A stretch of DNA of 64,000 nt from Gammaproteobacteria bacterium (GTDB lineage: Bacteria; Pseudomonadota; Gammaproteobacteria; Xanthomonadales; SZUA-36), in contig JAJFLA010000049.1 of the NCBI GenBank assembly GCA_021772935.1, positions 1-64,000 on the forward strand, given 5' to 3'. The translations under genes and the position numbers were made by a program. Below the pieces are notes generated by a model, which worked only from the letters and a program-made list of their open reading frames with translations, made no database searches and was not told where the DNA came from. Of the stretch, positions 1 through 64,000 are shown piece by piece. Positions within the stretch are counted from its first letter, which is position 1. Each line of letters opens with the position of its first letter.

Positions 1-1
1 T

Positions 2-271
2 AATGGGTTAATCAACGCACACGATGCGGTGCAGACCGTGACAGATTCTGGTGTCGGTTGTAGCCCTTCTCTTGATTTGCATGATCAGACCATTACCGGC
101 AGCCAGTACTTCAGAGCCTGTGATGAGATCACCGCTGGTACAGAATTCACCGTTGCCGCTGGTGCAGCGTTATTGCTGGAAGCGGGCAGTACTGGTCATA
201 TCATTTTGGAACCTGGCTTCGTTGTGGGTCTGGGTGCTACATTTGTCGCTACAATTCCAGGCGATTTTTAA
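2..271 (+). CDS. C-terminal end of a 3-coathanger stack domain protein (5' truncated)
   Basis: The reading frame is open from the left edge of the window, so this is the tail of a larger protein. A GTG at 29 is in frame but nothing suggests it is the true start. The visible 89 residues carry the pattern of the 3-coathanger stack beta-repeat: a paired-Cys segment with FRACDEITAG, then FTVAAGAALLLEAG and IILEPGFVVGLGA. This domain is usually found at the C terminus of large secreted bacterial proteins. The next gene starts 36 bases downstream on the same strand and also encodes an exported protein, so the two may be cotranscribed. The function of the whole protein cannot be judged from this fragment. 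Confidence 0.6.
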   Translation, partial: NGLINAHDAVQTVTDSGVGCSPSLDLHDQTITGSQYFRACDEITAGTEFTVAAGAALLLEAGSTGHIILEPGFVVGLGATFVATIPGDF

Positions 272-307
272 AGTGAGTATGGCTAAAACAACATGGGAGA
301 TAAAGCA

Positions 308-1159
308 ATGACTAATAAGAGCTTGATTAACTGGATAGTGACTGGTGTTACCCTGGTTTTTTCAATAAGTGTTAGTGCTCAGCTACAAGTAGTTGCCTCA
401 GGGAACATTGGGATGGGTACAGCCAGCCCAACTGAAAGTCTGCACGTGCAGCGCAGCGATGGTAGCGCCCGAATACTAGTCGAAGAGTTGCACGCAACCC
501 CACAAGATCGCCAATTGTTTAAGATAAAAAGTATTGGCAATACAAAGTTCAGTGTTGAAAATACAGGTGCAGGAGTCGACTGGGCATTTGCTAACCCCGG
601 TACGGGTTTCCGCTTATCTCGCCAGGGTTCCGGGGTCGTGGAAATGGAAATCTTCAACAATGGCAATATGCTTCTTGCAGGGGCCTTGACACAAAATTCA
701 GATATTAATGCGAAGACTGCAATTGCTGGTGTTGATACCGGAGAGATTCTGAACCTTGTGACCCGTTTACCAATGAACAAGTGGGAATACAAGGATGCCC
801 GTGGCGAGGCGCATATTGGACCGATGGCACAGGATTTTTATGCTGCTTTTGGCCTGGGCGCTACGGATACGGGGATATCGAGCATTGATACCGCAGGTGT
901 GGCACTGGCAGCGATACAGGCGCTAGCTGAAAAAAATGAGTTACTTGAGCTGAAGAATCAATCCCTGCTGGTATCTATGCAACAACTGCAAAGTGGAAAC
1001 AAGGAACTCCAACGTGAGAACAAGGCGTTGTTGAATAGTCAAGCTCAATTGCTAAACAACCAGCAACAGCTGTCTGCAGCTTATACTGACCTCAAAGTCA
1101 TGGTCATTGACTTGCAAGTGCAGGCTTATTCAAAGGGTTTGTTAACCAATCTGGATTAG
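308..1159 (+). CDS. Secreted peptidase S74 (intramolecular chaperone) domain protein, 283 aa
   Basis: The start is placed at ATG 308, not at the in-frame ATG 293, because GGAG at 296-299 gives an 8-base spacing and the next residues form a signal peptide ending SVSA/Q. The C-terminal half has the S74 intramolecular chaperone pattern: NSDINAK (the Ser and Lys expected of the self-cleaving dyad), then KWEYKD, HIGPMAQDFYAAF and a long coiled coil rich in Leu, Gln and Asn. In phage tailspikes this domain trimerises the protein and then cuts itself off; here the substrate would be a short exported beta-rich stem. The S74 part is nearly identical in DNA to that of the gene at 2018-3334, which indicates recent duplication or gene conversion. 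Function is otherwise unknown. Confidence 0.75.
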   Translation: MTNKSLINWIVTGVTLVFSISVSAQLQVVASGNIGMGTASPTESLHVQRSDGSARILVEELHATPQDRQLFKIKSIGNTKFSVENTGAGVDWAFANPGTGFRLSRQGSGVVEMEIFNNGNMLLAGALTQNSDINAKTAIAGVDTGEILNLVTRLPMNKWEYKDARGEAHIGPMAQDFYAAFGLGATDTGISSIDTAGVALAAIQALAEKNELLELKNQSLLVSMQQLQSGNKELQRENKALLNSQAQLLNNQQQLSAAYTDLKVMVIDLQVQAYSKGLLTNLD

Positions 1160-1179
1160 TTTTCTGGAACAGTGTTGCA

Positions 1180-1207
1180 CTGACGGCAGTACTGTCAGAT
1201 ATTTTTG
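1180..1207 (+). terminator. Probable rho-independent terminator after the first S74 gene
   Basis: A 7-bp stem (CTGACGG pairing with CTGTCAG through one G-T pair) and a 5-base loop span 1180-1198, followed by ATATTTTTG. It starts 20 bases after the stop codon at 1159. Confidence 0.55.
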
Positions 1208-1243
1208 TGGACATGAGACGAGCACCTCGTCTCGTCTCCACAA
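1205..1243. repeat. Nested inverted repeat (long hairpin)
   Basis: Outer arms TTGTGG (1205-1210) and CCACAA (1238-1243) enclose inner arms GAGACGAG (1215-1222) and CTCGTCTC (1226-1233) with a 3-base loop. It directly follows the first hairpin, so it may be a second terminator or an mRNA-stabilising structure. Confidence 0.5.
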
Positions 1244-1562
1244 GTTATTCCCTCCGACGTATCAAACCACTTTACGTATTGCCTCCAACATAAGTTGTGA
1301 GCGCTATTTTGGCACAAATTAGGACTGACGGAGATCGGCTCGGTTGCCGATAATTTGCGTTACAAATTAGCCATCGAACCATGATTGAACCTAAGTATAC
1401 AAGTATGCTATTTTAAAAAAACAACGATGATGTGTGCATAGAAATAACACACCAACGTCAGGAATTTTATTAAGAGTTTGTAATAACAGGTTATTTATCA
1501 TACCTGTCAATGGTTGTGATCTTTGCTGTGTAAATTGTTTTGAACTGATGAAGGTTTTAATT
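1244..1562. other. Intergenic region before the first cassette
   Basis: About 320 bases with no supported gene. The stretch from 1400 on is AT-rich and probably holds the promoter of the gene at 1563. An open frame runs in from 1434, but its first 43 codons do not resemble the paralogue at 9088 and precede a better ribosome-binding site. Confidence 0.5.
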
Positions 1563-2021
1563 ATGAACCGTGTAATGTCTTTACTGTTTTCCATGGTGAT
1601 TGCCATGAGTGCTAATGCAAAAGGTCTTGAGGGTAACGCTACGATTGAGGCAACCACCTATGCTGATGGTGTTTTGTTTCAAGTCGATAAAAGTGAGACT
1701 AATTTGCAGCTAAATATTTCAGGCCCAACTCAAGCCTACTCGCAGAGATACTCTGACGGCGATTCCATTTTTCTGGGTATACAGCAGGCCGATGGTCAGG
1801 TGTGGGCCGACGGCTTGTACAAGTATGAAGTTTGGCCCGTACCCGCAGTTTCGATTTCTCGGGAAGAGAGTTCAAAAATGCCGGACCGGAATAGCTTGGT
1901 GCATAAGTCCAGACCACCTGTTTTTGCCTTGAGTGGCAACTTCCGAATCAGTAATGGCATGGTGGTTGACCCTGACCTTGGAGAGTCTGACAGTCTGGTA
2001 TCAGTGGAGGCTTTACAATGA
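1563..2021 (+). CDS. Small secreted protein of unknown function, cassette copy 1 (152 aa)
   Basis: The start at ATG 1563 is supported by AAGG at 1551-1554 and by alignment with the paralogue at 9088, which begins the same way (MNR). A signal peptide ends SANAKG. The mature part is a roughly 130-residue domain with the pattern TYADGVLFQV, LQLNISGP, LYKYE and SREESS, then a low-complexity tail ending in VVDPDL. I do not recognise the family. Its stop codon overlaps the start of the S74 gene at 2018 by four bases (ATGA), and the same pair with the same overlap recurs at 9088-10799, so the two proteins are probably made in fixed ratio and act together, for example as a partner or export factor of the S74 protein (inference). 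Confidence 0.7.
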   Translation: MNRVMSLLFSMVIAMSANAKGLEGNATIEATTYADGVLFQVDKSETNLQLNISGPTQAYSQRYSDGDSIFLGIQQADGQVWADGLYKYEVWPVPAVSISREESSKMPDRNSLVHKSRPPVFALSGNFRISNGMVVDPDLGESDSLVSVEALQ

Positions 2022-3334
2022 AAAGTATTCTTACAACAGCAATTGGTGTGTTCCTATTAATTCTGTCGTTGAGCGCAGAGGCAGTATTTTTTCACACTAC
2101 TAACGGCTCTATAGATGGTAGTTTATGTATTGGTTTCGATTGTATTGAAACCGAGTCCTTTGGGTTTGATACCCTCAAGATAAAAGAGAACAACCTTAGA
2201 ATTCTATTCGATGACACGAGCAATTCGGCTTCTTTCCCCCAAAATGACTGGCGGATTCTGATAAATGATTCTACCAATGGTGGTGCGGCCTATTTTGCGG
2301 TCGAAGATAGCACTGCAGCCAGAGTCCCTTTCAAAATAGAGGCTGGGGCTATTGCTAATGCACTTTATGTTGATTCCCAAGGTGACATAGGGATTGGAAC
2401 ATCGACGCCTGTCGTTGAGTTACATGCGGTCGATGGAAATACTCCGACGCTGAGGCTGGAACAAAACGGTAGTTCCGGCTTTACGCCACAAACCTGGGAT
2501 ATTGCCGGTAACGAGACCAATTTCTTTATTCGTGATGTCACTAATGGTTCTACATTGCCATTTAGAATAAGACCCAATGCACCGACCGATTCACTCGAAA
2601 TTTTAGCAAATGGTGATGTTGGAATGGGAATAGTGAGCACAACATCACAGGCATCGTTACATGTACGACGTACAGATGGTACTGCGAAAGTTTTCGTGGA
2701 AGAGACGAACGCGGCTCTTGTGGACCGTGTATTATTTAAATTGAGCAGTGTCAGCAACCCAAAATTTAGTGTCGAAAACACAGGTGCAGGAGTCGACTGG
2801 GCATTTGCCAACCCCGGTACCGGTTTCCGTTTATCCCGCCAGGGTTCCGGTGTGGTGGAAATGGAAGTTTTCAACAATGGCAATATGCTTCTTGCAGGGG
2901 CCTTGACACAAAATTCTGATATTAATGCGAAGACTGCAATTACTGGTGTTGATACCAGTGAAATTCTGAATCTTGTGACCCGTTTGCCAATGAATAAGTG
3001 GGAATACAAGGATGCCCGTGGCGAGGCGCATATTGGACCGATGGCACAGGATTTTTATGCTGCCTTTGGCCTGGGCGCTACGGATACGGGGATATCGAGT
3101 ATTGATACCGCAGGCGTGGCACTAGCCGCCATACAAGCGTTGGCTGAGAAGAGTGATTTGCTTGAGACAAAAAACCTCTCGTTGCAAGCTTCTATCGTAC
3201 AACTTCAACGTGAAAACCAGACTTTGTTAAGTAACCAACAAAAGCAGGCAACTGCTTATACTAACCTGAAGGCCATGGTTTTGGACTTGCAGATGCAGAG
3301 TCAATCAAAGAGCTTGTTGACCAGCCTTGATTAG
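2018..3334 (+). CDS. Secreted peptidase S74 domain protein, cassette copy 1 (438 aa)
   Basis: It is translationally coupled to the preceding gene by ATGA. A signal peptide (MKSILTTAIGVFLLILSLSAEA) is followed by two repeated beta-rich modules with RIKENN-like and GSSGFTPQTWDIAG segments. The C-terminal S74 domain has NSDINAK, KWEYKD and HIGPMAQDFYAAF, and ends in a coiled coil. This architecture suits a trimeric exported fibre whose chaperone is removed after folding. The middle part matches the paralogue at 9555 at protein level, whereas the C-terminal part matches the gene at 308 almost base for base, so the gene appears to be a mosaic of the two. Confidence 0.75.
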   Translation: MKSILTTAIGVFLLILSLSAEAVFFHTTNGSIDGSLCIGFDCIETESFGFDTLKIKENNLRILFDDTSNSASFPQNDWRILINDSTNGGAAYFAVEDSTAARVPFKIEAGAIANALYVDSQGDIGIGTSTPVVELHAVDGNTPTLRLEQNGSSGFTPQTWDIAGNETNFFIRDVTNGSTLPFRIRPNAPTDSLEILANGDVGMGIVSTTSQASLHVRRTDGTAKVFVEETNAALVDRVLFKLSSVSNPKFSVENTGAGVDWAFANPGTGFRLSRQGSGVVEMEVFNNGNMLLAGALTQNSDINAKTAITGVDTSEILNLVTRLPMNKWEYKDARGEAHIGPMAQDFYAAFGLGATDTGISSIDTAGVALAAIQALAEKSDLLETKNLSLQASIVQLQRENQTLLSNQQKQATAYTNLKAMVLDLQMQSQSKSLLTSLD

Positions 3335-3364
3335 CTTGTTGAACAAAATGTGATAGCGATAATT

Positions 3365-3398
3365 TGATCGTAGGGAATATACTTATTCCCTACGATCA
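3365..3398. terminator. Strong inverted repeat, likely terminator
   Basis: A perfect 15-bp stem (arms 3365-3379 and 3384-3398, core GATCGTAGGG) with a 4-base loop lies 31 bases after the S74 gene. Only a short T-containing stretch follows, so it may work as a stem-only terminator or protect the mRNA end. Confidence 0.6.
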
Positions 3399-3504
3399 TG
3401 TTCTTTGATCCTGTCTGGCTTCCGCTGCCAATCTCGATCCCACGTGCCTTTCTGATAATATCTCTGATTACACAGACTGATGTACATCCAGGGATCAAAA
3501 ATCT

Positions 3505-6500
3505 ATGAAAAAATTGATACTTCTGATCATTGTTGTCAGTTTTAATTTATCCGCCGAGTGTCAAAGTTCCAAACCCGGCGTCCTGGATATGATCCTCGCT
3601 GATATTGAAGGTTTGGAAGGTGATAAAGACCCCAAGTGTTACGCCAGCGCCTCCAGACTAGAAGACTTCATGTATGGTACGCCACTTTCTGATCAGGCTC
3701 GGTATCAGAAAAACAAACTGCAGAAACGCCTGGCAAATATTGTCTGGAGAAACTCGGATGGTGGTTCGAATAATATAAGCACAGATAACATCAACAATGC
3801 GTTCGCCGAAATAATTTCATTTGCAAGTCAAGGGGATGGTTCTCATGTGCTCACTTTTCCTAATCAAGCCCAAATAAGCATCAGGCCAACCGACATCAGG
3901 CAGTACGGCAACGTGGCGTATTCACTGCGGGCGATTCTTGCGGTGCAGCAGGACTCCATGCTGAACTCCAGCGAAGAACCTTTACCGCCGCTCTCCTCAG
4001 AAGCACTTGAAATGCTTAAACAAAAACTTGATTTGGCCACGCTGGCATTACTGCAGGAAGCAGATGTATATGCAAGGGCACATGACGAATATGAAATCAC
4101 ATTACAAAACATCAACCGCGCCTGGCTGGCTTTGTTTAAAGTAGCGAACAAAGAGACCATTGATTCCGAGAAACCCATTGTTGCTTTCAGTCAATCCAAG
4201 CCACCGTTGTTGGTGAAAATTATCCAACAAAAAGTATCCTCCTACGCACAGTACAATCAGGTTTCTAACCAACTGTTTGTACGCAATATGCAAGTCTATT
4301 TTGCGCGCCTTAGCTGGCCCATTGATAAGCTACAAGCGGAGACTTTCAGGCGAGGTTTTATTGATGCACTGGTCGGATATGCGATCGAGATGTACACAGG
4401 TGCTGTGAAGATAGCAGCAGCCAACAATAAAACGGTGATTCAGGAAGAGCATGTGGCTCGCTTCATTGAGCACTTCACGCCATTCAAGGTCAATGAATAC
4501 GAAGACATTGTTTATTTCCCGAATCTCCCAAGCGGTAAACTAAGTATAGAGTCATATGACCTGGATGCATTCAGGGACAGTGGTGTGCACTGGGTATATC
4601 TTGGTTATGCGCTGGATAATCCTGAAATAACCCAATTCCTGGATGTAGACCCGTTTGCAGCCGAATTACTGGCCGAGAATGTCGCTCAGTTTGGTGTGTT
4701 ATTGTTGCGAGAAGCGGGCTTGGCAGGTGTGGAAACCGGACAGGAAAGGCTTTCTGTTGATTTGCTCACGGTCGCAGTACAACGAATTCAGAAAAAGATC
4801 AATACAACACTTTCAGGTACGTCCGGTTCAGAGGTCAAACAGGAAGCATTGCACTCGGCAGAACCCTCTGACAGGGCACAGTTAAAACCCTTTACAACCT
4901 GGTTCAGGGATATAACGGCCAGTACCGGCATTAATGCCATGCACCGTTCTTCAGACTGGTTAAGCCGGTTGTTGCGCAGTTATCTTCAGCGTGATGATGA
5001 TACTGGCATCATTACTATCCCCCCCGCTTTTGGTGGCGCAGGTGTCGCCGCAGGAGACATTAACAATGATGGCTTCCAGGATATTCTGTTGCTCAGCGGC
5101 CTGGGCAACAAGCTGTATATTAATGACACCAGGGGAAAGTTTGACGATGTGACCTCAAAGGCAGGTCTCGCCTACCTGCGACCCGTTGACAATCGCCCCG
5201 GTGAACCTCGGCAACCCTTGATTGCTGACCTCGATAATGATGGCTGGCAGGATATCGTCATTACCTATGTGGATGACAAGCATCGAGTGTATAAAAACAA
5301 GGGTGATGGCACTTTTACAGATATGACTGATAAGGCTGGCTTGGGTGGTCCGGGGCTGGTGGGTGGTCCGGCCACGGTGTTTGATTATGACAATGATGGT
5401 TTATTGGATATTTATATTGCCTATTTTGGTGATTATATCCATGGGGTTTTGCCGACCTTAAGCCGGGTTAATGGTAATGGCTTACCCAATAAACTGTTTA
5501 GAAATATGGGCGGCTTTCGCTTTGAAGAAACCCAGGCTGGTGTCGAGGACGCGGGTTGGGGTCAGGCAGTAGCTCATACCGATTTTAATATCGATAACTT
5601 GCAGGATTTGATTGTCGGTAATGATTTTGGTTCGAATGTTTACTACCAGAATATGGGTAACGGAAGATTTGCCGATGTGACTGAGGAGTTGGGGGTAGAC
5701 AAGCCTTCTTATACGATGAATATTGGCCTCGCAGATTTGAATGCCGATCAGGTTCCAGATATTTATATCTCCAATATCGTGACCATGAATAAAGATGAAA
5801 AATACGTTCTGCCCAATGAAGATACACAGATGAAGTTCAATCTTGAAAAGCTGGCAAAATTACGTGTAGTGGAAGCAAATGATTTATTCATCTCATCACG
5901 TTCGATTGATGACAAGGTGACCTATACACTCAACCGACAACTCGTTGGGCGGGGTTACAATTCCACCGGGTGGTCGTGGGGAGCCAGTTTCTTTGATGCG
6001 GATAAAGATGGGGATGATGATCTGTACGTATTAAATGGTATGAATGAATTTAACCTGTACAGCAGTAAAAATTCATACGCGGAACCCGGCCAAATAGCGC
6101 AAGAAAACAAGTATCTGCCCGTAGATACAAAAGAGAGTAATGTGTTTTTTGTCAATGCTGATGGCAAGCTGAACAATGTCTCAGAGCAAAGTGGGTTGAG
6201 CTTGCTTGGTAACTCGCGTAGTGCCGCCTATCTTGACTACGATAATGATGGTGATCTGGATATTGTTCTCAATAATTACCACCAACAGGCCCATTTTTAT
6301 CAAAATGTGGCCGAGCGATTACCGAACAACTGGATGAAACTGCGGTTGAGGGGCGACCCGTCCCGGCGGGTCAACCGTGACGCCATCGGCGCCAAAGTCA
6401 TTATCAGTTTGCCTAACGGTGAAAAAATATGGCGAGAGATTCATGGCAGTGGCGCGTATTTGACGGTTCACCCAAAAACCGTCCATGTGGGCTTGGGTGA

Positions 6501-6615
6501 TCTGGACAGGGCCGATGTGGAAATCACCTGGCCAAACGGCGAACGTCAAAACATCAAGAATCTTGCTGCCAATACGACCCACTTGATTGAAATGAGTGAT
6601 GCGCCCAGTAATTAA
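3505..6615 (+). CDS. Large secreted FG-GAP/VCBS repeat protein with ASPIC/UnbV C-terminal domain (1036 aa)
   Basis: A signal peptide (MKKLILLIIVVSFNLSAEC) is followed by about 470 helical residues of no family I recognise. Residues 500-930 then form a beta-propeller with at least seven calcium-binding loops of the DxDxDG type, such as DINNDGFQD, DLDNDGWQD, DYDNDGLLD and DADKDGDDD. The last 100 residues match the ASPIC/UnbV domain (GAKVIISLPNGE, GSGAYLTVHPK, VEITWPNGERQ), as in CRTAC1-like proteins. Such proteins are exported and often bind surfaces or glycans. The gene end overlaps the next start by about 20 bases, so the two are cotranscribed and may be coupled. Confidence 0.8.
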   Translation: MKKLILLIIVVSFNLSAECQSSKPGVLDMILADIEGLEGDKDPKCYASASRLEDFMYGTPLSDQARYQKNKLQKRLANIVWRNSDGGSNNISTDNINNAFAEIISFASQGDGSHVLTFPNQAQISIRPTDIRQYGNVAYSLRAILAVQQDSMLNSSEEPLPPLSSEALEMLKQKLDLATLALLQEADVYARAHDEYEITLQNINRAWLALFKVANKETIDSEKPIVAFSQSKPPLLVKIIQQKVSSYAQYNQVSNQLFVRNMQVYFARLSWPIDKLQAETFRRGFIDALVGYAIEMYTGAVKIAAANNKTVIQEEHVARFIEHFTPFKVNEYEDIVYFPNLPSGKLSIESYDLDAFRDSGVHWVYLGYALDNPEITQFLDVDPFAAELLAENVAQFGVLLLREAGLAGVETGQERLSVDLLTVAVQRIQKKINTTLSGTSGSEVKQEALHSAEPSDRAQLKPFTTWFRDITASTGINAMHRSSDWLSRLLRSYLQRDDDTGIITIPPAFGGAGVAAGDINNDGFQDILLLSGLGNKLYINDTRGKFDDVTSKAGLAYLRPVDNRPGEPRQPLIADLDNDGWQDIVITYVDDKHRVYKNKGDGTFTDMTDKAGLGGPGLVGGPATVFDYDNDGLLDIYIAYFGDYIHGVLPTLSRVNGNGLPNKLFRNMGGFRFEETQAGVEDAGWGQAVAHTDFNIDNLQDLIVGNDFGSNVYYQNMGNGRFADVTEELGVDKPSYTMNIGLADLNADQVPDIYISNIVTMNKDEKYVLPNEDTQMKFNLEKLAKLRVVEANDLFISSRSIDDKVTYTLNRQLVGRGYNSTGWSWGASFFDADKDGDDDLYVLNGMNEFNLYSSKNSYAEPGQIAQENKYLPVDTKESNVFFVNADGKLNNVSEQSGLSLLGNSRSAAYLDYDNDGDLDIVLNNYHQQAHFYQNVAERLPNNWMKLRLRGDPSRRVNRDAIGAKVIISLPNGEKIWREIHGSGAYLTVHPKTVHVGLGDLDRADVEITWPNGERQNIKNLAANTTHLIEMSDAPSN

Positions 6616-8779
6616 GCCAAAGCTTCTGTTGACGGTTGTGTTACTTGTGTTGTTGACAACACCGGCGAATGCCAGCCCGATTCTGCTGCCCGGAAGTACC
6701 CAAGCAATCGAGCGTAATTGGGATCAAAGATGGCGGCAAGGTTCTCAGCTTGTGCCTCAATATATCAATCGCCTGGTGCTGGCTGATTCTGCCTATCTTA
6801 AACAACACGCGGATAACCCAATCGACTGGTATCCGTGGGCTGAGGTAGCTTTCGAACGTGCACTCAAGGAAAACAAGCTGATTTTTCTATCCATCGGGTA
6901 CGCCAGTTGCCACTGGTGTCATGTGATGGAAACTGAAAGTTTTTCTGATACAGAAGTGGCAGTTGCGCTCAATCAGGCGTTTGTTTCAATCAAGGTCGAC
7001 CGGGAGCAACAGCCAGATATTGATGCGTATTACAACTTGGCTGTTGAGACCATTAAGGGCGAGAGTGGTTGGCCGATCACGATGGTGTTATTGCCTGATC
7101 GCAAGCCGGTACTTGCGGCAAATTACCTCAGTAAAACGCAACTGCTTACTGTTACTGCACGCCTCAACCGGCTTTGGCAAGACCAGCCTGAGGTGTTGAA
7201 GCAGAATGCCGATCTGTTGGCTGGGGAAATCGAACAGCGTTTGACCATCCGCAACAGCGGTGATAGCGCTTCCAAAAAACAATGGCTTGAGCAAGCCAGA
7301 CAAAAGCTGTTGTCCAGCATAGACCCATTGCATGGTGGTTTTGGAGTGCGCAATAAGTTTCCGAGCGAGTTGAAATTACAGTTTTTACTCAACCGATATA
7401 AATTTGAGCAAACAGCTGAATTAAAACAAACTTTAATTGATCAACTTAACGCTGTAATGAATAGCGGAATGAGTGATGTCATTTTTGGCGGTGTTTTCCG
7501 ATATACCACTGACAGGCAGATGACGCGGCCACATTTCGAAAAGATGCTTTATAACCAGGCATTGATTGTGAGTTTGTATACCGATGCGGCAGTCTGGCTT
7601 GAGAAGCCTGTATACCGCGAATACGCTGACTCAATCATCGATTTTGTAAAAAAATATATGCGTCTCCCCGGTGGGACTTATGCGGCTGCTATTGATGCCG
7701 ATCATGATGGTCGGGAAGGAGGTTTTTACCTGTGGGCGGAAAATGTCATGAATAATTTGCCATCGGCTATCAAGACCGTTGCCTATGCTGACAAGCTGTA
7801 CTACTTATATGGGTCATTGCCTATGACAGGGCAGGGTTCATGGCAATCAAATATGCAGCAAAAGCGTATGCAATTACCCGGCACTACAAGCCCCAGGGTC
7901 ATTGATAACCAAATCACGGCATGGAATGCACTGTGGCTTCTAGCCCTGTTGCAGGCGCAGGATTTGGATGCGGCCATTGATCTCGCAGATATTATTTGGA
8001 CAACGTCATGGTCAAAAGGGCAGCTGTTTCGGCTTGGTAACCAGCCAGGTTTTCTGGATGATTACAGTTATTTTTCCAATGCACTTTGGCAGCTTTACTT
8101 AAAAACTGAAGACTTCAAATGGAAGCGCAGGGCGCGGCTACTTGACAGCACGATTCTTAAGCTTTTCTATAAGGATGGTAGCCTTTCATATCGTAGTCGT
8201 GATGACCTGGATCAATATCCAATTGATCTGCATCAGGATAGTGAGCTACCAAGCCCGCTTGCGACGACCTTGAAATCATTTGCAAACCACCAGACTGAGC
8301 TGGGGTTTATCAAAGCCTATGAAAAACTGAAAGCGGGGAGCAATGCTGCTGTTGACAACCAGCCTGAATATTATTTAGCCCTGCTGCAGTTGGAGGACAA
8401 GGCTTATGCAGTTTCTGAAACTATTATCGCAAAAGGTAACGGTATGGTGTCATTGCGTTCAACGACTGTGGCTGGGCATTGGCAAGTCATTGTTAATCTT
8501 GATGATAATTGGCACATCAATGCCTCCAAGGTCACTGATAAACGTCTTATCGCTACTCGGGTGGAGGGAGTGGGTGACTTGAAGGTAAATTACCCTGCTG
8601 GCATCCCATTGATTGCTGATTTTTCTAAAGAAACGTTGAATGTTTATAGTGGGCGTGTGGTTATCGACATCACCGTAGCCATAGGGCAGCAACCATCTTC
8701 GTTGCAGATACTGCTTCAAGCGTGTAGTAAACACGTGTGCCTGCTGCCCGAAAAGGTACTGTTGCTCGGGTTACCATAG
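6596..8779 (+). CDS. YyaL/SPATA20-type thioredoxin-fold protein (DUF255) with DsbD-alpha-like C terminus, exported (727 aa)
   Basis: The start is GTG 6596 or, equally plausible, ATG 6599; both overlap the previous stop. A signal peptide ends TPANA. Residues 60-185 are the DUF255 thioredoxin-like domain with the hallmark NPIDWYPW and CHWCHVMETESF, where CHWC at 105-108 is the redox pair and not a haem site. A six-hairpin glycosidase-like middle follows (RPHFEKMLYNQA). Beyond the usual family end, residues 620-727 resemble the N-terminal domain of DsbD (DNWHIN, then LLQACSKHVCLLPEKVLL with two Cys). Most relatives are cytoplasmic and shorter; an exported version with a DsbD-like partner suggests periplasmic thiol chemistry, perhaps on the Cys-containing secreted proteins nearby (inference). 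Confidence 0.75.
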   Translation: MMRPVIKPKLLLTVVLLVLLTTPANASPILLPGSTQAIERNWDQRWRQGSQLVPQYINRLVLADSAYLKQHADNPIDWYPWAEVAFERALKENKLIFLSIGYASCHWCHVMETESFSDTEVAVALNQAFVSIKVDREQQPDIDAYYNLAVETIKGESGWPITMVLLPDRKPVLAANYLSKTQLLTVTARLNRLWQDQPEVLKQNADLLAGEIEQRLTIRNSGDSASKKQWLEQARQKLLSSIDPLHGGFGVRNKFPSELKLQFLLNRYKFEQTAELKQTLIDQLNAVMNSGMSDVIFGGVFRYTTDRQMTRPHFEKMLYNQALIVSLYTDAAVWLEKPVYREYADSIIDFVKKYMRLPGGTYAAAIDADHDGREGGFYLWAENVMNNLPSAIKTVAYADKLYYLYGSLPMTGQGSWQSNMQQKRMQLPGTTSPRVIDNQITAWNALWLLALLQAQDLDAAIDLADIIWTTSWSKGQLFRLGNQPGFLDDYSYFSNALWQLYLKTEDFKWKRRARLLDSTILKLFYKDGSLSYRSRDDLDQYPIDLHQDSELPSPLATTLKSFANHQTELGFIKAYEKLKAGSNAAVDNQPEYYLALLQLEDKAYAVSETIIAKGNGMVSLRSTTVAGHWQVIVNLDDNWHINASKVTDKRLIATRVEGVGDLKVNYPAGIPLIADFSKETLNVYSGRVVIDITVAIGQQPSSLQILLQACSKHVCLLPEKVLLLGLP

Positions 8780-9087
8780 GGCTGATCAGTTTGATCATCG
8801 GGAGCCATTGTTTGGAGCGACGAATTTACTCGATGTGAAACCAGCACCGTCAGAGCCGACAAACCCGTACTTCCAATGGCGAATTCGCTTACAAAAAAGC
8901 GCACCTAGCGATGTCACCGTCAGGTGCGTCAAGTTGTGGCACTGTTCTGAATATGTTATTTTTGACAGTGAGCGGGGCGCTCATATTAAAGCCATCATTT
9001 ATGTCTATTGATTATCTATTGGACCAAATGATGTCGATAGAAAATATATGATGTTCTTAAACTTGTAAAAAAACGTGGGCTAAAATC
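8780..9087. other. Intergenic region before cassette copy 2
   Basis: About 308 bases. A 67-codon frame at 8808-9011 has no ribosome-binding site and no recognisable content, so I do not call it. The last 90 bases are AT-rich and probably hold the promoter of the gene at 9088. Confidence 0.5.
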
Positions 9088-9558
9088 ATGAATCGCATGC
9101 TTATTTTTATGACAATTCTACTGGTTGCCAGCACTGCTTATGCAAAAGGGATTGGCAATGACACCACAATCCAGGTGTTTACACACCCTGATGGAGTTTT
9201 GTTCGAGGTCAAAGGCAGTGATGTCGACTTACAACTCAATGTCTCCGGACCTGGAAATACGGTATTTACACAAAGACATGCTTATGCCAACTCGGTATTT
9301 CTGGACATTAAAAAGGCTGATGGTAAAGCACTGACAGATGGTCTGTATAAATATGAGGCAAGACCGATTCCAGCAGTGACCATGTCTCGGCAGGAAAGCT
9401 CCGGAATGCAGGATCGGAACGTATTACACGGCAAGACAGATGCAAAAATGTCACCTGTCAGCGGTACCTTCCGCATCGTCAACGGCAGTGTGGTTGACCC
9501 AGACCTTGATGAGTTTGGTGACGGGTCGGCGCTGCTTTCAACGGAGACGGCGAAATGA
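9088..9558 (+). CDS. Small secreted protein of unknown function, cassette copy 2 (156 aa)
   Basis: This is a paralogue of the protein at 1563, with a matching signal peptide (ending STAYAKG) and the shared pattern THPDGVLFEV, LQLNVSGPG, LYKYEARPIPAVTMSRQESS and VVDPDL. Residue identity is clear but moderate, so this duplication is older than the DNA-level identity seen between the S74 domains at 308 and 2018. It overlaps the following S74 gene by four bases (ATGA), the same arrangement as copy 1. The function is unknown; conservation of the pairing is the main clue. Confidence 0.7.
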   Translation: MNRMLIFMTILLVASTAYAKGIGNDTTIQVFTHPDGVLFEVKGSDVDLQLNVSGPGNTVFTQRHAYANSVFLDIKKADGKALTDGLYKYEARPIPAVTMSRQESSGMQDRNVLHGKTDAKMSPVSGTFRIVNGSVVDPDLDEFGDGSALLSTETAK

Positions 9559-10799
9559 ACAAATTAATTAAAGTAGTGGGTGGTGGCTTACTTCTGTTTG
9601 CGGCAACAGGTATGCAGGCAGATCAAGTTATTCTGGATGACCTGATTGTCGATGGCAGTACATGTGTTGGGCTTGACTGTGTAAATGGCGAGTCTTTTGG
9701 ATTCGACACGATCAGGCTCAAGGAGAACAATCTTCGCATCAAGGCTCAAGACACAAGCAGCACAGCTTCATTCCCGACAAGAGACTGGCAAATTACTTTT
9801 AATGATAGTTCCAATGGTGGCTTAAACAAGTTCTCTATTGATGATATTGACGGTGGTCGGACCCCGTTTACTATAGAAGGAAATGCACCAAGCCATAGCC
9901 TTTACGTCGATGACGGCGGTCGGGTTGGCTTTGGTACAAACACACCGGTGGTTGATCTTCATGTGAAATCAGGAAACACACCTACATTGAGGTTGGAACA
10001 GGATGGTTCATCCGGTTTTACCCCGCAAACCTGGGATGTGGCTGGTAATGAGGCGAATTTCTTTATTCGCGATGCTACAAATGGTAGTACGCTGCCGTTC
10101 AGGATATTTCCTGGAGCCCCGTCTAACGCGATAAATATTGAAGCGACAACGGGTGATGTTGGGATTGGTATAACCAGCCCAGAGGTAAATCTTCATGTGG
10201 TAGAGACAACCGTAGCGACAAACACCTTGCTTAGGTTAACGAACCCTGGAGAGGTTAAGTTTCAGTTGGAAGATAATGTTGCGGGCGTCACTTGGGGACT
10301 TGTCAATGCCGTTACTGGGTTTAGAGTGTCTCGACAATCTTCCGGTGTTGTAGAAATGGAAGTTCTCAACAATGGCAATATGACCATTTCAGGTCTTTTA
10401 ACGCAGAATTCTGATGTCAATGTTAAAACCTCGATTAGAGACATTGATGATCTTCAAATTCTTGATCGTATAGAGACGCTGCCAATTCAGGAATGGCAAT
10501 ATAAAGATGCCTTGGGTGAACGCCATATCGGTCCAATGGCACAGGACTTTTATGCCGCATTTGAGTTGGGTGCAACCGAGACCGGGATTTCTACGATCGA
10601 TACAGCAGGTGTTGCTTTAGTTGCAATCAAGGCGTTGATTAAGAAAAACAGATCACTCGAAGTAACCATAAAACAACTTCAGGCTGACAACCAGGAAATG
10701 GTAGCCATGCAAGAAGCACAATATGAGAAACTGAAGGCCATGGTGATCGACTTACAGATTAATGCCAACGCAAATAGTATGCTTACAAGCCTGCAATAA
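9555..10799 (+). CDS. Secreted peptidase S74 domain protein, cassette copy 2 (414 aa)
   Basis: A signal peptide (MNKLIKVVGGGLLLFAATGMQA) is followed by two beta modules that align with those of the protein at 2018 (RLKENNLRIKAQDTSS, GSSGFTPQTWDVAG) and by an S74 domain with NSDVNVK, EWQYKD and HIGPMAQDFYAAF, then a short coiled coil. The Ser and Lys of the expected self-cleavage dyad are present. At DNA level this copy is clearly diverged from the other two, so it has not shared in the recent conversion between them. A strong terminator follows. Confidence 0.75.
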   Translation: MNKLIKVVGGGLLLFAATGMQADQVILDDLIVDGSTCVGLDCVNGESFGFDTIRLKENNLRIKAQDTSSTASFPTRDWQITFNDSSNGGLNKFSIDDIDGGRTPFTIEGNAPSHSLYVDDGGRVGFGTNTPVVDLHVKSGNTPTLRLEQDGSSGFTPQTWDVAGNEANFFIRDATNGSTLPFRIFPGAPSNAINIEATTGDVGIGITSPEVNLHVVETTVATNTLLRLTNPGEVKFQLEDNVAGVTWGLVNAVTGFRVSRQSSGVVEMEVLNNGNMTISGLLTQNSDVNVKTSIRDIDDLQILDRIETLPIQEWQYKDALGERHIGPMAQDFYAAFELGATETGISTIDTAGVALVAIKALIKKNRSLEVTIKQLQADNQEMVAMQEAQYEKLKAMVIDLQINANANSMLTSLQ

Positions 10800-10820
10800 G
10801 GCAATTGTCAACTATTAAGA

Positions 10821-10851
10821 AAAGGGGGCCGGTATTGGCCTCCTTTTTTTT
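10821..10851 (+). terminator. Rho-independent terminator
   Basis: A GC-rich stem (GGGGGCC pairing with GGCCTCC through one G-T pair), a 6-base loop and a run of eight T lie 22 bases after the S74 gene. Confidence 0.85.
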
Positions 10852-10974
10852 GCACGCAATGTTGAACGATTGTTTTTCAAAGTTGGGTTTGACTCAACTC
10901 ACTATCAAGGCAGTCTTTTATGGCTACAATATTTCTGTGATTCAAAGCAAAAAACTTGTAATGGGTAATCAAAC

Positions 10975-11592
10975 TTGATTTCGTTAGAGTACAGTTTTCT
11001 TTTTGTTCATATACCTAAAACAGGTGGGAATTCAATCCAGAACATATTAAAAGACTATTCTGAGGATAAAATTGTTTGTCTGGCACCACATCAAGATGGT
11101 ATTGAGCGTTTTGAAGTCAGGTCGGATAAATTCAACATAGAAAAACATTCGACATTATCGGAATATCACCTTCAACTGGGAACAGACGTCCTAAAAGGGT
11201 TGTTTAAATTCACCTGTGTCAGAAACCCCTGGGAGCGAATGATTTCTTTCTATTTTTCACCTCACCGTGGGCGGGTGACCTGGAGCAAGAAAAGCTTTAT
11301 CCGCTTAGTCAATAGAGTACAACCCGTTACAGATTTCATTTCGATGAAAAATGGTAAAGAGGCGAGGCCAGCATGTTTTGAGGATATTGATTATTATTTG
11401 CGTTATGAACGTTTGAATCAGGATTTTGAAAAAGCTTGTCAGATGATAGGGATTCCAATGACCACGCTTCCGTTGCGTAACGTGTCTAAACATAAAAACT
11501 ATCCAGCCTATTATGATGATGAGCTGGTTGATCTGGTCAGAAAGCGATTTGATGAAGAGATCAGTTTTTTCAACTATAAATTTAGTGAGTAA
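10975..11592 (+). CDS. Sulfotransferase family protein (205 aa)
   Basis: The N terminus FVHIPKTGGNSIQ is the 5'-phosphosulfate-binding loop of PAPS-dependent sulfotransferases, and FTCVRNPWERMISFYF is the 3'-phosphate-binding motif, so the protein probably moves sulfate from PAPS to a glycan or other hydroxyl acceptor. There is no signal peptide; it should be cytoplasmic. The frame has a stop at 10966-10968 and no ATG before the first motif, so translation must begin at TTG 10975 or another rare start. The region is distinctly AT-rich compared with its neighbours and follows a terminator, which suggests a separately acquired gene. The acceptor cannot be guessed. Confidence 0.75.
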   Translation: MISLEYSFLFVHIPKTGGNSIQNILKDYSEDKIVCLAPHQDGIERFEVRSDKFNIEKHSTLSEYHLQLGTDVLKGLFKFTCVRNPWERMISFYFSPHRGRVTWSKKSFIRLVNRVQPVTDFISMKNGKEARPACFEDIDYYLRYERLNQDFEKACQMIGIPMTTLPLRNVSKHKNYPAYYDDELVDLVRKRFDEEISFFNYKFSE

Positions 11593-11848
11593 TTTTATGA
11601 TTTGTTCGCTTTGGCTATCAAAAATAGAGTGAGAGTTAAAACACTATATTCATTAATGTGATGTACATCGGAATTCTGTTTTTTTTATTCATTGGATTCT
11701 TTAATTTGGGCAAACATGATATTTTTGCTATGATCAGTGTCGAGGCGTTAAGCATGCCAGTAGTGGAAGATAAGAACTGGATAAAATGCTATTGCGTATG
11801 CCCGCCATAAAACATTATTAATTAAAGGTTTTAGCCGGGGCCAAAAAA

Positions 11849-12976
11849 ATGATCAACAATTCTTTTGTACGTCGTTTCCGTGCGTGTTTCTCAGTGGCAA
11901 TACTTGTTTTTGTAATGTTACCTACCCATGTGCAGGCCCAAAACTCAGTATTTTCAAAGGTTTTCGTGCCGGACGTGATTGGCCCGGACAGTGTCAGCAT
12001 GCTGGTCTTTACGATTGATAACACTTTAGGTGGTGTATCACTAAATGGTTTGGCATTTACCGATTCCCTGCCCTCAGGAATGACACTGGCTGCCCCGGCA
12101 TTCGTCTCCAACACCTGTTTTGGTACCGTCACAGCAACGAATGGTGGCTCCAGCATCAGCTTGGCTGATGGCATGGTCGGCACCGGCGAAAGCTGTGGGA
12201 TCATTGTTAATGTTACGGCCTCTGGAGGTGTAGAAAACATCACATACACCAATACGACCTCGGTCTTGACGTGGACTGGAGCCGAAGGCAACGCTGCTAC
12301 CGATGATTTAACTGTTGCTGTAGATCGACCAGGCTTCAGCAAGAGCTTCGCACCGTCGAGCGTTGAGATAGGCGGTCGTAGCACGTTGACCTTCACCATT
12401 GATAATTCACATAGTGGTTCGGACGCCGTAACATTATCCTTCACAGATGTCTTACCTGCTGGAATGGTAGTGGCGGGTCCGGCCAATGCTTCCACTGATT
12501 GTGACACCTCAGTGCTACCAGCGACGCTTATCGCGGTCCCTGGTACTGCCACCATCTCCCTTTCGTCTTTTGGAACCAGCGGCTTTCCCGCACTTGGTGC
12601 GGGAAGCAGTTGCAGTGTCACTGTTGACGTGATCGGTGCTGCGGTCGGCTCCCTCGGCAATGTATCGGGCGAACTGTTAGCTGGAACAGGTTTTGCTAAC
12701 CTGTCAAGTGGCAAGGCAGCAGCCATACTCGAGGTTACCGAAATCACAAGCCTGCTCGGCTTGAGCAAGAATTTTACCGATGACCCGGTGGCGCCAGGCG
12801 GTACTGTAAACCTCGAGTTTACGGTTACCAATAAGAGCCGAGCTGATTCAGCGACCGGTATTGCTTTTGATGATGATCTTGACGCGACACTCACCGGTCT
12901 CACAGCTACCCTGCCACCGACCCCCAATCCACCTTGCGGGGCCGGGTCCAGCCTGTCCTTCGCCTGGGCGTTTTAA
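11849..12976 (+). CDS. Repeat-rich secreted surface protein, N-terminal part (frame breaks near 12.95 kb)
   Basis: A signal peptide (ending THVQAQ) is followed by two complete units and part of a third unit of about 120 residues. Each starts with a segment like FSKSFAPSSVEIGG and STLTFTIDN, passes through FTDxLPxGM, and contains a Cys pair. This is the DUF11-like immunoglobulin-fold repeat of bacterial surface proteins. The frame ends in unit 3 shortly after PNPPCGAGSSL. The continuation of the same unit (LSLTGGTLPPEGSCTFSV) lies in another frame of the overlapping gene at 12934, so the two frames were one gene of about 1400 codons. The break is a frameshift by mutation, sequencing error or recoding. 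Confidence 0.75.
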   Translation: MINNSFVRRFRACFSVAILVFVMLPTHVQAQNSVFSKVFVPDVIGPDSVSMLVFTIDNTLGGVSLNGLAFTDSLPSGMTLAAPAFVSNTCFGTVTATNGGSSISLADGMVGTGESCGIIVNVTASGGVENITYTNTTSVLTWTGAEGNAATDDLTVAVDRPGFSKSFAPSSVEIGGRSTLTFTIDNSHSGSDAVTLSFTDVLPAGMVVAGPANASTDCDTSVLPATLIAVPGTATISLSSFGTSGFPALGAGSSCSVTVDVIGAAVGSLGNVSGELLAGTGFANLSSGKAAAILEVTEITSLLGLSKNFTDDPVAPGGTVNLEFTVTNKSRADSATGIAFDDDLDATLTGLTATLPPTPNPPCGAGSSLSFAWAF

Positions 12977-15900
12977 GCCTGACTGGTGGTACTTTACCGC
13001 CTGAGGGTTCGTGTACCTTTAGCGTCGCTTTGACTGTTCCTGTTGGTAGCACTCCCGGCACTTATCCGAATACGGCTGGTCCGGTCACTGGTGTTGTTGG
13101 TGGTGCAGACGAGATTGGCAATAGTGCTGGCGATCTACTTTTTGTCGTCAGCTTCCCGGTTTTGAGCAAGACATTTACCGACGACCCCGTGGGTGCTGGC
13201 AACCCCGTGACCCTCGAGTTCACGATCACCAATCCCGAAAGTACATCGACGATGAGCGGCATCGAGTTTGTCGATGAATTAACAGATGGTGGTGGCGCTA
13301 CGGGTGGTTTTCTACCGTTTCCTGTATCTGTAAGCTTGCCGCCCAGCCCCAATCCGCCTTGTGGTGTTAGCTCGTCACTTGATCTCGTCAGCTTGGGTAC
13401 CGAACGTCAGGGGCTTTCTTTGACCGGTGGCAGCTTAGCAGCCGCTGGTTCTTGCACGTTTTCGGTGACGATAAACATACCCACCGGCCAACCTTCGGGC
13501 ACTTACACCAATACCACTGGAGCGATCAGTGCTGTACTTGACGATGCGGCCGGAGCCCCGACGGTGACAGGCCCGCCCGCCAGTGGTGACCTGGTTGTTG
13601 TGGCGGCACCCAACCTGACCAAGGAATTCACCGATGATCCTATAGTGCCGGGTGGAACAGCGACCCTCGTCTTCACGCTGACCCACGACGAGTTTGCACC
13701 TGCTGATGCCACTGGCATCAGTTTTAGCGATGATCTGACGGCATTATCGCCCGGAATACCAGGTTTGATTGCGGCATCCGTGGACACCAACACCTGCGCT
13801 GGCTCCACAGTCGATATTTCAACACCAACCCTGATTAGCTTCTCTGCTGGCACTTTGATGGCCGGTGAAAGCTGTTCCATTACTATTAGCCTGAGTGTAC
13901 CGGTTGGCGCGACCTCGGGATTCCACACCAACGAGACTTCTGCAGTTACAGCCACTGTCGGTGGTGTTGCAGTGACGGGTAATATGGCCAAGGATAACCT
14001 TCTGGTCACTGGGCTGCTGTTTTCGAAGGAATTTACCGATGATCCAGTGATCGCTGGCGACACGGTGAGTTTGACCTTCACGCTCGACAACACCAGCGGG
14101 GCAGTCGATGTCACCAGTATCAGCTTTGCCGACGATCTGAACGCGGCACTGACAGGCCTGGCAGAGACTGGTATGGTGAGCGATACCTGCAACGGCTCAC
14201 TGAGTGGTACCACCTTCTTAAGCTATTCCGGCGGTAGCGTTTTGGCTGGAGCCTCTTGCAGTATTGATCTGACTTTGACCGTGCCGTCCAGCTCCGCAGA
14301 CGGGACTTACACGAACGTCACCAGCTCACTATCCAACAGTCTTGGCACCTTACCCCCTGCGGTGGATAATCTGGTCATTCGGTCCAATCTTCTGACTCTA
14401 AGCAAGGCGTTCATCGATGATCCGGTCAGCCCCGGTGACACAGTTACCTTGCAGTTTACGCTTACCAATCTGAGTGCGACCGATACGGTGACCTCCATTG
14501 CTTTTGTTGATGATCTTGACAGTGTACTGAGCGGGTTAAAGGCGACAAGCGCGAGCGGCAACACCTGTAATGGTATGTCTGCTTTTTCTTTTCCCACAGG
14601 CTTATTCGAATACGACGGCGGTGTGCTTCTGCCGGGCGAGAGTTGCGTGGTTACTTTGCTGGTTGCTGTACCTTCTGCTCCACCAGCCGGTAATGTTTTT
14701 CTGAATACCACGACGGGAGTCACTGGCCGTGTCGGCGTCGGCGATGGGGGGCTTGATGTTTTCGGCGACCCAGCGAGCGATAATCTCAGGTTGAAGTTGA
14801 TTAATTTCAGTAAGTCATTCGATGGCCCGACCACGGCTACTGGCACAGCGGTACTCACCTTCACCATAGAGAACCTGGACACGGCCAATGCAGCGATCGG
14901 TCTTGTCTTCTCGGACGATCTTGATGCTGTTTTATCGGGTCTCGAGGCTACTGGCCTACCAGCAACACCCTGTGGTGCTGGATCGTCGCTCACAGGTACG
15001 TCATTCCTCACCCTGACCGGGGCCAGCCTCGCGGCCAACGGTGCTGCAGGAGACAGTTGCACGTTTGATGTTACCGTTACTGTGCCTGCTTCAGCCTCGG
15101 CCGGTACTTTTGTCAACACCACCAGCAACCTCTTTCAGACAGGGTTCACGGTGGCTGACCCGGCCGTTGCTAACCTCACGGTTGAGCCGGCACCAGCTTT
15201 TGCCAAGAGCTTTGCGCCTGATTTAGTTGGTGTTGGACTGGTCAGCACCCTGACCTTCACCATCGACAATACCGCCTCGGCCCTGGCGGCGAGTAGCCTG
15301 GAGTTCACCGACAATTTGCCGGCTGCAATCACTGTTGCCACCCCCGCCAACACGACCAATACCTGTGGTGGTAGCTTGACAGCGAGCCCGGCGACCAGTG
15401 TCATTACACTGACAGGTGGTATCGTGTCGGCCGGGGCTAGCTGTACACTCAGTGTCGACGTTAGTAGCTCAATTGCCGGAGTACACGTTAATACCAGCGA
15501 CGACCTAACGTCGTCTTCAGGTAACAGCGGTACAGCCAGTGATACCCTGACAGTTAACCCACCGCCGACATTCACCAAGAGTTTCGTGCCGGATGAAATC
15601 TTCACAGGGGCTACCAGTACCTTAACCTTCACGATTGATAACACCGGCAGCACGAGCGAAGCGACCATCCTCGCTTTCACCGACAATCTGCCGGTAGCGG
15701 TTACCGTTGCGACCCCAGCCAATGACACCAGTACCTGTGGTGGTGGTTTGGTCGCGACTTCGGGGTCCAGTGTCATTATGCTGACTAATGGTACCGTGTC
15801 CGCCGCATCCAGTTGTACGATCGGCGTCGATGTCACCAGTGAAATTGCCGGTGTGTATGACAACATCACCGATCCACTGACCTCGTCCTTGGGTGACAGC

Positions 15901-16059
15901 GGTACAGCCAGCGACACCCTGACCGTGTTCTCTAAGTTTCAGCCGGTTCCAGTATTGGATAAGTTCGGCCTTCTGTTACTCATTTTGGCAATGATTGGAA
16001 TCCTGGTTTGGCGACAAACCAGGATTGTCAAAAGCCGGATGAGTAAGCGAACAGTTTAA
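12934..16059 (+). CDS. Repeat-rich secreted surface protein, C-terminal part with IPTL-CTERM-like tail
   Basis: This frame continues the repeat array from unit 3 to unit 10. Unit heads are LSKTFTDDPVGAG, LTKEFTDDPIVPG, FSKEFTDDPVIAG, LSKAFIDDPVSPG, FSKSFDGP, FAKSFAPDLVGVG and FTKSFVPDEIFTG. Units 9 and 10 are the most alike, so the array probably grew by duplication. The C terminus has VPVLDKFG, a hydrophobic stretch and a basic tail, the layout of the IPTL-CTERM surface-sorting signal. The annotated start at 12934 is only the first start codon in frame; there is no signal peptide, so the true N terminus is in the frame at 11849. Confidence 0.75.
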   Translation: MRGRVQPVLRLGVLSLTGGTLPPEGSCTFSVALTVPVGSTPGTYPNTAGPVTGVVGGADEIGNSAGDLLFVVSFPVLSKTFTDDPVGAGNPVTLEFTITNPESTSTMSGIEFVDELTDGGGATGGFLPFPVSVSLPPSPNPPCGVSSSLDLVSLGTERQGLSLTGGSLAAAGSCTFSVTINIPTGQPSGTYTNTTGAISAVLDDAAGAPTVTGPPASGDLVVVAAPNLTKEFTDDPIVPGGTATLVFTLTHDEFAPADATGISFSDDLTALSPGIPGLIAASVDTNTCAGSTVDISTPTLISFSAGTLMAGESCSITISLSVPVGATSGFHTNETSAVTATVGGVAVTGNMAKDNLLVTGLLFSKEFTDDPVIAGDTVSLTFTLDNTSGAVDVTSISFADDLNAALTGLAETGMVSDTCNGSLSGTTFLSYSGGSVLAGASCSIDLTLTVPSSSADGTYTNVTSSLSNSLGTLPPAVDNLVIRSNLLTLSKAFIDDPVSPGDTVTLQFTLTNLSATDTVTSIAFVDDLDSVLSGLKATSASGNTCNGMSAFSFPTGLFEYDGGVLLPGESCVVTLLVAVPSAPPAGNVFLNTTTGVTGRVGVGDGGLDVFGDPASDNLRLKLINFSKSFDGPTTATGTAVLTFTIENLDTANAAIGLVFSDDLDAVLSGLEATGLPATPCGAGSSLTGTSFLTLTGASLAANGAAGDSCTFDVTVTVPASASAGTFVNTTSNLFQTGFTVADPAVANLTVEPAPAFAKSFAPDLVGVGLVSTLTFTIDNTASALAASSLEFTDNLPAAITVATPANTTNTCGGSLTASPATSVITLTGGIVSAGASCTLSVDVSSSIAGVHVNTSDDLTSSSGNSGTASDTLTVNPPPTFTKSFVPDEIFTGATSTLTFTIDNTGSTSEATILAFTDNLPVAVTVATPANDTSTCGGGLVATSGSSVIMLTNGTVSAASSCTIGVDVTSEIAGVYDNITDPLTSSLGDSGTASDTLTVFSKFQPVPVLDKFGLLLLILAMIGILVWRQTRIVKSRMSKRTV

Positions 16060-16060
16060 A

Positions 16061-16077
16061 CCTGGATTTTTTCCAGG
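16061..16077 (+). terminator. Small hairpin after the repeat protein
   Basis: CCTGGA and TCCAGG arms flank a T5 loop one base after the stop codon. There is no T-run after it, so terminator activity is uncertain. The rest of the gap up to 16330 shows nothing I can name. Confidence 0.35.
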
Positions 16078-16329
16078 AAACCCTGAACCAGTTAGTATAA
16101 TCATGGGCTGCTGGTTTGGGGTGGCGGGATTCCGGATTTCCTCATCAGGTATGTATCAACGCATACACCACTGATCTCATGGTTCTGAAATATTTATAAG
16201 ACGCTGAATTCCTAGCAAGCCATAGATTGATTACCTGTGGGCTGTCTGTTTGACTATTGTTACATGGCTGGCACGACTTCTTTGTCTGTTAACGGTTATT
16301 TAAATGATTACAGCATGTTATATGGTTAC

Positions 16330-17973
16330 TCAGGCGTAGTGTGGGTAATCAGGCTGGAACATGTGTTCCTGAATATCAGCCATGATGTCTGCGGGTTCTT
16401 CGCGTTCAGCGAGACCTTGTGACCAGGCGATTTTTGCCACTTCAAAGGCAATCAGTGCTGATACTTCTCTGATTCTGGAAAGTGGTGGGTAAACGCTTCC
16501 GCTCAACAGATCTGATTTGCTGACCTGATTTGCCAACGAATGTGCCGCTGCGAGAAACATTTCGTTGGTCACCCTTTTGCTGCGGCTTACGATAATGCCA
16601 AGGCCCACACCCGGAAAGATATACACGTTGTTACCCTGTCCGGGCACATGGGTTTGGTTTCCAAGCTTCACGACGTCAAAAGGGCTGCCGCTGGCAAAGA
16701 TCGCTCGGCCGTTGCTCCAGCCATAGGCTTGCTCAGCGGTGCACTCCGCTTTTGATGTTGGGTTTGACAAGGCAAAAATGATCGGTCGTTCGTTGATTTT
16801 GGCCATGGCTTCAATAACTTCTTTTGGAAAGCTTCCGGGTTGGCCTGAAAGACCCAGTATCGCTGTTGGTTTCAATATATTCACTGCTTCCAGGAAGTTA
16901 TCGATGGGTGGCTGTTTCCTGGCATATGGTTGCTTATGGGGTGCAATATTCTTGCGGTCCGCGACGAGTAATCCTTGCGTATCGAAAAACCAGCAACATT
17001 TACGGGCTTGCTCGACAGAGACTCCTTCTTCTACCAATGCAGCGACAAATGAATCTGCGGTGCCGATTCCTGCCTCACCAGCGCCGAGAAATAACAAACG
17101 TTGCTCGGACAGTTTGCCACCACTGATGCGTAACGCGCCTATGATGCCTGACAAGGCTACCGCCCCTGTACCCTGGATATCGTCATTGAAGCAATTTGTC
17201 TTGTCACGGTATTTTTTTAACAGGCGGAAGGCGTTGGTATTCCCGAAATCCTCAAACTGAATTAACACACCGGGAAAAACTTCCTCTGCGGCCTCGATAA
17301 ACTCATCCACCAGTTCGTCGTATGCTGCTCCACGTGAGCGGCGTTGTTCCAGCCCGTTGTAAAGAGGATCGTTCAGCAATGATTCGTTGTTGGTGCCGAC
17401 ATCCAGCATGACCGGTAGGCATTGTGTTGGGTGGATGCCCGCACAAGCTGTGTAAAGCGAGAGTTTGCCAATTGGGATGCCCATCCCGTCGGCACCCAGG
17501 TCACCGAGTCCAAGGATCCTCTCACCATCGGTCACTACAATGATGCGGGCATTCTTGTGTGGCCAGTTCTGCAAAATCTCCCTGATATGACCACGATCAT
17601 GTGAGCAGACATAAAAACCCCTTGGCTTGCGAAATATGTGTTGGAATTCCTGGCATGCCATACCCACCGTCGGGGTGTAAATCAATGGCATCATTTCTTC
17701 GAGGTTGTTCATTACCACACGGTAGAAGAGCACCTCGTTTCGGTCCTGTAACGCTATCAGGTAGAGATAACGGTCAAGGTCGGTTGCTTTGTTGCGGATG
17801 TTACCGAGAACACGCAATTCTTGTTCTGCGGGTGAATGAACACGAGGTGGTAACAGGCCGCGTAGATTCAAGACCTCTCGATCAGCTTCTGTAAACGCGG
17901 TGCCTTTGTTGCGAATGGGATCGTGGAGAATTTTAACGCCGTAGTGCAGCGCAGACGCTTCATTGTCACTCAT
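16330..17973 (-). CDS. maeA: NAD-dependent malic enzyme (547 aa)
   Basis: It oxidatively decarboxylates malate to pyruvate. It has the malic enzyme signatures FYRVVMNNLEEMMPLIYTPTVG, VVTDGERILGLGDLG, FEDFGNTNAFRLL, CFNDDIQGTGAV and the dinucleotide-binding LFLGAGEAGIGTAD. Its length fits the large bacterial NAD-type enzyme (SfcA/MaeA). A start at 18012 is open, but AAGGA seven bases before the ATG at 17973 makes MSDNEAS the better N terminus. The gene stands alone, converging on the repeat protein. Near a fumarate reductase operon it could link malate, pyruvate and fumarate pools, but it is about 37 kb away and not in that operon. Confidence 0.9.
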   Translation of the reverse strand: MSDNEASALHYGVKILHDPIRNKGTAFTEADREVLNLRGLLPPRVHSPAEQELRVLGNIRNKATDLDRYLYLIALQDRNEVLFYRVVMNNLEEMMPLIYTPTVGMACQEFQHIFRKPRGFYVCSHDRGHIREILQNWPHKNARIIVVTDGERILGLGDLGADGMGIPIGKLSLYTACAGIHPTQCLPVMLDVGTNNESLLNDPLYNGLEQRRSRGAAYDELVDEFIEAAEEVFPGVLIQFEDFGNTNAFRLLKKYRDKTNCFNDDIQGTGAVALSGIIGALRISGGKLSEQRLLFLGAGEAGIGTADSFVAALVEEGVSVEQARKCCWFFDTQGLLVADRKNIAPHKQPYARKQPPIDNFLEAVNILKPTAILGLSGQPGSFPKEVIEAMAKINERPIIFALSNPTSKAECTAEQAYGWSNGRAIFASGSPFDVVKLGNQTHVPGQGNNVYIFPGVGLGIIVSRSKRVTNEMFLAAAHSLANQVSKSDLLSGSVYPPLSRIREVSALIAFEVAKIAWSQGLAEREEPADIMADIQEHMFQPDYPHYA

Positions 17974-18289
17974 GATGGTTTCCTTGGTGTTTGCAAGCAT
18001 TGGGTTGCTCATAAATCAAATCTGGTTACCTAAGGAATGGGGCCGATTCTTCCTCTATGGTGAAAGTGAATAATACCATCAAAAGCACTTTTCACGGTTG
18101 AAAACCGGGTGACAAATAGCGATTTAATCTGCATTAGTCGGTGGGGTGAAACACATCTGGAAAACAGGTTGTCTGATGCCGAAAATGGTAAAATACACAA
18201 TCCTTGAAACAATGTTTGTGTGTTAGTCGTTTTTCGTAAAAACAACGATATATGTATCGTTCCATGGCTTATAAGCAAAGAAGGGCTTT

Positions 18290-18646
18290 ATGAATTTTAT
18301 CCGGCTTTTACCCGTTTTCATCAGCTTCTTGCTACTGTCCGCGCACTTTGTTCGTGCCACTCAGCCGGTCCTGGTGTTGGCCCCGCTTTTCCTGCTCCTG
18401 TTGTTGCTATTGAGAAAGCCCTGGGTGCCGTGGGTGATGCAAATCGCCTTGTTGCTCGGCGCTGTTGAATGGTTATACAGCTTGATTTTGATCGTACAGA
18501 TGCGGATTGAATTCGGTATGCCGTGGATACGACTGGCCCTTATCCTCGGCTCCGTAGCCGTGTTTACGGCATTGTCCAGTCTGGTGTTCATGAACAGGTC
18601 GCTGAGAAAAAGGTATTCAGAGATGAAGAACAAAAACCCGGAATGA
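18290..18646 (+). CDS. Small inner-membrane protein, four predicted helices (118 aa)
   Basis: AAGGGC sits just before the ATG. The sequence is mostly hydrophobic, with helices near residues 5-23, 26-42, 48-68 and 81-101, and a basic tail (RKRYSEMKNKNPE). I do not recognise the family. It is 44 bases upstream of the CNNM/CBS gene on the same strand and is probably cotranscribed with it. Confidence 0.6.
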   Translation: MNFIRLLPVFISFLLLSAHFVRATQPVLVLAPLFLLLLLLLRKPWVPWVMQIALLLGAVEWLYSLILIVQMRIEFGMPWIRLALILGSVAVFTALSSLVFMNRSLRKRYSEMKNKNPE

Positions 18647-18690
18647 AGGGTATTATGCCGAATGTCTATTAGTGTGAGATAAACGTTTTC

Positions 18691-19779
18691 ATGTACAACT
18701 TACTAATCATTTTTTTTATGCTGGCTATCGTGGTTTCATTCCTGTGCTCCTTATTGGAAGCCGTGTTGCTGAGTATCACACCATCGTTTGCGCAGCTTAA
18801 ATTGCAGCAGGGTGGTCGGGTAGGGCAACAACTTGGCTCCTTCAAGTCAAATATTGATCGGCCGTTGGCGGCGATATTAACGCTCAATACCGTGGCTCAT
18901 ACGGTAGGTGCAATTGGTGTCGGTGAGCAATCTGCAAGGATATGGGCAGAGGCCAATCCGATGATCACCGGTGTTGTTGTGCCTGTGGTCATGATCCTGG
19001 GCATTTTGATTCTGTCTGAAATCATCCCCAAGACACTGGGGGCTAATCACTGGCAAAAACTGGTGCCTTTTACCGTTGAGGTTTTGGGCGTCATCATTTT
19101 CCTGCTCTATCCACTGGTTTGGCTCAGTCAGATCATTACGCGAAAACTGAAAAAGGACAAATCACAAAGTGTGTTCTCTCGGCCCGAATTTCTTGCCATG
19201 GCCGAGATAGGGGTCACGGAGGGTGCGGTTGAACAACAGAGTTCTGAAATTATCGCAAATTTACTGCGTTTGGAAACACTGCGTGTAAAAGACATTATGA
19301 CACCGCGCACGGTGGTGAGGCTGGCTCCTGAGAATCAGACCATCCTGGAATTCTATAAGGGTGCCGGAGATTTACCATTTTCACGAATACCTCTATTTGA
19401 AGGCGATGTGAAGGAGCATATTTCCGGGTATTTCCTCAAATCCGAATTGATGGAGAAGCTCGTACAGAGCCAAGGTGAATTATGCCTTAACTCGATCAAA
19501 CGCGACATTATTGTGGTACACGAGTCTTTTCCGATCTCAGCTGTTTTCGATCGCTTTCTCGAAAAGCGTGAGCATATAGCACTGGTAGTTGATGAATTCG
19601 GTGGTATGGCTGGCATCGTTACTATGGAGGATGTACTGGAAACCCTGCTGGGTATGGAAATCATCGATGAATCAGACAATACGGTTGACATGCAGGCACT
19701 GGCACGCAAGAGCTGGCAGGCACGTGCCCGGCGCATGGGTTTGATTGAGGACATACAGGAAGTCTCTGAAAAAGATTAA
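18691..19779 (+). CDS. CNNM/DUF21 membrane protein with CBS pair (362 aa)
   Basis: The N-terminal 170 residues form the CNNM (DUF21) transmembrane domain, with several helices and the ILSEIIPKTLGANH motif typical of CorC/HlyC-type divalent-cation proteins. Residues 200-330 form two CBS domains (VKDIMTPRTVVRLAPE and HIALVVDEFGGMAGIVTMEDVLETLLG). The usual C-terminal CorC_HlyC domain of longer relatives is missing; the protein ends shortly after the CBS pair. Such proteins affect magnesium or other metal export and are controlled by nucleotide binding to the CBS pair. The exact ion cannot be deduced. Confidence 0.85.
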   Translation: MYNLLIIFFMLAIVVSFLCSLLEAVLLSITPSFAQLKLQQGGRVGQQLGSFKSNIDRPLAAILTLNTVAHTVGAIGVGEQSARIWAEANPMITGVVVPVVMILGILILSEIIPKTLGANHWQKLVPFTVEVLGVIIFLLYPLVWLSQIITRKLKKDKSQSVFSRPEFLAMAEIGVTEGAVEQQSSEIIANLLRLETLRVKDIMTPRTVVRLAPENQTILEFYKGAGDLPFSRIPLFEGDVKEHISGYFLKSELMEKLVQSQGELCLNSIKRDIIVVHESFPISAVFDRFLEKREHIALVVDEFGGMAGIVTMEDVLETLLGMEIIDESDNTVDMQALARKSWQARARRMGLIEDIQEVSEKD

Positions 19780-19986
19780 GGGAATTGCTGGTGCGATCAC
19801 CGGTGTTATGGGTGTACTTTAGTTATTGCGGTTTGTTGACAGGCCCACCGTATTCGGTAGCTGTGACCTGGATTACTCGGAAGTACCCATTTGCTGTCGC
19901 GCAAATTTGCAAGGAAAAGTGTCAGTTTTCCGGTAGAATCAGGTTTACAAATTCCGTTCCTCTAATTGACAGGAGATATTATTAAT

Positions 19987-20307
19987 ATGCTGATAAAAAA
20001 ACCAATTGTCGTCGTGACAGTCGGCTTCTTGATGCTAATGGCGGGAAATATTGAAGCCACGGGTCGTGTTGAGAAAGGCGCGGACCTCACCTTTGACTGT
20101 ATCGAGTGCCATGGCATGGATGGTAAAGGTAATTTTGAAACCCCCAGTATTGCCGGTCTGGATGAGGCCTATATTCTTAAACAACTCAGGGCCTTCAATA
20201 GTGGAAAGAAAGAATCAATGGACGATATGATGCACACCTACACGGAAGACCGGACTGATCAGGACTTACAAGATCTGGCAGCATATTGGGCCTCGCGGGA
20301 AAAGTGA
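19987..20307 (+). CDS. Monohaem class I cytochrome c, periplasmic (106 aa)
   Basis: The start at ATG 19987 follows AGGAGA at 19970-19975 and opens a signal peptide ending NIEATG. There is one CIECH haem site at the mature N terminus, and the C-terminal helix DLQDLAAYWASR is typical of c553/c5-like carriers. It is a paralogue of the small cytochromes at 26876 and 31105 and probably shuttles electrons between the multihaem proteins of this island. It stands alone before a strong terminator. Confidence 0.85.
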   Translation: MLIKKPIVVVTVGFLMLMAGNIEATGRVEKGADLTFDCIECHGMDGKGNFETPSIAGLDEAYILKQLRAFNSGKKESMDDMMHTYTEDRTDQDLQDLAAYWASREK

Positions 20308-20330
20308 TCAAGTTTCTGTTTTGCTAAAAA

Positions 20331-20361
20331 AAAGCGCTGCTCAGATAGAGCAGCGCTTTTT
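20331..20361. terminator. Bidirectional terminator between convergent cytochrome genes
   Basis: A perfect 12-bp stem (20331-20342 with 20348-20359, core AGCGCTGCTC) and a 5-base loop, flanked by an A-run on the left and a T-run on the right. It serves the + gene ending at 20307 and the - gene ending at 20431. Confidence 0.85.
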
Positions 20362-20430
20362 CCTTCCCTGGTAACCGGATCAGAATTACATCGATCCAGC
20401 GTCCTTATTTACCAATTAACACTAACAGTT

Positions 20431-21717
20431 TTACGGTGTTGGGCACACGATACCCGGAATTGTCAGGTCTCTGTTGAGGTCATATTCGAGAACAGCAAAG
20501 TTCATCATGCCGACTTCAGGTGTCAATAACATGTGACCTGCACCACAGGACCCAAATGTAAATAGTCCGGTTCCCCATACGGTTCTTACAACATTACCGG
20601 CTTCGAAGTCACCGCCCCACGCACCACCTTCAGGGATTGTCATCGTCAGTTCAACTGAGTTGCCAGTCACTACTCCACTACCGATCAACCAAACCTGGTT
20701 GCCCAAACTGTCGTAGGTGTAGAACGAAACAGTCAGGACGGTTTCGCCAAGGGCGTTGACCGAGACTTCGATCAGGAAACCTTCACCACTACGAGTGGCG
20801 CCACCCCACCAGTGTCCGCTGAGGCCTGGGTTCATGGCAAATCCAAGACTACCGAGTTCTTGCAGATACAACATTACGTCAGCAACATTTTGTGAACTGG
20901 GTGAGCCCATTACGCCTCGGCTCATGATAGTGCCAGGAATACCCCAACGTACCTTATGGGAGAACTCACTGAATTTTCCGTCACCACCAAGATAGGCAAG
21001 TATTCCACCCGATGGTGCTCCGCCATTGCCGCCTACATGATCAGTTGCCGGGTCACCATGGCAACCTGCGCAGCTGGTGTTGTAAAAAGTTTCACCTGCC
21101 GCTGCATCTGCTGTAGCGACCATGGTGTATAAAACAGGGCTCTGGTTGGGGTTTATATTTGAGAAATATGTTTCTGATGCACCATCTGCAAAATTGAGAA
21201 AAGCCACCAGGTTATCGATTTGAGTCTGTGTCAAGCTACCACCTGAAAAATCAGGGTGTTGGTTGCCCAGCGTGTAGCCGTTTCTGTGCGCTGCTTTGTT
21301 TGCTGCTGAATGCACAGCATCCAGAGCAACCCAACTGGCTTGACCATCGGTATAGGACCTGCCAGTACCAGTGTGTGTAATCATATCTGCAGTCACCGTT
21401 CCTGAGATGACCCTGGATGTGGTATCTCCGTCACCTGCACCTGCATTAGGCCGTGAGTTCTTGCGCGAACGTCTGGCATAACCGCCATCCGTAGCCTTGC
21501 GTTCCCAGCCATGACATGCCTTACAGCGAATGTAATCTTTGCTGTCTACGCCCACTGGAAGAGCACCAGTACCACCGGCATCGGTCTTGGTCCAGTTATC
21601 CCAGGCCAGCGCGCCTTGTTCTACTGCGGCACTTTGGGCCACTGCCGCGCTTGAGAGTAACAGGGGTAGGGCGATGGTCGATATGGATAGAATGAATTTT
21701 AGTGACTTTTTGTGCAT
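20431..21717 (-). CDS. Dihaem cytochrome c with C-terminal GHWWGG-type domain (428 aa)
   Basis: The start at 21717 has a strong GAGGAGGT site and opens a signal peptide ending SAAVAQ; the longer open frame upstream is not coding. The cytochrome part has two haem sites, CKACH near the mature N terminus and CAGCH in the middle. The last 130 residues are a separate domain beginning PGLSGHWWGGATRSGEGF, with SFYTYDSLGNQVWLIG and two conserved Cys. The same domain ends the octahaem cytochrome at 29259-30830. It belongs to a widespread beta-rich unknown family of gammaproteobacterial exported proteins, but fusion to cytochromes is unusual. FNR-type sites lie upstream. Confidence 0.8.
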   Translation of the reverse strand: MHKKSLKFILSISTIALPLLLSSAAVAQSAAVEQGALAWDNWTKTDAGGTGALPVGVDSKDYIRCKACHGWERKATDGGYARRSRKNSRPNAGAGDGDTTSRVISGTVTADMITHTGTGRSYTDGQASWVALDAVHSAANKAAHRNGYTLGNQHPDFSGGSLTQTQIDNLVAFLNFADGASETYFSNINPNQSPVLYTMVATADAAAGETFYNTSCAGCHGDPATDHVGGNGGAPSGGILAYLGGDGKFSEFSHKVRWGIPGTIMSRGVMGSPSSQNVADVMLYLQELGSLGFAMNPGLSGHWWGGATRSGEGFLIEVSVNALGETVLTVSFYTYDSLGNQVWLIGSGVVTGNSVELTMTIPEGGAWGGDFEAGNVVRTVWGTGLFTFGSCGAGHMLLTPEVGMMNFAVLEYDLNRDLTIPGIVCPTP

Positions 21718-21837
21718 TACAACCTCCTCGTTGTATTTAATTTGACTTGTGTGTGATTTTAATAATATCACAGCGGAAAGTATAGGCTGCTGGGGCAGCG
21801 CTACCATGACCCAAGTCATATTGAGTATCGGCTCTAA

Positions 21838-21851
21838 TTGATGTAGATCAT
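21838..21851. promoter_or_regulatory. FNR-like site
   Basis: TTGATGTAGATCAT matches TTGAT-N4-ATCAA at 9 of 10 fixed positions. It lies 121 bases before the dihaem gene on the - strand and 115 before the pentahaem gene on the + strand. Confidence 0.5.
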
Positions 21852-21914
21852 GTTGGTTTTCGGTCATAGCTTTCTGTTGCCCGCTTCCCCCCCAAACTAG
21901 TGAGTCGGATTCTC

Positions 21915-21928
21915 TTGATTTAAATCAA
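21915..21928. promoter_or_regulatory. Perfect FNR-type site
   Basis: TTGATTTAAATCAA matches TTGAT-N4-ATCAA exactly. It is 38 bases upstream of the pentahaem gene, close to where an activator would sit for that operon. Confidence 0.7.
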
Positions 21929-21965
21929 GTGGGCCACATGAAGCATTCGCTATGCTCTTAGGCAA

Positions 21966-22721
21966 ATGATTAATAATTTACCTAAACACATTTTCCGATT
22001 GCTTCTCTTGTTAAGTCTTTTCCTACTCTTGGCCCTGGTTGCCAAAATCTGGTTAACCGACCCATCTTTTTACAGATACGGTCACTACAGGGCTGATGCG
22101 ATACCTGAACTTGCTGCCGGAACGCCGGTATACAAAGGCTCGGCATATTGCGTGGGATGTCACGATAAGAGGGCCGCAGACTGGTCAAGCGGCGCTCATG
22201 TTGTGGTTCAATGTGAAGTGTGTCATGGCCCCGACCGTGGATGCCCCGAAAACGGAAAGGCAATGATACCGGTCGATACGATCAGGCTTTGCACGACCTG
22301 TCACCTGGCGCTGCCCGCACGACCGGCAAGGCAACCGCAGATCGTATTGGGAGAACATCCATTCTCTGATGAGGAAACACCCGAGTGTTTCACTTGCCAT
22401 GATCCCCACTCACCGTCAAACGAAGAGCTTCTTGCAAAAGCCGGACCGACAGTTTTGGAGCCTCTCACCAAGCTGCCGGTCGCAGCATCCAAATGTGCGA
22501 AATGCCATGGTAAACGAGGTCAGGGCCGTAATAAAACCCCAGCCCTCGCCGGTATGGAAGCTGCTGTTTTTATTGAACAGATGAATAATTTCAAATCCGG
22601 CGTCAGCGAAAGTAAAAAGATGGCCAAATATGCCAAACGATTAAGTGACGAGGAAATTGAGGAACTTGCCGGTTATTACGAGGGCTTACCGGTAAGCCCC
22701 TCTGAAGAGCCCCTCGAGTAG
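21966..22721 (+). CDS. Membrane-anchored pentahaem cytochrome c (251 aa)
   Basis: One N-terminal membrane helix (residues 8-28) has no obvious cleavage site, so it should be an anchor as in NapC-associated or Nrf-type carriers. Four haem sites (CVGCH, CEVCH, CTTCH, CFTCH) form a multihaem part. A class I cytochrome domain with CAKCH and the usual C-terminal helix DEEIEELAGYYEGL follows. It begins an operon with a ferredoxin (22761) and an NrfD-type quinol subunit (23597), so it probably receives electrons from that complex and hands them to soluble cytochromes. A perfect FNR box lies just upstream. Confidence 0.8.
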   Translation: MINNLPKHIFRLLLLLSLFLLLALVAKIWLTDPSFYRYGHYRADAIPELAAGTPVYKGSAYCVGCHDKRAADWSSGAHVVVQCEVCHGPDRGCPENGKAMIPVDTIRLCTTCHLALPARPARQPQIVLGEHPFSDEETPECFTCHDPHSPSNEELLAKAGPTVLEPLTKLPVAASKCAKCHGKRGQGRNKTPALAGMEAAVFIEQMNNFKSGVSESKKMAKYAKRLSDEEIEELAGYYEGLPVSPSEEPLE

Positions 22722-22760
22722 CGCAAGCTGGCCGCGGCAGTGCCGAAAAGGAGAGAGAAA

Positions 22761-23600
22761 GTGAATAACGATAAGAAAAAAACACAGCGACGCGAGTTTT
22801 TGTGTACGACTGGAAAAGCTCTCGCTGGTTTGGGTGTGATTGCCGGTGGAGGCCAGTTGCTTGCCAAGGACACCCAGCAAGAATCGGAAGCATTGGCCGC
22901 AGAGGCATCGTTCCCGACAGCAGATTACGACTGGACCAAGCACCGTTGGGCCTATGGCATTGATGCCACCAAGTGTATCGGGTGCTTGCGCTGTGTTGAG
23001 GCCTGTAAAGCAGAGAATGACGTGGTCGGCGATGCCAACCACTTCCGTACCTGGGTTGAGCGTTACGTCTACCTGGAAGGGGAAGACAAGGCCATCGTTG
23101 ATAGTCACGCCGATCCGCTGAACATCGCAGCGTCGGGCTCCGAAGCGGAGTATCGCTTCGACAACAGGTATAAAGATGCCAAGGTCGCGAAGGCCTTTTT
23201 CATACCTAAAATGTGCAACCACTGTGCCCACCCTGCCTGTGTTCAGGTGTGCCCGGTGGGTGCGACATTCCGGACAGAGGATGGGGTCGTGTTGATCGAT
23301 CACGACTATTGCATCGGTTGTCGTTACTGTGTTCAGGCCTGCCCCTATGGCGCGCGTTTTTTCAGGGAGGAAGAAGGGGTTTCTGACAAGTGCACATGGT
23401 GTTATCACCGTATCACGAAGGGATTGATGCCGGCTTGCGTTGATGTCTGTCCGACCAGTGCCCGCGTTTTCGGGGACCTGAATGATTCATCCAGCCCGGT
23501 TAGTGAATTCATTCGCAACAACCCGGTTCAAGTCCTCAAGCCGGAGAGTGGCAATGCACCCATGTGCTTCTATGTCGGTCTCGACAAGGATGTGTCATGA
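22761..23600 (+). CDS. Tat-exported 4Fe-4S ferredoxin subunit, NrfC/TtrB type (279 aa)
   Basis: GTG 22761 is chosen because AGGAGAG precedes it and because it leaves the Tat motif QRREFL close to the N terminus. Four Cys clusters are visible: CIGCLRCVEACK, CNHCAHPACVQVCP, CIGCRYCVQACP and CTWCYHR with ACVDVCP, enough for four 4Fe-4S clusters. These subunits carry electrons between an NrfD-type membrane protein and a partner. The next gene overlaps by four bases (ATGA) and is that NrfD protein. No molybdopterin subunit accompanies the pair, so the partner is probably the pentahaem cytochrome upstream. Confidence 0.9.
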   Translation: MNNDKKKTQRREFLCTTGKALAGLGVIAGGGQLLAKDTQQESEALAAEASFPTADYDWTKHRWAYGIDATKCIGCLRCVEACKAENDVVGDANHFRTWVERYVYLEGEDKAIVDSHADPLNIAASGSEAEYRFDNRYKDAKVAKAFFIPKMCNHCAHPACVQVCPVGATFRTEDGVVLIDHDYCIGCRYCVQACPYGARFFREEEGVSDKCTWCYHRITKGLMPACVDVCPTSARVFGDLNDSSSPVSEFIRNNPVQVLKPESGNAPMCFYVGLDKDVS

Positions 23601-24763
23601 CTGAAATAGCCCCTTTCACAGGTTATGTTTACCCCAATGAGACGGTTATTCCATGGGGTGTGCTGATTGTGATCTATCCTTACCTGACCGGTCTGGTGGC
23701 TGGTGCTTTCACGGTGTCCAGTTTTTACCATGTGTTCGGTATGCAGCAATTCAAACCCGTTGCCCGGCTCGCCCTGTTGACCTCATTGAGCGTGATGCTT
23801 TTTGTGCCAACACCTTTGTTGCTCCATCTGGGGCATGCGGAACGATCCTACTATTCCATGATTACGCCGCATCTGACATCAGCATTTGCAATGTTTGGTT
23901 TTTTTGCTGCTTTTTACACGATATTGCTGATACTCGAGGTCTGGTTTGTATTTCGGTCGGATAACGTAAAACGTGCTCAAAACTCGACCGGCCTGGCGCG
24001 GACTTTTTATCGTGCAATCACGCTTTGGTCTGATGACATATCACCCCGGGCCCGCGTTATTGACAGCAAGTGGCTGCTGACCCTCGCCATTGTTGGTATT
24101 CCCTCTGCCCATGGATTGCACGGCTATATTGGTTTTGTTTATGGTTCGCTGAAAGCCCGTCAATGGTGGGAGTCGGATCTGATGCCAATCATCTTCCTGT
24201 TCTCGGCCATCGTCTCGGGTATAGCCTTGCTGATAGTACTGTACGTTGTGACGTCAAAATTGCGTCGTGTCCGGATCGATCATGCCTGCATGAGAGGTTT
24301 GACCTACGCGCTATGGGGATTCCTGATGTTCACGGTGATTCTTGAAGGATTGGAATTCGCAAATCTTGTGTACAAGGGCAAAGAAGGCGTTGATATGATC
24401 ATGGAGTATGTTCAGGGCCCTTTATTCTGGCGATACTTTGTGCTGCAATTTGGTCTTGGCGCACTGTTGCCTGTTGTGCTGATGGGAAGCATGATCGCAG
24501 TCAATATACGTGGCAGGATTTTTGTCATTGGTTCTACAATCAGTGCCTTGTTGGTGCTGATGAATGTACTGTTAATGCGTTGGAACGTCGTCATTGGTGG
24601 CCAGGAGATATCTAAGACAGGCAAGGGTTTGCTGACTTACCCCATGTCTTTACTTGGGCATGAAAGTCTGGTGTCTGCAACCATTTTGTTAATCGCACCG
24701 TTCCTTTTGCTGTGGCTGCTTATACGCCTGTTTCCACCATGGGTCGATCGCTCCGGGAGTTAA
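23597..24763 (+). CDS. NrfD/PsrC-type quinol-interacting membrane subunit (388 aa)
   Basis: The start at ATG 23597 overlaps the ferredoxin stop. The protein has about nine hydrophobic helices and the NrfD family segments YPNETVIPWGVLIVIYPYLTG near the N terminus and a conserved Glu-rich helix near FLMFTVILEGLEF. NrfD proteins exchange electrons with quinone at the outer face of the inner membrane without haem. With the ferredoxin and pentahaem cytochrome it would form a quinol:cytochrome c module. The direction of flow cannot be read from sequence. Confidence 0.88.
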   Translation: MTEIAPFTGYVYPNETVIPWGVLIVIYPYLTGLVAGAFTVSSFYHVFGMQQFKPVARLALLTSLSVMLFVPTPLLLHLGHAERSYYSMITPHLTSAFAMFGFFAAFYTILLILEVWFVFRSDNVKRAQNSTGLARTFYRAITLWSDDISPRARVIDSKWLLTLAIVGIPSAHGLHGYIGFVYGSLKARQWWESDLMPIIFLFSAIVSGIALLIVLYVVTSKLRRVRIDHACMRGLTYALWGFLMFTVILEGLEFANLVYKGKEGVDMIMEYVQGPLFWRYFVLQFGLGALLPVVLMGSMIAVNIRGRIFVIGSTISALLVLMNVLLMRWNVVIGGQEISKTGKGLLTYPMSLLGHESLVSATILLIAPFLLLWLLIRLFPPWVDRSGS

Positions 24764-24795
24764 TGATACCGGACTCAAACCGAGGAGATTTCGTC

Positions 24796-25362
24796 ATGAG
24801 AACACCCAGGGTATTGATTGTTTCAGCCGTTCTTTTATTGCTGTCTCGGCCAGGCTTCACCGCGGAAGTAACCTTGCCGGCACCCGTGCTCGAATGGTCG
24901 TTTTATATATTGCTCATATTCGCAGTCTGTGTTGGCATTGGCATCTTCCTTTTCATGAAAGGGAAAACCTGGCCAGGCGACAGTCTGGGTAGTCTGCTCG
25001 ATGAACAACACCCAGTGATTCATTCAGTTCGCCCCGATGCCTCAGTCGTACAGTGTGTGAACCAGATGAATGAACATAGGATTGGCGCAATACTGGTGAT
25101 AGAAGATGGAGTATTGTTGGGTATTTTCACTGAGCGTGACGCCATCACCCGTGTGCTGGGTGGAGGGCTTGATCCGGCCAGTACTGATGTGTCCGATGTG
25201 ATGACCAAACAACCGGTTTGTGTGTCAACCTCAACCTCCCTGGAAGAGGCGATGAGCATCGTTACGTATCAGCACATTCGACATCTTCCAGTGGTTGAAG
25301 ATGGTACTGTGTTGGGACTGGTGTCCAGCGGTGATTTGACACACCGTTTGCTAGAAAACTAG
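24796..25362 (+). CDS. Membrane-anchored CBS-pair protein (188 aa)
   Basis: GAGGAG nine bases before ATG 24796 decides the start; an upstream in-frame extension overlaps the NrfD gene and is not needed. A signal-like segment and a second helix (residues 33-54) are followed by two CBS domains (IHSVRPDASVVQCVNQMNEH, then DVMTKQPVCVSTSTSLEEAM and HIRHLPVVEDGTVLGLVSSG). CBS pairs bind adenine nucleotides. Placed directly after a quinol:cytochrome module, it may tune that complex to cellular energy state, which is inference. Confidence 0.8.
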   Translation: MRTPRVLIVSAVLLLLSRPGFTAEVTLPAPVLEWSFYILLIFAVCVGIGIFLFMKGKTWPGDSLGSLLDEQHPVIHSVRPDASVVQCVNQMNEHRIGAILVIEDGVLLGIFTERDAITRVLGGGLDPASTDVSDVMTKQPVCVSTSTSLEEAMSIVTYQHIRHLPVVEDGTVLGLVSSGDLTHRLLEN

Positions 25363-25486
25363 TGCGTCTCACCAGGATTGTACAAATGTGGCCCTGACAC
25401 AAATTATTCAAACGGGGTGAATACACAACGATATTGATGGCGCTGACCCATTCAGTGTCAATTGAATCATCGTTATCGGAATTTAC

Positions 25487-25500
25487 ATGATCGAAATCAA
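25487..25500. promoter_or_regulatory. FNR-like site
   Basis: ATGATCGAAATCAA matches TTGAT-N4-ATCAA at 9 of 10 fixed positions, 61 bases upstream of the tetrahaem cytochrome gene at 25561. This spacing suits activation. Confidence 0.5.
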
Positions 25501-25560
25501 TGCGCCTTATGGTATTCTGGCAATAATTGCCAGATACGTTAATTGTGAGAGAAAGAGTCA

Positions 25561-26796
25561 ATGAAAAAAGCCATGCCATTGCCATTGGTGATTATCGCAA
25601 CCCTGCTTGGATTGGCATCAACCCTGGTGCAGAGCGCGCCACTGACACAAGCAATTCAGCATCAGGAACGGGCCGCCTTGTTTCCGTCAGCGGACATGAT
25701 CAACCAGGGTCGAGACGTTGCTGAAACCATTTGTTCAAGCTGCCATGGCATGGATGGCATCAGTGATGCTGAGGGTAAACCTCACCTGGCGGGACAGCGT
25801 GCGGTTTATCTCTACCGCGCACAAAAGGCTTATCATGAAGACTCACGTGTTGAAGAGATCAATCAACACACTGGCTTCCTGAATGACAATGCACTGCTTT
25901 CTGTTGCAGCCTACTATTCCAGCTTGACACCCGCTTTTAAAATTGAAGACCCGAGCGTGGCTGAAAACGTTGATCCGCCTGAAGAAGATCCTTTTTTGAG
26001 CCTCAGGGCTTCAATGAGGAAGTGCATCAGGTGTCACGATGAAACAGGCAACGCTGAAGGTTCGGGTATGCCCAATCTGACCGCACAGAACCCTGAATAT
26101 TTCGTGACTTCCATGCTCGCTTATGTTGACGGTAGTCGTAGCCATAAGATGATGAAAAAATTGGTTGGAAGGCTCGATGAGGCATCCATTCGGGACATGG
26201 GTGTTTTTTATGCAGTGCAGGAGCCACTACGGTCGAAAACCCAGGGTGAAGGTGATTTCAATGTAGGGCGGCGACTCGCCGAAAACTGCGCGTCCTGTCA
26301 TGGTGAAGACGGTAATGCAAAAAAAGCTAAAATGCCGACCCTGGCTGGCCAGGATGCAAAATATTTCATCAAGGCAATGAAGCACTACAAGGATGGTACC
26401 CGACAGCATAAAAAAATGTTTGATGCTGTCGAACGGCTCAGTGAGCAGGAGATGATCGACCTGGCGACCTATTATGCAACCCAGGAGCCACACCAAAGAG
26501 ATGTGCGCACACCGCTAAAAAGTACCGAGTGGATTGCGCGTTGTGAGCGTTGTCATGGTATCGATGGCAACAGCAACGACCCCCGTTTTCCAATGCTGGC
26601 TGGGCAGAACCTGGGTTATTTGACGAAGTCGCTCACAGCCTACGCAGAGGGGGGGCGTGACAACACAACAATGCATGCAATGGCCACCCCGCTGAGCTCG
26701 GCAGATATCGATCGTATTGGGGCCTACTTTGCATCGCAGCAGCCAAAAGCCGTAGTCTATATACAGTTGCCATGTGCTGACGACGAGTCACAATAG
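25561..26796 (+). CDS. Tetrahaem cytochrome c of four tandem class I domains, periplasmic (411 aa)
   Basis: A signal peptide (ending LVQSAP) is followed by four domains of about 90 residues, each with one haem site (CSSCH, CIRCH, CASCH, CERCH), a PxLAGQ loop, and an ending like ATYYATQEP. This is a duplicated cytochrome c4-like architecture. A paralogue with the same four-domain plan, but anchored as a lipoprotein, is at 31505-32608. It probably acts as a periplasmic electron relay. The small cytochrome at 26876 follows on the same strand. Confidence 0.88.
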   Translation: MKKAMPLPLVIIATLLGLASTLVQSAPLTQAIQHQERAALFPSADMINQGRDVAETICSSCHGMDGISDAEGKPHLAGQRAVYLYRAQKAYHEDSRVEEINQHTGFLNDNALLSVAAYYSSLTPAFKIEDPSVAENVDPPEEDPFLSLRASMRKCIRCHDETGNAEGSGMPNLTAQNPEYFVTSMLAYVDGSRSHKMMKKLVGRLDEASIRDMGVFYAVQEPLRSKTQGEGDFNVGRRLAENCASCHGEDGNAKKAKMPTLAGQDAKYFIKAMKHYKDGTRQHKKMFDAVERLSEQEMIDLATYYATQEPHQRDVRTPLKSTEWIARCERCHGIDGNSNDPRFPMLAGQNLGYLTKSLTAYAEGGRDNTTMHAMATPLSSADIDRIGAYFASQQPKAVVYIQLPCADDESQ

Positions 26797-26875
26797 CGCA
26801 ACACCAGGTAATATTAACAAACATATTTTAGTGGAACCGACTTTGGCTCCATATCTTTAAGAGGAGAAGCAAGAA

Positions 26876-27202
26876 ATGTTAACCAAAAAACTGATAATCG
26901 CGATGATGTTTTTCTTGATGCTAGTTGCTGGCAGTGTACAGGCTGGTGGCGATGTAGCACGTGGCCAGGAACTGGCAGTTGATTGTGCGGATTGCCATGG
27001 CGATGATGGCCTGGGTGATGAGGATATACCTGCAATAGCCGGGATGGATGCGGCCGATCAAATTAAACAACTGATGGCCTTCAAATCTGGTGAGAGACCA
27101 GACGAAGAAGAAAATATGGTGGACTCCGTTGAGGACCTCAGTGAGCAGGATATGGCTGACCTCGCGGCATACTTTGCAACGCTACCATGCCCGGAAAAGT
27201 AA
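26876..27202 (+). CDS. Monohaem class I cytochrome c, periplasmic (108 aa)
   Basis: AAGAGGAG precedes the ATG. A signal peptide (ending SVQAGG) and one CADCH site are followed by the carrier-type C-terminal helix (EQDMADLAAYFATL). It is very similar to the cytochrome at 31105 (both MLTxxLI at the start and SEQDMADLAAYxATL at the end) and less so to the one at 19987. Three such carriers in 11 kb suggest each serves a different multihaem partner. It probably sits in one operon with the genes at 25561 and 27315. Confidence 0.87.
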   Translation: MLTKKLIIAMMFFLMLVAGSVQAGGDVARGQELAVDCADCHGDDGLGDEDIPAIAGMDAADQIKQLMAFKSGERPDEEENMVDSVEDLSEQDMADLAAYFATLPCPEK

Positions 27203-27314
27203 TACTGAAAGGGTAACTTCTAACTATAGCGCTTGGTAGCACCAGTATAGACTGTTAATCAAGCATTAATGCGGGCCGGGTAGGTCAATGTACCCGGCTG
27301 CAGGGAAAAACAAT

Positions 27315-28088
27315 ATGACTGATCGTCGCCTTCATCGCCTTTATCGGCATTTTCAGGAACTGCCTATGAGTATGCGCTTCCTGTTCACAGGAACCCTGCT
27401 GGCGATCGGTATGGGTTATATGTTCGCCCTGGTCTATGTTTATGCTTCCGATGCTGGTCGGGACGGCAACCCCGCTTTAACGGTGGAAGATATTCAGATG
27501 TCCTACCGTGGCTCATCCGAAGGAACCAGGCTGGAATCCGCGCTGCGGGGCCCGATGTCGGCCATGCTTTCCGTAGATGAGCGTATCTTAATTGAGGGCT
27601 GGATCAGTGGTGGTGCCGTAAAGGATGAGTATGAAACGCTGATCCAGCCCATCGTCGCGCAAAATTGCCTTGACTGCCATGACGGTGGCAATCCACACCT
27701 CGATAACCTGGATGGCTTTGACAACATTCAGTCAGTTGTCGAACAGGACACTGGTACAGACCTTTTCACGCTGGTTCGTGTGTCACATATTCACCTGTTT
27801 GGTGTGACCTTTATATTTTTTATCATGGGCTTTATTTTCAGCCATGCTTATGTGCGCCCCCTTTGGCTCAAAAGCCTGGTTGTGTTTACACCGTTCATAT
27901 GTATCGCAGCTGACGTAAGCTCCTGGTATTTCACCAAACTTTTCGCTCCTTTTGCATGGGTCGTGATGATTGCAGGCGGTGTGATGGCATTATGCTTCGC
28001 CTGCATGTGGCTGGTCTCTATGTACCAGATGTGGTTTTACACGCCACCTGAGTTCATTAGCGAAAGAGATGCGGGTTTATTGGATTAA
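27315..28088 (+). CDS. Membrane protein with four helices and one c-type haem site (257 aa)
   Basis: The start is ATG 27315 after AGGG; the frame open from 27288 has no site. Helix 1 is at residues 21-43, a periplasmic segment carries one CLDCH (residues 118-122), and helices 2-4 lie at about 155-176, 182-200 and 210-235. Helix 2 opens with VSHIHLFG and ends SHAYV, so His158, His160 and His177 could bind b haem or face quinone. I do not recognise a named family. With cytochromes upstream it may be a small quinol:cytochrome oxidoreductase (inference). Confidence 0.7.
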   Translation: MTDRRLHRLYRHFQELPMSMRFLFTGTLLAIGMGYMFALVYVYASDAGRDGNPALTVEDIQMSYRGSSEGTRLESALRGPMSAMLSVDERILIEGWISGGAVKDEYETLIQPIVAQNCLDCHDGGNPHLDNLDGFDNIQSVVEQDTGTDLFTLVRVSHIHLFGVTFIFFIMGFIFSHAYVRPLWLKSLVVFTPFICIAADVSSWYFTKLFAPFAWVVMIAGGVMALCFACMWLVSMYQMWFYTPPEFISERDAGLLD

Positions 28089-28102
28089 GCAAGCCTTTCT
28101 GT

Positions 28103-28135
28103 AACCCCGGGGCTCCGCCCGGGGTTAAGTTTTTG
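28103..28135 (+). terminator. Rho-independent terminator
   Basis: A 9-bp stem (AACCCCGGG with CCCGGGGTT) and a 6-base loop are followed by AAGTTTTTG, 15 bases after the membrane cytochrome gene. Confidence 0.85.
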
Positions 28136-28244
28136 TTGATACATAGGGAAACAGAAATCGGTATAAGCCCGGTATCACAGATTCAGCAAACTAACACACC
28201 GATTGGATGAGTCACCACGTATCGATGGTTGTAGCAGAGCGTTC

Positions 28245-28940
28245 TTACTTGGAAAAGGTAGCCTCTTCAAGCAACGCTTTATAGCTGTAGCCCGAACCCA
28301 GGTTCACATCGGTATGAACTACGCCATTGACCGTTACCAGATCACCTACTTCCATAAGCTCTGAACTGGTGGCGATCAACTGATTGTCTGGTGCCGTACC
28401 AGTACCGTCTTGCAGTGTGATCCAATTTTTACCGACAATGTTCAGGCTGATTTTCATGACCTGGGCACGTAGCGAGATTTTCTGGTCTTTCAGTTGCTCA
28501 TATCCGGTCATTACTTCAGCGATAGTCTTGCCTCCATCCAGCGGGGTGATTTCACCAGCTTTAGGTGCGACTGCAGCCGCACTTTTTGCGACCACGAGTT
28601 GATCGCTGCCCGCCGCACCAGCATGCATGCTGGTTTCAGCTTGGGTAACAACTTCAAGCTTCATCACAAAAAGGATGGTTTCAAAGGTTCGCTTGAGCGT
28701 ACGACTATGGAAATTGTTCATCGTGCTGCCACCGCTGTAGCTTATCTTGTCGCCAACGGAAACCGCGGTGGCTGGCGCGGCCAGCCAGACGTTGTTTTCT
28801 TCAAGCAGCACATAGACATAACCGCCTGAACTCAAAGTTTCTGCGACGGTCCCGCTACCGGTATTTTCGTTGTTGGCGACAGATGCCAGTGCGTAAAACA
28901 AAAGCGCGCTGGCAATCAGTAATGTTTTCAGGTTGGTCAT
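28245..28940 (-). CDS. Periplasmic OB-fold protein, NrfJ-like (231 aa)
   Basis: The start at 28940 has GGAG six bases upstream; the ATG at 28952 has none. A signal peptide (ending ALASVANN) is followed by two beta-barrel-like segments. The second has KNWITLQDGTG, QLIATSS and VGDLVTVNGVVHTDV, the pattern of OB-fold domains found in small periplasmic proteins near nitrite reductase and other multihaem cytochrome genes (NrfJ-related). The role is unsettled; metal or ligand binding for cytochrome partners is possible. It is downstream of the octahaem gene on the same strand but separated from it by a terminator and an FNR box, so it is likely its own unit. Confidence 0.65.
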   Translation of the reverse strand: MTNLKTLLIASALLFYALASVANNENTGSGTVAETLSSGGYVYVLLEENNVWLAAPATAVSVGDKISYSGGSTMNNFHSRTLKRTFETILFVMKLEVVTQAETSMHAGAAGSDQLVVAKSAAAVAPKAGEITPLDGGKTIAEVMTGYEQLKDQKISLRAQVMKISLNIVGKNWITLQDGTGTAPDNQLIATSSELMEVGDLVTVNGVVHTDVNLGSGYSYKALLEEATFSK

Positions 28941-29125
28941 CAGGTACTCCATTGAATAATTGAATTGCTTCTATCTCTGCTAGCAAATCGAGCAGGGCAA
29001 GAAGGGTTTGTCGTAATTAAATAACACGGCGCTCATATACTGATAAGACAAACTCGATCATATCGACTGCTCTGACAGAATGGAATTACAAAGTTCCCTT
29101 ATCTCATCCACTAATAGTGATTTAA

Positions 29126-29139
29126 TTGATATACATCAA
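29126..29139. promoter_or_regulatory. Perfect FNR-type site
   Basis: TTGATATACATCAA fits TTGAT-N4-ATCAA exactly. It is 186 bases before the OB-fold gene on the - strand; that distance allows for a long leader. Confidence 0.6.
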
Positions 29140-29159
29140 GCAGTGCAATAAAGGGATGT

Positions 29160-29196
29160 AAAAAAGAGACCACCTTAATCAGGTGGCCCCTTTTTC
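29160..29196. terminator. Terminator of the octahaem cytochrome gene (bidirectional)
   Basis: Arms CCACCT and AGGTGG with a 5-base loop are flanked by an A-run on the left (a T-run on the - strand) and TTTTT on the right. It lies 62 bases past the - strand gene end at 29259. Confidence 0.75.
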
Positions 29197-29258
29197 TGTA
29201 GCAGATCCTTTGTCAGCAACCTGTTATATATCAAACCTACTTCTTTCAGACACCGGCC

Positions 29259-30830
29259 TTACGGTGCAGTGTTGACAAATGTTGGACATTGGATACCTGA
29301 GACAAGGAGATCACGAGTCAATGGATAACCAAATGTCGTAAAGCCCTCAGCCACCATTGCCGCATTAGGTGTAAATGTGGCATTGCCACTTGTGCAATTT
29401 GGGATGGCAAATTCTGCTGTACCCCAAGGTGTGCGTGTTACAGAAGCTGGATCGAAATTTGCACCCCACATTGCACCCGTAGTGGTTGTTACGTTGACAG
29501 TGATAGTGGTGCCCGTTCCCACTGGCCCTTCTGCGATCAGCCATACCTGGTTACCAAGACTGTCATAGGTATAGAACGATGCAATCATGACCAACTGACC
29601 GTTTGAGTACGCAAATTCCATGAGGAAACCCTCGCCGTCGCGGGTTTCACCACCCCACCAGTGACCACTAAGACCCGGGTTGAAGCCTATATAGTGTAGT
29701 TGCTCTTTGCTGGTATCATCGCCATGGAAGTTTTTGGCAAATTTAGCCAGTTCATTCATGTCTGCAGTCTGATGACAGCGTTTGCAGGCAAAGTCCATGG
29801 TCACTGCTGCTTTACCGTTTGCATCCAGTTGTACGAACTTGCCATCTTCTGTAAACATATTCGCTTCAGGGTCTGTATCTATGTAGAAAATATGAGTTTG
29901 TAAATCAGCTTTAAATGGACCTGTTGGCTGCGCATTTTTGGTCGCATAAGGCATATGGCAATCTTTGCATTCAACACCCTGCGTCGCCATTGGTGTGCTG
30001 GCAAAAGATGCCGCTTTGTCAGCGTGGCAGACATCACATTCTTTAACGATTGAAAATTCACCCCGTTTATGTGGGTCGTGGCAGGTGGTGCATTTTAAGT
30101 TTGAGTGTGGGCCGGCCAGAAATTCATTGTACTGTTCGTGATGCTTGATCCAGCCACCACTGGCAGGAATGGAGTTGACTTCGCTTCCAGGTGGCGAGGT
30201 GCGGAAGTGACAGCCCCCACAAAACTCCGCTGAATCGTCAATTTTCATCTCAAATCCATTACCGTGGCACTGCTCACAATGAACACCACCAGCATCAAAG
30301 GTGCCATGTATGCCGGGTAATCCATCCTGGTTATCGGACAAATCATTGTCAGTATCGTGGTCTTCGTCTGCAACCCAGTTGGTGGTGTGACAGGACCCGC
30401 AGTTATAGGGTTTCACTTCACTGGGGTGATAATCCGACCATGTTCCTGTCAGGTAATTGTATTGGTTAACCCCTGGCACATTATTGCCATTTTCATCTTT
30501 CGTGGTTGTTATGATGTAACCATCGGTACCCATATATCGTGATTTCCACTTGTAACCACCGATTACATAAGAAATGTCATCCCAGGTGGATCCTTTGGGC
30601 AGTGGTATGGGCCGGTTCCGTGCTTGTTCACTCCGCATGAGTTTGTAGGGGTGACCGGAAGCCTTCCAGTCATTGTAGTTGTCTTCGTGACAGTCCTGGC
30701 AAAACTCGGAGCCTTCAAAACTCGCGGCGAACACTATACCAGGCAAAAAGAAAAAGGAAATACCTAAGAACAGACTCGCAAGGCCGATCATTCGCCCGTT
30801 ATACCATCGAAAATATCCTCTCTTGTTCAT
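29259..30830 (-). CDS. Octahaem cytochrome c with C-terminal GHWWGG-type domain (523 aa)
   Basis: GAGGAG precedes the start. A signal or anchor helix (residues 14-35) is followed by eight CxxCH sites in order: CQDCH, CGSCH, CEQCH, CGGCH, CTTCH, CDVCH, CKDCH and CKRCH. There is no CxxCK, so it is not an NrfA-type nitrite reductase. After the last haem site a domain begins PGLSGHWWGGETRDGEGF and contains SFYTYDSLGNQVWLIAEG and two Cys; it is the same domain that ends the dihaem protein at 20431. The cytochrome part resembles broad multihaem families with an N-terminal haem and SGHPYK segment. Substrate unknown. Three FNR-like dyads lie in the divergent promoter. Confidence 0.82.
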   Translation of the reverse strand: MNKRGYFRWYNGRMIGLASLFLGISFFFLPGIVFAASFEGSEFCQDCHEDNYNDWKASGHPYKLMRSEQARNRPIPLPKGSTWDDISYVIGGYKWKSRYMGTDGYIITTTKDENGNNVPGVNQYNYLTGTWSDYHPSEVKPYNCGSCHTTNWVADEDHDTDNDLSDNQDGLPGIHGTFDAGGVHCEQCHGNGFEMKIDDSAEFCGGCHFRTSPPGSEVNSIPASGGWIKHHEQYNEFLAGPHSNLKCTTCHDPHKRGEFSIVKECDVCHADKAASFASTPMATQGVECKDCHMPYATKNAQPTGPFKADLQTHIFYIDTDPEANMFTEDGKFVQLDANGKAAVTMDFACKRCHQTADMNELAKFAKNFHGDDTSKEQLHYIGFNPGLSGHWWGGETRDGEGFLMEFAYSNGQLVMIASFYTYDSLGNQVWLIAEGPVGTGTTITVNVTTTTGAMWGANFDPASVTRTPWGTAEFAIPNCTSGNATFTPNAAMVAEGFTTFGYPLTRDLLVSGIQCPTFVNTAP

Positions 30831-30896
30831 TTCTCACTCCTCTTAGAATATGGGGGACTCCCATTTGCATAGTCCTCCTGTTTGTTTTCAAAGTAG

Positions 30897-30910
30897 TTGA
30901 CCTAGGTCAA
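30897..30910. promoter_or_regulatory. FNR/DNR-like palindrome 1
   Basis: TTGACCTAGGTCAA is a perfect 14-base palindrome with TTGAY-N4-RTCAA form, 67 bases upstream of the octahaem gene. Confidence 0.55.
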
Positions 30911-30952
30911 TTTATCGGGTGTTTTGTAATGATTGCGGCGATTCGTAAGACG

Positions 30953-30966
30953 TTGACCTTAGTCAA
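30953..30966. promoter_or_regulatory. FNR/DNR-like palindrome 2
   Basis: TTGACCTTAGTCAA is a second near-copy, 42 bases after the end of the first, in the same divergent region. Confidence 0.5.
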
Positions 30967-31020
30967 TGCCCAAATACATCGATCGGGTGCAAATTAGTGG
31001 CCTGGTTAAACATCATTCTG

Positions 31021-31034
31021 TTGATCTGGGTCAA
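31021..31034. promoter_or_regulatory. FNR/DNR-like palindrome 3
   Basis: TTGATCTGGGTCAA is the third copy, 71 bases upstream of the small cytochrome at 31105. The centre is placed well for activation of that gene. Confidence 0.55.
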
Positions 31035-31104
31035 TTCCCAGGTTTGAAAGACGTGTATTTTCTGACTTGTGATAAACCCAAAGTGAACAAAAGGAGTCAT
31101 TGAT

Positions 31105-31425
31105 ATGTTAACCAGAAATTTGATCTTTACAGTTTTGTGTTTTCTGTTGTTGGCAACCGGTAACCTACAGGCGGGTGGTGATTCTGCCAGGGGTCTTGAG
31201 TTATCGGAAAGTTGTGTTGATTGTCATGGTGATGATGGAAAAGGTGACGAAGACACCGTTGGAATTGCTGGTCTCGACGCGGCGAAACACTTTGACTTAC
31301 TCAAAGGTTATAAATCCGGTGAGATCGTTGATGAAGACGAAATGATGTTTGATTATGTAGAAGAGCTCAGTGAGCAGGATATGGCTGATTTAGCGGCTTA
31401 TTACGCAACCTTGGACGGTGGTTGA
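31105..31425 (+). CDS. Monohaem class I cytochrome c, periplasmic (106 aa)
   Basis: AAAGGAG precedes the ATG. A signal peptide (ending NLQAGG), a single CVDCH site and a C-terminal helix (EQDMADLAAYYATL) match the paralogue at 26876. The stretch between haem and C terminus is very acidic (DEDEMMFDYVEEL), which would suit docking to basic partners. It is divergent from the octahaem gene and shares its FNR-rich promoter, so it is a likely electron carrier for that protein. Confidence 0.87.
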   Translation: MLTRNLIFTVLCFLLLATGNLQAGGDSARGLELSESCVDCHGDDGKGDEDTVGIAGLDAAKHFDLLKGYKSGEIVDEDEMMFDYVEELSEQDMADLAAYYATLDGG

Positions 31426-31466
31426 ACTGCCGTAGATTTTTTTACCAGAACTTTCGACATTGAATG

Positions 31467-31494
31467 TACGGTCCGGCAGATCTGCCGGACCGTA
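31467..31494. terminator. Perfect 28-base palindrome between convergent genes
   Basis: Arms of 12 bases (TACGGTCCGGCA and its complement) around GATC, between the + cytochrome ending at 31425 and the - gene ending at 31505. No T-run follows, so it may be a stem-type bidirectional terminator. Confidence 0.55.
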
Positions 31495-31504
31495 ATAACA
31501 AGGC

Positions 31505-32608
31505 CTAGTTAGACTGACTGGCGTAGTAGGTAGCCAGAGTTTCAATCATTTCATCACTATAACGTACACTCATCTTATGCATCATGGAGTTATCACGTCC
31601 TTCTCGCCGATACTCCTTCATCGCCTTGACGAGGTAATCATGGCTTTGGCCGTTCAACGAAGGCACGTTCAATTTTCTCTTACCCGAGGCAGGTCTGTGG
31701 CAACGGTTGCACTTGACCGCCAATTGTTGCGCTGAGCTTTGTTGCTCATATGCGGCTTCGGCTTTTTGCACTGAATAGAAAGCTGCAATATGTTCTATTT
31801 CCTCGTCACTGATACGTGCGACCATGTCTTCGTGTGAGCGTTCGTGGCTGCGATAGGCCTGGATGGATGCAACCAGATAGTCGGGCTCCTGAGCCGCCAG
31901 ACTGGGTACCAGTGGGTCGTTGCTAACACCCCGTGCTCCGTGACACTCACCGCAACCAGCGGTCAACGGTTCACCGGCCTGTGGATCACCGAATGATGGT
32001 GCCGGACGCACACTTGGTGTTTGGGAGGCAAAGTACATCGCCATTTTTTCAATATCAACCTGCTCAAGACCTGACAGCATCTCTTCCTTTTCTTTATGAC
32101 CGCGGTTACCATTTTTGTATTCCTGCATGGATACAATAAGGTAAATGGGTTGTTGTCCAGCGAGGTTGGGGGTTCCCTGGGTGGTGCTGATGCCGTGTTC
32201 ACCGTGGCACTCCTCACAAACAGCAGCGAATGTTGCACCTTCGTTGTAGGTGGTTGTGGTGGCCGTTTCAAGGCGAGGCTTCAACGGTGGTTGACTGGCG
32301 TAGTAGCCTGCAATATTGAGGATGTCTGCCTCACTCATTTCAGATGTCATATCCTGTAAGGCTGCATGATGTCGTTGACCATCGCGGTAGGCGTGCATTG
32401 CCTTGCTCAGGTATTCAACGGGCTGCGCTGCCAGGTTGGGGATTTCACTTGTGTCACCGCGTCCATCCAACCCATGACAGCCAGAACAATCCGCTTCCGC
32501 AATAGCTTTGCCAGCGTCAAGATCAATCGTGACCTCAGCGGGTTCAGGCTCCTTGGCACAAGCGGCAAGCAGGGTAATTGCTACAACGCCATACAGGGTA
32601 TTTTTCAT
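31505..32608 (-). CDS. Tetrahaem cytochrome c lipoprotein of tandem class I domains (367 aa)
   Basis: The start at 32608 follows GAGGTC and gives a lipobox (ITLLAAC), so the protein should be lipid-anchored in the periplasm; the 26 extra codons upstream are not coding. Four tandem domains each have one haem site: CSGCH, CEECH, CGECH and CNRCH, with PNLAAQ or PSLAAQ loops and YYASQ endings. It is a paralogue of the soluble tetrahaem protein at 25561. It lies 118 bases downstream of the nonaheme/cytochrome b fusion on the same strand and is a natural electron acceptor for it. Confidence 0.87.
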   Translation of the reverse strand: MKNTLYGVVAITLLAACAKEPEPAEVTIDLDAGKAIAEADCSGCHGLDGRGDTSEIPNLAAQPVEYLSKAMHAYRDGQRHHAALQDMTSEMSEADILNIAGYYASQPPLKPRLETATTTTYNEGATFAAVCEECHGEHGISTTQGTPNLAGQQPIYLIVSMQEYKNGNRGHKEKEEMLSGLEQVDIEKMAMYFASQTPSVRPAPSFGDPQAGEPLTAGCGECHGARGVSNDPLVPSLAAQEPDYLVASIQAYRSHERSHEDMVARISDEEIEHIAAFYSVQKAEAAYEQQSSAQQLAVKCNRCHRPASGKRKLNVPSLNGQSHDYLVKAMKEYRREGRDNSMMHKMSVRYSDEMIETLATYYASQSN

Positions 32609-32726
32609 AAAGACCTCAATTACGGAATAGTCCGTTGGCTGTTCCCGAAAATATGCATTGCAAACTGTCCATAATGCTATCAACAATTATACAAGCATTG
32701 CTCTGTTCAATTCATATGCTCCAGGC

Positions 32727-34703
32727 TTATATTCCTAAAAACCCGAGCAGAACCAGTGTCAAAAGGCTCAGACCGATGACGATTAACACAGTGCCCAGTA
32801 TTTTCGATCCACGAGCCATTGGCTGCGATGGAGCATCCACCAGGTATTTGTCAATTTCACCGCTTTCAACCAGGCGATCATATTCACGCCGATGCTCATG
32901 TCGGTAATGTTCTAACGGGACACTGCCGGTGAACATGGTCGTATCCAGTGGGAACTTGTCCGGTCGGAAATGATTGTTAAAGAAGTGCACGGTAAACAGG
33001 AATACCACAGCCAGGATTGCCTCTTCACCATGAACAATAGCGGCAACATTAAATACCCAGCCAGGTAGTACCGAGGCGGTCACCGCTGGGTACCACATCA
33101 TCATACCGCTGACGCCAATAATCGTCATACCCCAGAACGGAGCCCAGTAATCGAATTTTTCCCAATAACTAAAGTGATCAAGTACCGGGCGCCGTGCCAA
33201 CCCGAAGAACCAGCGGAACATCGCTATGGCATCCTTAAGATCATCCCAGTTGGGGATTAAGGAATTGGGTCCGAACCACTGGAATGTCCTCCAGGTCCGA
33301 CCAATATGGAAGGCGAAGTAAATAAGGTGAATAAAAAATACACTTATGAACCCGATTGCGCCAATTCGGTGGAGGATGCCTGCTGATACTGGGCCACCCA
33401 GTAACTTCATCATGAGCGGCGCCCAGGCACTACCAGAGAACAGTACTGTGAGTCCCGTCAGGGCTAATAACATGATAGAAAGTGCACCGACCAGGTGTGC
33501 TAACCGCCACCAGCGCGTGAAGCGTTTGAAGTGTGTTTTACCCTTGGGCAGATCGTCCATCATGATATGTGGCCGATCCTTGCCATGCTTGCGGTCTTGA
33601 TATTCACGGTAGAACCACAGTGCCGAGTGCAGCCAGAAGAATGCAAAAGTACCCAGCAGCAGACCGATCATACCTTTGGATGCCAGCCACATCTCGGGAT
33701 AATTATCGAAGTCGTCTGTCGTACCATGCGGTTGGAAAGTGACATAGCCTTCGGTCGCGTCCTCGTGGCAAGACTGGCAAGTCTGCAGTCGGTTGCCGTT
33801 ATGGACCATCGAGGCATCGTCATCGGTCCGTTTGATGCCGTGGGAGCCGTGGCAATCGTAGCATTTGGCTGTTTCCCCGTAACCTAACCGCGTAACCTTG
33901 CCATGATAGGTTTCGGTGTAGGATTCCAGGTTTTCTTCGTGGCAGTTACCGCAGTTTCTCGTTATGGCGACTCTGCTGGAACCATTGTGAGGTTTTTTAA
34001 TACTGTGCGTTGTGTGGCAGTCGACGCACACAGCTGCGTTGGCGTTGCCGTTGCTGATTTCCAAGCCATGTACCGAAGTCTTGTAGGTATCCAGGACATC
34101 GCTATGACACTGACCACAGGTTTCGGGAATTTGCAGCCGCCCATTGGCGCCGACATGACTGTCAATCGGCGCAATGTAATGTGCATCATGACAGTTGTAG
34201 CAGGTGGCATTTGTCCTTGATTGGTCTGCAATACTGGGTCTGGCGTGGATGGAGCCCATGTAGCTGTCAATCTGTTCAACCACGACACCCAGACGGGCGT
34301 TTTCATCGGTGGTGCCCGCCTGTTGTGCTTCATCCCAAAGTTCGGTGTGGCACTGTACACAGCCGACCTTTCGATCGAGCCCTTTTTTGTGAGGTATCTT
34401 GATGATGTCTTTATGGCAGTTCACGCAATCCTGGCCGCCATGTACGCTTTGGCTGAATTTTTCTGCGGTGACGTGCAATTGACGTTGTTCGCCATTGGCT
34501 GCTTTGCGGGAATAGTTTTCTTTGCCATGACATTTAAGACATTTTTCATTGCGCAGTTTTGGGTTTTCCGGTTCGGCAAATGCCATGCTGCTCAGCGGGA
34601 TCTGCATGATGACTATCAACATGAGCGTTAGCAGCGTCTTTGCAGGGGAGATCAAGCCGAATTTGGAATTCAACACCGGGGGTACTTTATTAAAACGCGC
34701 CAT
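32727..34703 (-). CDS. Nonahaem cytochrome c fused to a cytochrome b membrane domain (658 aa)
   Basis: The start at ATG 34703 has AAGGAT upstream; the GTG at 34733 is weaker. After a signal peptide (ending SSMAFA) nine CxxCH sites run to about residue 330: CLKCH, CVNCH, CVQCH, CYNCH, CGQCH, CVDCH, CGNCH, CYDCH and CQSCH. The remainder is a membrane domain of about five helices like thiosulfate reductase/hydrogenase cytochrome b, with likely b-haem His in RLAHLVGALS, HRIGAIGF, FFIHLIYFAFH and VHFFNNHF. One polypeptide would oxidise quinol and pass electrons to its own c haems. The genes at 36308 and 37720 encode the same two modules separately. Confidence 0.85.
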   Translation of the reverse strand: MARFNKVPPVLNSKFGLISPAKTLLTLMLIVIMQIPLSSMAFAEPENPKLRNEKCLKCHGKENYSRKAANGEQRQLHVTAEKFSQSVHGGQDCVNCHKDIIKIPHKKGLDRKVGCVQCHTELWDEAQQAGTTDENARLGVVVEQIDSYMGSIHARPSIADQSRTNATCYNCHDAHYIAPIDSHVGANGRLQIPETCGQCHSDVLDTYKTSVHGLEISNGNANAAVCVDCHTTHSIKKPHNGSSRVAITRNCGNCHEENLESYTETYHGKVTRLGYGETAKCYDCHGSHGIKRTDDDASMVHNGNRLQTCQSCHEDATEGYVTFQPHGTTDDFDNYPEMWLASKGMIGLLLGTFAFFWLHSALWFYREYQDRKHGKDRPHIMMDDLPKGKTHFKRFTRWWRLAHLVGALSIMLLALTGLTVLFSGSAWAPLMMKLLGGPVSAGILHRIGAIGFISVFFIHLIYFAFHIGRTWRTFQWFGPNSLIPNWDDLKDAIAMFRWFFGLARRPVLDHFSYWEKFDYWAPFWGMTIIGVSGMMMWYPAVTASVLPGWVFNVAAIVHGEEAILAVVFLFTVHFFNNHFRPDKFPLDTTMFTGSVPLEHYRHEHRREYDRLVESGEIDKYLVDAPSQPMARGSKILGTVLIVIGLSLLTLVLLGFLGI

Positions 34704-35151
34704 TAGAGTCAGATCCTTGTTATTTGTCAGCACACAAGCCTTGCTTCAGTCAATTAACAATAGTGTTGCAAGACCAATGAGCCAAGTTCAAGCAGTATCA
34801 TCAACAGGGCACAATATAGGACTGCTTGACCAGGCCAATAATGACCTAGATCATCATTGCTGCATATTGGTTTCGGGGTGTTTCTAAAGAAATGTATAGA
34901 AAATATGTACTTACTATTTAATGACTTATCATATTGATAAATAAAGAAAAAATATCCTTTATCAACATATATAGTATATATTATATGTACCTCAAGACCG
35001 AAACAGAAGTTTGCAAAACCCTCTTGTAAACCACAGTCATTATTGCAAGCAACTGATTTTAAAATGATTATTCGATAGTTACCTCTTCTGCCTTGCTGCT
35101 GGCACATAATTTGCATCTCACTATAGTGAAACAACAAAACGAGGTGGTCAC
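34704..35151. other. Divergent promoter region
   Basis: About 448 bases without a gene, strongly AT-rich at 34880-35000. It contains an imperfect FNR-like dyad at 34841-34854 (ATGACCTAGATCAT) and a sigma-54 promoter at 35100-35115. Open frames here are short and unconvincing. Confidence 0.65.
35100..35115 (+). promoter_or_regulatory. Sigma-54 (RpoN) promoter
   Basis: TGGCAC-ATAAT-TTGCA has the invariant GG and GC with the correct 10-base spacing, and matches consensus TGGCAC-N5-TTGCW fully. It starts 52 bases before the ATG of the receiver gene. A sigma-54 activator is encoded at 46321-47742. Confidence 0.8.
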
Positions 35152-35607
35152 ATGAATGATAAAGCCAATATCCTCATCGTAGACGATGAAGAGGTGGTTC
35201 GCCTCAGTCATTTAAGGAGTCTCGAAGGCACCGAATGCAACGCCTGCACAGCCGAGGATGGCAGGCAAGCGTTACAGGTCATGGAGCAACACCCTTTTGA
35301 TGTCGTTTTACTTGATCTGAGTATGCCGGGATTGGATGGTATGGATGTTCTCAAAACCATCAAGCAGCGTTGGCCTGACAGCCAGGTTGTTGTTATTACC
35401 GGCTACCCGAGCATTGAGTCCGCCAAGCAGGCGGTCAGGTTGGGTGCATTCAACTACCTGACCAAGCCGGTGGGCCCAAACGATGTCATCAAGGCAGCCA
35501 ATGACGCAATGAATCAAAAACGCTGGTCATTACGTAGTGAAAGGGGTGAGCAGCAAAAGACTGATATTTCTGCGCATCAGCGCGCTAAAAAACGAGTTAC
35601 CCATTGA
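35152..35607 (+). CDS. Stand-alone response regulator receiver (151 aa)
   Basis: GAGGTGG precedes the ATG. Residues 6-120 form a receiver domain with the acidic pair VDDEE, the phospho-acceptor Asp in VVLLDLSMPG, the Thr in VVITGYPS and the Lys in YLTKPVGP. The remaining 30 residues are hydrophilic with no output domain. It heads a same-strand run of genes leading to the nonahaem and cytochrome b proteins and is preceded by a sigma-54 promoter. As a CheY-like protein it may relay phosphate or bind a partner kinase or complex. Confidence 0.9.
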   Translation: MNDKANILIVDDEEVVRLSHLRSLEGTECNACTAEDGRQALQVMEQHPFDVVLLDLSMPGLDGMDVLKTIKQRWPDSQVVVITGYPSIESAKQAVRLGAFNYLTKPVGPNDVIKAANDAMNQKRWSLRSERGEQQKTDISAHQRAKKRVTH

Positions 35608-35626
35608 TCGGGAGAAGGAGAAAATT

Positions 35627-36226
35627 ATGAATACTAAATTACAAGTACTGGTCATTGACGATGATGCAGTTGTTGGTCGCAGTTTCGACCGGGTCCTCTC
35701 CGACAAAGGCTATCAAGTCAGCACTGCGCTGAGTGGTGAGGAAGCAATGGAAACCATTAGGGAAACGGACTTTGATGTTGTTTTCACCGACATTAAGATG
35801 CCGGGAATGGATGGTCTTGAGGTTGCTGAGCGTATCAAGGCTCGTTGCCCCTGGACACCGGTGGTTGTGATCACGGGTTACGGCACGCCAGATAATGAGG
35901 CTCAGGCATCGGTTCTGGGTGTAAGTGGTTTTGTACACAAACCCCTGACACCGGAGATCATTGAAAGCGTCACGCTGAAAGCCGTGAAAGAAGCGGAGGT
36001 GATCCTGGAAGCCGCGGAGCCATGTGAAACACAGGAGGTGATTGCCAAAACTGTTAGCAAAGCAGGTGTACATAGCAAAGCAGGTCTCATAGCAAAAAAT
36101 GTTGGTCTGTTCTTCGCCGCACCCTTTGTGGCCCTTGCCTATGTCATTGCGTTACCATTTGTCGGCTTCTACATGTTCGCAAAGCTGGGTCGCGAGGCCT
36201 ATGTGAAAAAGCATCTGTCCAAGTGA
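35627..36226 (+). CDS. Receiver domain with C-terminal membrane segment (199 aa)
   Basis: AGAAGGAG before ATG 35627 decides the start. Residues 5-120 are a receiver (VIDDDA, VVFTDIKMPG with the phospho-acceptor Asp, VVITGYG, FVHKPLTP). Instead of a DNA-binding domain the C terminus has a helix or hairpin (FFAAPFVALAYVIALPFVGFYMF) and a short basic tail. A receiver that inserts in the membrane is unusual; it may act on the neighbouring membrane complex rather than on DNA (inference). It lies 19 bases after the stand-alone receiver. Confidence 0.82.
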   Translation: MNTKLQVLVIDDDAVVGRSFDRVLSDKGYQVSTALSGEEAMETIRETDFDVVFTDIKMPGMDGLEVAERIKARCPWTPVVVITGYGTPDNEAQASVLGVSGFVHKPLTPEIIESVTLKAVKEAEVILEAAEPCETQEVIAKTVSKAGVHSKAGLIAKNVGLFFAAPFVALAYVIALPFVGFYMFAKLGREAYVKKHLSK

Positions 36227-36307
36227 CAGTTATGAGTGTCAGACGTAACCGGGGTTTACAACAAGCCCCGGTTAGAAGTCAAAACGGCCCATAAGAGGAG
36301 ATCTACC

Positions 36308-37720
36308 GTGATGGTCCGGAGTTTAATTGGCGGTTCACCAGTCAATATACCAGTTGTAGTGTCTGCGCTGGTTTTCTGCATGCTTTTTAGCACTATTTTG
36401 TACCCATCGCCAGTAGCCGAGATAAGTGCTGAGCCCGTCACTACGCAAGATAGCCCGGCGGACATCCCCGTGGATGTTGGCGCAGACCATTTGGCAATCC
36501 TCAAGAAAAACACCAAGTGCTTGAAGTGCCATAAAAAGAAGAAGTTCAAGCAGCTTGAAAGTGGTGAGCAATTGTCTCTGCAAGTTAGCCGGGAGGACTT
36601 TATCGGTTCAGCACATGGCGAAATCGGTTGTACCAGCTGTCATGAAGCCATTGGAAACAGAAAGCACCCATCTAAAAAAACCAATATCACTATCAACAGC
36701 CAACGGGATTATTCTGTGGAAATGAGTCAGAGTTGCCGTCTTTGCCACAACGAAAATTATACTCAGTATCAAAGCAGCATACATGCCTCAATGGTCGCGC
36801 AAGGTAGCACCGAAGCACCTGTGTGTGCAGATTGCCATAGCGCTCACGCGGTTGAAACGATGGCGGATTACAAACCGGAAACGGGCCTTCCCTGTAAGAA
36901 CTGTCACGAGAATCTCTATAATGCCTATGCCGAGAGCGTGCACGGAGAGGCCAGGTCAAACGGAAATGTTATCCGTGATACTCATATTCAGGCGCCGATC
37001 TGTGCGGATTGTCATCAGGCCCATGAAGTAAACCCGTTGGCAATTGGCGACACCTTGCGATCTACATGTATTGGCTGCCATGAGAATGTCATTTTGTTGC
37101 ATAACCAATGGCTGCCCAATGCAGGTACACATCTTGATATCGTTTCCTGCGCGGTCTGCCATGCCCCGTTTGCCAAACACAAATTCGATCTTCATCTGTA
37201 TGACAACATCTCCCAGCTTCCGGTCAGTCTGCAAGAGGGTGATGAGGCAATTCAGCAACAATTGCGAGTGATGGAAGAGGCGGGCGGCAGTGTAGTAGAT
37301 ACGCTGAAAACCTGGAGAGCAAAACAAGGTGATGACGAGCAAGGCCAGAACTCGGATATCTCTATTCGCGGTCGCATGGAAGTGATGTCCGGCATCGCAG
37401 CACATCAGATTGCCAGTAAAGGTTTTGCGCTCAGAACCTGTGATAGCTGCCACCAGGATGATCCCAGAAAAAACCAGAATGTCACGCTTTCAGTTACCAA
37501 GGCGGATGGAAGAAGAGAGAGCTTTGAGGCCAATAGGGATGTTTTGAAATCTGTTACTGCGGTCAATTCCATCAGCGATTTCTATGCGCTTGGTGGCAAT
37601 CCGAACAAGCTGCTGGATATGCTGTTGTTGGTTTCATTGGCGATTGGGATTGCCATTCCAATCGGCCATTTCACAATCGGTGAAATGATCAAAGAAAATA
37701 TAGAAAGAGGAGAGCAGTGA
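36308..37720 (+). CDS. Membrane-anchored nonahaem cytochrome c (470 aa)
   Basis: AGAGGAG is seven bases before GTG 36308; ATG 36311 is the alternative. An N-terminal helix and a C-terminal helix (LLDMLLLVSLAIGIAIPIGH) frame nine haem sites: CLKCH, CTSCH, CRLCH, CADCH, CKNCH, CADCH, CIGCH, CAVCH and CDSCH. It matches the soluble part of the protein at 32727 in haem number and in its first segment (KCLKCH followed by a basic stretch). Its stop overlaps the start of the cytochrome b gene by one base, so the two form a split version of the same quinol:c-haem module. Confidence 0.85.
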   Translation: MMVRSLIGGSPVNIPVVVSALVFCMLFSTILYPSPVAEISAEPVTTQDSPADIPVDVGADHLAILKKNTKCLKCHKKKKFKQLESGEQLSLQVSREDFIGSAHGEIGCTSCHEAIGNRKHPSKKTNITINSQRDYSVEMSQSCRLCHNENYTQYQSSIHASMVAQGSTEAPVCADCHSAHAVETMADYKPETGLPCKNCHENLYNAYAESVHGEARSNGNVIRDTHIQAPICADCHQAHEVNPLAIGDTLRSTCIGCHENVILLHNQWLPNAGTHLDIVSCAVCHAPFAKHKFDLHLYDNISQLPVSLQEGDEAIQQQLRVMEEAGGSVVDTLKTWRAKQGDDEQGQNSDISIRGRMEVMSGIAAHQIASKGFALRTCDSCHQDDPRKNQNVTLSVTKADGRRESFEANRDVLKSVTAVNSISDFYALGGNPNKLLDMLLLVSLAIGIAIPIGHFTIGEMIKENIERGEQ

Positions 37721-38406
37721 TGTCTACGATTCCTCCAACACAGGCACAGCAAAATGCCTGGAAAAAATCGCCTGATAGCGAGTTATACATTAATCCTCTG
37801 CCGGTACGAATCTGGCATTGGTTGAATGCTGTGGGTTTTGTAGCGTTGATCCTGACCGGCATCCAGATCAGGTATGCGAATATGTTTAATGTGTTGAGTT
37901 TCGAAACGGCTATCAAAACACATAACTGGGTCGCTTTCACCGTTATCGCCAACTACTTTGTCTGGCTGGGGTTTTATCTTTTCTCAGACAGGATTACGGT
38001 TTATCACCCTGAACTCAATCCGCGCAAGTTTTTTGACAAGGCTTTCAAGCAATTCATGTATTACAGTTACGGTATCTTCAAAGGTGAGCCAAGCCCGCAC
38101 AAGGTCCTTGCCTACGACAAGTTCAATCCGATGCAAAGCATCACCTATCAAATCGTGATGTTGCTGGTTGTACCTGTCCAGTTCATCACGGGCATCATGA
38201 TGTGGGATATCAAACGCTTTGAAGGCCCGATTGCGATGTTGGGTGGAATACACACTGTCGATACGGTCCATGTGTTGATATTCATCTTCTTTGTATCATT
38301 TACGCTGGTCCATGCCTACATGGGAGCGCTCGGCCATACACCCTCAGCACACTTCAAAGAAATGTTCACCGGTTACGAAGAAGCAGAGGAAAAATCAGAC
38401 CAGTAA
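37720..38406 (+). CDS. Cytochrome b subunit, thiosulfate reductase/hydrogenase type (228 aa)
   Basis: The start at ATG 37720 overlaps the previous stop (TGATG). About four membrane helices carry likely b-haem His in PVRIWHWLNAVGF, TAIKTHNWVAF, HTVDTVHVLIF and FTLVHAYMG. This family oxidises or reduces quinone and passes electrons to a periplasmic partner, here the nonahaem cytochrome. A terminator follows, closing the operon that starts with the two receivers. Confidence 0.87.
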   Translation: MSTIPPTQAQQNAWKKSPDSELYINPLPVRIWHWLNAVGFVALILTGIQIRYANMFNVLSFETAIKTHNWVAFTVIANYFVWLGFYLFSDRITVYHPELNPRKFFDKAFKQFMYYSYGIFKGEPSPHKVLAYDKFNPMQSITYQIVMLLVVPVQFITGIMMWDIKRFEGPIAMLGGIHTVDTVHVLIFIFFVSFTLVHAYMGALGHTPSAHFKEMFTGYEEAEEKSDQ

Positions 38407-38428
38407 CGACTTATAAAAGGGGTGGCTA

Positions 38429-38464
38429 GGAGGTTCCGGACTCCTCTTCGGGACCTCCCTTTTT
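38429..38464 (+). terminator. Rho-independent terminator
   Basis: GGAGGT and ACCTCC arms, extended inward by CCG/CGG, are followed by CTTTTT; it begins 23 bases after the cytochrome b stop. Confidence 0.8.
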
Positions 38465-39051
38465 ATCCGCCACCGCGTGATGAAATTGAATGACGTGATT
38501 ATTAAAATGCTCTACAGACTAAAGCCATTGGAAGCGCTTGATTTTCTGTGGAAAAGAGGTGGTGTTCCTTAACTTGAACTATGGGCCGAAGTCTGGGCGG
38601 GGTCCGGTTTCAGGCTTAAGTTTTAAAGACATCTGTATAATCTGATGTGTCAGTTTAAGCCTATATTTTTACCGCTTTTTACATGATCTAAATCAATGCA
38701 ATTGCTAACATAATTTGCTTTACTCTCCATAGGTTCATGCGCCTGGAGTCTTATGTATTCCATGAAGGCTAAAGTAACTTTATCATCCAGTTTTCCGGAT
38801 AAAAACCCTACTCAATATCGTTCGCCTGCTTTTGGTATTCAGGCGCGTGGAAACTTGTTTGAAGTAACTACAAGTGGTTTTTTTGTGAGAAGAAGTATGA
38901 GTGCTCAGCAGATATTGTCCAGTACCTTTAGTTTGGCCTGTGCGGGGGATCAGAGCGGGGCCATTGGCGTATGGAACAAAGCGACGGGTCGGGTTTTTTG
39001 GGCCAGCGGTGGTACGCGCAGCTGTTTTTGTCATTTCAGAGGATCAATAAG
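38465..39051. other. Long leader or intergenic region
   Basis: About 590 bases with no confident gene. It holds an FNR-like dyad at 38683-38696. A 100-codon frame at 38753-39055 has a possible TGGAG site and overlaps the next gene by four bases, but its Ser/Thr-rich sequence matches nothing I know, so it is not called. Confidence 0.5.
38683..38696. promoter_or_regulatory. FNR-like site
   Basis: ATGATCTAAATCAA matches TTGAT-N4-ATCAA at 9 of 10 fixed positions. It is about 355 bases before the receiver-GcvH gene, so a long leader or a small gene would lie between. Confidence 0.45.
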
Positions 39052-40230
39052 ATGATTGTCGCCTTAATTGTTGTTACCACAATCGTTGTGTTTGTTGTGG
39101 TCGATATTGTGCTCCGTCTGCTCCTGAAAAGGATGAGTGAAGCACGAATGAAAAAAGAAAGAGAACAGGCTCTGAATATCGGGCTGAAACTCGATGTGAG
39201 CGAAGAAGCACAAACGTTGACGCGGGTGGAACTAGACAATCCCAAAGCTCGAATTCTGGCTGTGGATGATGAAAAGATAATTTTAGACAGTCTTCGCAAA
39301 ATCCTCGTCTTCGCTGGCTATAGCATCGACACGGTAGAAAAGGGTGCTGAAGCTTTGGGCCTCATTCGTAAGAATGATTATGATTTTGTTTTCACCGATT
39401 TAAAAATGCCTGATATGGATGGGGTTGAAGTAACGAAAGCCGTTAAACACTTGCGCCCCGATATCGACGTCATCGTCATTACCGGTTATGCGTCGATAGA
39501 AACCGCGGTGGAAACTGTAAAATTTGGAGCGACGGATTATGTGCAAAAGCCATTCACTGAAGATGAATTACTTGAATTTGTTAAAACTGCATTGATAAAG
39601 CGGCAGGATAACCTGGAAAAGCAAATGCGTCACAAAATCCGCTTGATCAAACCGGGTACCAGTGAATCAAAATCCAAATTTGAATTGAATGTTCCGGCAG
39701 GGGTATTCGTATCGAAGCAACATGCATGGGCCAAAATCGAATTGAATGGTACCGTTCGGGTCGGGCCAGATGATCTTATAAGAAAGATCTTTGAGGAAAT
39801 TGATCATGTTGGGCTGCCGGAAACAGGGCAAACAATCGGAGAAGGGGAAACACTATTTTCGATAAATTATGCTGATTTCAGTTTGAAAATACCCTCTCCG
39901 CTCAGTGGAAAAGTCACTTCTGTTAATACAGAACATGCTGAACATCCTGAATGGTTAGCGATCAAACCGTTTGAGCTGAGTTGGATGTGCGGAATTGAAC
40001 CATCAAATCTTTCAAGAGAGTTGCCAAACCTCAGAATCGGGCGTGATTCGGTCGATTGGTATCAAAAGGAAATAGATAGATTCCATGAGCTTTCAAACAA
40101 GTTTCCAGAGAGCACCAGGCAATATAAATCAAGTGAAGCAGGAGAGGGCGAAGAAAACGGAAATGCAGATTATTTAAAACTTCTGGCTGAATTTTCAGAA
40201 CCGTTTCTGCAAGTTGAGGATTCAGATTAA
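39052..40230 (+). CDS. Membrane-anchored receiver fused to a GcvH-like domain (392 aa)
   Basis: AGAGGATC before ATG 39052 decides the start. One helix (residues 1-24) is followed by a receiver at about 65-185 (VDDEK, FVFTDLKMPD, VIVITGYAS, YVQKPFTED). Residues 205-330 resemble the glycine cleavage H protein: VFVSKQHAWAKIE, VRVGPDDL, IGEGETLFSI and IPSPLSGKV. The position of the lipoyl Lys, counted back from the PLSG turn, seems to be Asp, so this domain may not carry lipoate. It starts the run of genes to the HybA/HybB-like complex and is a paralogue of the protein at 45538. Confidence 0.82.
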   Translation: MIVALIVVTTIVVFVVVDIVLRLLLKRMSEARMKKEREQALNIGLKLDVSEEAQTLTRVELDNPKARILAVDDEKIILDSLRKILVFAGYSIDTVEKGAEALGLIRKNDYDFVFTDLKMPDMDGVEVTKAVKHLRPDIDVIVITGYASIETAVETVKFGATDYVQKPFTEDELLEFVKTALIKRQDNLEKQMRHKIRLIKPGTSESKSKFELNVPAGVFVSKQHAWAKIELNGTVRVGPDDLIRKIFEEIDHVGLPETGQTIGEGETLFSINYADFSLKIPSPLSGKVTSVNTEHAEHPEWLAIKPFELSWMCGIEPSNLSRELPNLRIGRDSVDWYQKEIDRFHELSNKFPESTRQYKSSEAGEGEENGNADYLKLLAEFSEPFLQVEDSD

Positions 40231-40270
40231 CCCCGGGATTTTTCCTTATTGAAAATTGAGTGGGACATTT

Positions 40271-41233
40271 ATGTTTAAATTTTATGTTTCGTTGGGATGG
40301 TTGTTCTTTCTCACTTTTTCGCTTTTATGTTATTCGCAGGATGCGTTTACCCGCCATGAAATCGTCGGTGCTCCTAAATGCAAGGCCTGTCACAAGGCCA
40401 AGACCGGGGACCAGTGGAAGATCTGGGCTGAATCTGCTCACTCCAGGGCTTTCGAGACCCTGGCGTCTGAGACAGCCAGAAAAATTGCTTCTGATCAAGG
40501 ACTCGGTGATCCGCAACAGGAAAATGCCTGTTTGAAGTGCCACGCCACCAAGGCATTTTTGGGTGACAAAGCGGTTGTCAGCGAAAAGGGGAAATACGTA
40601 GATAGCGAGGGCATTGGCTGTGAAGCATGTCATGGTCCTGGTTCCGACTACAAAGCCAAGAAAATCATGCTGGACCCGGTAGCTGCCAGGGCAGGCGGCC
40701 TGCTGATGATCAAGACGGCAGATGCCTGTGCCCAGTGCCATAGCGAGCAGAGCCCCACCTTCAAGGGTTTTGACTTCGAGAGCCGTTGGGCTGAAATTTC
40801 TCACCCGGTCCCGAAGGAGAAAGAAGTTCAAACCGACTCATCGGTAGTCATGGTTGAGATGCCGGATGAAATTTCCTTTACATCAGAGGTAGGGACGGTG
40901 CTTTTTCCTCACAATTTACATGTTAAAGCGCTTGAAATAGAGTGCGCTCAATGCCACCACCAGATCCATGCCATGGAGCTGGATACTCCGCATCCGGACT
41001 ACCTCACCTCATCCTGGATAAATTGCCAGACTTGCCATGATACGAATTCAGAAACCAGCAAAAAATATTATAAGTGCTCGGATTGTCACCATTCCGAGCC
41101 GGACAATATTGCGGATGAAACGCTCAGCTCCAAAGTTGTTATGCATAAAAGCTGTTGGAAATGTCATGAGACAGGTAGCGGTATTAAGGCAAGTGAAGGC
41201 TGCAGCGACTGTCATGTGAAGGAAGAGAAATAG
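40271..41233 (+). CDS. Nonahaem cytochrome c: c554-like part plus c7/c3-like part (320 aa)
   Basis: ATG 40271 opens the signal peptide (MFKFYVSLGWLFFLTFSLLCYSQ); the TTG at 40256 is less likely. The first half resembles cytochrome c554 (CKACH with WAESAHSRAF, CLKCH, CEACHGPGSDY, CAQCH). The second half resembles small class III cytochromes (FPHNLHVKALEIECAQCHH, CQTCH, CSDCHH, CWKCH, CSDCH). That gives nine haem sites. It is followed by a ferredoxin and a HybB-type gene, so it is probably the soluble electron acceptor or donor of that complex. Confidence 0.83.
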   Translation: MFKFYVSLGWLFFLTFSLLCYSQDAFTRHEIVGAPKCKACHKAKTGDQWKIWAESAHSRAFETLASETARKIASDQGLGDPQQENACLKCHATKAFLGDKAVVSEKGKYVDSEGIGCEACHGPGSDYKAKKIMLDPVAARAGGLLMIKTADACAQCHSEQSPTFKGFDFESRWAEISHPVPKEKEVQTDSSVVMVEMPDEISFTSEVGTVLFPHNLHVKALEIECAQCHHQIHAMELDTPHPDYLTSSWINCQTCHDTNSETSKKYYKCSDCHHSEPDNIADETLSSKVVMHKSCWKCHETGSGIKASEGCSDCHVKEEK

Positions 41234-41262
41234 CTGAGGTTTTGATTGGAAATTGTGAAACC

Positions 41263-41286
41263 CTGACAGGCTACCAACCCTGTCAG
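41263..41286 (+). other. Intra-operon hairpin
   Basis: CTGACAGG and CCTGTCAG arms with an 8-base loop lie between the nonahaem gene and the ferredoxin gene. It is followed by TTTAAGGAG, the next ribosome-binding site, so it may separate transcript levels rather than end transcription. Confidence 0.45.
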
Positions 41287-41300
41287 TTTAAGGAGCCATA

Positions 41301-42197
41301 ATGGATAGACGAGGTTTTCTAAAAACGTCAATTGTCGTCGGTGGTTGCGCTTTTGCGAGCAACAAACTTAACGCTCAGGAGACACGTGACTCAGAGGAGT
41401 TTGTGGGCGTTTTGGTGGATACAACCCGCTGTATTGGCTGCAGGGCATGCGAGGTTGCATGTGGTGAGGAACATGATTTGCTGGTTCCGGACGTGATTAA
41501 TGACGGGGCGCTTGAAAAGCATAGAAAGACGAGTGACAAGCAATGGATGGTCGTTAACAAGCACGCGACAGAAAAGGGTGATGTATTTGTCAAAACACAG
41601 TGTATGCACTGCTATCAGGCTGCTTGTACCGCGGCCTGCCCAACGGCGGCAATGAACAAAACAAAGAATGGGCCTGTCATCTGGAATGGCAGTAAATGTA
41701 TCGGGTGCCGGTATTGCATGATCTCCTGTCCCTTCGAAATGCCAAAATTTGAATACCACGAATGGAACCCGAAACTACAGAAATGCACGATGTGCTATGA
41801 ACGCCTCGAAGAAGGACAGAAACCGGCTTGTGTCAATGCATGTCCGACAGACACACTCATGTTTGGCACACGGTTAAAAAACCTGGAAATTGCCAGGCAT
41901 CGTATTTACAGTCACCCGGATCAATATGTGCACCATATTTACGGTGAGCACGAAGTTGGTGGAACCGGATATATTTATTTGTCGGCTGTATCATTTGACC
42001 AAATAGGGTTCAGGACCGATCTTGGCACAACACCCTATCCGGAATATACAAAAGAATTCCTCTACGGCGTCCCCATGGTTCTTTTCGGCGTCCCGGCCTT
42101 TTTGTTAGGGCTCAATGCCCTCGCAGGTGGCAGCGAACAAGGTATTGACGGCGAGATTGAGTCTGATACTGGTAAAGGGGGGGCAAGTGATGAATAA
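41301..42197 (+). CDS. HybA-type 4Fe-4S ferredoxin subunit with Tat signal and C-terminal helix (298 aa)
   Basis: AAGGAG precedes the ATG. The Tat motif DRRGFLK at the N terminus is followed by four Cys clusters (CIGCRACEVACG, CMHCYQAACTAACP, CIGCRYCMISCP, CTMCYER with ACVNACP). A hydrophobic helix (GVPMVLFGVPAFLLGLNAL) near the C terminus is typical of HybA. In hydrogenase-2 HybA links the enzyme to the HybB quinone subunit. Here no hydrogenase is encoded, so the nonahaem cytochrome at 40271 is the likely partner. The next gene overlaps by eight bases. Confidence 0.88.
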   Translation: MDRRGFLKTSIVVGGCAFASNKLNAQETRDSEEFVGVLVDTTRCIGCRACEVACGEEHDLLVPDVINDGALEKHRKTSDKQWMVVNKHATEKGDVFVKTQCMHCYQAACTAACPTAAMNKTKNGPVIWNGSKCIGCRYCMISCPFEMPKFEYHEWNPKLQKCTMCYERLEEGQKPACVNACPTDTLMFGTRLKNLEIARHRIYSHPDQYVHHIYGEHEVGGTGYIYLSAVSFDQIGFRTDLGTTPYPEYTKEFLYGVPMVLFGVPAFLLGLNALAGGSEQGIDGEIESDTGKGGASDE

Positions 42198-43410
42198 GGG
42201 CATCGTTGTAATCGGGTCGTTTGGCCAATTTTTTAGATTTTTAATCCAGGAGATGAAACCACGCGGACCATGGCTCACCACATTTAATGTTATCTCAATT
42301 CCGGTTATTTTGACCGGATTGGTTATTTTGTATTTCCGCTTCGTCTACGGTCTCGGTTCCGTGACAAATCTCACGCAGGAAACTCCCTGGGGTTTGTGGA
42401 AGGGTTTCAACGTGGTAGTTGGTGTTGCGCTCGCGGGTGGTGCCTACGTCATTACGTTCGTGGTTTATGTCATGCGCATGGAAAAGTATCATTCCATTGT
42501 GCGTGCCACTGTTTTGAGCGGACTGCTTGCCTACACTTTTTATGCTGGCACCCTTTTGCTTGAACTCGGGCGGCCTTGGTTTGCCCTAAATCCCTACATT
42601 GGTAATTCGTTTGGGTTCAGTTCAGTTCTGTTTCTGATTTGCTGGCATTTCCTGCTTTATATGGTGGCAGAGTTTATTGAGTTCTCTCCCGCTATCGCGG
42701 AATGGTTGCATTGGGAAAAAGCGCGCAAGATTCTCAAAAGCCTTACCCTCGGTACGGTCATTTTGGGGATAACGCTTTCGATACTGCACCAATCAGGCCT
42801 TGGAGCATTGTTTCTGATGGCCAAGTCCAAGATTCATCCATTGTGGTATTCGGAGTTTATTCCGATTTTGTTTTTTGTTTCCAGTATTTACGCGGGGCTG
42901 GCGATGATTATTGTCGAGGGAACCCTAAGCCGTCGGGTTTTCAAGCACCTTTTCACCCCCGATCACCGACACTCTTTCAACGACATCATCTTTGGACTGA
43001 GCAAAGGTGCGGCCATTACCATGTTTGTCTACTATTTTTTGAAAGCATTGTTGTTCATCCATGACAAACAATGGACCATGATCAACGACGGTTGGGGCTA
43101 CTGGTATCTCCTGGAAGTGCTTGGTTTCGTTTTAGTGCCGGGTTTTATGTTTGCCTTTGGCTTCAGGAACAGAAGTTTGAATATCATCAAAACTGCCTCT
43201 GTCTTGGCCCTGATCGGCATTGTACTCAATCGACTCAATATTTCCGTTATCGCGTTCAATTGGTATGTGGTTCCACACTACTTTCCAACCTGGCAGGAAT
43301 TCGTAGTCGCATTAACGGTGATATTTGCTGAAATCTGGGTATTGCGCTGGTTTGTTACCCGCATGCCGGTGTTTACTTCAGGTCATGGAACACAAAGGGC
43401 TGGAAATTGA
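42190..43410 (+). CDS. HybB-type quinone-interacting membrane subunit, NrfD superfamily (406 aa)
   Basis: ATG 42190 overlaps the ferredoxin stop and matches the family N terminus (MKPRGPWLTTFN, then ETPWGLWKGFNVVVGVALAGG). Some ten hydrophobic helices and the motif YAGTLLLELGRPW agree with HybB. It would pass electrons between quinone and the ferredoxin. Together with 40271, 41301 and the small protein at 43412 it makes a second quinol:cytochrome module distinct from the NrfC/NrfD one at 22761-24763. Confidence 0.88.
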   Translation: MNKGIVVIGSFGQFFRFLIQEMKPRGPWLTTFNVISIPVILTGLVILYFRFVYGLGSVTNLTQETPWGLWKGFNVVVGVALAGGAYVITFVVYVMRMEKYHSIVRATVLSGLLAYTFYAGTLLLELGRPWFALNPYIGNSFGFSSVLFLICWHFLLYMVAEFIEFSPAIAEWLHWEKARKILKSLTLGTVILGITLSILHQSGLGALFLMAKSKIHPLWYSEFIPILFFVSSIYAGLAMIIVEGTLSRRVFKHLFTPDHRHSFNDIIFGLSKGAAITMFVYYFLKALLFIHDKQWTMINDGWGYWYLLEVLGFVLVPGFMFAFGFRNRSLNIIKTASVLALIGIVLNRLNISVIAFNWYVVPHYFPTWQEFVVALTVIFAEIWVLRWFVTRMPVFTSGHGTQRAGN

Positions 43411-43411
43411 A

Positions 43412-43552
43412 ATGGATTCATTCACTTACGTAAATATTTTTGAAACGAAAGGTCTCGAGTACCTACTTTTGCTGAGTTTTTGGGCGCTGTTTTACTTTTT
43501 GATCCGGTACCTGTCGCCGCCGACGAAAGACAAACACAAGGATTCACATTGA
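43412..43552 (+). CDS. Small single-helix membrane protein (46 aa)
   Basis: The start is ATG 43412, one base after the HybB-like stop. The sequence is MDSFTYVNIFETKG, then one helix (LEYLLLLSFWALFYFLI), then a charged tail. Such mini-subunits often stabilise membrane complexes, and the coupling to the HybB-like gene suggests it belongs to that complex. I do not recognise a named family. Confidence 0.6.
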   Translation: MDSFTYVNIFETKGLEYLLLLSFWALFYFLIRYLSPPTKDKHKDSH

Positions 43553-43675
43553 CAAACACCTTGGCGAAGGATACCGGCGTGGAGTGTGAAGGAGTGACAA
43601 GAGCACAGGTTGTTTCCAAGGGGTATTAACAGGAATCAGACGGAAAAATGACAATGAATCCACAATGGGTGATCT

Positions 43676-45541
43676 GTGCTCGGTAGGAAAATAGGCTTTA
43701 AACTGACCTTTGGAGTGGTACTGACGGTCCTTTTGGCGATCGGAATTTTTGCCTTCTTCAATATACAGTCCGAAAGCAAGAGCTTGCTTACCGAGGTGGA
43801 GCGGCATGCGAATCAGTTAAGCGAGGCCGTTAAGTCAGATACCGAGTACGACATGCTTCACAACGATCGAGAGCGGATTCATGAGAGTATTCGACGCATC
43901 GGCAAACAGGAGAGCATAGACCGTATCCGCGTATTCAATAAGTCGGGAGAGATCATCTATTCCTCGGACTCGACCGAGATCGGAAAGATGGTCGACAAAA
44001 AAGCGGAGAGCTGTTATCGCTGCCATTTGGCAGGGAAACCCTTGGATCGCTTGGAGAAACAGGAGCGTACGCGTGTCTTTCGCCCCTATCAGGACTCATC
44101 GCGGTTGCTGGGCATCATAAACCCAATCTACAATTCGCGATCATGTTGGACGGCGGCTTGTCACGCCCATCCCCAAACACAGACCGTGCTCGGGGTGCTG
44201 GACGTCACTATACCCCTCATAGAGGTTGATCGGAACATCCGTCGCAGTCAGGTGGCGATAGTCATTTTCGCCGTCAGTGCCATCCTCATTCTCAGCCTTA
44301 TCGTCGGCTTCATGGTCCGGTGGTGGATTGACCGCCCGGTCAAAGAGCTTCTCACGGCGATGACACATGTAGCGGGCGGTAATCTTGCGCACCGAGTCGA
44401 AGTGAACAGAGACGACGAACTGGGGATGTTGGCAAGGTCATTCAACAATATGACCGAATCGCTGGCCCAGGCGCGGTTGCAGCTGTTCCAGTCAGACAAG
44501 CTTGCTTCGCTGGGGAGGTTGGCCGCTGGCGTGGCACACGAGATCAACAATCCGCTAACGGCCGTACTTACCTACAGCAGCTATTTGCTAAAGAGATCGC
44601 AAGGACAAGCCGAGACCTGTGATGACCTGCAAGTCATCGTCTCCGAAACCATCCGTTGCCGCGAGATCGTCAAGAGTCTTTTGGATTTTGCCCGACAGAC
44701 CGTGCCAAAGAAGCGTAAGGCTGACGTCAATGAGATCATCGGTCGCGCAGCACTTGTGATCGAGAATCAACTGGCTCTGGGACGGGTGAGGCTGGTCATG
44801 GACCTGGACGCCACCCTTCCCAAGGTGACGGTGGACGCCAACCAAATCCAACAGGTTTTCATTAACTTAATGGTTAATGCGTCGGATGCCATCGGGGAAA
44901 ACAACGGATCCATAGAAATCACAAGCAAAGCGATAAGCCTTCATCCCAAAGGAGTTCTGCAGATCAAGCGTGCTCTATGTCGAAAGCGGCATGATCTCGT
45001 CGACCGAAGGGTCCAGATCGACTCCAAACCCGCTATCAGCATGCGCTTTCGTAAAAAGAAGCATAGCGGAATCATCCACCTCAACCCCATGTACGGCTCG
45101 GACGAGCACCGCCTGAACGACATGCCCGCCCTCGAGGAAGACGTCGAGCTCCTATGCCCGGATTGCTCCACTTCGCTCATAGCCGAGGGTGAGCTCTGTC
45201 CAAAGTGCAGCTCTCCGATCTATGCCTTCGAAGTCCCCCTGAAAGGACTCGTTCAGGGTTGTTTGCACAATGGATGCGGCTGGCACCGTTGGGAACAGGT
45301 CGACTCCGGCTGGAACGATGAATTCGTGGAGGTCCGGGTAGCGGACGATGGTTGCGGTATTCCGAAGTCCCAGGTCCCAAAACTTTTCGAGCCATTCGCA
45401 ACCACCAAAGGCCAAAAGGGAACAGGTCTGGGCTTGGCCGTTACCTGGGGGATCGTGGACAATCACAACGGAACCATCACAGTTGAAAGCGAGGTTGGTG
45501 TTGGCACAAGCTTTATCATCCGGATTCCGGTGGGATCATGA
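43676..45541 (+). CDS. Sensor histidine kinase with haem-like periplasmic motifs and a zinc-ribbon insertion (621 aa)
   Basis: Start GTG 43676 is the best available; a stop lies close upstream in the overlapping frame with ATG. Helices at 10-30 and about 193-215 bracket a periplasmic domain with CYRCH (113-117) and CWTAACH (157-163), so c-type haem may be bound. A HAMP domain and the H-box HEINNPLTAVLTY follow. The ATPase domain is split: between the N-box (FINLMVNASDAI) and the G-boxes (DDGCGIP, GTGLGLAV) lie about 110 extra residues with CPDC, CPKC and a further C/C-G-W pair, like a zinc ribbon. The base composition is richer in GC than its neighbours. ATGA overlap with the next gene pairs it with that regulator. 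Confidence 0.85.
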   Translation: MLGRKIGFKLTFGVVLTVLLAIGIFAFFNIQSESKSLLTEVERHANQLSEAVKSDTEYDMLHNDRERIHESIRRIGKQESIDRIRVFNKSGEIIYSSDSTEIGKMVDKKAESCYRCHLAGKPLDRLEKQERTRVFRPYQDSSRLLGIINPIYNSRSCWTAACHAHPQTQTVLGVLDVTIPLIEVDRNIRRSQVAIVIFAVSAILILSLIVGFMVRWWIDRPVKELLTAMTHVAGGNLAHRVEVNRDDELGMLARSFNNMTESLAQARLQLFQSDKLASLGRLAAGVAHEINNPLTAVLTYSSYLLKRSQGQAETCDDLQVIVSETIRCREIVKSLLDFARQTVPKKRKADVNEIIGRAALVIENQLALGRVRLVMDLDATLPKVTVDANQIQQVFINLMVNASDAIGENNGSIEITSKAISLHPKGVLQIKRALCRKRHDLVDRRVQIDSKPAISMRFRKKKHSGIIHLNPMYGSDEHRLNDMPALEEDVELLCPDCSTSLIAEGELCPKCSSPIYAFEVPLKGLVQGCLHNGCGWHRWEQVDSGWNDEFVEVRVADDGCGIPKSQVPKLFEPFATTKGQKGTGLGLAVTWGIVDNHNGTITVESEVGVGTSFIIRIPVGS

Positions 45542-46326
45542 GCCTGGCACAGGATATCCTGGTCATCGACGATGAACCAATGGTTACTCAGGCCGTGGTC
45601 AAGGTTTGCCGCGCGGAGGGGATGACGGTCACCGCAGTAGATAGCGCTTGCAGGGCCCTTCGATGTTTGCAGGAGAACAAGTTTCGCCTGGTGCTCTGTG
45701 ACATCATGATGCACGAACTGGACGGTTTCCAATTCATCGAAGAGCTCGTCCGCAGAGGCATCCAGACGCCGGTAGTTATGATGACCGGGTACTCCACTGT
45801 GGAAATAGCGGTCAAAAGTCTTTCGGCGACAGGTGTTGTAGACTATATTTCAAAACCGTTCACTGCCGATGAATTGCTCACGGTTATCCTGCGTAGCCTT
45901 CGTTGCAGCATGCTTCTGGATGAGGCTGAGTCGGTCTGTCTGCCATCTAACGGCTCCATGAGCTACGTTCCTTGCCCTGCCGATTATTACAGGTTCGGGT
46001 ATGTTAGCTGGGTTTTGATGGAGGACGAGGGGACCGCCAGGATCGGTGTCAGCGACCTATTCCTAAGGGCAGCGGAGGGTATAAGGGGATTCGAGCTGTC
46101 AGTGCCAGGGGAAGAACTTGTGCAAGGAACTCCCTGCGCGGTCGCGATTTCTATGGACGGATCGGCGCATGGCATCATGTGCCCGATGGGTGGAAAAATC
46201 CTTGAGGCTAATGTAGATGCGCAATCGACCCCATCGGTGGTCGAGAAGGATCCTTATTTCAGAGGTTGGTTGTATCGGATTTTGCCGCCAAATCCAGAAA
46301 GCGATTTACGCTGGTTGAGTTTATGA
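45538..46326 (+). CDS. Receiver fused to a degenerate GcvH-like domain (262 aa)
   Basis: ATG 45538 overlaps the kinase stop. Residues 7-125 are a receiver (VIDDEP, LVLCDIMMHE with the phospho-acceptor Asp, VVMMTGYS, YISKPFTAD). Residues 145-250 resemble GcvH (YYRFGYVSWVLMEDEGTARIG, then CPMGGKILEANVDA). No Lys stands where lipoate would be attached. It has the same plan as the protein at 39052 but lacks the membrane helix. Encoded with a kinase, it is the likely phosphate acceptor; with no DNA-binding domain, its output is probably protein-protein. Confidence 0.82.
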   Translation: MSLAQDILVIDDEPMVTQAVVKVCRAEGMTVTAVDSACRALRCLQENKFRLVLCDIMMHELDGFQFIEELVRRGIQTPVVMMTGYSTVEIAVKSLSATGVVDYISKPFTADELLTVILRSLRCSMLLDEAESVCLPSNGSMSYVPCPADYYRFGYVSWVLMEDEGTARIGVSDLFLRAAEGIRGFELSVPGEELVQGTPCAVAISMDGSAHGIMCPMGGKILEANVDAQSTPSVVEKDPYFRGWLYRILPPNPESDLRWLSL

Positions 46327-47742
46327 AGTCTCGGGCTCCCCATTAGAGGTCGCGCGACGAATCCGAATGTCGTATTTTTTCATTAGCGCCTGAAAATTAC
46401 TCCGTTGCATGCCGGTTTGTGCGGCGCTTGCGGTTACGCTCCAGCCATTCCTCTTCAGTGCACCTAAAATGAAAAGTTTTTCAACATTTTCTACTGATTT
46501 CTGACGTGCAATCTTTTTGATATGTTTAAGTTCCTCGCTGGTCCGTGGCACATCCAGGCCAACCAGCGGTTGCATATCGAGGATATTGATCAGATGACCC
46601 TGACGGATGATGTCATCACTTGCGAGGATAACAGCGCGGTGTACGACGTTTTCAAGTTCCCTTACATTTCCCGGCCAGTCGTGGTTCATCAGCAGGTTCA
46701 TGGCACCGGCAGAAAACTCCCTGACTTCACGCTCTATTTCTTTGCTGAATTGATTGAGGAAATGAAAAGCCAACGCCGGTATATCGTCGCGGCGTTCGCG
46801 TAATGGTGGTATCTCGATCGGAAAAATATTGATGCGATAGTACAGGTCATCACGGAAGTCCTCGTCAGCAACCATGGCTTCCAGATCTTTGTTGGTAGCT
46901 GTGATCAACCGGATATTGACCTTCCGGGTCTGTGTATCGCCTACTGCCTTGAATTCTCTCTCTTCGATGAAGCGCAGCAGTTTTGCCTGGGTGGAGAGGG
47001 AAATATTACCGATTTCGTCCAGGAACAGGGTTCCGCCGTTGGCAGATTCCAATAATCCCATCTTGTTGGATACAGCACCAGTAAATGAACCTTTTACATG
47101 GCCAAACAATTCGCTCTCGAGCAAATTTTCGCTTAAGGATGCACAATCGACCGTCACGAAGGGTCGGTCCTTGCGCAGACTGTTGTAATGTATAGCGCGT
47201 GCAATCAGTTCCTTGCCGGTGCCACTTTCACCCCTGAGCATGACAGTGCTGTTGGTGGGTGCGCAACGGGCGACCAGTCGGTAAACAGTCTGCATCGGCG
47301 GGCTGGAGCCGATGATGTTTTCAAAGCTGTAACGGGCACTGACTTCATTTTTCAGGTTAACGTTTTCCTGCAGCAACTGCCTGCGCTCGAAAGCCCGCGC
47401 AACGACCAATTTGAGTTCCTCGGGGTCAAAGGGTTTCGGCAGGTAATCGAATGCGCCGAGTTTCATGGCTTTTACAGCGGTTTCAATTTGATTTAAACCG
47501 GTGATCATGATCACATCAATGTCCGGATGCGTTTCTTTGACCCGTTGTAGCACCTCAATACCATTCATTTTAGGCATCTTGATATCAAGGATGAGCATGT
47601 CGTAATCGTTCTCACCAATCTTTACAAGTGCTTCAACGCCGTTGCACGCGGTATCGACGTTGAATTCGTTGCCACAGAGAATGCGCAAACAACTCTGGAC
47701 GACGATATCCTCGTCATCAGCAATCAGTATCCGTCTTTTCAT
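46321..47742 (-). CDS. Sigma-54-dependent response regulator, NtrC family (473 aa)
   Basis: It has a receiver (IADDED, LILDIKMPKM, VIMITGLNQ, YLPKPFDP) and a central AAA+ domain with Walker A GESGTGKE, the sigma-54 contact loop GSFTGA, Walker B GGTLFLDEIG and an R-finger region. A Fis-type helix-turn-helix ends it (NGWSVTASAAQTGMQRSNFQALMKKY). It overlaps by six bases with the convergent receiver-GcvH gene, and on its own strand overlaps the end of the kinase gene by four bases. The near-perfect sigma-54 promoter at 35100 is a natural target. Confidence 0.92.
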   Translation of the reverse strand: MKRRILIADDEDIVVQSCLRILCGNEFNVDTACNGVEALVKIGENDYDMLILDIKMPKMNGIEVLQRVKETHPDIDVIMITGLNQIETAVKAMKLGAFDYLPKPFDPEELKLVVARAFERRQLLQENVNLKNEVSARYSFENIIGSSPPMQTVYRLVARCAPTNSTVMLRGESGTGKELIARAIHYNSLRKDRPFVTVDCASLSENLLESELFGHVKGSFTGAVSNKMGLLESANGGTLFLDEIGNISLSTQAKLLRFIEEREFKAVGDTQTRKVNIRLITATNKDLEAMVADEDFRDDLYYRINIFPIEIPPLRERRDDIPALAFHFLNQFSKEIEREVREFSAGAMNLLMNHDWPGNVRELENVVHRAVILASDDIIRQGHLINILDMQPLVGLDVPRTSEELKHIKKIARQKSVENVEKLFILGALKRNGWSVTASAAQTGMQRSNFQALMKKYDIRIRRATSNGEPETS

Positions 47743-49358
47743 ACGGTACTCCTTTGATCAACTGCATGGTTTGCACCTGTGGGTAGATAGATACGAAATT
47801 CAGTCCCTGTACCCACGATACTATCCACCTCGATTGTACCGCCGTGTGCTTCGACCGTACCGTGGCTGACTGATAAACCCAGCCCGGTGCCTTTGCCAAC
47901 CCCTTTGGTTGTAAAGAAGGGGTCAAAAATTCGTTGTAAATCTTCTGCAGAAATACCACAACCAGTATCGGTGATCGTAATTTCAGCCATGCTTGTTGGT
48001 GCGGTGCCTGATTCTGTAGCCGCTTGTGCAGAATGAAAGCGGGTTTTGATGGTAATGTTGCCCGCAGTTTCGATGGCGTGTTGTGCATTGACCAGCATAT
48101 TCATAACGACCTGTTTGATCAGGTTTTCATCGAGCCAGATCGCCGGTAGCTGCTCATCAAGGTCTGTAGTGATATCGACGTTGTCTAGCTGAGCTGGCTG
48201 TTCAATTAGCTGTGTAACTTCCTGAATCAGTTTGTTGAGGTTACAAAAAGTTTTTTCTGGTGTTTTTTCCCGTGAAAAATCAAGCAGCCTGCGGATGATG
48301 GTCGCGCACCTTTTGGTCTCGCGGATAACCAGGTCGAGATCTTCAGCATCACGACTGCCGTCGGCCAGATTTTTCCTGACGAGGTAGGAAAAGGTAAGCA
48401 CGCCGGTCAGAGGGTTGTTGAGTTCGTGGGCGATACCGGCAGCGAGTAACCCTACCGAGGCCAGCTTCTCACTTCGCGCAGTTTCGGCCTGAGCTTCGTG
48501 GAGTTCGTGTGTTGCCTCGTCCACTTTTTGTTCAAGTGTCCGCCCCCAGTCTTCCAGATCAACGTGTGATTTACGCAGTGCCCCGGTCATGCTGTTGAAA
48601 GAAGCTGCCAGTTGTCCAAACTCGTCTTTACTGCGAACCGGAATCTTCATTTCCAGATCTCCCGCGGCAAGTCTGGCGGCGCCGTGCTCCAGATCACGAA
48701 GTGGCAGATAAACCATGTTGTGTACCAGGTAGCTTACGAGCATACCTGCCAGCACGATAAACCCAAGTGACAAGCTGATGATGGTGTAAGTATTGGACCG
48801 CAGGGTTTGCTCTATTGTGCTCAGCGGATAAACAATATCCAGTACACCGAGCACAGATTGATCCTCTGCATGCTTGTGGCAACCGCCGTTTGCACAGGTG
48901 GGCTCGTTTCGAATCACGGCGGTGCTGCCTAGCATCCACCTGCCGTCTGTGCCGGTAAAAAACCGCGGCCTGCCTACCATCGGACTTTCCTGTTGGCTCT
49001 TTTCAGTCAGATGGCAGGCGATACATGCTTCAGCTTCCTGGTCAACCTGTGTGCCAATTTCCTCTTTTTGGGAAGAGTGAATGATGGTGCCATTCTTGCT
49101 CAGGATTCTAACTTTTTCGATGTCTCGCTGGGCACCTACGTCTTCGATAATTTTATTGACGTAGGAAGGTTTGTTTTGAAGCATTGCGAAGCGGGTACTC
49201 TTGATGAGCATTTCGGATAACTGGCCGCTGTGCCTGACGGCTTGCTGCAGTAACTCCTCACGGTTATTGCGCACAACCATCAATGTGAATACAAAAACGG
49301 CAATCGTCAATGCGATCATGAGATAAAACCCGACTTTGAATTTCAGACTGTTAGTCAT
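47739..49358 (-). CDS. Sensor histidine kinase with haem-like periplasmic motifs (539 aa)
   Basis: Helices near 8-28 and about 190-212 bracket a periplasmic domain containing CIACH and CANGGCH, the same CxxCH plus Cx4CH pair seen in the kinase at 43676. A HAMP domain, a short coiled coil, the H-box AHELNNPLTGVLTF, N-box NMLVNAQHAIE and G-boxes TDTGCGIS and GKGTGLGLSV follow. It is intact, with no zinc-ribbon insertion. It is coupled to the sigma-54 regulator downstream (ATGA) and would phosphorylate it. The periplasmic motifs suggest it senses redox state or a haem ligand. Confidence 0.88.
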   Translation of the reverse strand: MTNSLKFKVGFYLMIALTIAVFVFTLMVVRNNREELLQQAVRHSGQLSEMLIKSTRFAMLQNKPSYVNKIIEDVGAQRDIEKVRILSKNGTIIHSSQKEEIGTQVDQEAEACIACHLTEKSQQESPMVGRPRFFTGTDGRWMLGSTAVIRNEPTCANGGCHKHAEDQSVLGVLDIVYPLSTIEQTLRSNTYTIISLSLGFIVLAGMLVSYLVHNMVYLPLRDLEHGAARLAAGDLEMKIPVRSKDEFGQLAASFNSMTGALRKSHVDLEDWGRTLEQKVDEATHELHEAQAETARSEKLASVGLLAAGIAHELNNPLTGVLTFSYLVRKNLADGSRDAEDLDLVIRETKRCATIIRRLLDFSREKTPEKTFCNLNKLIQEVTQLIEQPAQLDNVDITTDLDEQLPAIWLDENLIKQVVMNMLVNAQHAIETAGNITIKTRFHSAQAATESGTAPTSMAEITITDTGCGISAEDLQRIFDPFFTTKGVGKGTGLGLSVSHGTVEAHGGTIEVDSIVGTGTEFRIYLPTGANHAVDQRSTV

Positions 49359-49364
49359 TTTTAC

Positions 49365-50762
49365 CTACGCATTTTCACCATCAAGTGGTTGAGGAATCAG
49401 TGATAGTGCTGTTTTCCAGGCATTGACAACACAGTCATTCAGACTGACGCCTTTGAAAGCATTACCTGTTAGTACAAGTCCCGGATGCCGTTGTAAGTGT
49501 GCTTCGATTGTTTCAAGCCTGGTGGCATGCCCGACGACGTATTGTGGAATGGCTCTTTCGTGCCGGAAAATTCGAATGAAATCCGGTTCTGGGTTGATAC
49601 CGAGGATAGCCTTCAGATCGGACCTGACCCGGTCGATTAACTGTTCATCTGGCAACAAAGCCAGTTCGGGTGTTCTGGCTCCTCCCACCATGGAGCGTAA
49701 CAGTATGGAATCTTCAGCTGACCGACCTGGAAACACATTGGAATCAACGATCGTACCGAGTACCGCACGCTGCTCTTTTGATGGAACCAGGAAACCAAAC
49801 CCATCCAGCACCTGGCCCACACGTTGTTGACGATAGCCAAAGCAGCACACAGACAGTGCAGGGTAGGGTATTTCACCGAGCAAGCTGGCCAGTGCCGGAT
49901 CCAATGCCTGTAGCATCCTGGCCTGGGCATGGGCCGGCGCGGCCAGGATCAGGACCTGGCTTTCCTCTTCAACACCATTGTCCAGTTGCAATAAATAGCG
50001 GTTACCACTGCGGCTGATACCTTTTACTGGTGTGGCGAGGCGGATCCGCGATCCCAGTTGTTTAGCGAGGGCATTAGTCAATGCGCTCATGCCATTGTCA
50101 AAGGATGTCAGTCGGCCACCCGGACCGGGACCATGCGTGTTGTTCTTCCCTTCCCGTTTTGCCTTTATCTGTAACTTGATCAAGCCAAGTATCAGGCTGC
50201 CATATTCTGCTTCAACTTCATGTATCCGTGGAAAACAACTTTTGAGACTTAACTGGCTGGCATCGCCGGCGAACACGCCGGATGCCATCGGGTCTATCAA
50301 CCGTTCAAAAGCTTCCTTTCCGAGTCGTCGAGTACCAAATTGGGCCAGTGTCTCGTCAGGATTGTCGGTGCCACCGGCCATGGTCTCGTAAATAACTCGC
50401 AACCGGCCACGTACACTCAGCAATCGTGACTTCAGAAATTCCGGTGGTTTTTCAGGCAACTTATGTAGCTCACCACGGCTGTAGACATAGCGTTTTTGAG
50501 CCGACGCATCGGCGGGTAGTGGTGATATACCGATTGCTTTACATAACTCGAGAGTTTTGGGGATTTTATCCAGAAAACCGTTGACCCCACCTTCACAAAG
50601 GTAACCGTCAGCACTGGTTTCAGTCCATACCTTGCCACCGACACGTTTATCGGCTTCAAAAATCGTAATTTCAGCATCGGGGTTTCTGGTCAGGATTGCG
50701 TGTGCGGTTGCTAGCCCGGAAATCCCTGCGCCGACTATACTTATCTTCAAAAGACCCTCCAT
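49365..50762 (-). CDS. hemG: Protoporphyrinogen oxidase, flavin type (465 aa)
   Basis: It oxidises protoporphyrinogen IX to protoporphyrin IX in haem synthesis. The N terminus has the FAD motif ISIVGAGISGLATAHAI with EADKRVGGKVWTE, and the C terminus GHATRLETIEAHLQ and GVSLNDCVVNAW. The ATG at 50762 has no ribosome-binding site; TTG at 50750, five bases after GGAGGG, is an attractive start. It belongs to the HemY/PPOX family, also named hemG. It sits just upstream of the kinase pair on the same strand. This family usually needs oxygen as acceptor, which is notable in a region otherwise suited to anaerobic life. Confidence 0.9.
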   Translation of the reverse strand: MEGLLKISIVGAGISGLATAHAILTRNPDAEITIFEADKRVGGKVWTETSADGYLCEGGVNGFLDKIPKTLELCKAIGISPLPADASAQKRYVYSRGELHKLPEKPPEFLKSRLLSVRGRLRVIYETMAGGTDNPDETLAQFGTRRLGKEAFERLIDPMASGVFAGDASQLSLKSCFPRIHEVEAEYGSLILGLIKLQIKAKREGKNNTHGPGPGGRLTSFDNGMSALTNALAKQLGSRIRLATPVKGISRSGNRYLLQLDNGVEEESQVLILAAPAHAQARMLQALDPALASLLGEIPYPALSVCCFGYRQQRVGQVLDGFGFLVPSKEQRAVLGTIVDSNVFPGRSAEDSILLRSMVGGARTPELALLPDEQLIDRVRSDLKAILGINPEPDFIRIFRHERAIPQYVVGHATRLETIEAHLQRHPGLVLTGNAFKGVSLNDCVVNAWKTALSLIPQPLDGENA

Positions 50763-50844
50763 TGTGAGGAATATGCCATTATTCGAAACAGGATATGGAA
50801 TTTAACCTTTTTTCGATGTCTTTGGTCTAAAAATGTCAGTTATG

Positions 50845-50858
50845 TTGACATATGTCAT
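50845..50858. promoter_or_regulatory. FNR-like site
   Basis: TTGACATATGTCAT keeps the TTGAY-N4-RTCAW form and lies in the divergent region between hemG (start 50762) and the monohaem lipoprotein (50951). Confidence 0.45.
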
Positions 50859-50950
50859 GAGTAGAATGTCGGCGGAGGGTTAGTTTTGTATCGCGATTAA
50901 GCAAATGTTATTCCAGGTTCAGGTTTGTGATCTAAACAGAGAGAATATTT

Positions 50951-51340
50951 ATGATGAATTTAAAAAAAATTACCGAAAAATTAATCGTATTAATCCTGTT
51001 TACGCTGGTAGTGGCCGCATGCAGTAATGAAACCCTGGTCAGTTTTTCCCAGGATGTAAAACCGATTCTTGACCAGAATTGTATCAGGTGTCATCAATCG
51101 GGCGGTGTCGGTCAGACCGCTAGCGGCTTAAGTATGGAAACGTATGCTGACCTGATGAAGGGAACAAGAAACGGCCCGATGATTATCGCGGGAGATGTTG
51201 AAGGCAGCAATTTGCTGGTCCTGATGGAAGGTCGTGCTGATCCATCCATCAGTATGCCGCATGATCAGCAGAAACCGATCGCCAAAGAAGACATTCAGAC
51301 CATCCGTTTGTGGATTGATCAAGGCGCGAAAAACAACTAG
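50951..51340 (+). CDS. Monohaem cytochrome-like lipoprotein (129 aa)
   Basis: A lipobox (LVVAAC) gives a lipid-anchored protein. The rest matches the haem-binding domain often called planctomycete cytochrome c: FSQDVKPILDQNCIRCHQSG, then SYADLM-like and LLVLMEGR, MPHDQQKPI and IQTIRLWIDQGA. One haem is expected at CIRCH, with a Met such as that in the MPHD segment as the likely second ligand. It stands alone between hemG and the decahaem cytochrome. Role unknown; an electron carrier near the outer membrane is possible. Confidence 0.75.
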   Translation: MMNLKKITEKLIVLILFTLVVAACSNETLVSFSQDVKPILDQNCIRCHQSGGVGQTASGLSMETYADLMKGTRNGPMIIAGDVEGSNLLVLMEGRADPSISMPHDQQKPIAKEDIQTIRLWIDQGAKNN

Positions 51341-51405
51341 TGCTGCTTCAACATGATAATTAGGGATGCAGTTGGCTTGTCAGTGTTCATGTTGAAGGAG
51401 CACTA
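51338..51405. repeat. 68-bp element with 19-bp inverted ends
   Basis: Arms 51338-51356 (beginning TAGTGCTGCTTCAACATGA) and 51387-51405 match as inverted repeats at 18 of 19 positions, with a 30-base centre. The left arm starts at the stop codon of the lipoprotein gene. It could be a very stable terminator, or a small transposon-derived (MITE-like) element whose end supplies the stop codon. Confidence 0.6.
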
Positions 51406-51553
51406 GGAAACCATACACAATTAGCTGTCGATTTATGACATTATAGTGTTACAAAATTCGCGGCTAGTAACAGTGCAAGATGGCTGGTAAATTCTGCGGG
51501 AAAAATTAACGCTATCGCCCAGAAGCGACATTGATCAAGGAGTGGGTAAGGTC

Positions 51554-52507
51554 ATGATAAAAACACCGGGATGCTGGAATTGTTTGGGCAGCGTAATCAC
51601 ACTGCTTATGTTGCTTTGTTGTTTCACCCAGGCTGTCGGTGATGAAACGATTGAACCCGCAGCCGAATATTCTAAAGGTGCCAAGCAATGTATGACTTGT
51701 CACAAGGAAGGCAAAGAAAGGCAGGCGCACGAAATATTCATGACCCCGATGGGAATCAGCAACGCACCGGATTCACCCTTTGCCGAAGGCGCTCACGATT
51801 GTGAAACCTGTCACGGCCCAAGCAAAACCCACCGAAAAAAGCAAAAAGACGGTTCGCGCCTGTCCCCTGCGGTTACCTTCGATGCTAAAACCCCGGCAGA
51901 AACCCAGAATGAGGTCTGTATGGCTTGTCACAATGATGAGCACACAATGCATTGGCCAGGTAGTATGCACGAGCAGGAAGAAGTGGCATGCGCCAGTTGT
52001 CACAAGGTACATGCTCCACGGGATCCGGTACTCGATAAACTGACCCAGCAGGAAGTGTGTTTTTCATGTCATGCTCGCATCCGTTCGGAAACTTTCAGAA
52101 ACAGTAGTCACCCGCTTCGTTTTGGAGAAATGAGCTGCAGTGACTGTCACAATCCTCACAATGGCAATAACGATTTTCTACTGATAAGTTCCACGGTCAA
52201 TGATACCTGTTATACCTGTCATGCTGAGAAACGCGGCCCCTTTTTGTGGGAGCACGCACCAGTAACGGAAGACTGTACCTTGTGCCACAACCCGCACGGT
52301 AGCAACCATGCAGCCTTACTGAAACAACGCCCACCATTATTGTGTCAGCAATGCCACTCGCCCGGTGGGCACCCGACTACGGCTTTTACCAGCGAAGTTG
52401 CGGAAAACAGTTTCCAGCAGAGGTTTTTACTTGCACGTTCATGCGTTAACTGTCATTCACAGGTTCATGGTTCTAACCATCCTTCCGGCGTAACGATTAC
52501 CCGGTAG
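51554..52507 (+). CDS. Decahaem cytochrome c, MtrA/DmsE/PioA family (317 aa)
   Basis: The start is ATG 51554 with AAGGAG upstream; GTG 51542 is open but too close to that site. A signal peptide ends TQAVGD. Ten haem sites are evenly spaced: CMTCH, CETCH, CMACH, CASCH, CFSCH, CSDCH, CYTCH, CTLCH, CQQCH and CVNCH, with GPSKTHR, HPLRFGE and DCHNPHNG typical of the family. In Shewanella and relatives this protein sits inside the MtrB-type barrel and carries electrons across the outer membrane. The porin gene follows directly, 29 bases downstream. Confidence 0.9.
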   Translation: MIKTPGCWNCLGSVITLLMLLCCFTQAVGDETIEPAAEYSKGAKQCMTCHKEGKERQAHEIFMTPMGISNAPDSPFAEGAHDCETCHGPSKTHRKKQKDGSRLSPAVTFDAKTPAETQNEVCMACHNDEHTMHWPGSMHEQEEVACASCHKVHAPRDPVLDKLTQQEVCFSCHARIRSETFRNSSHPLRFGEMSCSDCHNPHNGNNDFLLISSTVNDTCYTCHAEKRGPFLWEHAPVTEDCTLCHNPHGSNHAALLKQRPPLLCQQCHSPGGHPTTAFTSEVAENSFQQRFLLARSCVNCHSQVHGSNHPSGVTITR

Positions 52508-52536
52508 TGGTGGGTGAACAAGAGGTGTCAGAAACA

Positions 52537-54645
52537 ATGAAAAAATTCACTAAAAGGTTTGCCAGCAAGCATTTGGTGTTTGTACCGGTGTTGTTACTCA
52601 GCGTATCAATACCAATGGCTGAAGCAGCCGAGACCGCCGCCAGCAAGTCCGCATGCAAACAGTGTATTAAATATACTGGCTGGCGTGGTGAGCTGGATTT
52701 TGGTTTGGGTTATCTCAGTGACGATTCCCTGCGGTTCGGTGATTATCGGGGTTTGGAAGAGGAAGGGTTCAATCTTGCGCTTGATGGTGACGTTCACTTC
52801 AGAAATCTGGATGGCCGGTATTTTGACTTGTATGCACGTAATTTGGGGGATGATAACCGCCAACTCGAAATGCGTGGTGGCAACCAGGGCAGTTATCAGT
52901 TTCGATTTGCATGGAGAGAAATACCAAAATACCGGGGTTTTGGCACACAAACACCATTTCTCGGCGTTGGCAGTGACCATCTGACCCTACCTGCAGACTG
53001 GGTACATGCATCGACTACTGGTGGGATGAGCGCATTGCAGAGCAGCCTGAAAGCCGCCCATTTGAAGACACAACGCGAGACTCTGGATGCGGGGGTAACA
53101 TTGAATTTTGCCCGCAACTGGACATATAAAGCTGACTTTCAACATCAGGAAAAAAAGGGTACCCGTACACTTGGAGCAGGTCTTTTCTTTAATAACGCCA
53201 CCATCTTACCGGCGCCGGTCGATTTCACCACTAACCAGTTTGATATGGGTTTGTCCTGGGCAGGTAAACGTGCACAAGTCCAGTTCGGTTTCATCGGCTC
53301 CTATTTTGACAATGGCAATGATTCACTGACCTGGCAGAACCCCTTTTCTTCAAGCCCGCTACAGCAGACATTCAGAGCAGCACTCGAGCCCGATAACGAG
53401 TTTTACCAGTTCAATTTATCAGGTGCTTTTGCCATTACATCCTGGATGCGATTGTCTGGGCAAGCGGCACTCGGTGAGTTGAGCCAGGATGAACCATTCC
53501 TGCCCATAACCATTAATCCATCCTACAGTGATCTGCCACTACCGCGTTCCTCTTTGGATGGCAAACTGGATACCAGCACATTTAATCTTTCCGGCAAGCT
53601 TACCGCTCGTCTGAACAACCGGATCAGTTTTACTGCTCGTGGCAAGCTGGACGAGAGGGATAACAAGACACCTGTCGATTTTTACACCCAGGTACCCACC
53701 GATCTGTTCCCTGTCGGTGGTCGCTTCAACCGGCCTTACAGCTATGAGCGGGAGCAGTATTCCGCAGAACTGCGTTTGAGGGCACACCGTATCCTGAGGT
53801 TTAGTGGTGGTGGTCGGCAGGAAAACCTGGACCGCACGCTGCAGGCAGTGGCACGTACAGAGGAAACAACCTGGTGGGGTGAAGTCAAATTCAGTCCGTT
53901 GATCAGCTCACAATTGCGCTTCAAGCTCGAGTCCTCTAAACGTGATATCTCAGATTACATCCCACCGGATGATGGTGGCCCGATTGATCACCCACTGCTG
54001 CGTAAATTCCATCTGGCCGATCGCGATCAGGAACGGGTACAGGTTGAGCTTGATTTGATGCCTGCCGGAGGACTTGGTCTTAACTTTAGCTATTTCGAGG
54101 CCAGTGCTGATTATGATGAGTCGGCGATTGGTTTGCGGGCAAGTGATGAACAGAGCTACTCGGTCAATTTAAGTTATGCCATTGGTAAAAAAATCACTTT
54201 ATATGCCTTTATGACCCGTGATGAAATTGATGCTGACATCGTCAATGCCACGGCCGTCAATGCTGTTCCCTGGAATGCAGTGACCCGCGACCGGATCACA
54301 ACGGGTGGGTTTGGGTTGACTGCTCATACCAGTGAAAAAACCAGCATTGGGTTTGATTTTGTGACGTCCAGTTCAAAAGGCGATATCTCGGTACAAACGA
54401 GTCTTCAGGAAGATCCATTTAATCCATTGAGGACCGACCTGCGAAACGCAAAATTGCATTTTGATTATGAGGTCAACGAACACTGGGCTTATAAGCTGTA
54501 TGCCGAATATGAGAAATATAGTAGCCAGGACTGGACCATTGATGGATTGGGTGTTGATGGCATCAGTTCGGTGCTGACAATGGGAGAACAAAGCCCAGAG
54601 TACAATGCCTGGTATTTGCGCATGCAGGCCAGCTACCGGTTCTGA
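52537..54645 (+). CDS. MtrB/PioB-type outer-membrane beta-barrel (702 aa)
   Basis: The start at ATG 52537 follows AGAGGTG and gives a signal peptide ending MAEAAE. The N terminus has the CxxC pair CKQC typical of MtrB family proteins, then alternating beta strands with a Phe at the very C terminus (MQASYRF), as expected for a barrel inserted by BAM. It would sheathe the decahaem cytochrome. No outer-surface decahaem partner (MtrC/OmcA type) is encoded in the window, so this is a two-component conduit as far as can be seen, more like PioAB or DmsEF. Confidence 0.87.
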   Translation: MKKFTKRFASKHLVFVPVLLLSVSIPMAEAAETAASKSACKQCIKYTGWRGELDFGLGYLSDDSLRFGDYRGLEEEGFNLALDGDVHFRNLDGRYFDLYARNLGDDNRQLEMRGGNQGSYQFRFAWREIPKYRGFGTQTPFLGVGSDHLTLPADWVHASTTGGMSALQSSLKAAHLKTQRETLDAGVTLNFARNWTYKADFQHQEKKGTRTLGAGLFFNNATILPAPVDFTTNQFDMGLSWAGKRAQVQFGFIGSYFDNGNDSLTWQNPFSSSPLQQTFRAALEPDNEFYQFNLSGAFAITSWMRLSGQAALGELSQDEPFLPITINPSYSDLPLPRSSLDGKLDTSTFNLSGKLTARLNNRISFTARGKLDERDNKTPVDFYTQVPTDLFPVGGRFNRPYSYEREQYSAELRLRAHRILRFSGGGRQENLDRTLQAVARTEETTWWGEVKFSPLISSQLRFKLESSKRDISDYIPPDDGGPIDHPLLRKFHLADRDQERVQVELDLMPAGGLGLNFSYFEASADYDESAIGLRASDEQSYSVNLSYAIGKKITLYAFMTRDEIDADIVNATAVNAVPWNAVTRDRITTGGFGLTAHTSEKTSIGFDFVTSSSKGDISVQTSLQEDPFNPLRTDLRNAKLHFDYEVNEHWAYKLYAEYEKYSSQDWTIDGLGVDGISSVLTMGEQSPEYNAWYLRMQASYRF

Positions 54646-54660
54646 AACTCTAAAGTTTGA

Positions 54661-54674
54661 TTGACATGGGTCAA
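54661..54674. promoter_or_regulatory. FNR-like site before frdA
   Basis: TTGACATGGGTCAA has the TTGAY-N4-RTCAA form and ends 61 bases before the frdA start, a plausible activator position. Confidence 0.6.
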
Positions 54675-54735
54675 CCATCATGGGTGCCCGATACACTAAA
54701 TTAAGCCAATATAAAACCTTCAAAGAGCAAAAAAC

Positions 54736-56496
54736 ATGGAACACATTAAGGCAGATGTCGTGATCGTAGGCGCGGGCGGCGCTGGTCTTCGTGCCGCGAT
54801 TGCGATTGCGGAAACCCATCCAGAGCTCGAAGTCGCTCTGATCTCCAAGGTCTACCCGATGCGCAGCCATACCTGTGCAGCTGAAGGTGGAGCGGCCGGG
54901 GTCAAACGAGCCGACGATTCACTCGAGATGCATTTCAACGATACCGTTAGTGGTGGTGACTGGTTATGCGACCAGGACGTGGTCGAATACTTTGTTGAAC
55001 AGGCCCCACGCGAGCTGGTTCAACTCGAGCACTGGGGATGTCCCTGGAGCCGTGACGACGATGGTTCCGTCGCGGTACGCCCATTTGGTGGCATGAAAAA
55101 AGAACGTACCTGGTACGCGGCTGACAAGAGTGGATTCCATATCCTGCACACATTGTTCCAGACATCGTTACAGTTTCCTTCCATTAAACGTTATGACGAA
55201 TTCTTTGCGCTTGATTTGTTACATGAAGATGGCCGTGCCCGAGGTGTGGTCGCCTTGGAAATGCGCAGCGGACGATTTTTTCACTTCAGTGCAAATTCCG
55301 TGATTATGGCCACCGGTGGCGCCGGTAAAATATTCCCGTTCACCACCAACGGAGCGATCAAAACTGGTGACGGCATGGCCATGGCCTACCGGGCCGGAGT
55401 GCCACTGAAAGATATGGAGTTTGTTCAATACCATCCGACCGGTTTGCCGGGTACGGGCATTCTGCTTACCGAAGGGTGTCGCGGTGAGGGCGGTGTGCTG
55501 GTTAACAAGGATGGTTACCGCTATCTGCAGGATTATGACATGGGTCCGGAAACACCTTTGGGTGCACCGGTGTTCAAGTCAATGGAACTTGGACCTCGAG
55601 ACCGGCTTAGCCAGGCATTTTGGCATGAACAAAAAAAGGGAAATACGGTTGAGACGGCATGGGGTGACTGCGTATTAATGGATATGCGTCATCTTGGTGA
55701 GCAAAAAATCCTCGAACGCCTGCCGTTGGTACACGAACTGGCCCTTTCCTATGTTGGTGTGGATATGGTCAAGGATCCCGTTCCGGTGCGGCCCGTGGTG
55801 CATTACATGATGGGTGGTATTGCCAGTAATATAGATGGCGGGACCCCGATGCCGGGTCTGTACGCCATTGGAGAAACTGCCTGTGGCAGCCTCAATGGTG
55901 CTAATCGACTTGGCTCCAACTCCCTGACTGAACTGTTGGTATTTGGCAAACGCGCGGCCGCTGCTGCGGCGGTTTTTGCGGTACAACAAGACGGTCCGGA
56001 TAATGATTCAGCCATGACTTTGCAAGCCGAAGCGGTAGTGGCGCGTATCCGTGGTTTGTTGCAACAAAACGAAGGTGTTGAATCGATAGCAGGCATACGT
56101 CGTGAAATGGCGAGCTCGCTGGAGGCGGGTGCTGGCATCTACCGTGATGAGGAAGGTACGGAAGCCACCTGTAAAAAGCTTGCAGAGTTGCAGCAGCGCT
56201 CTTCAGGTATTGAGGTTAACGACAAGAGCAATGTATTCAACACGGACCTGCAGGGTTTGCTCGAATTGCAGAACATGCTGGATGTTGCGGAGTGTGTTGC
56301 TGAAGCCTCCAACGCTCGCAAGGAGTCCAGGGGTGCTCATCAAAGGATGGACTATACCGAGCGTGACGACGAGACCTACTTGAAACACTCACTTGCCTAC
56401 CGTCAAGTGGGCGATCGCCCACGGATTGATTGGCTGGACGTAACGATCACGCGTTCCCAACCAGGTGTGCGTGACTATTCAGGGGATAAAAAGTGA
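54736..56496 (+). CDS. frdA: Fumarate reductase flavoprotein subunit (586 aa)
   Basis: It catalyses fumarate reduction to succinate with covalent FAD. Seen: [19 protein letters not shown], the FAD-attachment segment [13 protein letters not shown], the substrate site FVQYHPTG and RGEGG, and [25 protein letters not shown]. The C-terminal part includes the expected Arg-rich stretch ([13 protein letters not shown]). Succinate dehydrogenase flavoproteins are close relatives; the FrdC- and FrdD-like anchors and overlapping gene order favour fumarate reductase. Confidence 0.93.
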
Positions 56497-57242
56497 TGAA
56501 CATCCGGCAGATCGAATTGGAAGTCATGCGCTATGACCCCGAAAAGGATGAAGCCCCCTGGTTTCAGCAATATAGTGTTCCATGCCAGGAAGACTGGGCC
56601 ATCCTCGACGCACTTAATTACGTCAAGGACGAGCTTGACACCACACTGGCCTATCGCTGGTCCTGTCATATGATGGTGTGTGGTAGTTGTGGCATGATGA
56701 TAAATGGGGAGCCCAGCCTGACCTGTAAGACGTTTGTTCGCGACCTGCCTGACAAGGTACGGGTTGAGCCGCTGGAAAACTTTCCGATTGAGCGTGATCT
56801 TGTGGTGGTGCTCGATGATGTGATGCAAAAACTGCATCAAGTACAGCCTTACATTGTCCGTAAGGACGCGCCGCCCCAGGAAGACAAGGAGTTTACGCAA
56901 TCACGCGGCGCGTTGATGAAGTTCAAGCAACTCACCATGTGTATCAACTGTATGTGCTGTTATGCTGCTTGCCCACAATACGGACTCGATAAAAACTTTA
57001 TTGGCCCGGCGGCACTGGCGTTGGCGCATCGTTATAACCTGGATTCCCGGGACCAGGGTAAATCTGACCGTCTGGATATCCTGGCGGATCACGATGGTGT
57101 CTGGGAGTGTTCTTTTGTAGGAGCCTGTTCCGAGGTTTGTCCTAAACACGTCGATCCTGCTGCGGCTATCCAGCAGATGAAAATCGATGGTGCAATGGAG
57201 TTTTGGAAACAGAAACTGGGAATGCCGGGAGATAAGTCATGA
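56496..57242 (+). CDS. frdB: Fumarate reductase iron-sulfur subunit (248 aa)
   Basis: ATG 56496 overlaps the frdA stop. The [2Fe-2S] ligands are in RWSCHMMVCGSCGMMINGEP with a later C. The [4Fe-4S] and [3Fe-4S] ligands lie in CINCMCCYAACP and CSEVCPKHVDP. Length and order match E. coli FrdB. It carries electrons from the membrane anchor to FrdA. Confidence 0.93.
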   Translation: MNIRQIELEVMRYDPEKDEAPWFQQYSVPCQEDWAILDALNYVKDELDTTLAYRWSCHMMVCGSCGMMINGEPSLTCKTFVRDLPDKVRVEPLENFPIERDLVVVLDDVMQKLHQVQPYIVRKDAPPQEDKEFTQSRGALMKFKQLTMCINCMCCYAACPQYGLDKNFIGPAALALAHRYNLDSRDQGKSDRLDILADHDGVWECSFVGACSEVCPKHVDPAAAIQQMKIDGAMEFWKQKLGMPGDKS

Positions 57243-57637
57243 GCCGCCGACCCTACATCAGGCCGATGTCCCAAACCACCTGGTACATGCGTAACGGGCG
57301 CTACAAAGTTTATATGCTGCGCGAAATGACCAGTTTTCTGGTTGGTTTTTATACTTTTCTGACGATTTATGCACTAGCTACATTGGCATCAAATTCGCCA
57401 CAGGTCTGGAATAGCTTTTTAAGCTCTCAACAGAGCACTGGAATGATCGCCTTACATGGGTTTGCATTACTGTATTTTTTGTTCTATCAGACCTTTCCAT
57501 GGTTCAAATTGGCGCCCAAGGCCATGCCGGTACAAGTGGGTGAGAAAACACTGCCTGGCATTTATATCGTCATCGGTCACTATATCGTATGGGCTGTGCT
57601 CAGCGCGTTCATTTTTTGGTTGGCAGGAGTAATTTAA
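57239..57637 (+). CDS. frdC: Fumarate reductase membrane anchor subunit C (132 aa)
   Basis: It overlaps frdB by four bases (ATGA). The N terminus RRPYIRPMSQTTWYMRNGRYKVYMLREMTS matches FrdC of enterobacteria, and three helices follow. FrdC and FrdD hold the quinol site and no haem in the E. coli enzyme. A start further inside is not needed. Confidence 0.87.
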   Translation: MSRRPYIRPMSQTTWYMRNGRYKVYMLREMTSFLVGFYTFLTIYALATLASNSPQVWNSFLSSQQSTGMIALHGFALLYFLFYQTFPWFKLAPKAMPVQVGEKTLPGIYIVIGHYIVWAVLSAFIFWLAGVI

Positions 57638-57984
57638 TGGCAATTGCAAAAAAAGCGATAGTTTGGGGTTTGTTTGCAGCGGGCGGAACGCTTACAGCAT
57701 TCGTTTTCCCGGCCCTGATCGCCCTGTTTCTACTGATCGCCACGGGAAATGTCCCGGAAGGTATGCAGTTTGAACAAATCCATGTTTTTGTGACAAGTTG
57801 GCTTGGCAAAGTATGCCTGTTCATCGTACTCTTTCTTTCATTATGGCATGCAGCACATCGTCTACGAGTTGTGGCACACGATTTTGGTATCAGAAAAGAT
57901 ACATTGGTTGCCAGCACCGTCTATACTTTGGCAGCTATTGGTACTGTGCTGTCTGCTTATTATTTGTGGATGATCAAGGCCTGA
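57637..57984 (+). CDS. frdD: Fumarate reductase membrane anchor subunit D (115 aa)
   Basis: ATG 57637 overlaps the frdC stop by one base; the frame open from 57589 lies inside frdC. Three helices, with WHAAHRLRVVAHDFGI in the loop between helices 2 and 3, match FrdD. Quinol oxidation happens at the FrdC/FrdD interface. Confidence 0.87.
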   Translation: MAIAKKAIVWGLFAAGGTLTAFVFPALIALFLLIATGNVPEGMQFEQIHVFVTSWLGKVCLFIVLFLSLWHAAHRLRVVAHDFGIRKDTLVASTVYTLAAIGTVLSAYYLWMIKA

Positions 57985-58079
57985 TAATACGGCCAGACTA
58001 CTGCGTTCCGGACCCAATTTAGACCTACAGAAGGAATAATCAACGGTCAGGCAAATCTTACTGGTGGTAAAAGAACAAT

Positions 58080-58844
58080 ATGAATGACGATTTGAGAGGA
58101 CTGGCAGAGAACTACCACTATGAGGCTGGTGATCACTCGGAGGGCGCGATAGAGAGCGTCATACCGATGCCACCTGCTATCCCCGATTATTTACAGGATA
58201 CCTACTGGTGGGCTTATCTTCACCCGAGATCTTTCTGGTTCTTTGAACGGGAGTGGGTCGTCAACTTGATCCTGTGGGGAAATATGAAGAGGCTCACGGA
58301 AGCCGTACTGAGTGGAATGGAACTTCAACCGCATAGCAGCGTGCTGCAGGTTGCTTGTGTCTATGGGGATTTTTCAAACCGATTGGCATTTCACCTGGAA
58401 CAAACACGATCCCGACTCAGTGTATTGGATGTTGCACCGATCCAGCTTCGCAATGTAGAGAAAAAACTGGACGGACAGAATAATGTTGCTGTTCATCATC
58501 AGGATTCCACTAACATGTCATTCCCCAATGACAGTTTTGAAGAAACCGTGGTGTTTTTTCTGCTGCATGAGCAACCTGAAAAGGCACGTCGCAAGACGAT
58601 TGCAGAAACAATTCGTGTAACCCGACCAGGTGGCAGGGTGATTTTTGTCGATTACCATGGGCCACGGCGTTTCAATCCAATGCGCTACATTATGAAACCT
58701 ATCCTGAGCATGCTGGAACCTTTTGCGTTGGACCTATGGCGTGAAGAATTGCCCACTTTTATGCCTCCGGAAATCAAACCGGAACAGGTCTCTTCCAATT
58801 TTTATTTTGGTGGTCTTTACCAGAAAGTGGTATTGGATCTCTGA
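58080..58844 (+). CDS. rquA: RquA, rhodoquinone biosynthesis protein (254 aa)
   Basis: RquA converts ubiquinone to rhodoquinone, the low-potential quinone used for fumarate reduction; it is a methyltransferase-fold protein that uses SAM as amino donor. The sequence carries the family pattern: TYWWAYLHPRSFWFFEREW, VNLILWGN, the degenerate SAM motif VLQVACVYGD in place of the usual GxGxG, VVFFLLHEQPEKARR and VTRPGGRVIFVDYHGP. Length fits. It is 95 bases after frdD on the same strand. Ordinary class I methyltransferases such as UbiE keep the glycine motif, which argues against those assignments. Confidence 0.88.
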   Translation: MNDDLRGLAENYHYEAGDHSEGAIESVIPMPPAIPDYLQDTYWWAYLHPRSFWFFEREWVVNLILWGNMKRLTEAVLSGMELQPHSSVLQVACVYGDFSNRLAFHLEQTRSRLSVLDVAPIQLRNVEKKLDGQNNVAVHHQDSTNMSFPNDSFEETVVFFLLHEQPEKARRKTIAETIRVTRPGGRVIFVDYHGPRRFNPMRYIMKPILSMLEPFALDLWREELPTFMPPEIKPEQVSSNFYFGGLYQKVVLDL

Positions 58845-58874
58845 TACTGACCGGAAACTCACAGTTTCAGCCAT

Positions 58875-59669
58875 ATGCATCCTGCGGATAACCCACTCGT
58901 TTCACACCCGCAAAAAAAGGGACCATTGAAAATTTTCTGGTCCAAAGTACGAAAAGCGACAAGGCCCTTGATCGAAAGTGCTCTTGCCTTATTGCCTATC
59001 GTACTGGTGATCGCATTTTTCCAACTGATCGTACTCCACCAACCCATTCCGAGGATGGGGCAGATGTTGTGGGGTGTTTTGTTGGTACTTGTAGGGCTTG
59101 CCTTGTTTATGCGCGGATTACAGATGGCCCTGTTTCCCATCGGCGAGGAAATGGCTTACAACTTCGTGCGCAAGGGTAATTTATGGTGGTTGTTGCTGTT
59201 CGCATTTACGCTTGGTTTTGGTACCACGGTGGCCGAGCCTGCCCTGATCGCCATTTCGGAAGAGGCTGCACGGATTGCGGCGTCCGGACAGGTTATTGGC
59301 AGCTCTGCTGAAGCACAAAACAGCTACGCCATCGGCCTGCGTCTGACCGTGGCACTTGCCGTAGGGGTTGCTCTTGTTATTGGCGTATTCAGAATATTAA
59401 AGGGTTGGCCGGTGCAGTACCTGATCATCGGTGGTTATTTTGCGGTGGTGATCATGACTTTTTTTGCACCACCTGAAATTATTGGCATAGCCTATGATTC
59501 CGGCGGTGTGACGACTTCCACGGTGACTGTCCCGCTGGTTGCAGCACTGGGGATCGGTCTTGCCCATACCATTCACGGCCGTGATCCGTTAATCGATGGT
59601 TTTGGTCTGATCGCCTTTGCTTCATTAACACCCATGATCTTCGTCATGGCCTACGGGATGTTGTATTGA
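58875..59669 (+). CDS. DUF1538 membrane protein, first of a pair (264 aa)
   Basis: Hydrophobic throughout, with the DUF1538 pattern GFGTTVAEPALIAI, then YDSGGVTTSTVTVPLVAALGIGLA and DGFGLIAFASLTP. DUF1538 pairs (UmpAB) have been described as sodium/proton antiporters in a halophile, as I recall. The second member starts at the stop of this one. The start is not certain; there is no strong ribosome-binding site and ATG 58875 lies 30 bases after rquA. Confidence 0.83.
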   Translation: MHPADNPLVSHPQKKGPLKIFWSKVRKATRPLIESALALLPIVLVIAFFQLIVLHQPIPRMGQMLWGVLLVLVGLALFMRGLQMALFPIGEEMAYNFVRKGNLWWLLLFAFTLGFGTTVAEPALIAISEEAARIAASGQVIGSSAEAQNSYAIGLRLTVALAVGVALVIGVFRILKGWPVQYLIIGGYFAVVIMTFFAPPEIIGIAYDSGGVTTSTVTVPLVAALGIGLAHTIHGRDPLIDGFGLIAFASLTPMIFVMAYGMLY

Positions 59670-60457
59670 TGGATGGCCTCGGCAGTTTTGGATATACCCT
59701 GCTGACCATGCTGCGTGATGTTTTACCCATTGCTGTAATTTTATTTGGTTTTCAGCTTCTGGTACTGCGTCGTCCCATCAAATACCCTGCTCGGGTTGCC
59801 ACGGGCATGATCTTTGTTCTGCTGGGCCTCACTTTGTTCCTTGAAGGTCTGGAAATAGCATTATTTCCTGTCGGTCGTTTAATGGCACAACAACTAACAG
59901 CGCCGGAGTTTATCTATGATTCAGAGGCCGGTGCACTAGGGCCTGTGCAGTGGCTGGATTATCTTTGGGTCTATGTTTTTGCTGCAGCAATTGGTTTTGC
60001 GACAACCGTTGCTGAACCTGCATTGCTGGCAGTGGCGATTAAGGCCAACCAGGTTTCAGGTGGCACAATTACAGTCAGGGCGCTACGTTTTGCGGTGGCA
60101 ATTGGCGTGGCTGTGGGCGTGGCGCTCGGTGTGTTTCGCATTGTCACCGGCACGGCGCTGCACTGGTACATCATCGGCGGCTATATTGTGGTCATCATCC
60201 AGACTGCATTTGCACCTAAACCCATCATTCCGTTGGCGTATGACTCTGGTGGAGTGACCACTTCAACTGTGACTGTCCCGCTAGTAGCAGCACTGGGCCT
60301 TGGCCTGGCCGAAACAATTCCTGGCCGGAGTCCGGTTCTTGACGGTTTTGGCCTGATCGCTTTTGCCAGTCTGTTTCCAATTATTGCAGTTTTGGCTTAT
60401 GCACAACTGGTCGAATGGAAAGCACAGCGTTTGAAACGCCGTAATCAACAGGAATAA
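59669..60457 (+). CDS. DUF1538 membrane protein, second of a pair (262 aa)
   Basis: ATG 59669 overlaps the previous stop (TGATG). The same DUF1538 motifs recur: GFATTVAEPALLAVAIKAN, YDSGGVTTSTVTVPLVAALGLGLA and DGFGLIAFASLFP. The two proteins are about equally long and probably form one complex. A PII-like regulator follows in 25 bases, which is unusual company for an antiporter and hints at control by metabolite binding. Confidence 0.85.
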   Translation: MDGLGSFGYTLLTMLRDVLPIAVILFGFQLLVLRRPIKYPARVATGMIFVLLGLTLFLEGLEIALFPVGRLMAQQLTAPEFIYDSEAGALGPVQWLDYLWVYVFAAAIGFATTVAEPALLAVAIKANQVSGGTITVRALRFAVAIGVAVGVALGVFRIVTGTALHWYIIGGYIVVIIQTAFAPKPIIPLAYDSGGVTTSTVTVPLVAALGLGLAETIPGRSPVLDGFGLIAFASLFPIIAVLAYAQLVEWKAQRLKRRNQQE

Positions 60458-60482
60458 AATTACTAAAAGTAGAGGTATCAAA

Positions 60483-60833
60483 ATGCATTTTAAACTAATC
60501 ATCATAATGGCCGAGGACAGGCGTACCCAAAGTATTCTGGACGCTGCCCGCAAAGCTGGCACAACCGGATGTACCGTGCTCAATCAAGCGCGCGGTGAGG
60601 GCGTCAGGCCTACAAAGACATTTCTTGGTCTCAGTATCGACAGTCAGGTTGATGTCATCCTGATGCTGGCTGAGGAACACATGAGTAGAGAAATAATGGA
60701 AAAGGTAGCCATTGCCGGTGAGTTTGATGAAACGCCAGGAACTGGTATAGCTTTCCAAATAGATGTTGAAGACGCGATTGGTGTTCGTCATCAGATTGCA
60801 GCACTAACCGGAGCCGTGGAGGACAGATTGTGA
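60483..60833 (+). CDS. PII-like signalling protein (116 aa)
   Basis: AGAGGTATC precedes the ATG. Length and pattern (MHFKLIIIMAEDRRTQSILDAARKAG, then LVLMLAEEH-like and GTGIAFQIDVEDAIGV) match the PII/NrpR-like ferredoxin fold that binds nucleotides. The usual T-loop Tyr is not evident. It lies between the DUF1538 pair and a CBS protein, all on one transcript. It likely binds adenine nucleotides or another ligand and regulates the transporter (inference). Confidence 0.8.
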   Translation: MHFKLIIIMAEDRRTQSILDAARKAGTTGCTVLNQARGEGVRPTKTFLGLSIDSQVDVILMLAEEHMSREIMEKVAIAGEFDETPGTGIAFQIDVEDAIGVRHQIAALTGAVEDRL

Positions 60834-61240
60834 AACTGCTGGAAAAAATAATTCGTGTACGCGATGTCATGAAATCCGACATCGATGTGGTCGATGGTAT
60901 GTTAACCGTAACCGAGGCTTTAAAATCGATGAAATTCCCGGACACGCGTACCCTGATCGTGGACAAACGGAACGAAGATGACGAGTACGGTGTAGTTATG
61001 TTTCGAGACATGGCAAAGAAAGTACTCGCCCGTGATCACTCACCCAACCGTGTGAATATCTATGAAATCATGTCAAAGCCTGTGGTGTCTGTTCACCCAG
61101 ATATGGATATACGTTATTGCACACGCTTATTTGACCGTTTCGGCCTGTCACGCGCACCAGTGTTAGAGAACTGCAAGATTATTGGTCTGGTGAGCTACAC
61201 CGATATCGTATTAAAGGGTCTGATTTTGGAAATGGATTAA
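60830..61240 (+). CDS. CBS-pair protein (136 aa)
   Basis: GTG 60830 overlaps the stop of the PII-like gene (GTGA). Two CBS motifs are visible (VRDVMKSDIDVVDGMLTVTEALKSM and IYEIMSKPVVSVHPDMDIRY with RAPVLENCKIIGLVSYTD). No other domain is attached. CBS pairs sense ATP, ADP or AMP. With the PII-like protein it gives two nucleotide sensors for one transporter. Confidence 0.85.
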   Translation: MKLLEKIIRVRDVMKSDIDVVDGMLTVTEALKSMKFPDTRTLIVDKRNEDDEYGVVMFRDMAKKVLARDHSPNRVNIYEIMSKPVVSVHPDMDIRYCTRLFDRFGLSRAPVLENCKIIGLVSYTDIVLKGLILEMD

Positions 61241-61286
61241 AAACAAGTGGCTTAATCGGGGTCGGAGTCAAGTGTCAGGCTCCAAC

Positions 61287-61300
61287 TTGAGATAGATCAA
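61287..61300. promoter_or_regulatory. FNR-like site before the octahaem gene
   Basis: TTGAGATAGATCAA fits the dyad at 9 of 10 fixed positions and ends 102 bases upstream of the ATG at 61403. Confidence 0.55.
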
Positions 61301-61402
61301 GTTAAAGTTAATTTGTGTTGCTTTTGGGTTCCTATACCTGTCTTTACATTATAAAATACTAATATTCAATAGACCTGCCTATAAAACGAGTTGGGAATTG
61401 AA

Positions 61403-62875
61403 ATGAAGACACGTAAGCGCAACTGGTTACCTGGCTTTCTGACGATACTTTTATTGATCGGAATTCCGCTATGGTTGTTCACTGGGGCTGACGAACCCAA
61501 TCTGGACACACCCTGGGAAAGTATGCTGAAGCGCCCGGCCCATGTGGATCACAAGGGTCTTTACTCCACCATGGGAGACCTCACGACGGGCCAGGAAGTG
61601 ACGGCCGCGTGTCTCAGCTGTCATGAAGATGCCGGAGACCAGGTTCTGCATACAGCGCACTGGCGCTGGGAATCCGACCCGGTTGAAATTGAAGGTCGCG
61701 AGGGGCTTTTTTCCACTGGCAAAAAAAACACGATTAACAACTTTTGTATCGGTATCCAGGGGAACTGGGCGTCATGCACAGCTTGCCATGCCGGCTATGG
61801 TTGGGATGACGCAGAGTTTGATTTCGAGGACCAGGGCAATATTGATTGCCTGGTTTGCCACGATAACTCTGGTACCTATCGCAAGGGTCCTGCTGGACTA
61901 CCGCTGGAAGGTGTAGACCTGTTGGCCGCCGCGAAAAGTGTTGCTATGCCAACGCGGGAAAATTGCGGTGGTTGCCACTTCCGTGGTGGCGGCGGTAATG
62001 CGGTTAAACATGGCGACCTGGACGAAAGCTTGTATTTCCCCACGGTCGACATTGATGTCCACATGGGGCGTTACAACTTTCAGTGTGTGGATTGCCATCA
62101 AACTAAGGATCATGTTATCGGTGGCCGTTCTATCAGCGTAAGTGTAGACAACAAGAATCAAATTGCCTGTACCGATTGTCACAACCCAAAACTGCATTCA
62201 GATGAGCGTATTAATTCGCACACGGACACACTTGCCTGCCAGACCTGTCACATTCCGGAAGTGGCAGTCAAGCAAGCGACCAAGACACACTGGGATTGGT
62301 CAGCAGCCGGTGATGACTCCAAAGAAGAAGATGCACATCACTATATGAAGATCAAAGGCAGTTTCGTTTATGAGAAGAACCTGAGACCCGAATACCGCTG
62401 GTACAACGGCTTGACGGAACGTTACCTGGTGGGTGACAAGATCAATAACAACGGCAGCACTTTGATGAACCCTCCCAAGGGGGATATCCGTGACGCTGGT
62501 GCCCGAATTTGGCCGTTCAAGATTCACCGGGCCAAACAGCCATATGATGTTGATAACGGGCATTTGATGATACCGGTCACTTCTGGACAAGGGGGTTATT
62601 GGAAAAAATTTGACTGGGACCAGGCACTTCGTCTCGGTTCTGAAATTACCGGGCTTGACTACAGCGGCAATTACGATTTCGCAGCGACAGAAATGTTCTG
62701 GCCACAGACACATATGGTGGCAACCAAGGACAGGGCGCTGCAGTGTCAGGCTTGTCACGCTGAGAATGGCAGAATGGATTGGCAGGCGCTGGGATATGAC
62801 GGCGACCCCATCAAACAAGGCAGTCAGACGCGTAGAAGGGTTGCAGATGAGCAAACAGGTGCAGATCATGAATAA
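61403..62875 (+). CDS. Octahaem cytochrome c, tetrathionate reductase (OTR) family (490 aa)
   Basis: ATG 61403 opens an N-terminal membrane helix (residues 8-26) that is probably uncleaved. Eight haem sites: CLSCH, CTACH, CLVCH, CGGCH, CVDCH, CTDCH, CQTCH and CQACH. The order and the segments HTAHWRWES, NNFCIGIQGNWASCTACHAGYGW, ENCGGCHFRGGGGNAVKHGD and AFWPFKIHR-like match the OTR family first seen in Shewanella. OTR can reduce tetrathionate, nitrite and hydroxylamine in vitro; the natural substrate is not settled. A catalytic Lys-bearing haem is typical but I could not verify the residue. Confidence 0.88.
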   Translation: MKTRKRNWLPGFLTILLLIGIPLWLFTGADEPNLDTPWESMLKRPAHVDHKGLYSTMGDLTTGQEVTAACLSCHEDAGDQVLHTAHWRWESDPVEIEGREGLFSTGKKNTINNFCIGIQGNWASCTACHAGYGWDDAEFDFEDQGNIDCLVCHDNSGTYRKGPAGLPLEGVDLLAAAKSVAMPTRENCGGCHFRGGGGNAVKHGDLDESLYFPTVDIDVHMGRYNFQCVDCHQTKDHVIGGRSISVSVDNKNQIACTDCHNPKLHSDERINSHTDTLACQTCHIPEVAVKQATKTHWDWSAAGDDSKEEDAHHYMKIKGSFVYEKNLRPEYRWYNGLTERYLVGDKINNNGSTLMNPPKGDIRDAGARIWPFKIHRAKQPYDVDNGHLMIPVTSGQGGYWKKFDWDQALRLGSEITGLDYSGNYDFAATEMFWPQTHMVATKDRALQCQACHAENGRMDWQALGYDGDPIKQGSQTRRRVADEQTGADHE

Positions 62876-64000
62876 TCAGCGCAGACACCTGACCGCTTTT
62901 TTCTTGAATGGGCTCCTGATGACAGTATTCAGCACCTTATCAGTAGCTAACGGGCTGCACCCGGATGTAGCGATCATGGATGCACAAGGTAATCCTGTCG
63001 TTGAAAGTGGTTTGCCCATGTCAACGATGACCAGTTGTGGTGGGGATTGTCACGAGACGACATACATCATGTCCAACAGCGATCATGCGGATGCCGGTGC
63101 GAGCCAGTTGGGTCATGGTGAAAACACACATGGATGGCAACAGGGGCCCGGTTATTTTGGTGGCTGGGATCCAGTGGCTTACGATACCGATGGTCTGTCA
63201 GCATCCGCTGGTATGGACATAAAGGCCTGGTTGAAACGCTATGGGCCAAGACATGTCGGTGGCGGCCCTGTTGCAGGTCTTGTCGAAATGGATTGTCTGC
63301 TCTGCCATACCGATATAGATCATTCAGCGCGTGAAGCTGCACTTCGATCCGGTGATTTTGCCTGGGCAAACTCAGCTTCACTCGCCTCGCTGGGGATTCT
63401 CGTTCAGGAACAGGGTCAGTGGTTATGGGATCGTTCGAAATTCCAGGCTGGCGGTGTGCTTGACGATGGTTTGCTCGATATTCGCAAACCCCGCGATGAA
63501 AACTGTGCACAGTGCCATGGTCTGGCTGAGAACAATCTTGAGGAACCACTGACGATATCAGCGGATCAATACTCGCGCCACAATACGGATCGCACAGGGC
63601 AAATCATTTCACCGCAGAAGCTACTTAATAGTGGCTTGAATATCTCCGGAAAAGAGAGTTTGAACTATCCGTTTGATGTCCACACCGACCGCGTAGTTGG
63701 CTGTGTGAATTGTCACTATTCCCTCAATAATCCGGTGTATTTCAGGCAACGCGAAAAAAGCCGCCCATTACACCTTGATTTTGATCCGCGTCGCATGAGC
63801 AGTGCGGATTACCTGGTTCGCCCTTTACACCAATTCGCCAAGGGCCAGTCCACCTTGGGGTTGGCGGCAAGCAACACAGAAAACAGTCTGCGACGTTGTG
63901 AATCTTGTCACAATGCTGAAAAGGTACATGAGTGGCTACCCTTCAAGCAGCAACATTTCACCTCGCTGGCTTGTGAGTCCTGCCACATACCCCGGTTATT
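62847..64000 (+). CDS. Multihaem cytochrome c, truncated by the window end
   Basis: ATG 62847 has GAAGGG six bases upstream and overlaps the OTR gene by 29 bases; ATG 62868 is a second choice. The frame stays open to the edge (384 codons). An N-terminal helix ends near SVANG. One CGGDCH (a CxxxCH) is followed by five CxxCH: CLLCH, CAQCH, CVNCH, CESCH and CESCH. The pairing with an OTR-family gene suggests it is the electron donor or partner. The rest of the protein, and any further haem sites, lie outside the window. Confidence 0.85.
   Translation, partial: MSKQVQIMNNQRRHLTAFFLNGLLMTVFSTLSVANGLHPDVAIMDAQGNPVVESGLPMSTMTSCGGDCHETTYIMSNSDHADAGASQLGHGENTHGWQQGPGYFGGWDPVAYDTDGLSASAGMDIKAWLKRYGPRHVGGGPVAGLVEMDCLLCHTDIDHSAREAALRSGDFAWANSASLASLGILVQEQGQWLWDRSKFQAGGVLDDGLLDIRKPRDENCAQCHGLAENNLEEPLTISADQYSRHNTDRTGQIISPQKLLNSGLNISGKESLNYPFDVHTDRVVGCVNCHYSLNNPVYFRQREKSRPLHLDFDPRRMSSADYLVRPLHQFAKGQSTLGLAASNTENSLRRCESCHNAEKVHEWLPFKQQHFTSLACESCHIPRL

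Follow-up and report, generated by a model that had tools for sequence, protein, structure and literature searches.

Receiver-GcvH fusions and two-haem-motif histidine kinases travel with HmcBC-like respiratory complexes: a candidate redox-sensing module acting on the enzyme

A receiver fused to a GcvH-like domain, HmcB/HmcC-like subunits of a respiratory complex and a histidine kinase with a two-haem-motif sensor form a core that travels with the complex across bacterial phyla. The linkage of the kinase and the fusion with the complex suggests that the cell may switch the complex itself by phosphorylation, beyond switching genes. Work on two-component systems has mostly concerned the switching of transcription or motility. 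The core was recognized in a 64,000-nucleotide stretch of a gammaproteobacterial contig (JAJFLA010000049.1; hereafter the window), within which positions 35152-49358 encode five receivers identified by Pfam, four on the forward strand (proteins A, B, E and J) and one on the reverse strand (K). The original prediction that four of the five have no DNA-binding domain, namely a lone receiver, one with a membrane segment and two receiver-GcvH proteins, agrees with the Pfam assignments. Domains for transcription were found in K only, as a sigma-54 AAA domain, with a weak match to a Fis-type HTH (E 0.0046, under the cut-off).

These receivers had also been described as interleaved with respiratory genes. 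This is so for the nonahaem/cytochrome b genes, and it holds for the second complex under a different name, since its pair of genes labeled 'HybA/HybB' fits HmcB/HmcC better. The 4Fe-4S protein G (41301..42197, forward strand) scores 308 bits with the HmcB model NF045715 versus 199 as HybA, and the integral membrane quinol subunit H of the HmcC/NrfD type (42190..43410, forward strand) scores 374 bits with NF045714 versus 225 as HybB; all four values lie below the equivalog cut-offs, which are 420 and 550 bits for HmcB and HmcC, and 263 and 450 bits for the hydrogenase 2 proteins HybA and HybB. The accompanying multihaem cytochrome c, F (40256..41233, forward strand), has nine CXXCH motifs and reaches 43.6 bits with the HmcA profile against a cut-off of 400, hence it is no hexadecahaem HmcA; many of its homologues carry five CXXCH motifs. 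G has a Tat-type N-terminus, as read from the sequence, and a C-terminal membrane segment (TM 253-271). It is therefore expected to be periplasmic, so that a cytoplasmic receiver could reach only the HmcC/NrfD subunit, a point against the direct action proposed below.

Two proteins combine a receiver with a GcvH-like domain. E (rrH1; 39052..40230, forward strand, 392 residues) has an N-terminal membrane helix and, as indicated by Pfam, AlphaFold and Foldseek, a receiver and a pseudo-GcvH domain (39691..40041, forward strand); J (rrH2; 45538..46326, forward strand) is a soluble receiver-pseudo-GcvH protein. Their GCV_H domains have E values of 2e-15 and 5e-13, both above the Pfam cut-off. In the AlphaFold model of E (pLDDT 84), Foldseek finds the GcvH and receiver folds, the former with a TMt of 0.92 to the E. 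coli apo-H protein 3a7l. The lipoyl lysine is absent from both window proteins, with Asp at the expected position in E, and a lysine occurs there in 1 of 150 rows (1 of 125 distinct domains); in a second set, with 57 distinct domains, 3 have it. A working lipoyl carrier was rejected because of this loss. Residues H11, W13, D27, D28 and K32, among others, are invariant in 26 aligned GcvH-like domains, and C100 is present in at least 90%. The hallmark residues of a receiver are intact in the E-type proteins, where the N-terminal acidic pair, the phospho-Asp, the Thr/Ser and the Lys are kept as D72, D73, D116, T144 and K166 in 64 of 64 sequences. The membrane helix bears an F-x3-D-x3-R motif, with F in 63, D in 59 (N in the other 5) and R in all 64.

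The start of J overlaps the stop codon of the gene for the histidine kinase HK1 (protein I; 43676..45541, forward strand), which has a periplasmic sensor segment (43763..44320, forward strand) and whose ATPase half is interrupted by a cysteine-rich insert (CXXC). A second histidine kinase, L (47739..49358, reverse strand), has a like sensor and no CXXC insert. Each sensor has one CXXCH and one CX4CH motif (CYRCH and CWTAACH in HK1) between two membrane helices. Both haem motifs, M31 and H136 are kept in 44 of 44 aligned sensors, and CXXCH is present in 70 of 72. The HK1 sensor is modeled with a Cache/PAS-like fold (pLDDT 85), for which Foldseek returned WalK Cache domains and 3b42 (GSU0935) with moderate TM values; the match to 3b42 has an E value of 4e-5 and a TM of only 0.35 to 0.49.

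Scanning genomes with the GcvH half of the fusion as the query yielded 80 receiver-GcvH loci from Gamma- and Betaproteobacteria, Acidobacteriota (Geothrix), Ignavibacteria/Bacteroidetes, Calditrichota, KSB1 and Elusimicrobia; 47 of them, referred to here as well-flanked, are bordered by 5 kb or more of sequence in both directions. The original proposal named a gene-neighbourhood search as its check and homologous genomes in which these genes do not travel together as its refutation. The search showed HmcC within 8 kb of the fusion in 47/47 well-flanked loci and a haem kinase in 46/47, so that for the core the refuting pattern did not appear. Within 5 kb both are found in 45 loci and one of the two in the remaining 2, in several gene orders, and these genes share the strand of the fusion in every locus. 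Of 119 Acidobacteriota genomes, 43 have HmcC-like genes (E <= 1e-50), at 57 places in all, as do 45 of 118 Desulfobacterota genomes, at 62 places; by our estimate from genome sizes, the share of random genes lying within 8 kb of one should be far below 1%. A chance neighbourhood was thus rejected. Pairwise distances of E correlate with those of HmcB (0.90), HmcC (0.89) and the kinase (0.83) over 51 loci, values that shared descent also yields. One locus (L083), a 4.3 kb contig of a Desulfofustis MAG with 84% identity to the window domain, was excluded as evidence for Desulfobacterota as a possible binning error, although its sequence does contribute a row to alignment A2. No match to the GcvH half was found in the viral contigs scanned.

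We infer, as had been proposed, that phosphorylation may act directly on the complexes, and several patterns favour this. The reading we prefer, giving it an even chance, is a redox-sensing two-component module that acts on the respiratory complex rather than on DNA, by way of a phosphorylation-controlled, membrane-docked accessory. The sensor of HK1 would carry two c-type haems in the periplasm and sense how reduced or oxidized the periplasmic cytochrome pool is, or else respond to a haem ligand such as NO, and HK1 would phosphorylate the receivers of E and J. The pseudo-GcvH domains, which have no lipoate attachment site, would be docking modules; E would be held in the membrane by its F-x3-D-x3-R helix, against the HmcC/NrfD subunit, and J would be its soluble partner. 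Phosphorylation would then alter how the pseudo-GcvH domains engage the complex and so gate or assemble quinol oxidation and electron export. The transfer of phosphate from HK1 to E and J is likely, and physical docking and gating stand at about even odds. In parallel, K and L may tune transcription, and A and B may play the equivalent part for the nonahaem/cytochrome b module. A bolder version, which we put forward tentatively and judge somewhat improbable, is that the two-haem kinase is fed by the electron chain and phosphorylates a membrane-docked pseudo-GcvH subunit to gate electron export in seconds, without transcription; such control would be widespread, and would have arisen as a receiver became fused to a complex-tied pseudo-GcvH, redirecting the kinase from NtrC to the enzyme.

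The sigma-54 regulator that had been placed alongside this system is encoded in the window as K, an NtrC-type protein (46321..47742, reverse strand); elsewhere it is an infrequent companion. Strict NtrC occurs within 8 kb in 7/47 well-flanked fusion loci, all of them gamma- or betaproteobacterial, and K and L were therefore rejected as obligatory members. A different role for the fusion would be that of a phosphorelay adaptor. The receiver-GcvH protein would feed back on the kinase or pass the phosphate to a regulator elsewhere, as a phosphate sink or membrane scaffold, and the true output would be transcription. The seven loci, and the presence of NtrC with a second kinase of like haem sensor next door in the window, agree with this, as do rrf1 and rrf2 of Desulfovibrio vulgaris, which adjoin the hmc operon and are reported in PMC10924467 to regulate its expression. 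However, strict NtrC is absent from the other 40 loci, and the GcvH-like domain also occurs beside such complexes without a receiver, where a relay via its own receiver is impossible, and we consider the adaptor role unlikely. In a reverse survey around HmcC genes of Acidobacteriota and Desulfobacterota, NtrC accompanied the two-motif kinase at every one of the 22 loci that had this kinase and no fusion, and was missing from all 9 that had the kinase together with receiver-GcvH. When all kinases matching the sensor profile are counted, NtrC is present in 26/27 loci without the fusion (the exception being L246) and in 0/9 with it. This alternation favours the accessory that we prefer, but all nine fusion loci are from Acidobacteriota, and its nominal p of 5e-8 overstates the independence of phylogenetically clustered loci. 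In some gamma- and betaproteobacterial loci, the window among them, NtrC and the fusion lie side by side.

Unfused pseudo-GcvH proteins also adjoin HmcBC and are found beside NtrC as well. In half of the loci that have them (13/26) they form a membrane-bound and soluble pair that mirrors E and J, which indicates that the GcvH-like domain is tied to the complex whether or not it carries a receiver. By our reading, those with a TM helix have Asp at the like helix position in 7/33 rows (one gene is listed twice). Such a pair, and the proximity to HmcB and HmcC, would also fit an assembly factor, in which the pseudo-GcvH domain acts as a chaperone while the FeS/NrfD subunits are inserted or matured, with the receiver rendering this assembly redox-dependent. 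Yet the GcvH-like protein, the two-motif kinase and NtrC are together missing from 29/56 Acidobacteriota and 33/60 Desulfobacterota HmcC loci, and from 38/74 HmcC stretches of at least 16.5 kb, so that short contigs are not the sole cause and HmcBC-type complexes can function without the module. We know of no maturation factor with a GcvH fold and regard this role as distinctly unlikely. Binding of a cytoplasmic metabolic partner, or a group borne on another residue, with carbon metabolism thereby linked to respiration, would agree with the invariant residues; with neighbouring genes beyond the profiles examined by Pfam in a few loci, we judge it very improbable given the lost lysine.

The phosphorylation-controlled accessory that we prefer is not a general attribute of such enzymes. 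The idea that receivers of this kind sit on every quinol:cytochrome complex was rejected, because a second FeS/NrfD set in the window (21966-24763) has no adjoining receiver and many HmcC loci are without them. Neither does the whole set foreseen originally travel as one; the core does, with NtrC following in the few loci given above and A and B belonging elsewhere. A is a lone CheY-like receiver of 151 residues (35152..35607, forward strand; Pfam Response_reg E 7.8e-30) and B a receiver of 199 residues (35627..36226, forward strand; Pfam E 4.3e-28) with a membrane segment near its C-terminus (TM 162-180 of the frame read). They precede the nonahaem cytochrome c, C (36236..37720, forward strand), with nine CXXCH motifs and two membrane segments (TM 38-56 and 459-477), and the cytochrome b561-type membrane subunit, D (37717..38406, forward strand; Ni_hydr_CYTB E 2.5e-25). 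Lone receivers like A are found at the equivalent place in gamma- and betaproteobacterial loci, where the membrane-tail pattern of B also recurs; a membrane-tail receiver is present in 9/11 well-flanked loci with the nonahaem/cytochrome b module and in 0/36 without it. Both receivers go with that module.

Parts of the system resemble known proteins. The Hmc complex of D. vulgaris shares the HmcB/HmcC-type FeS and NrfD subunits, a multihaem cytochrome and regulator genes alongside. However, HmcA has 16 haems versus nine in F and five in many homologues, and the accessible text of PMC10924467 mentions neither a GcvH fusion nor a haem kinase for hmc; nothing on regulators of hmc was found in that of PMC4215793. 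By sequence and model, the pseudo-GcvH domains share their fold with GcvH and, as far as its accessible descriptions go, the lipoate-binding LbpA, but differ in lacking the lipoyl lysine and in their fusion partners, a receiver in both proteins and a membrane helix as well in E. The Geobacter chemoreceptor sensors GSU0582 and GSU0935 and the sCache_heme domain (DUF3365), in the part of their literature available, likewise have a periplasmic Cache/PAS-like fold with a c-haem motif, whereas the window sensor has CXXCH and CX4CH and is part of a histidine kinase; Pfam gave no DUF3365 match in the window kinases at E <= 0.01. An intact phospho-receiver and a non-DNA output are shared with CheY-type receiver-only and other non-DNA regulators, but here a pseudo-GcvH domain or a membrane tail serves as the output, and the genes lie within a respiratory operon. 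Among the literature matches listed, which cover subscription papers thinly, no description of receiver-GcvH proteins with cytochromes was found, in line with the expectation of an undescribed system.

A phospho-switch encoded within a respiratory operon and conserved in several phyla, cultured Geothrix among them, would open post-translational control of quinol oxidation to direct testing. For reconstitution, the compact set of FeS, NrfD, haem kinase and receiver-GcvH genes in Geothrix fermentans is well suited. The association also gives the pseudo-GcvH family, whose members, we guess, probably carry the label of glycine cleavage H-protein at present, a function to pursue. When 299 Pseudomonadota genomes were searched with the GcvH alignment, true GcvH swamped the results and, among the matches listed, only the fusion of the window itself exceeded 90 bits. 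A 623-residue open frame (G368), also among the matches listed, scores 67 bits.

Twelve proteins are encoded between positions 35152 and 49358 of the window. The forward strand has a receiver (A), a receiver with a membrane segment near its C-terminus (B), a nonahaem cytochrome (C) and a cytochrome of the b561 type (D), after which come protein E (39052-40230; membrane helix, receiver and GcvH-like domain), a cytochrome with nine CXXCH motifs (F), an HmcB-like FeS protein (G) and an HmcC/NrfD-like protein (H). These are followed by the kinase HK1 (I) and by J (45538-46326; receiver and GcvH-like domain), the start of which is overlapped by the HK1 stop. The reverse strand carries an NtrC protein (K) and the kinase HK2 (L). 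As originally predicted, four of the five receivers (A, B, E and J) have no DNA-binding domain, the fifth being that of NtrC. PMC3333781 reports a DNA-binding domain for 29 of 72 response regulators of D. vulgaris; receivers without one are therefore common among organisms of this kind.

The original prediction of a phosphorylation system acting directly on the respiratory complexes also raised the question of whether these genes travel together, and they do. When the genome itself and 80 relatives were searched, the GcvH half of E had strong matches in 12 relatives and broken pieces in one further relative (G015); it was absent from others of the 80 in the same family and genus, a patchy distribution. 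Stretches fetched from the matching relatives kept the order E-F-G-H-I-J up to the contig ends, with A, B, C and D beside this set in one case (L066). With the same GcvH half, a scan of a single genome for each bacterial and archaeal species confirmed 126 stretches; the best 80 serve here as loci. Judged by title, these best 80 of 126 come from Proteobacteria (Xanthomonadales/Lysobacterales, Woeseiaceae, Chromatiales, Burkholderiales and other Betaproteobacteria) and from Ignavibacteria, Bacteroidetes, Calditrichota, KSB1, Acidobacteria including cultured Geothrix, and Elusimicrobiales. Within 8 kb of the fusion, HmcC was found in 67/80 and the haem-sensor kinase in 69/80, counts that are non-independent trials since the loci were picked by similarity to E and are kin by descent. 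The contigs of all seven loci with neither measure 3.2 to 8.7 kb. Among the 47 loci with at least 5 kb on either side of the fusion (well-flanked), HmcC was within 8 kb in 47 and the kinase in 46 (the exception is L102); the fusion has both its receiver and its membrane helix in all 47, helices being called from hydropathy and genes outside the Pfam-checked examples being labeled by home-made HMMs. Both partners lie within 5 kb in 45 of these loci and one of the two in the other 2, always (47/47) sharing the strand of the fusion. Gene order varies (fusion first, fusion last or kinase first) while content is retained, which argues for a functional bond among the fusion, HmcC and the haem kinase. 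One locus, L083, comes from a Desulfofustis MAG, in which a contig of 4.3 kb carries a receiver-GcvH operon with 84% identity to the domain of the window; MAG contigs can be misbinned, and it represents either a recent transfer or a binning error.

The E-type protein was aligned for the window and 63 of 81 listed homologues. The phosphorylation residues are invariant in all 64, and mean identity to E is 78% for the receiver (minimum 66%) versus 50% for the GcvH part. In the membrane helix, Phe is kept in 63/64, Asp in 59/64 (the other five have Asn) and Arg in 64/64, at a spacing of four, a conservation unusual for a mere anchor. The lipoyl column has a lysine in a single row out of 150 (a single domain out of 125 distinct ones). 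The AlphaFold model of E has a pLDDT of 84 and a pTM of 0.55, so its domains are reliable and their mutual placement is not; Foldseek pairs the C-terminal domain with H-proteins (apo-H, TMt 0.92) and the middle domain with receivers. The soluble J type, present in 16/47 well-flanked loci, is less constant than E.

The reverse survey took HmcC as query (NF045714, E <= 1e-50). Of 119 Acidobacteriota genomes, 43 contained it, at 57 places in all; of 118 Desulfobacterota genomes, 45 did, at 62 places. We counted 56 of the former, leaving out a fusion locus of the earlier set (L129), and 60 of the latter, leaving out both from the L083 genome; some stretches overlap, G514 and G529 each having two HmcC genes. 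Receiver-GcvH was present at 9/56 Acidobacteriota and 0/60 Desulfobacterota loci, and an unfused GcvH-like protein at 12/56 and 14/60. No GcvH was found at L273, one of the two excluded L083-genome loci, or at three more uncounted HmcC loci (L270 to L272), which come from genomes with the fusion. The unfused proteins passed the Pfam GCV_H cut-off in 5/5 tested cases, and membrane-bound and soluble forms occur together in 13 loci. Lysine at the lipoyl place was seen in 2 of 49 unfused rows (48 distinct) and in 1 of 9 reverse-survey fusions. Unfused pairs without this lysine in Desulfobacterota (L284, 4478-6436; L292, 5508-6942; L287, 6362-7992; and similar) adjoin HmcB/HmcC, a haem-sensor kinase and NtrC. 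GcvH-like protein, NtrC and two-motif kinase were all missing from 29/56 Acidobacteriota and 33/60 Desulfobacterota HmcC loci, and from 38/74 stretches of at least 16.5 kb.

The GcvH-like domain accompanies HmcBC-type complexes with a receiver or with none, and when it is joined to a receiver, NtrC is usually absent from the vicinity of the haem kinase. Among loci with a two-motif kinase, NtrC was present in 16/16 with unfused GcvH, 6/6 with no GcvH and 0/9 with receiver-GcvH; at five further loci, where a sensor-profile kinase was found without both motifs, NtrC was present in four and absent at L246. The simplest account is that the output of the haem kinase has shifted from transcription to the complex-linked protein, and receiver-GcvH may act directly on the complex. 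The unit of Geothrix fermentans has four genes (FeS, NrfD, haem kinase and receiver-GcvH). The first cluster motif of its FeS protein starts at about residue 10, as in L128, which leaves no room for a signal peptide; the receiver would therefore have a cytoplasmic partner in this FeS protein, unless the latter is exported together with another protein, as proposed for a different FeS protein without a signal peptide (PMC10924467). The same paper cites rrf1 and rrf2 as controlling hmc expression and, for the related FeS/HybB modules it examines, notes no conservation of flanking genes. Receiver-GcvH with cytochromes is not described among the literature matches listed.

CXXCH is present in 70 of 72 kinases (including the two of the window) and CX4CH in 70 of 72, those lacking a motif being two short terminal frames and one truncated at its N-terminus. 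In HK1 and in HK2 the periplasmic segment contains one copy of each motif. Across 44 aligned sensors, neither motif varies, and nor do Met31 and His136. The sensor model (pLDDT 85) is similar to Cache/PAS sensors (WalK, for example) and, less closely, to the c-haem domain GSU0935; the top eight structure matches have TM values of 0.35 to 0.60 of the query, and no solved chain was a good sequence match (best E 0.57). PMC12889525 describes a c-haem Cache family with NO-sensor properties. Two CXXC motifs occur in the kinase half of 34/72 kinases. HK1, unlike HK2, has a cysteine-rich, zinc-ribbon-like insert in its ATPase half (residues ~489-515, window 45100-45250; DZR_2 match sub-threshold), possibly a second redox or zinc input.

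The complete A-to-L set is found collinear with the window in L090 (Woeseiaceae), with one extra receiver-GcvH, and betaproteobacterial loci such as L107 and L112 have all of it except J, with C and D behind the kinase. A receiver with a C-terminal membrane segment is present in 9/11 well-flanked loci with the nonahaem/cytochrome b module and 0/36 without. The exceptions are L103 and L162, the latter with a 16-haem protein that is not a clear C; the other loci with the module are gamma and beta lineages and so non-independent. One soluble and one membrane-bound receiver thus seem to accompany each of the two cytochrome modules.

Several neighboring genes may be mentioned. A single protein at 32727-34733 combines nine CXXCH motifs with a multi-helix membrane part, and its type adjoins A/B in the window and again in L066/L095 (one same contig). 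Beside the signaling genes, 49365-50762 encodes a flavin-containing amine oxidase family protein, perhaps, from its family, a HemY-type protoporphyrinogen oxidase. A second three-gene set at 21966-24763 (cytochrome with five CXXCH, FeS protein and NrfD), followed by a CBS-domain protein, has no receiver beside it in the window and is an internal contrast to the receiver-bearing complex. Finally, a decahaem cytochrome and MtrB/PioB porin pair at 51542-54645 points to extracellular electron transfer in the source organism.
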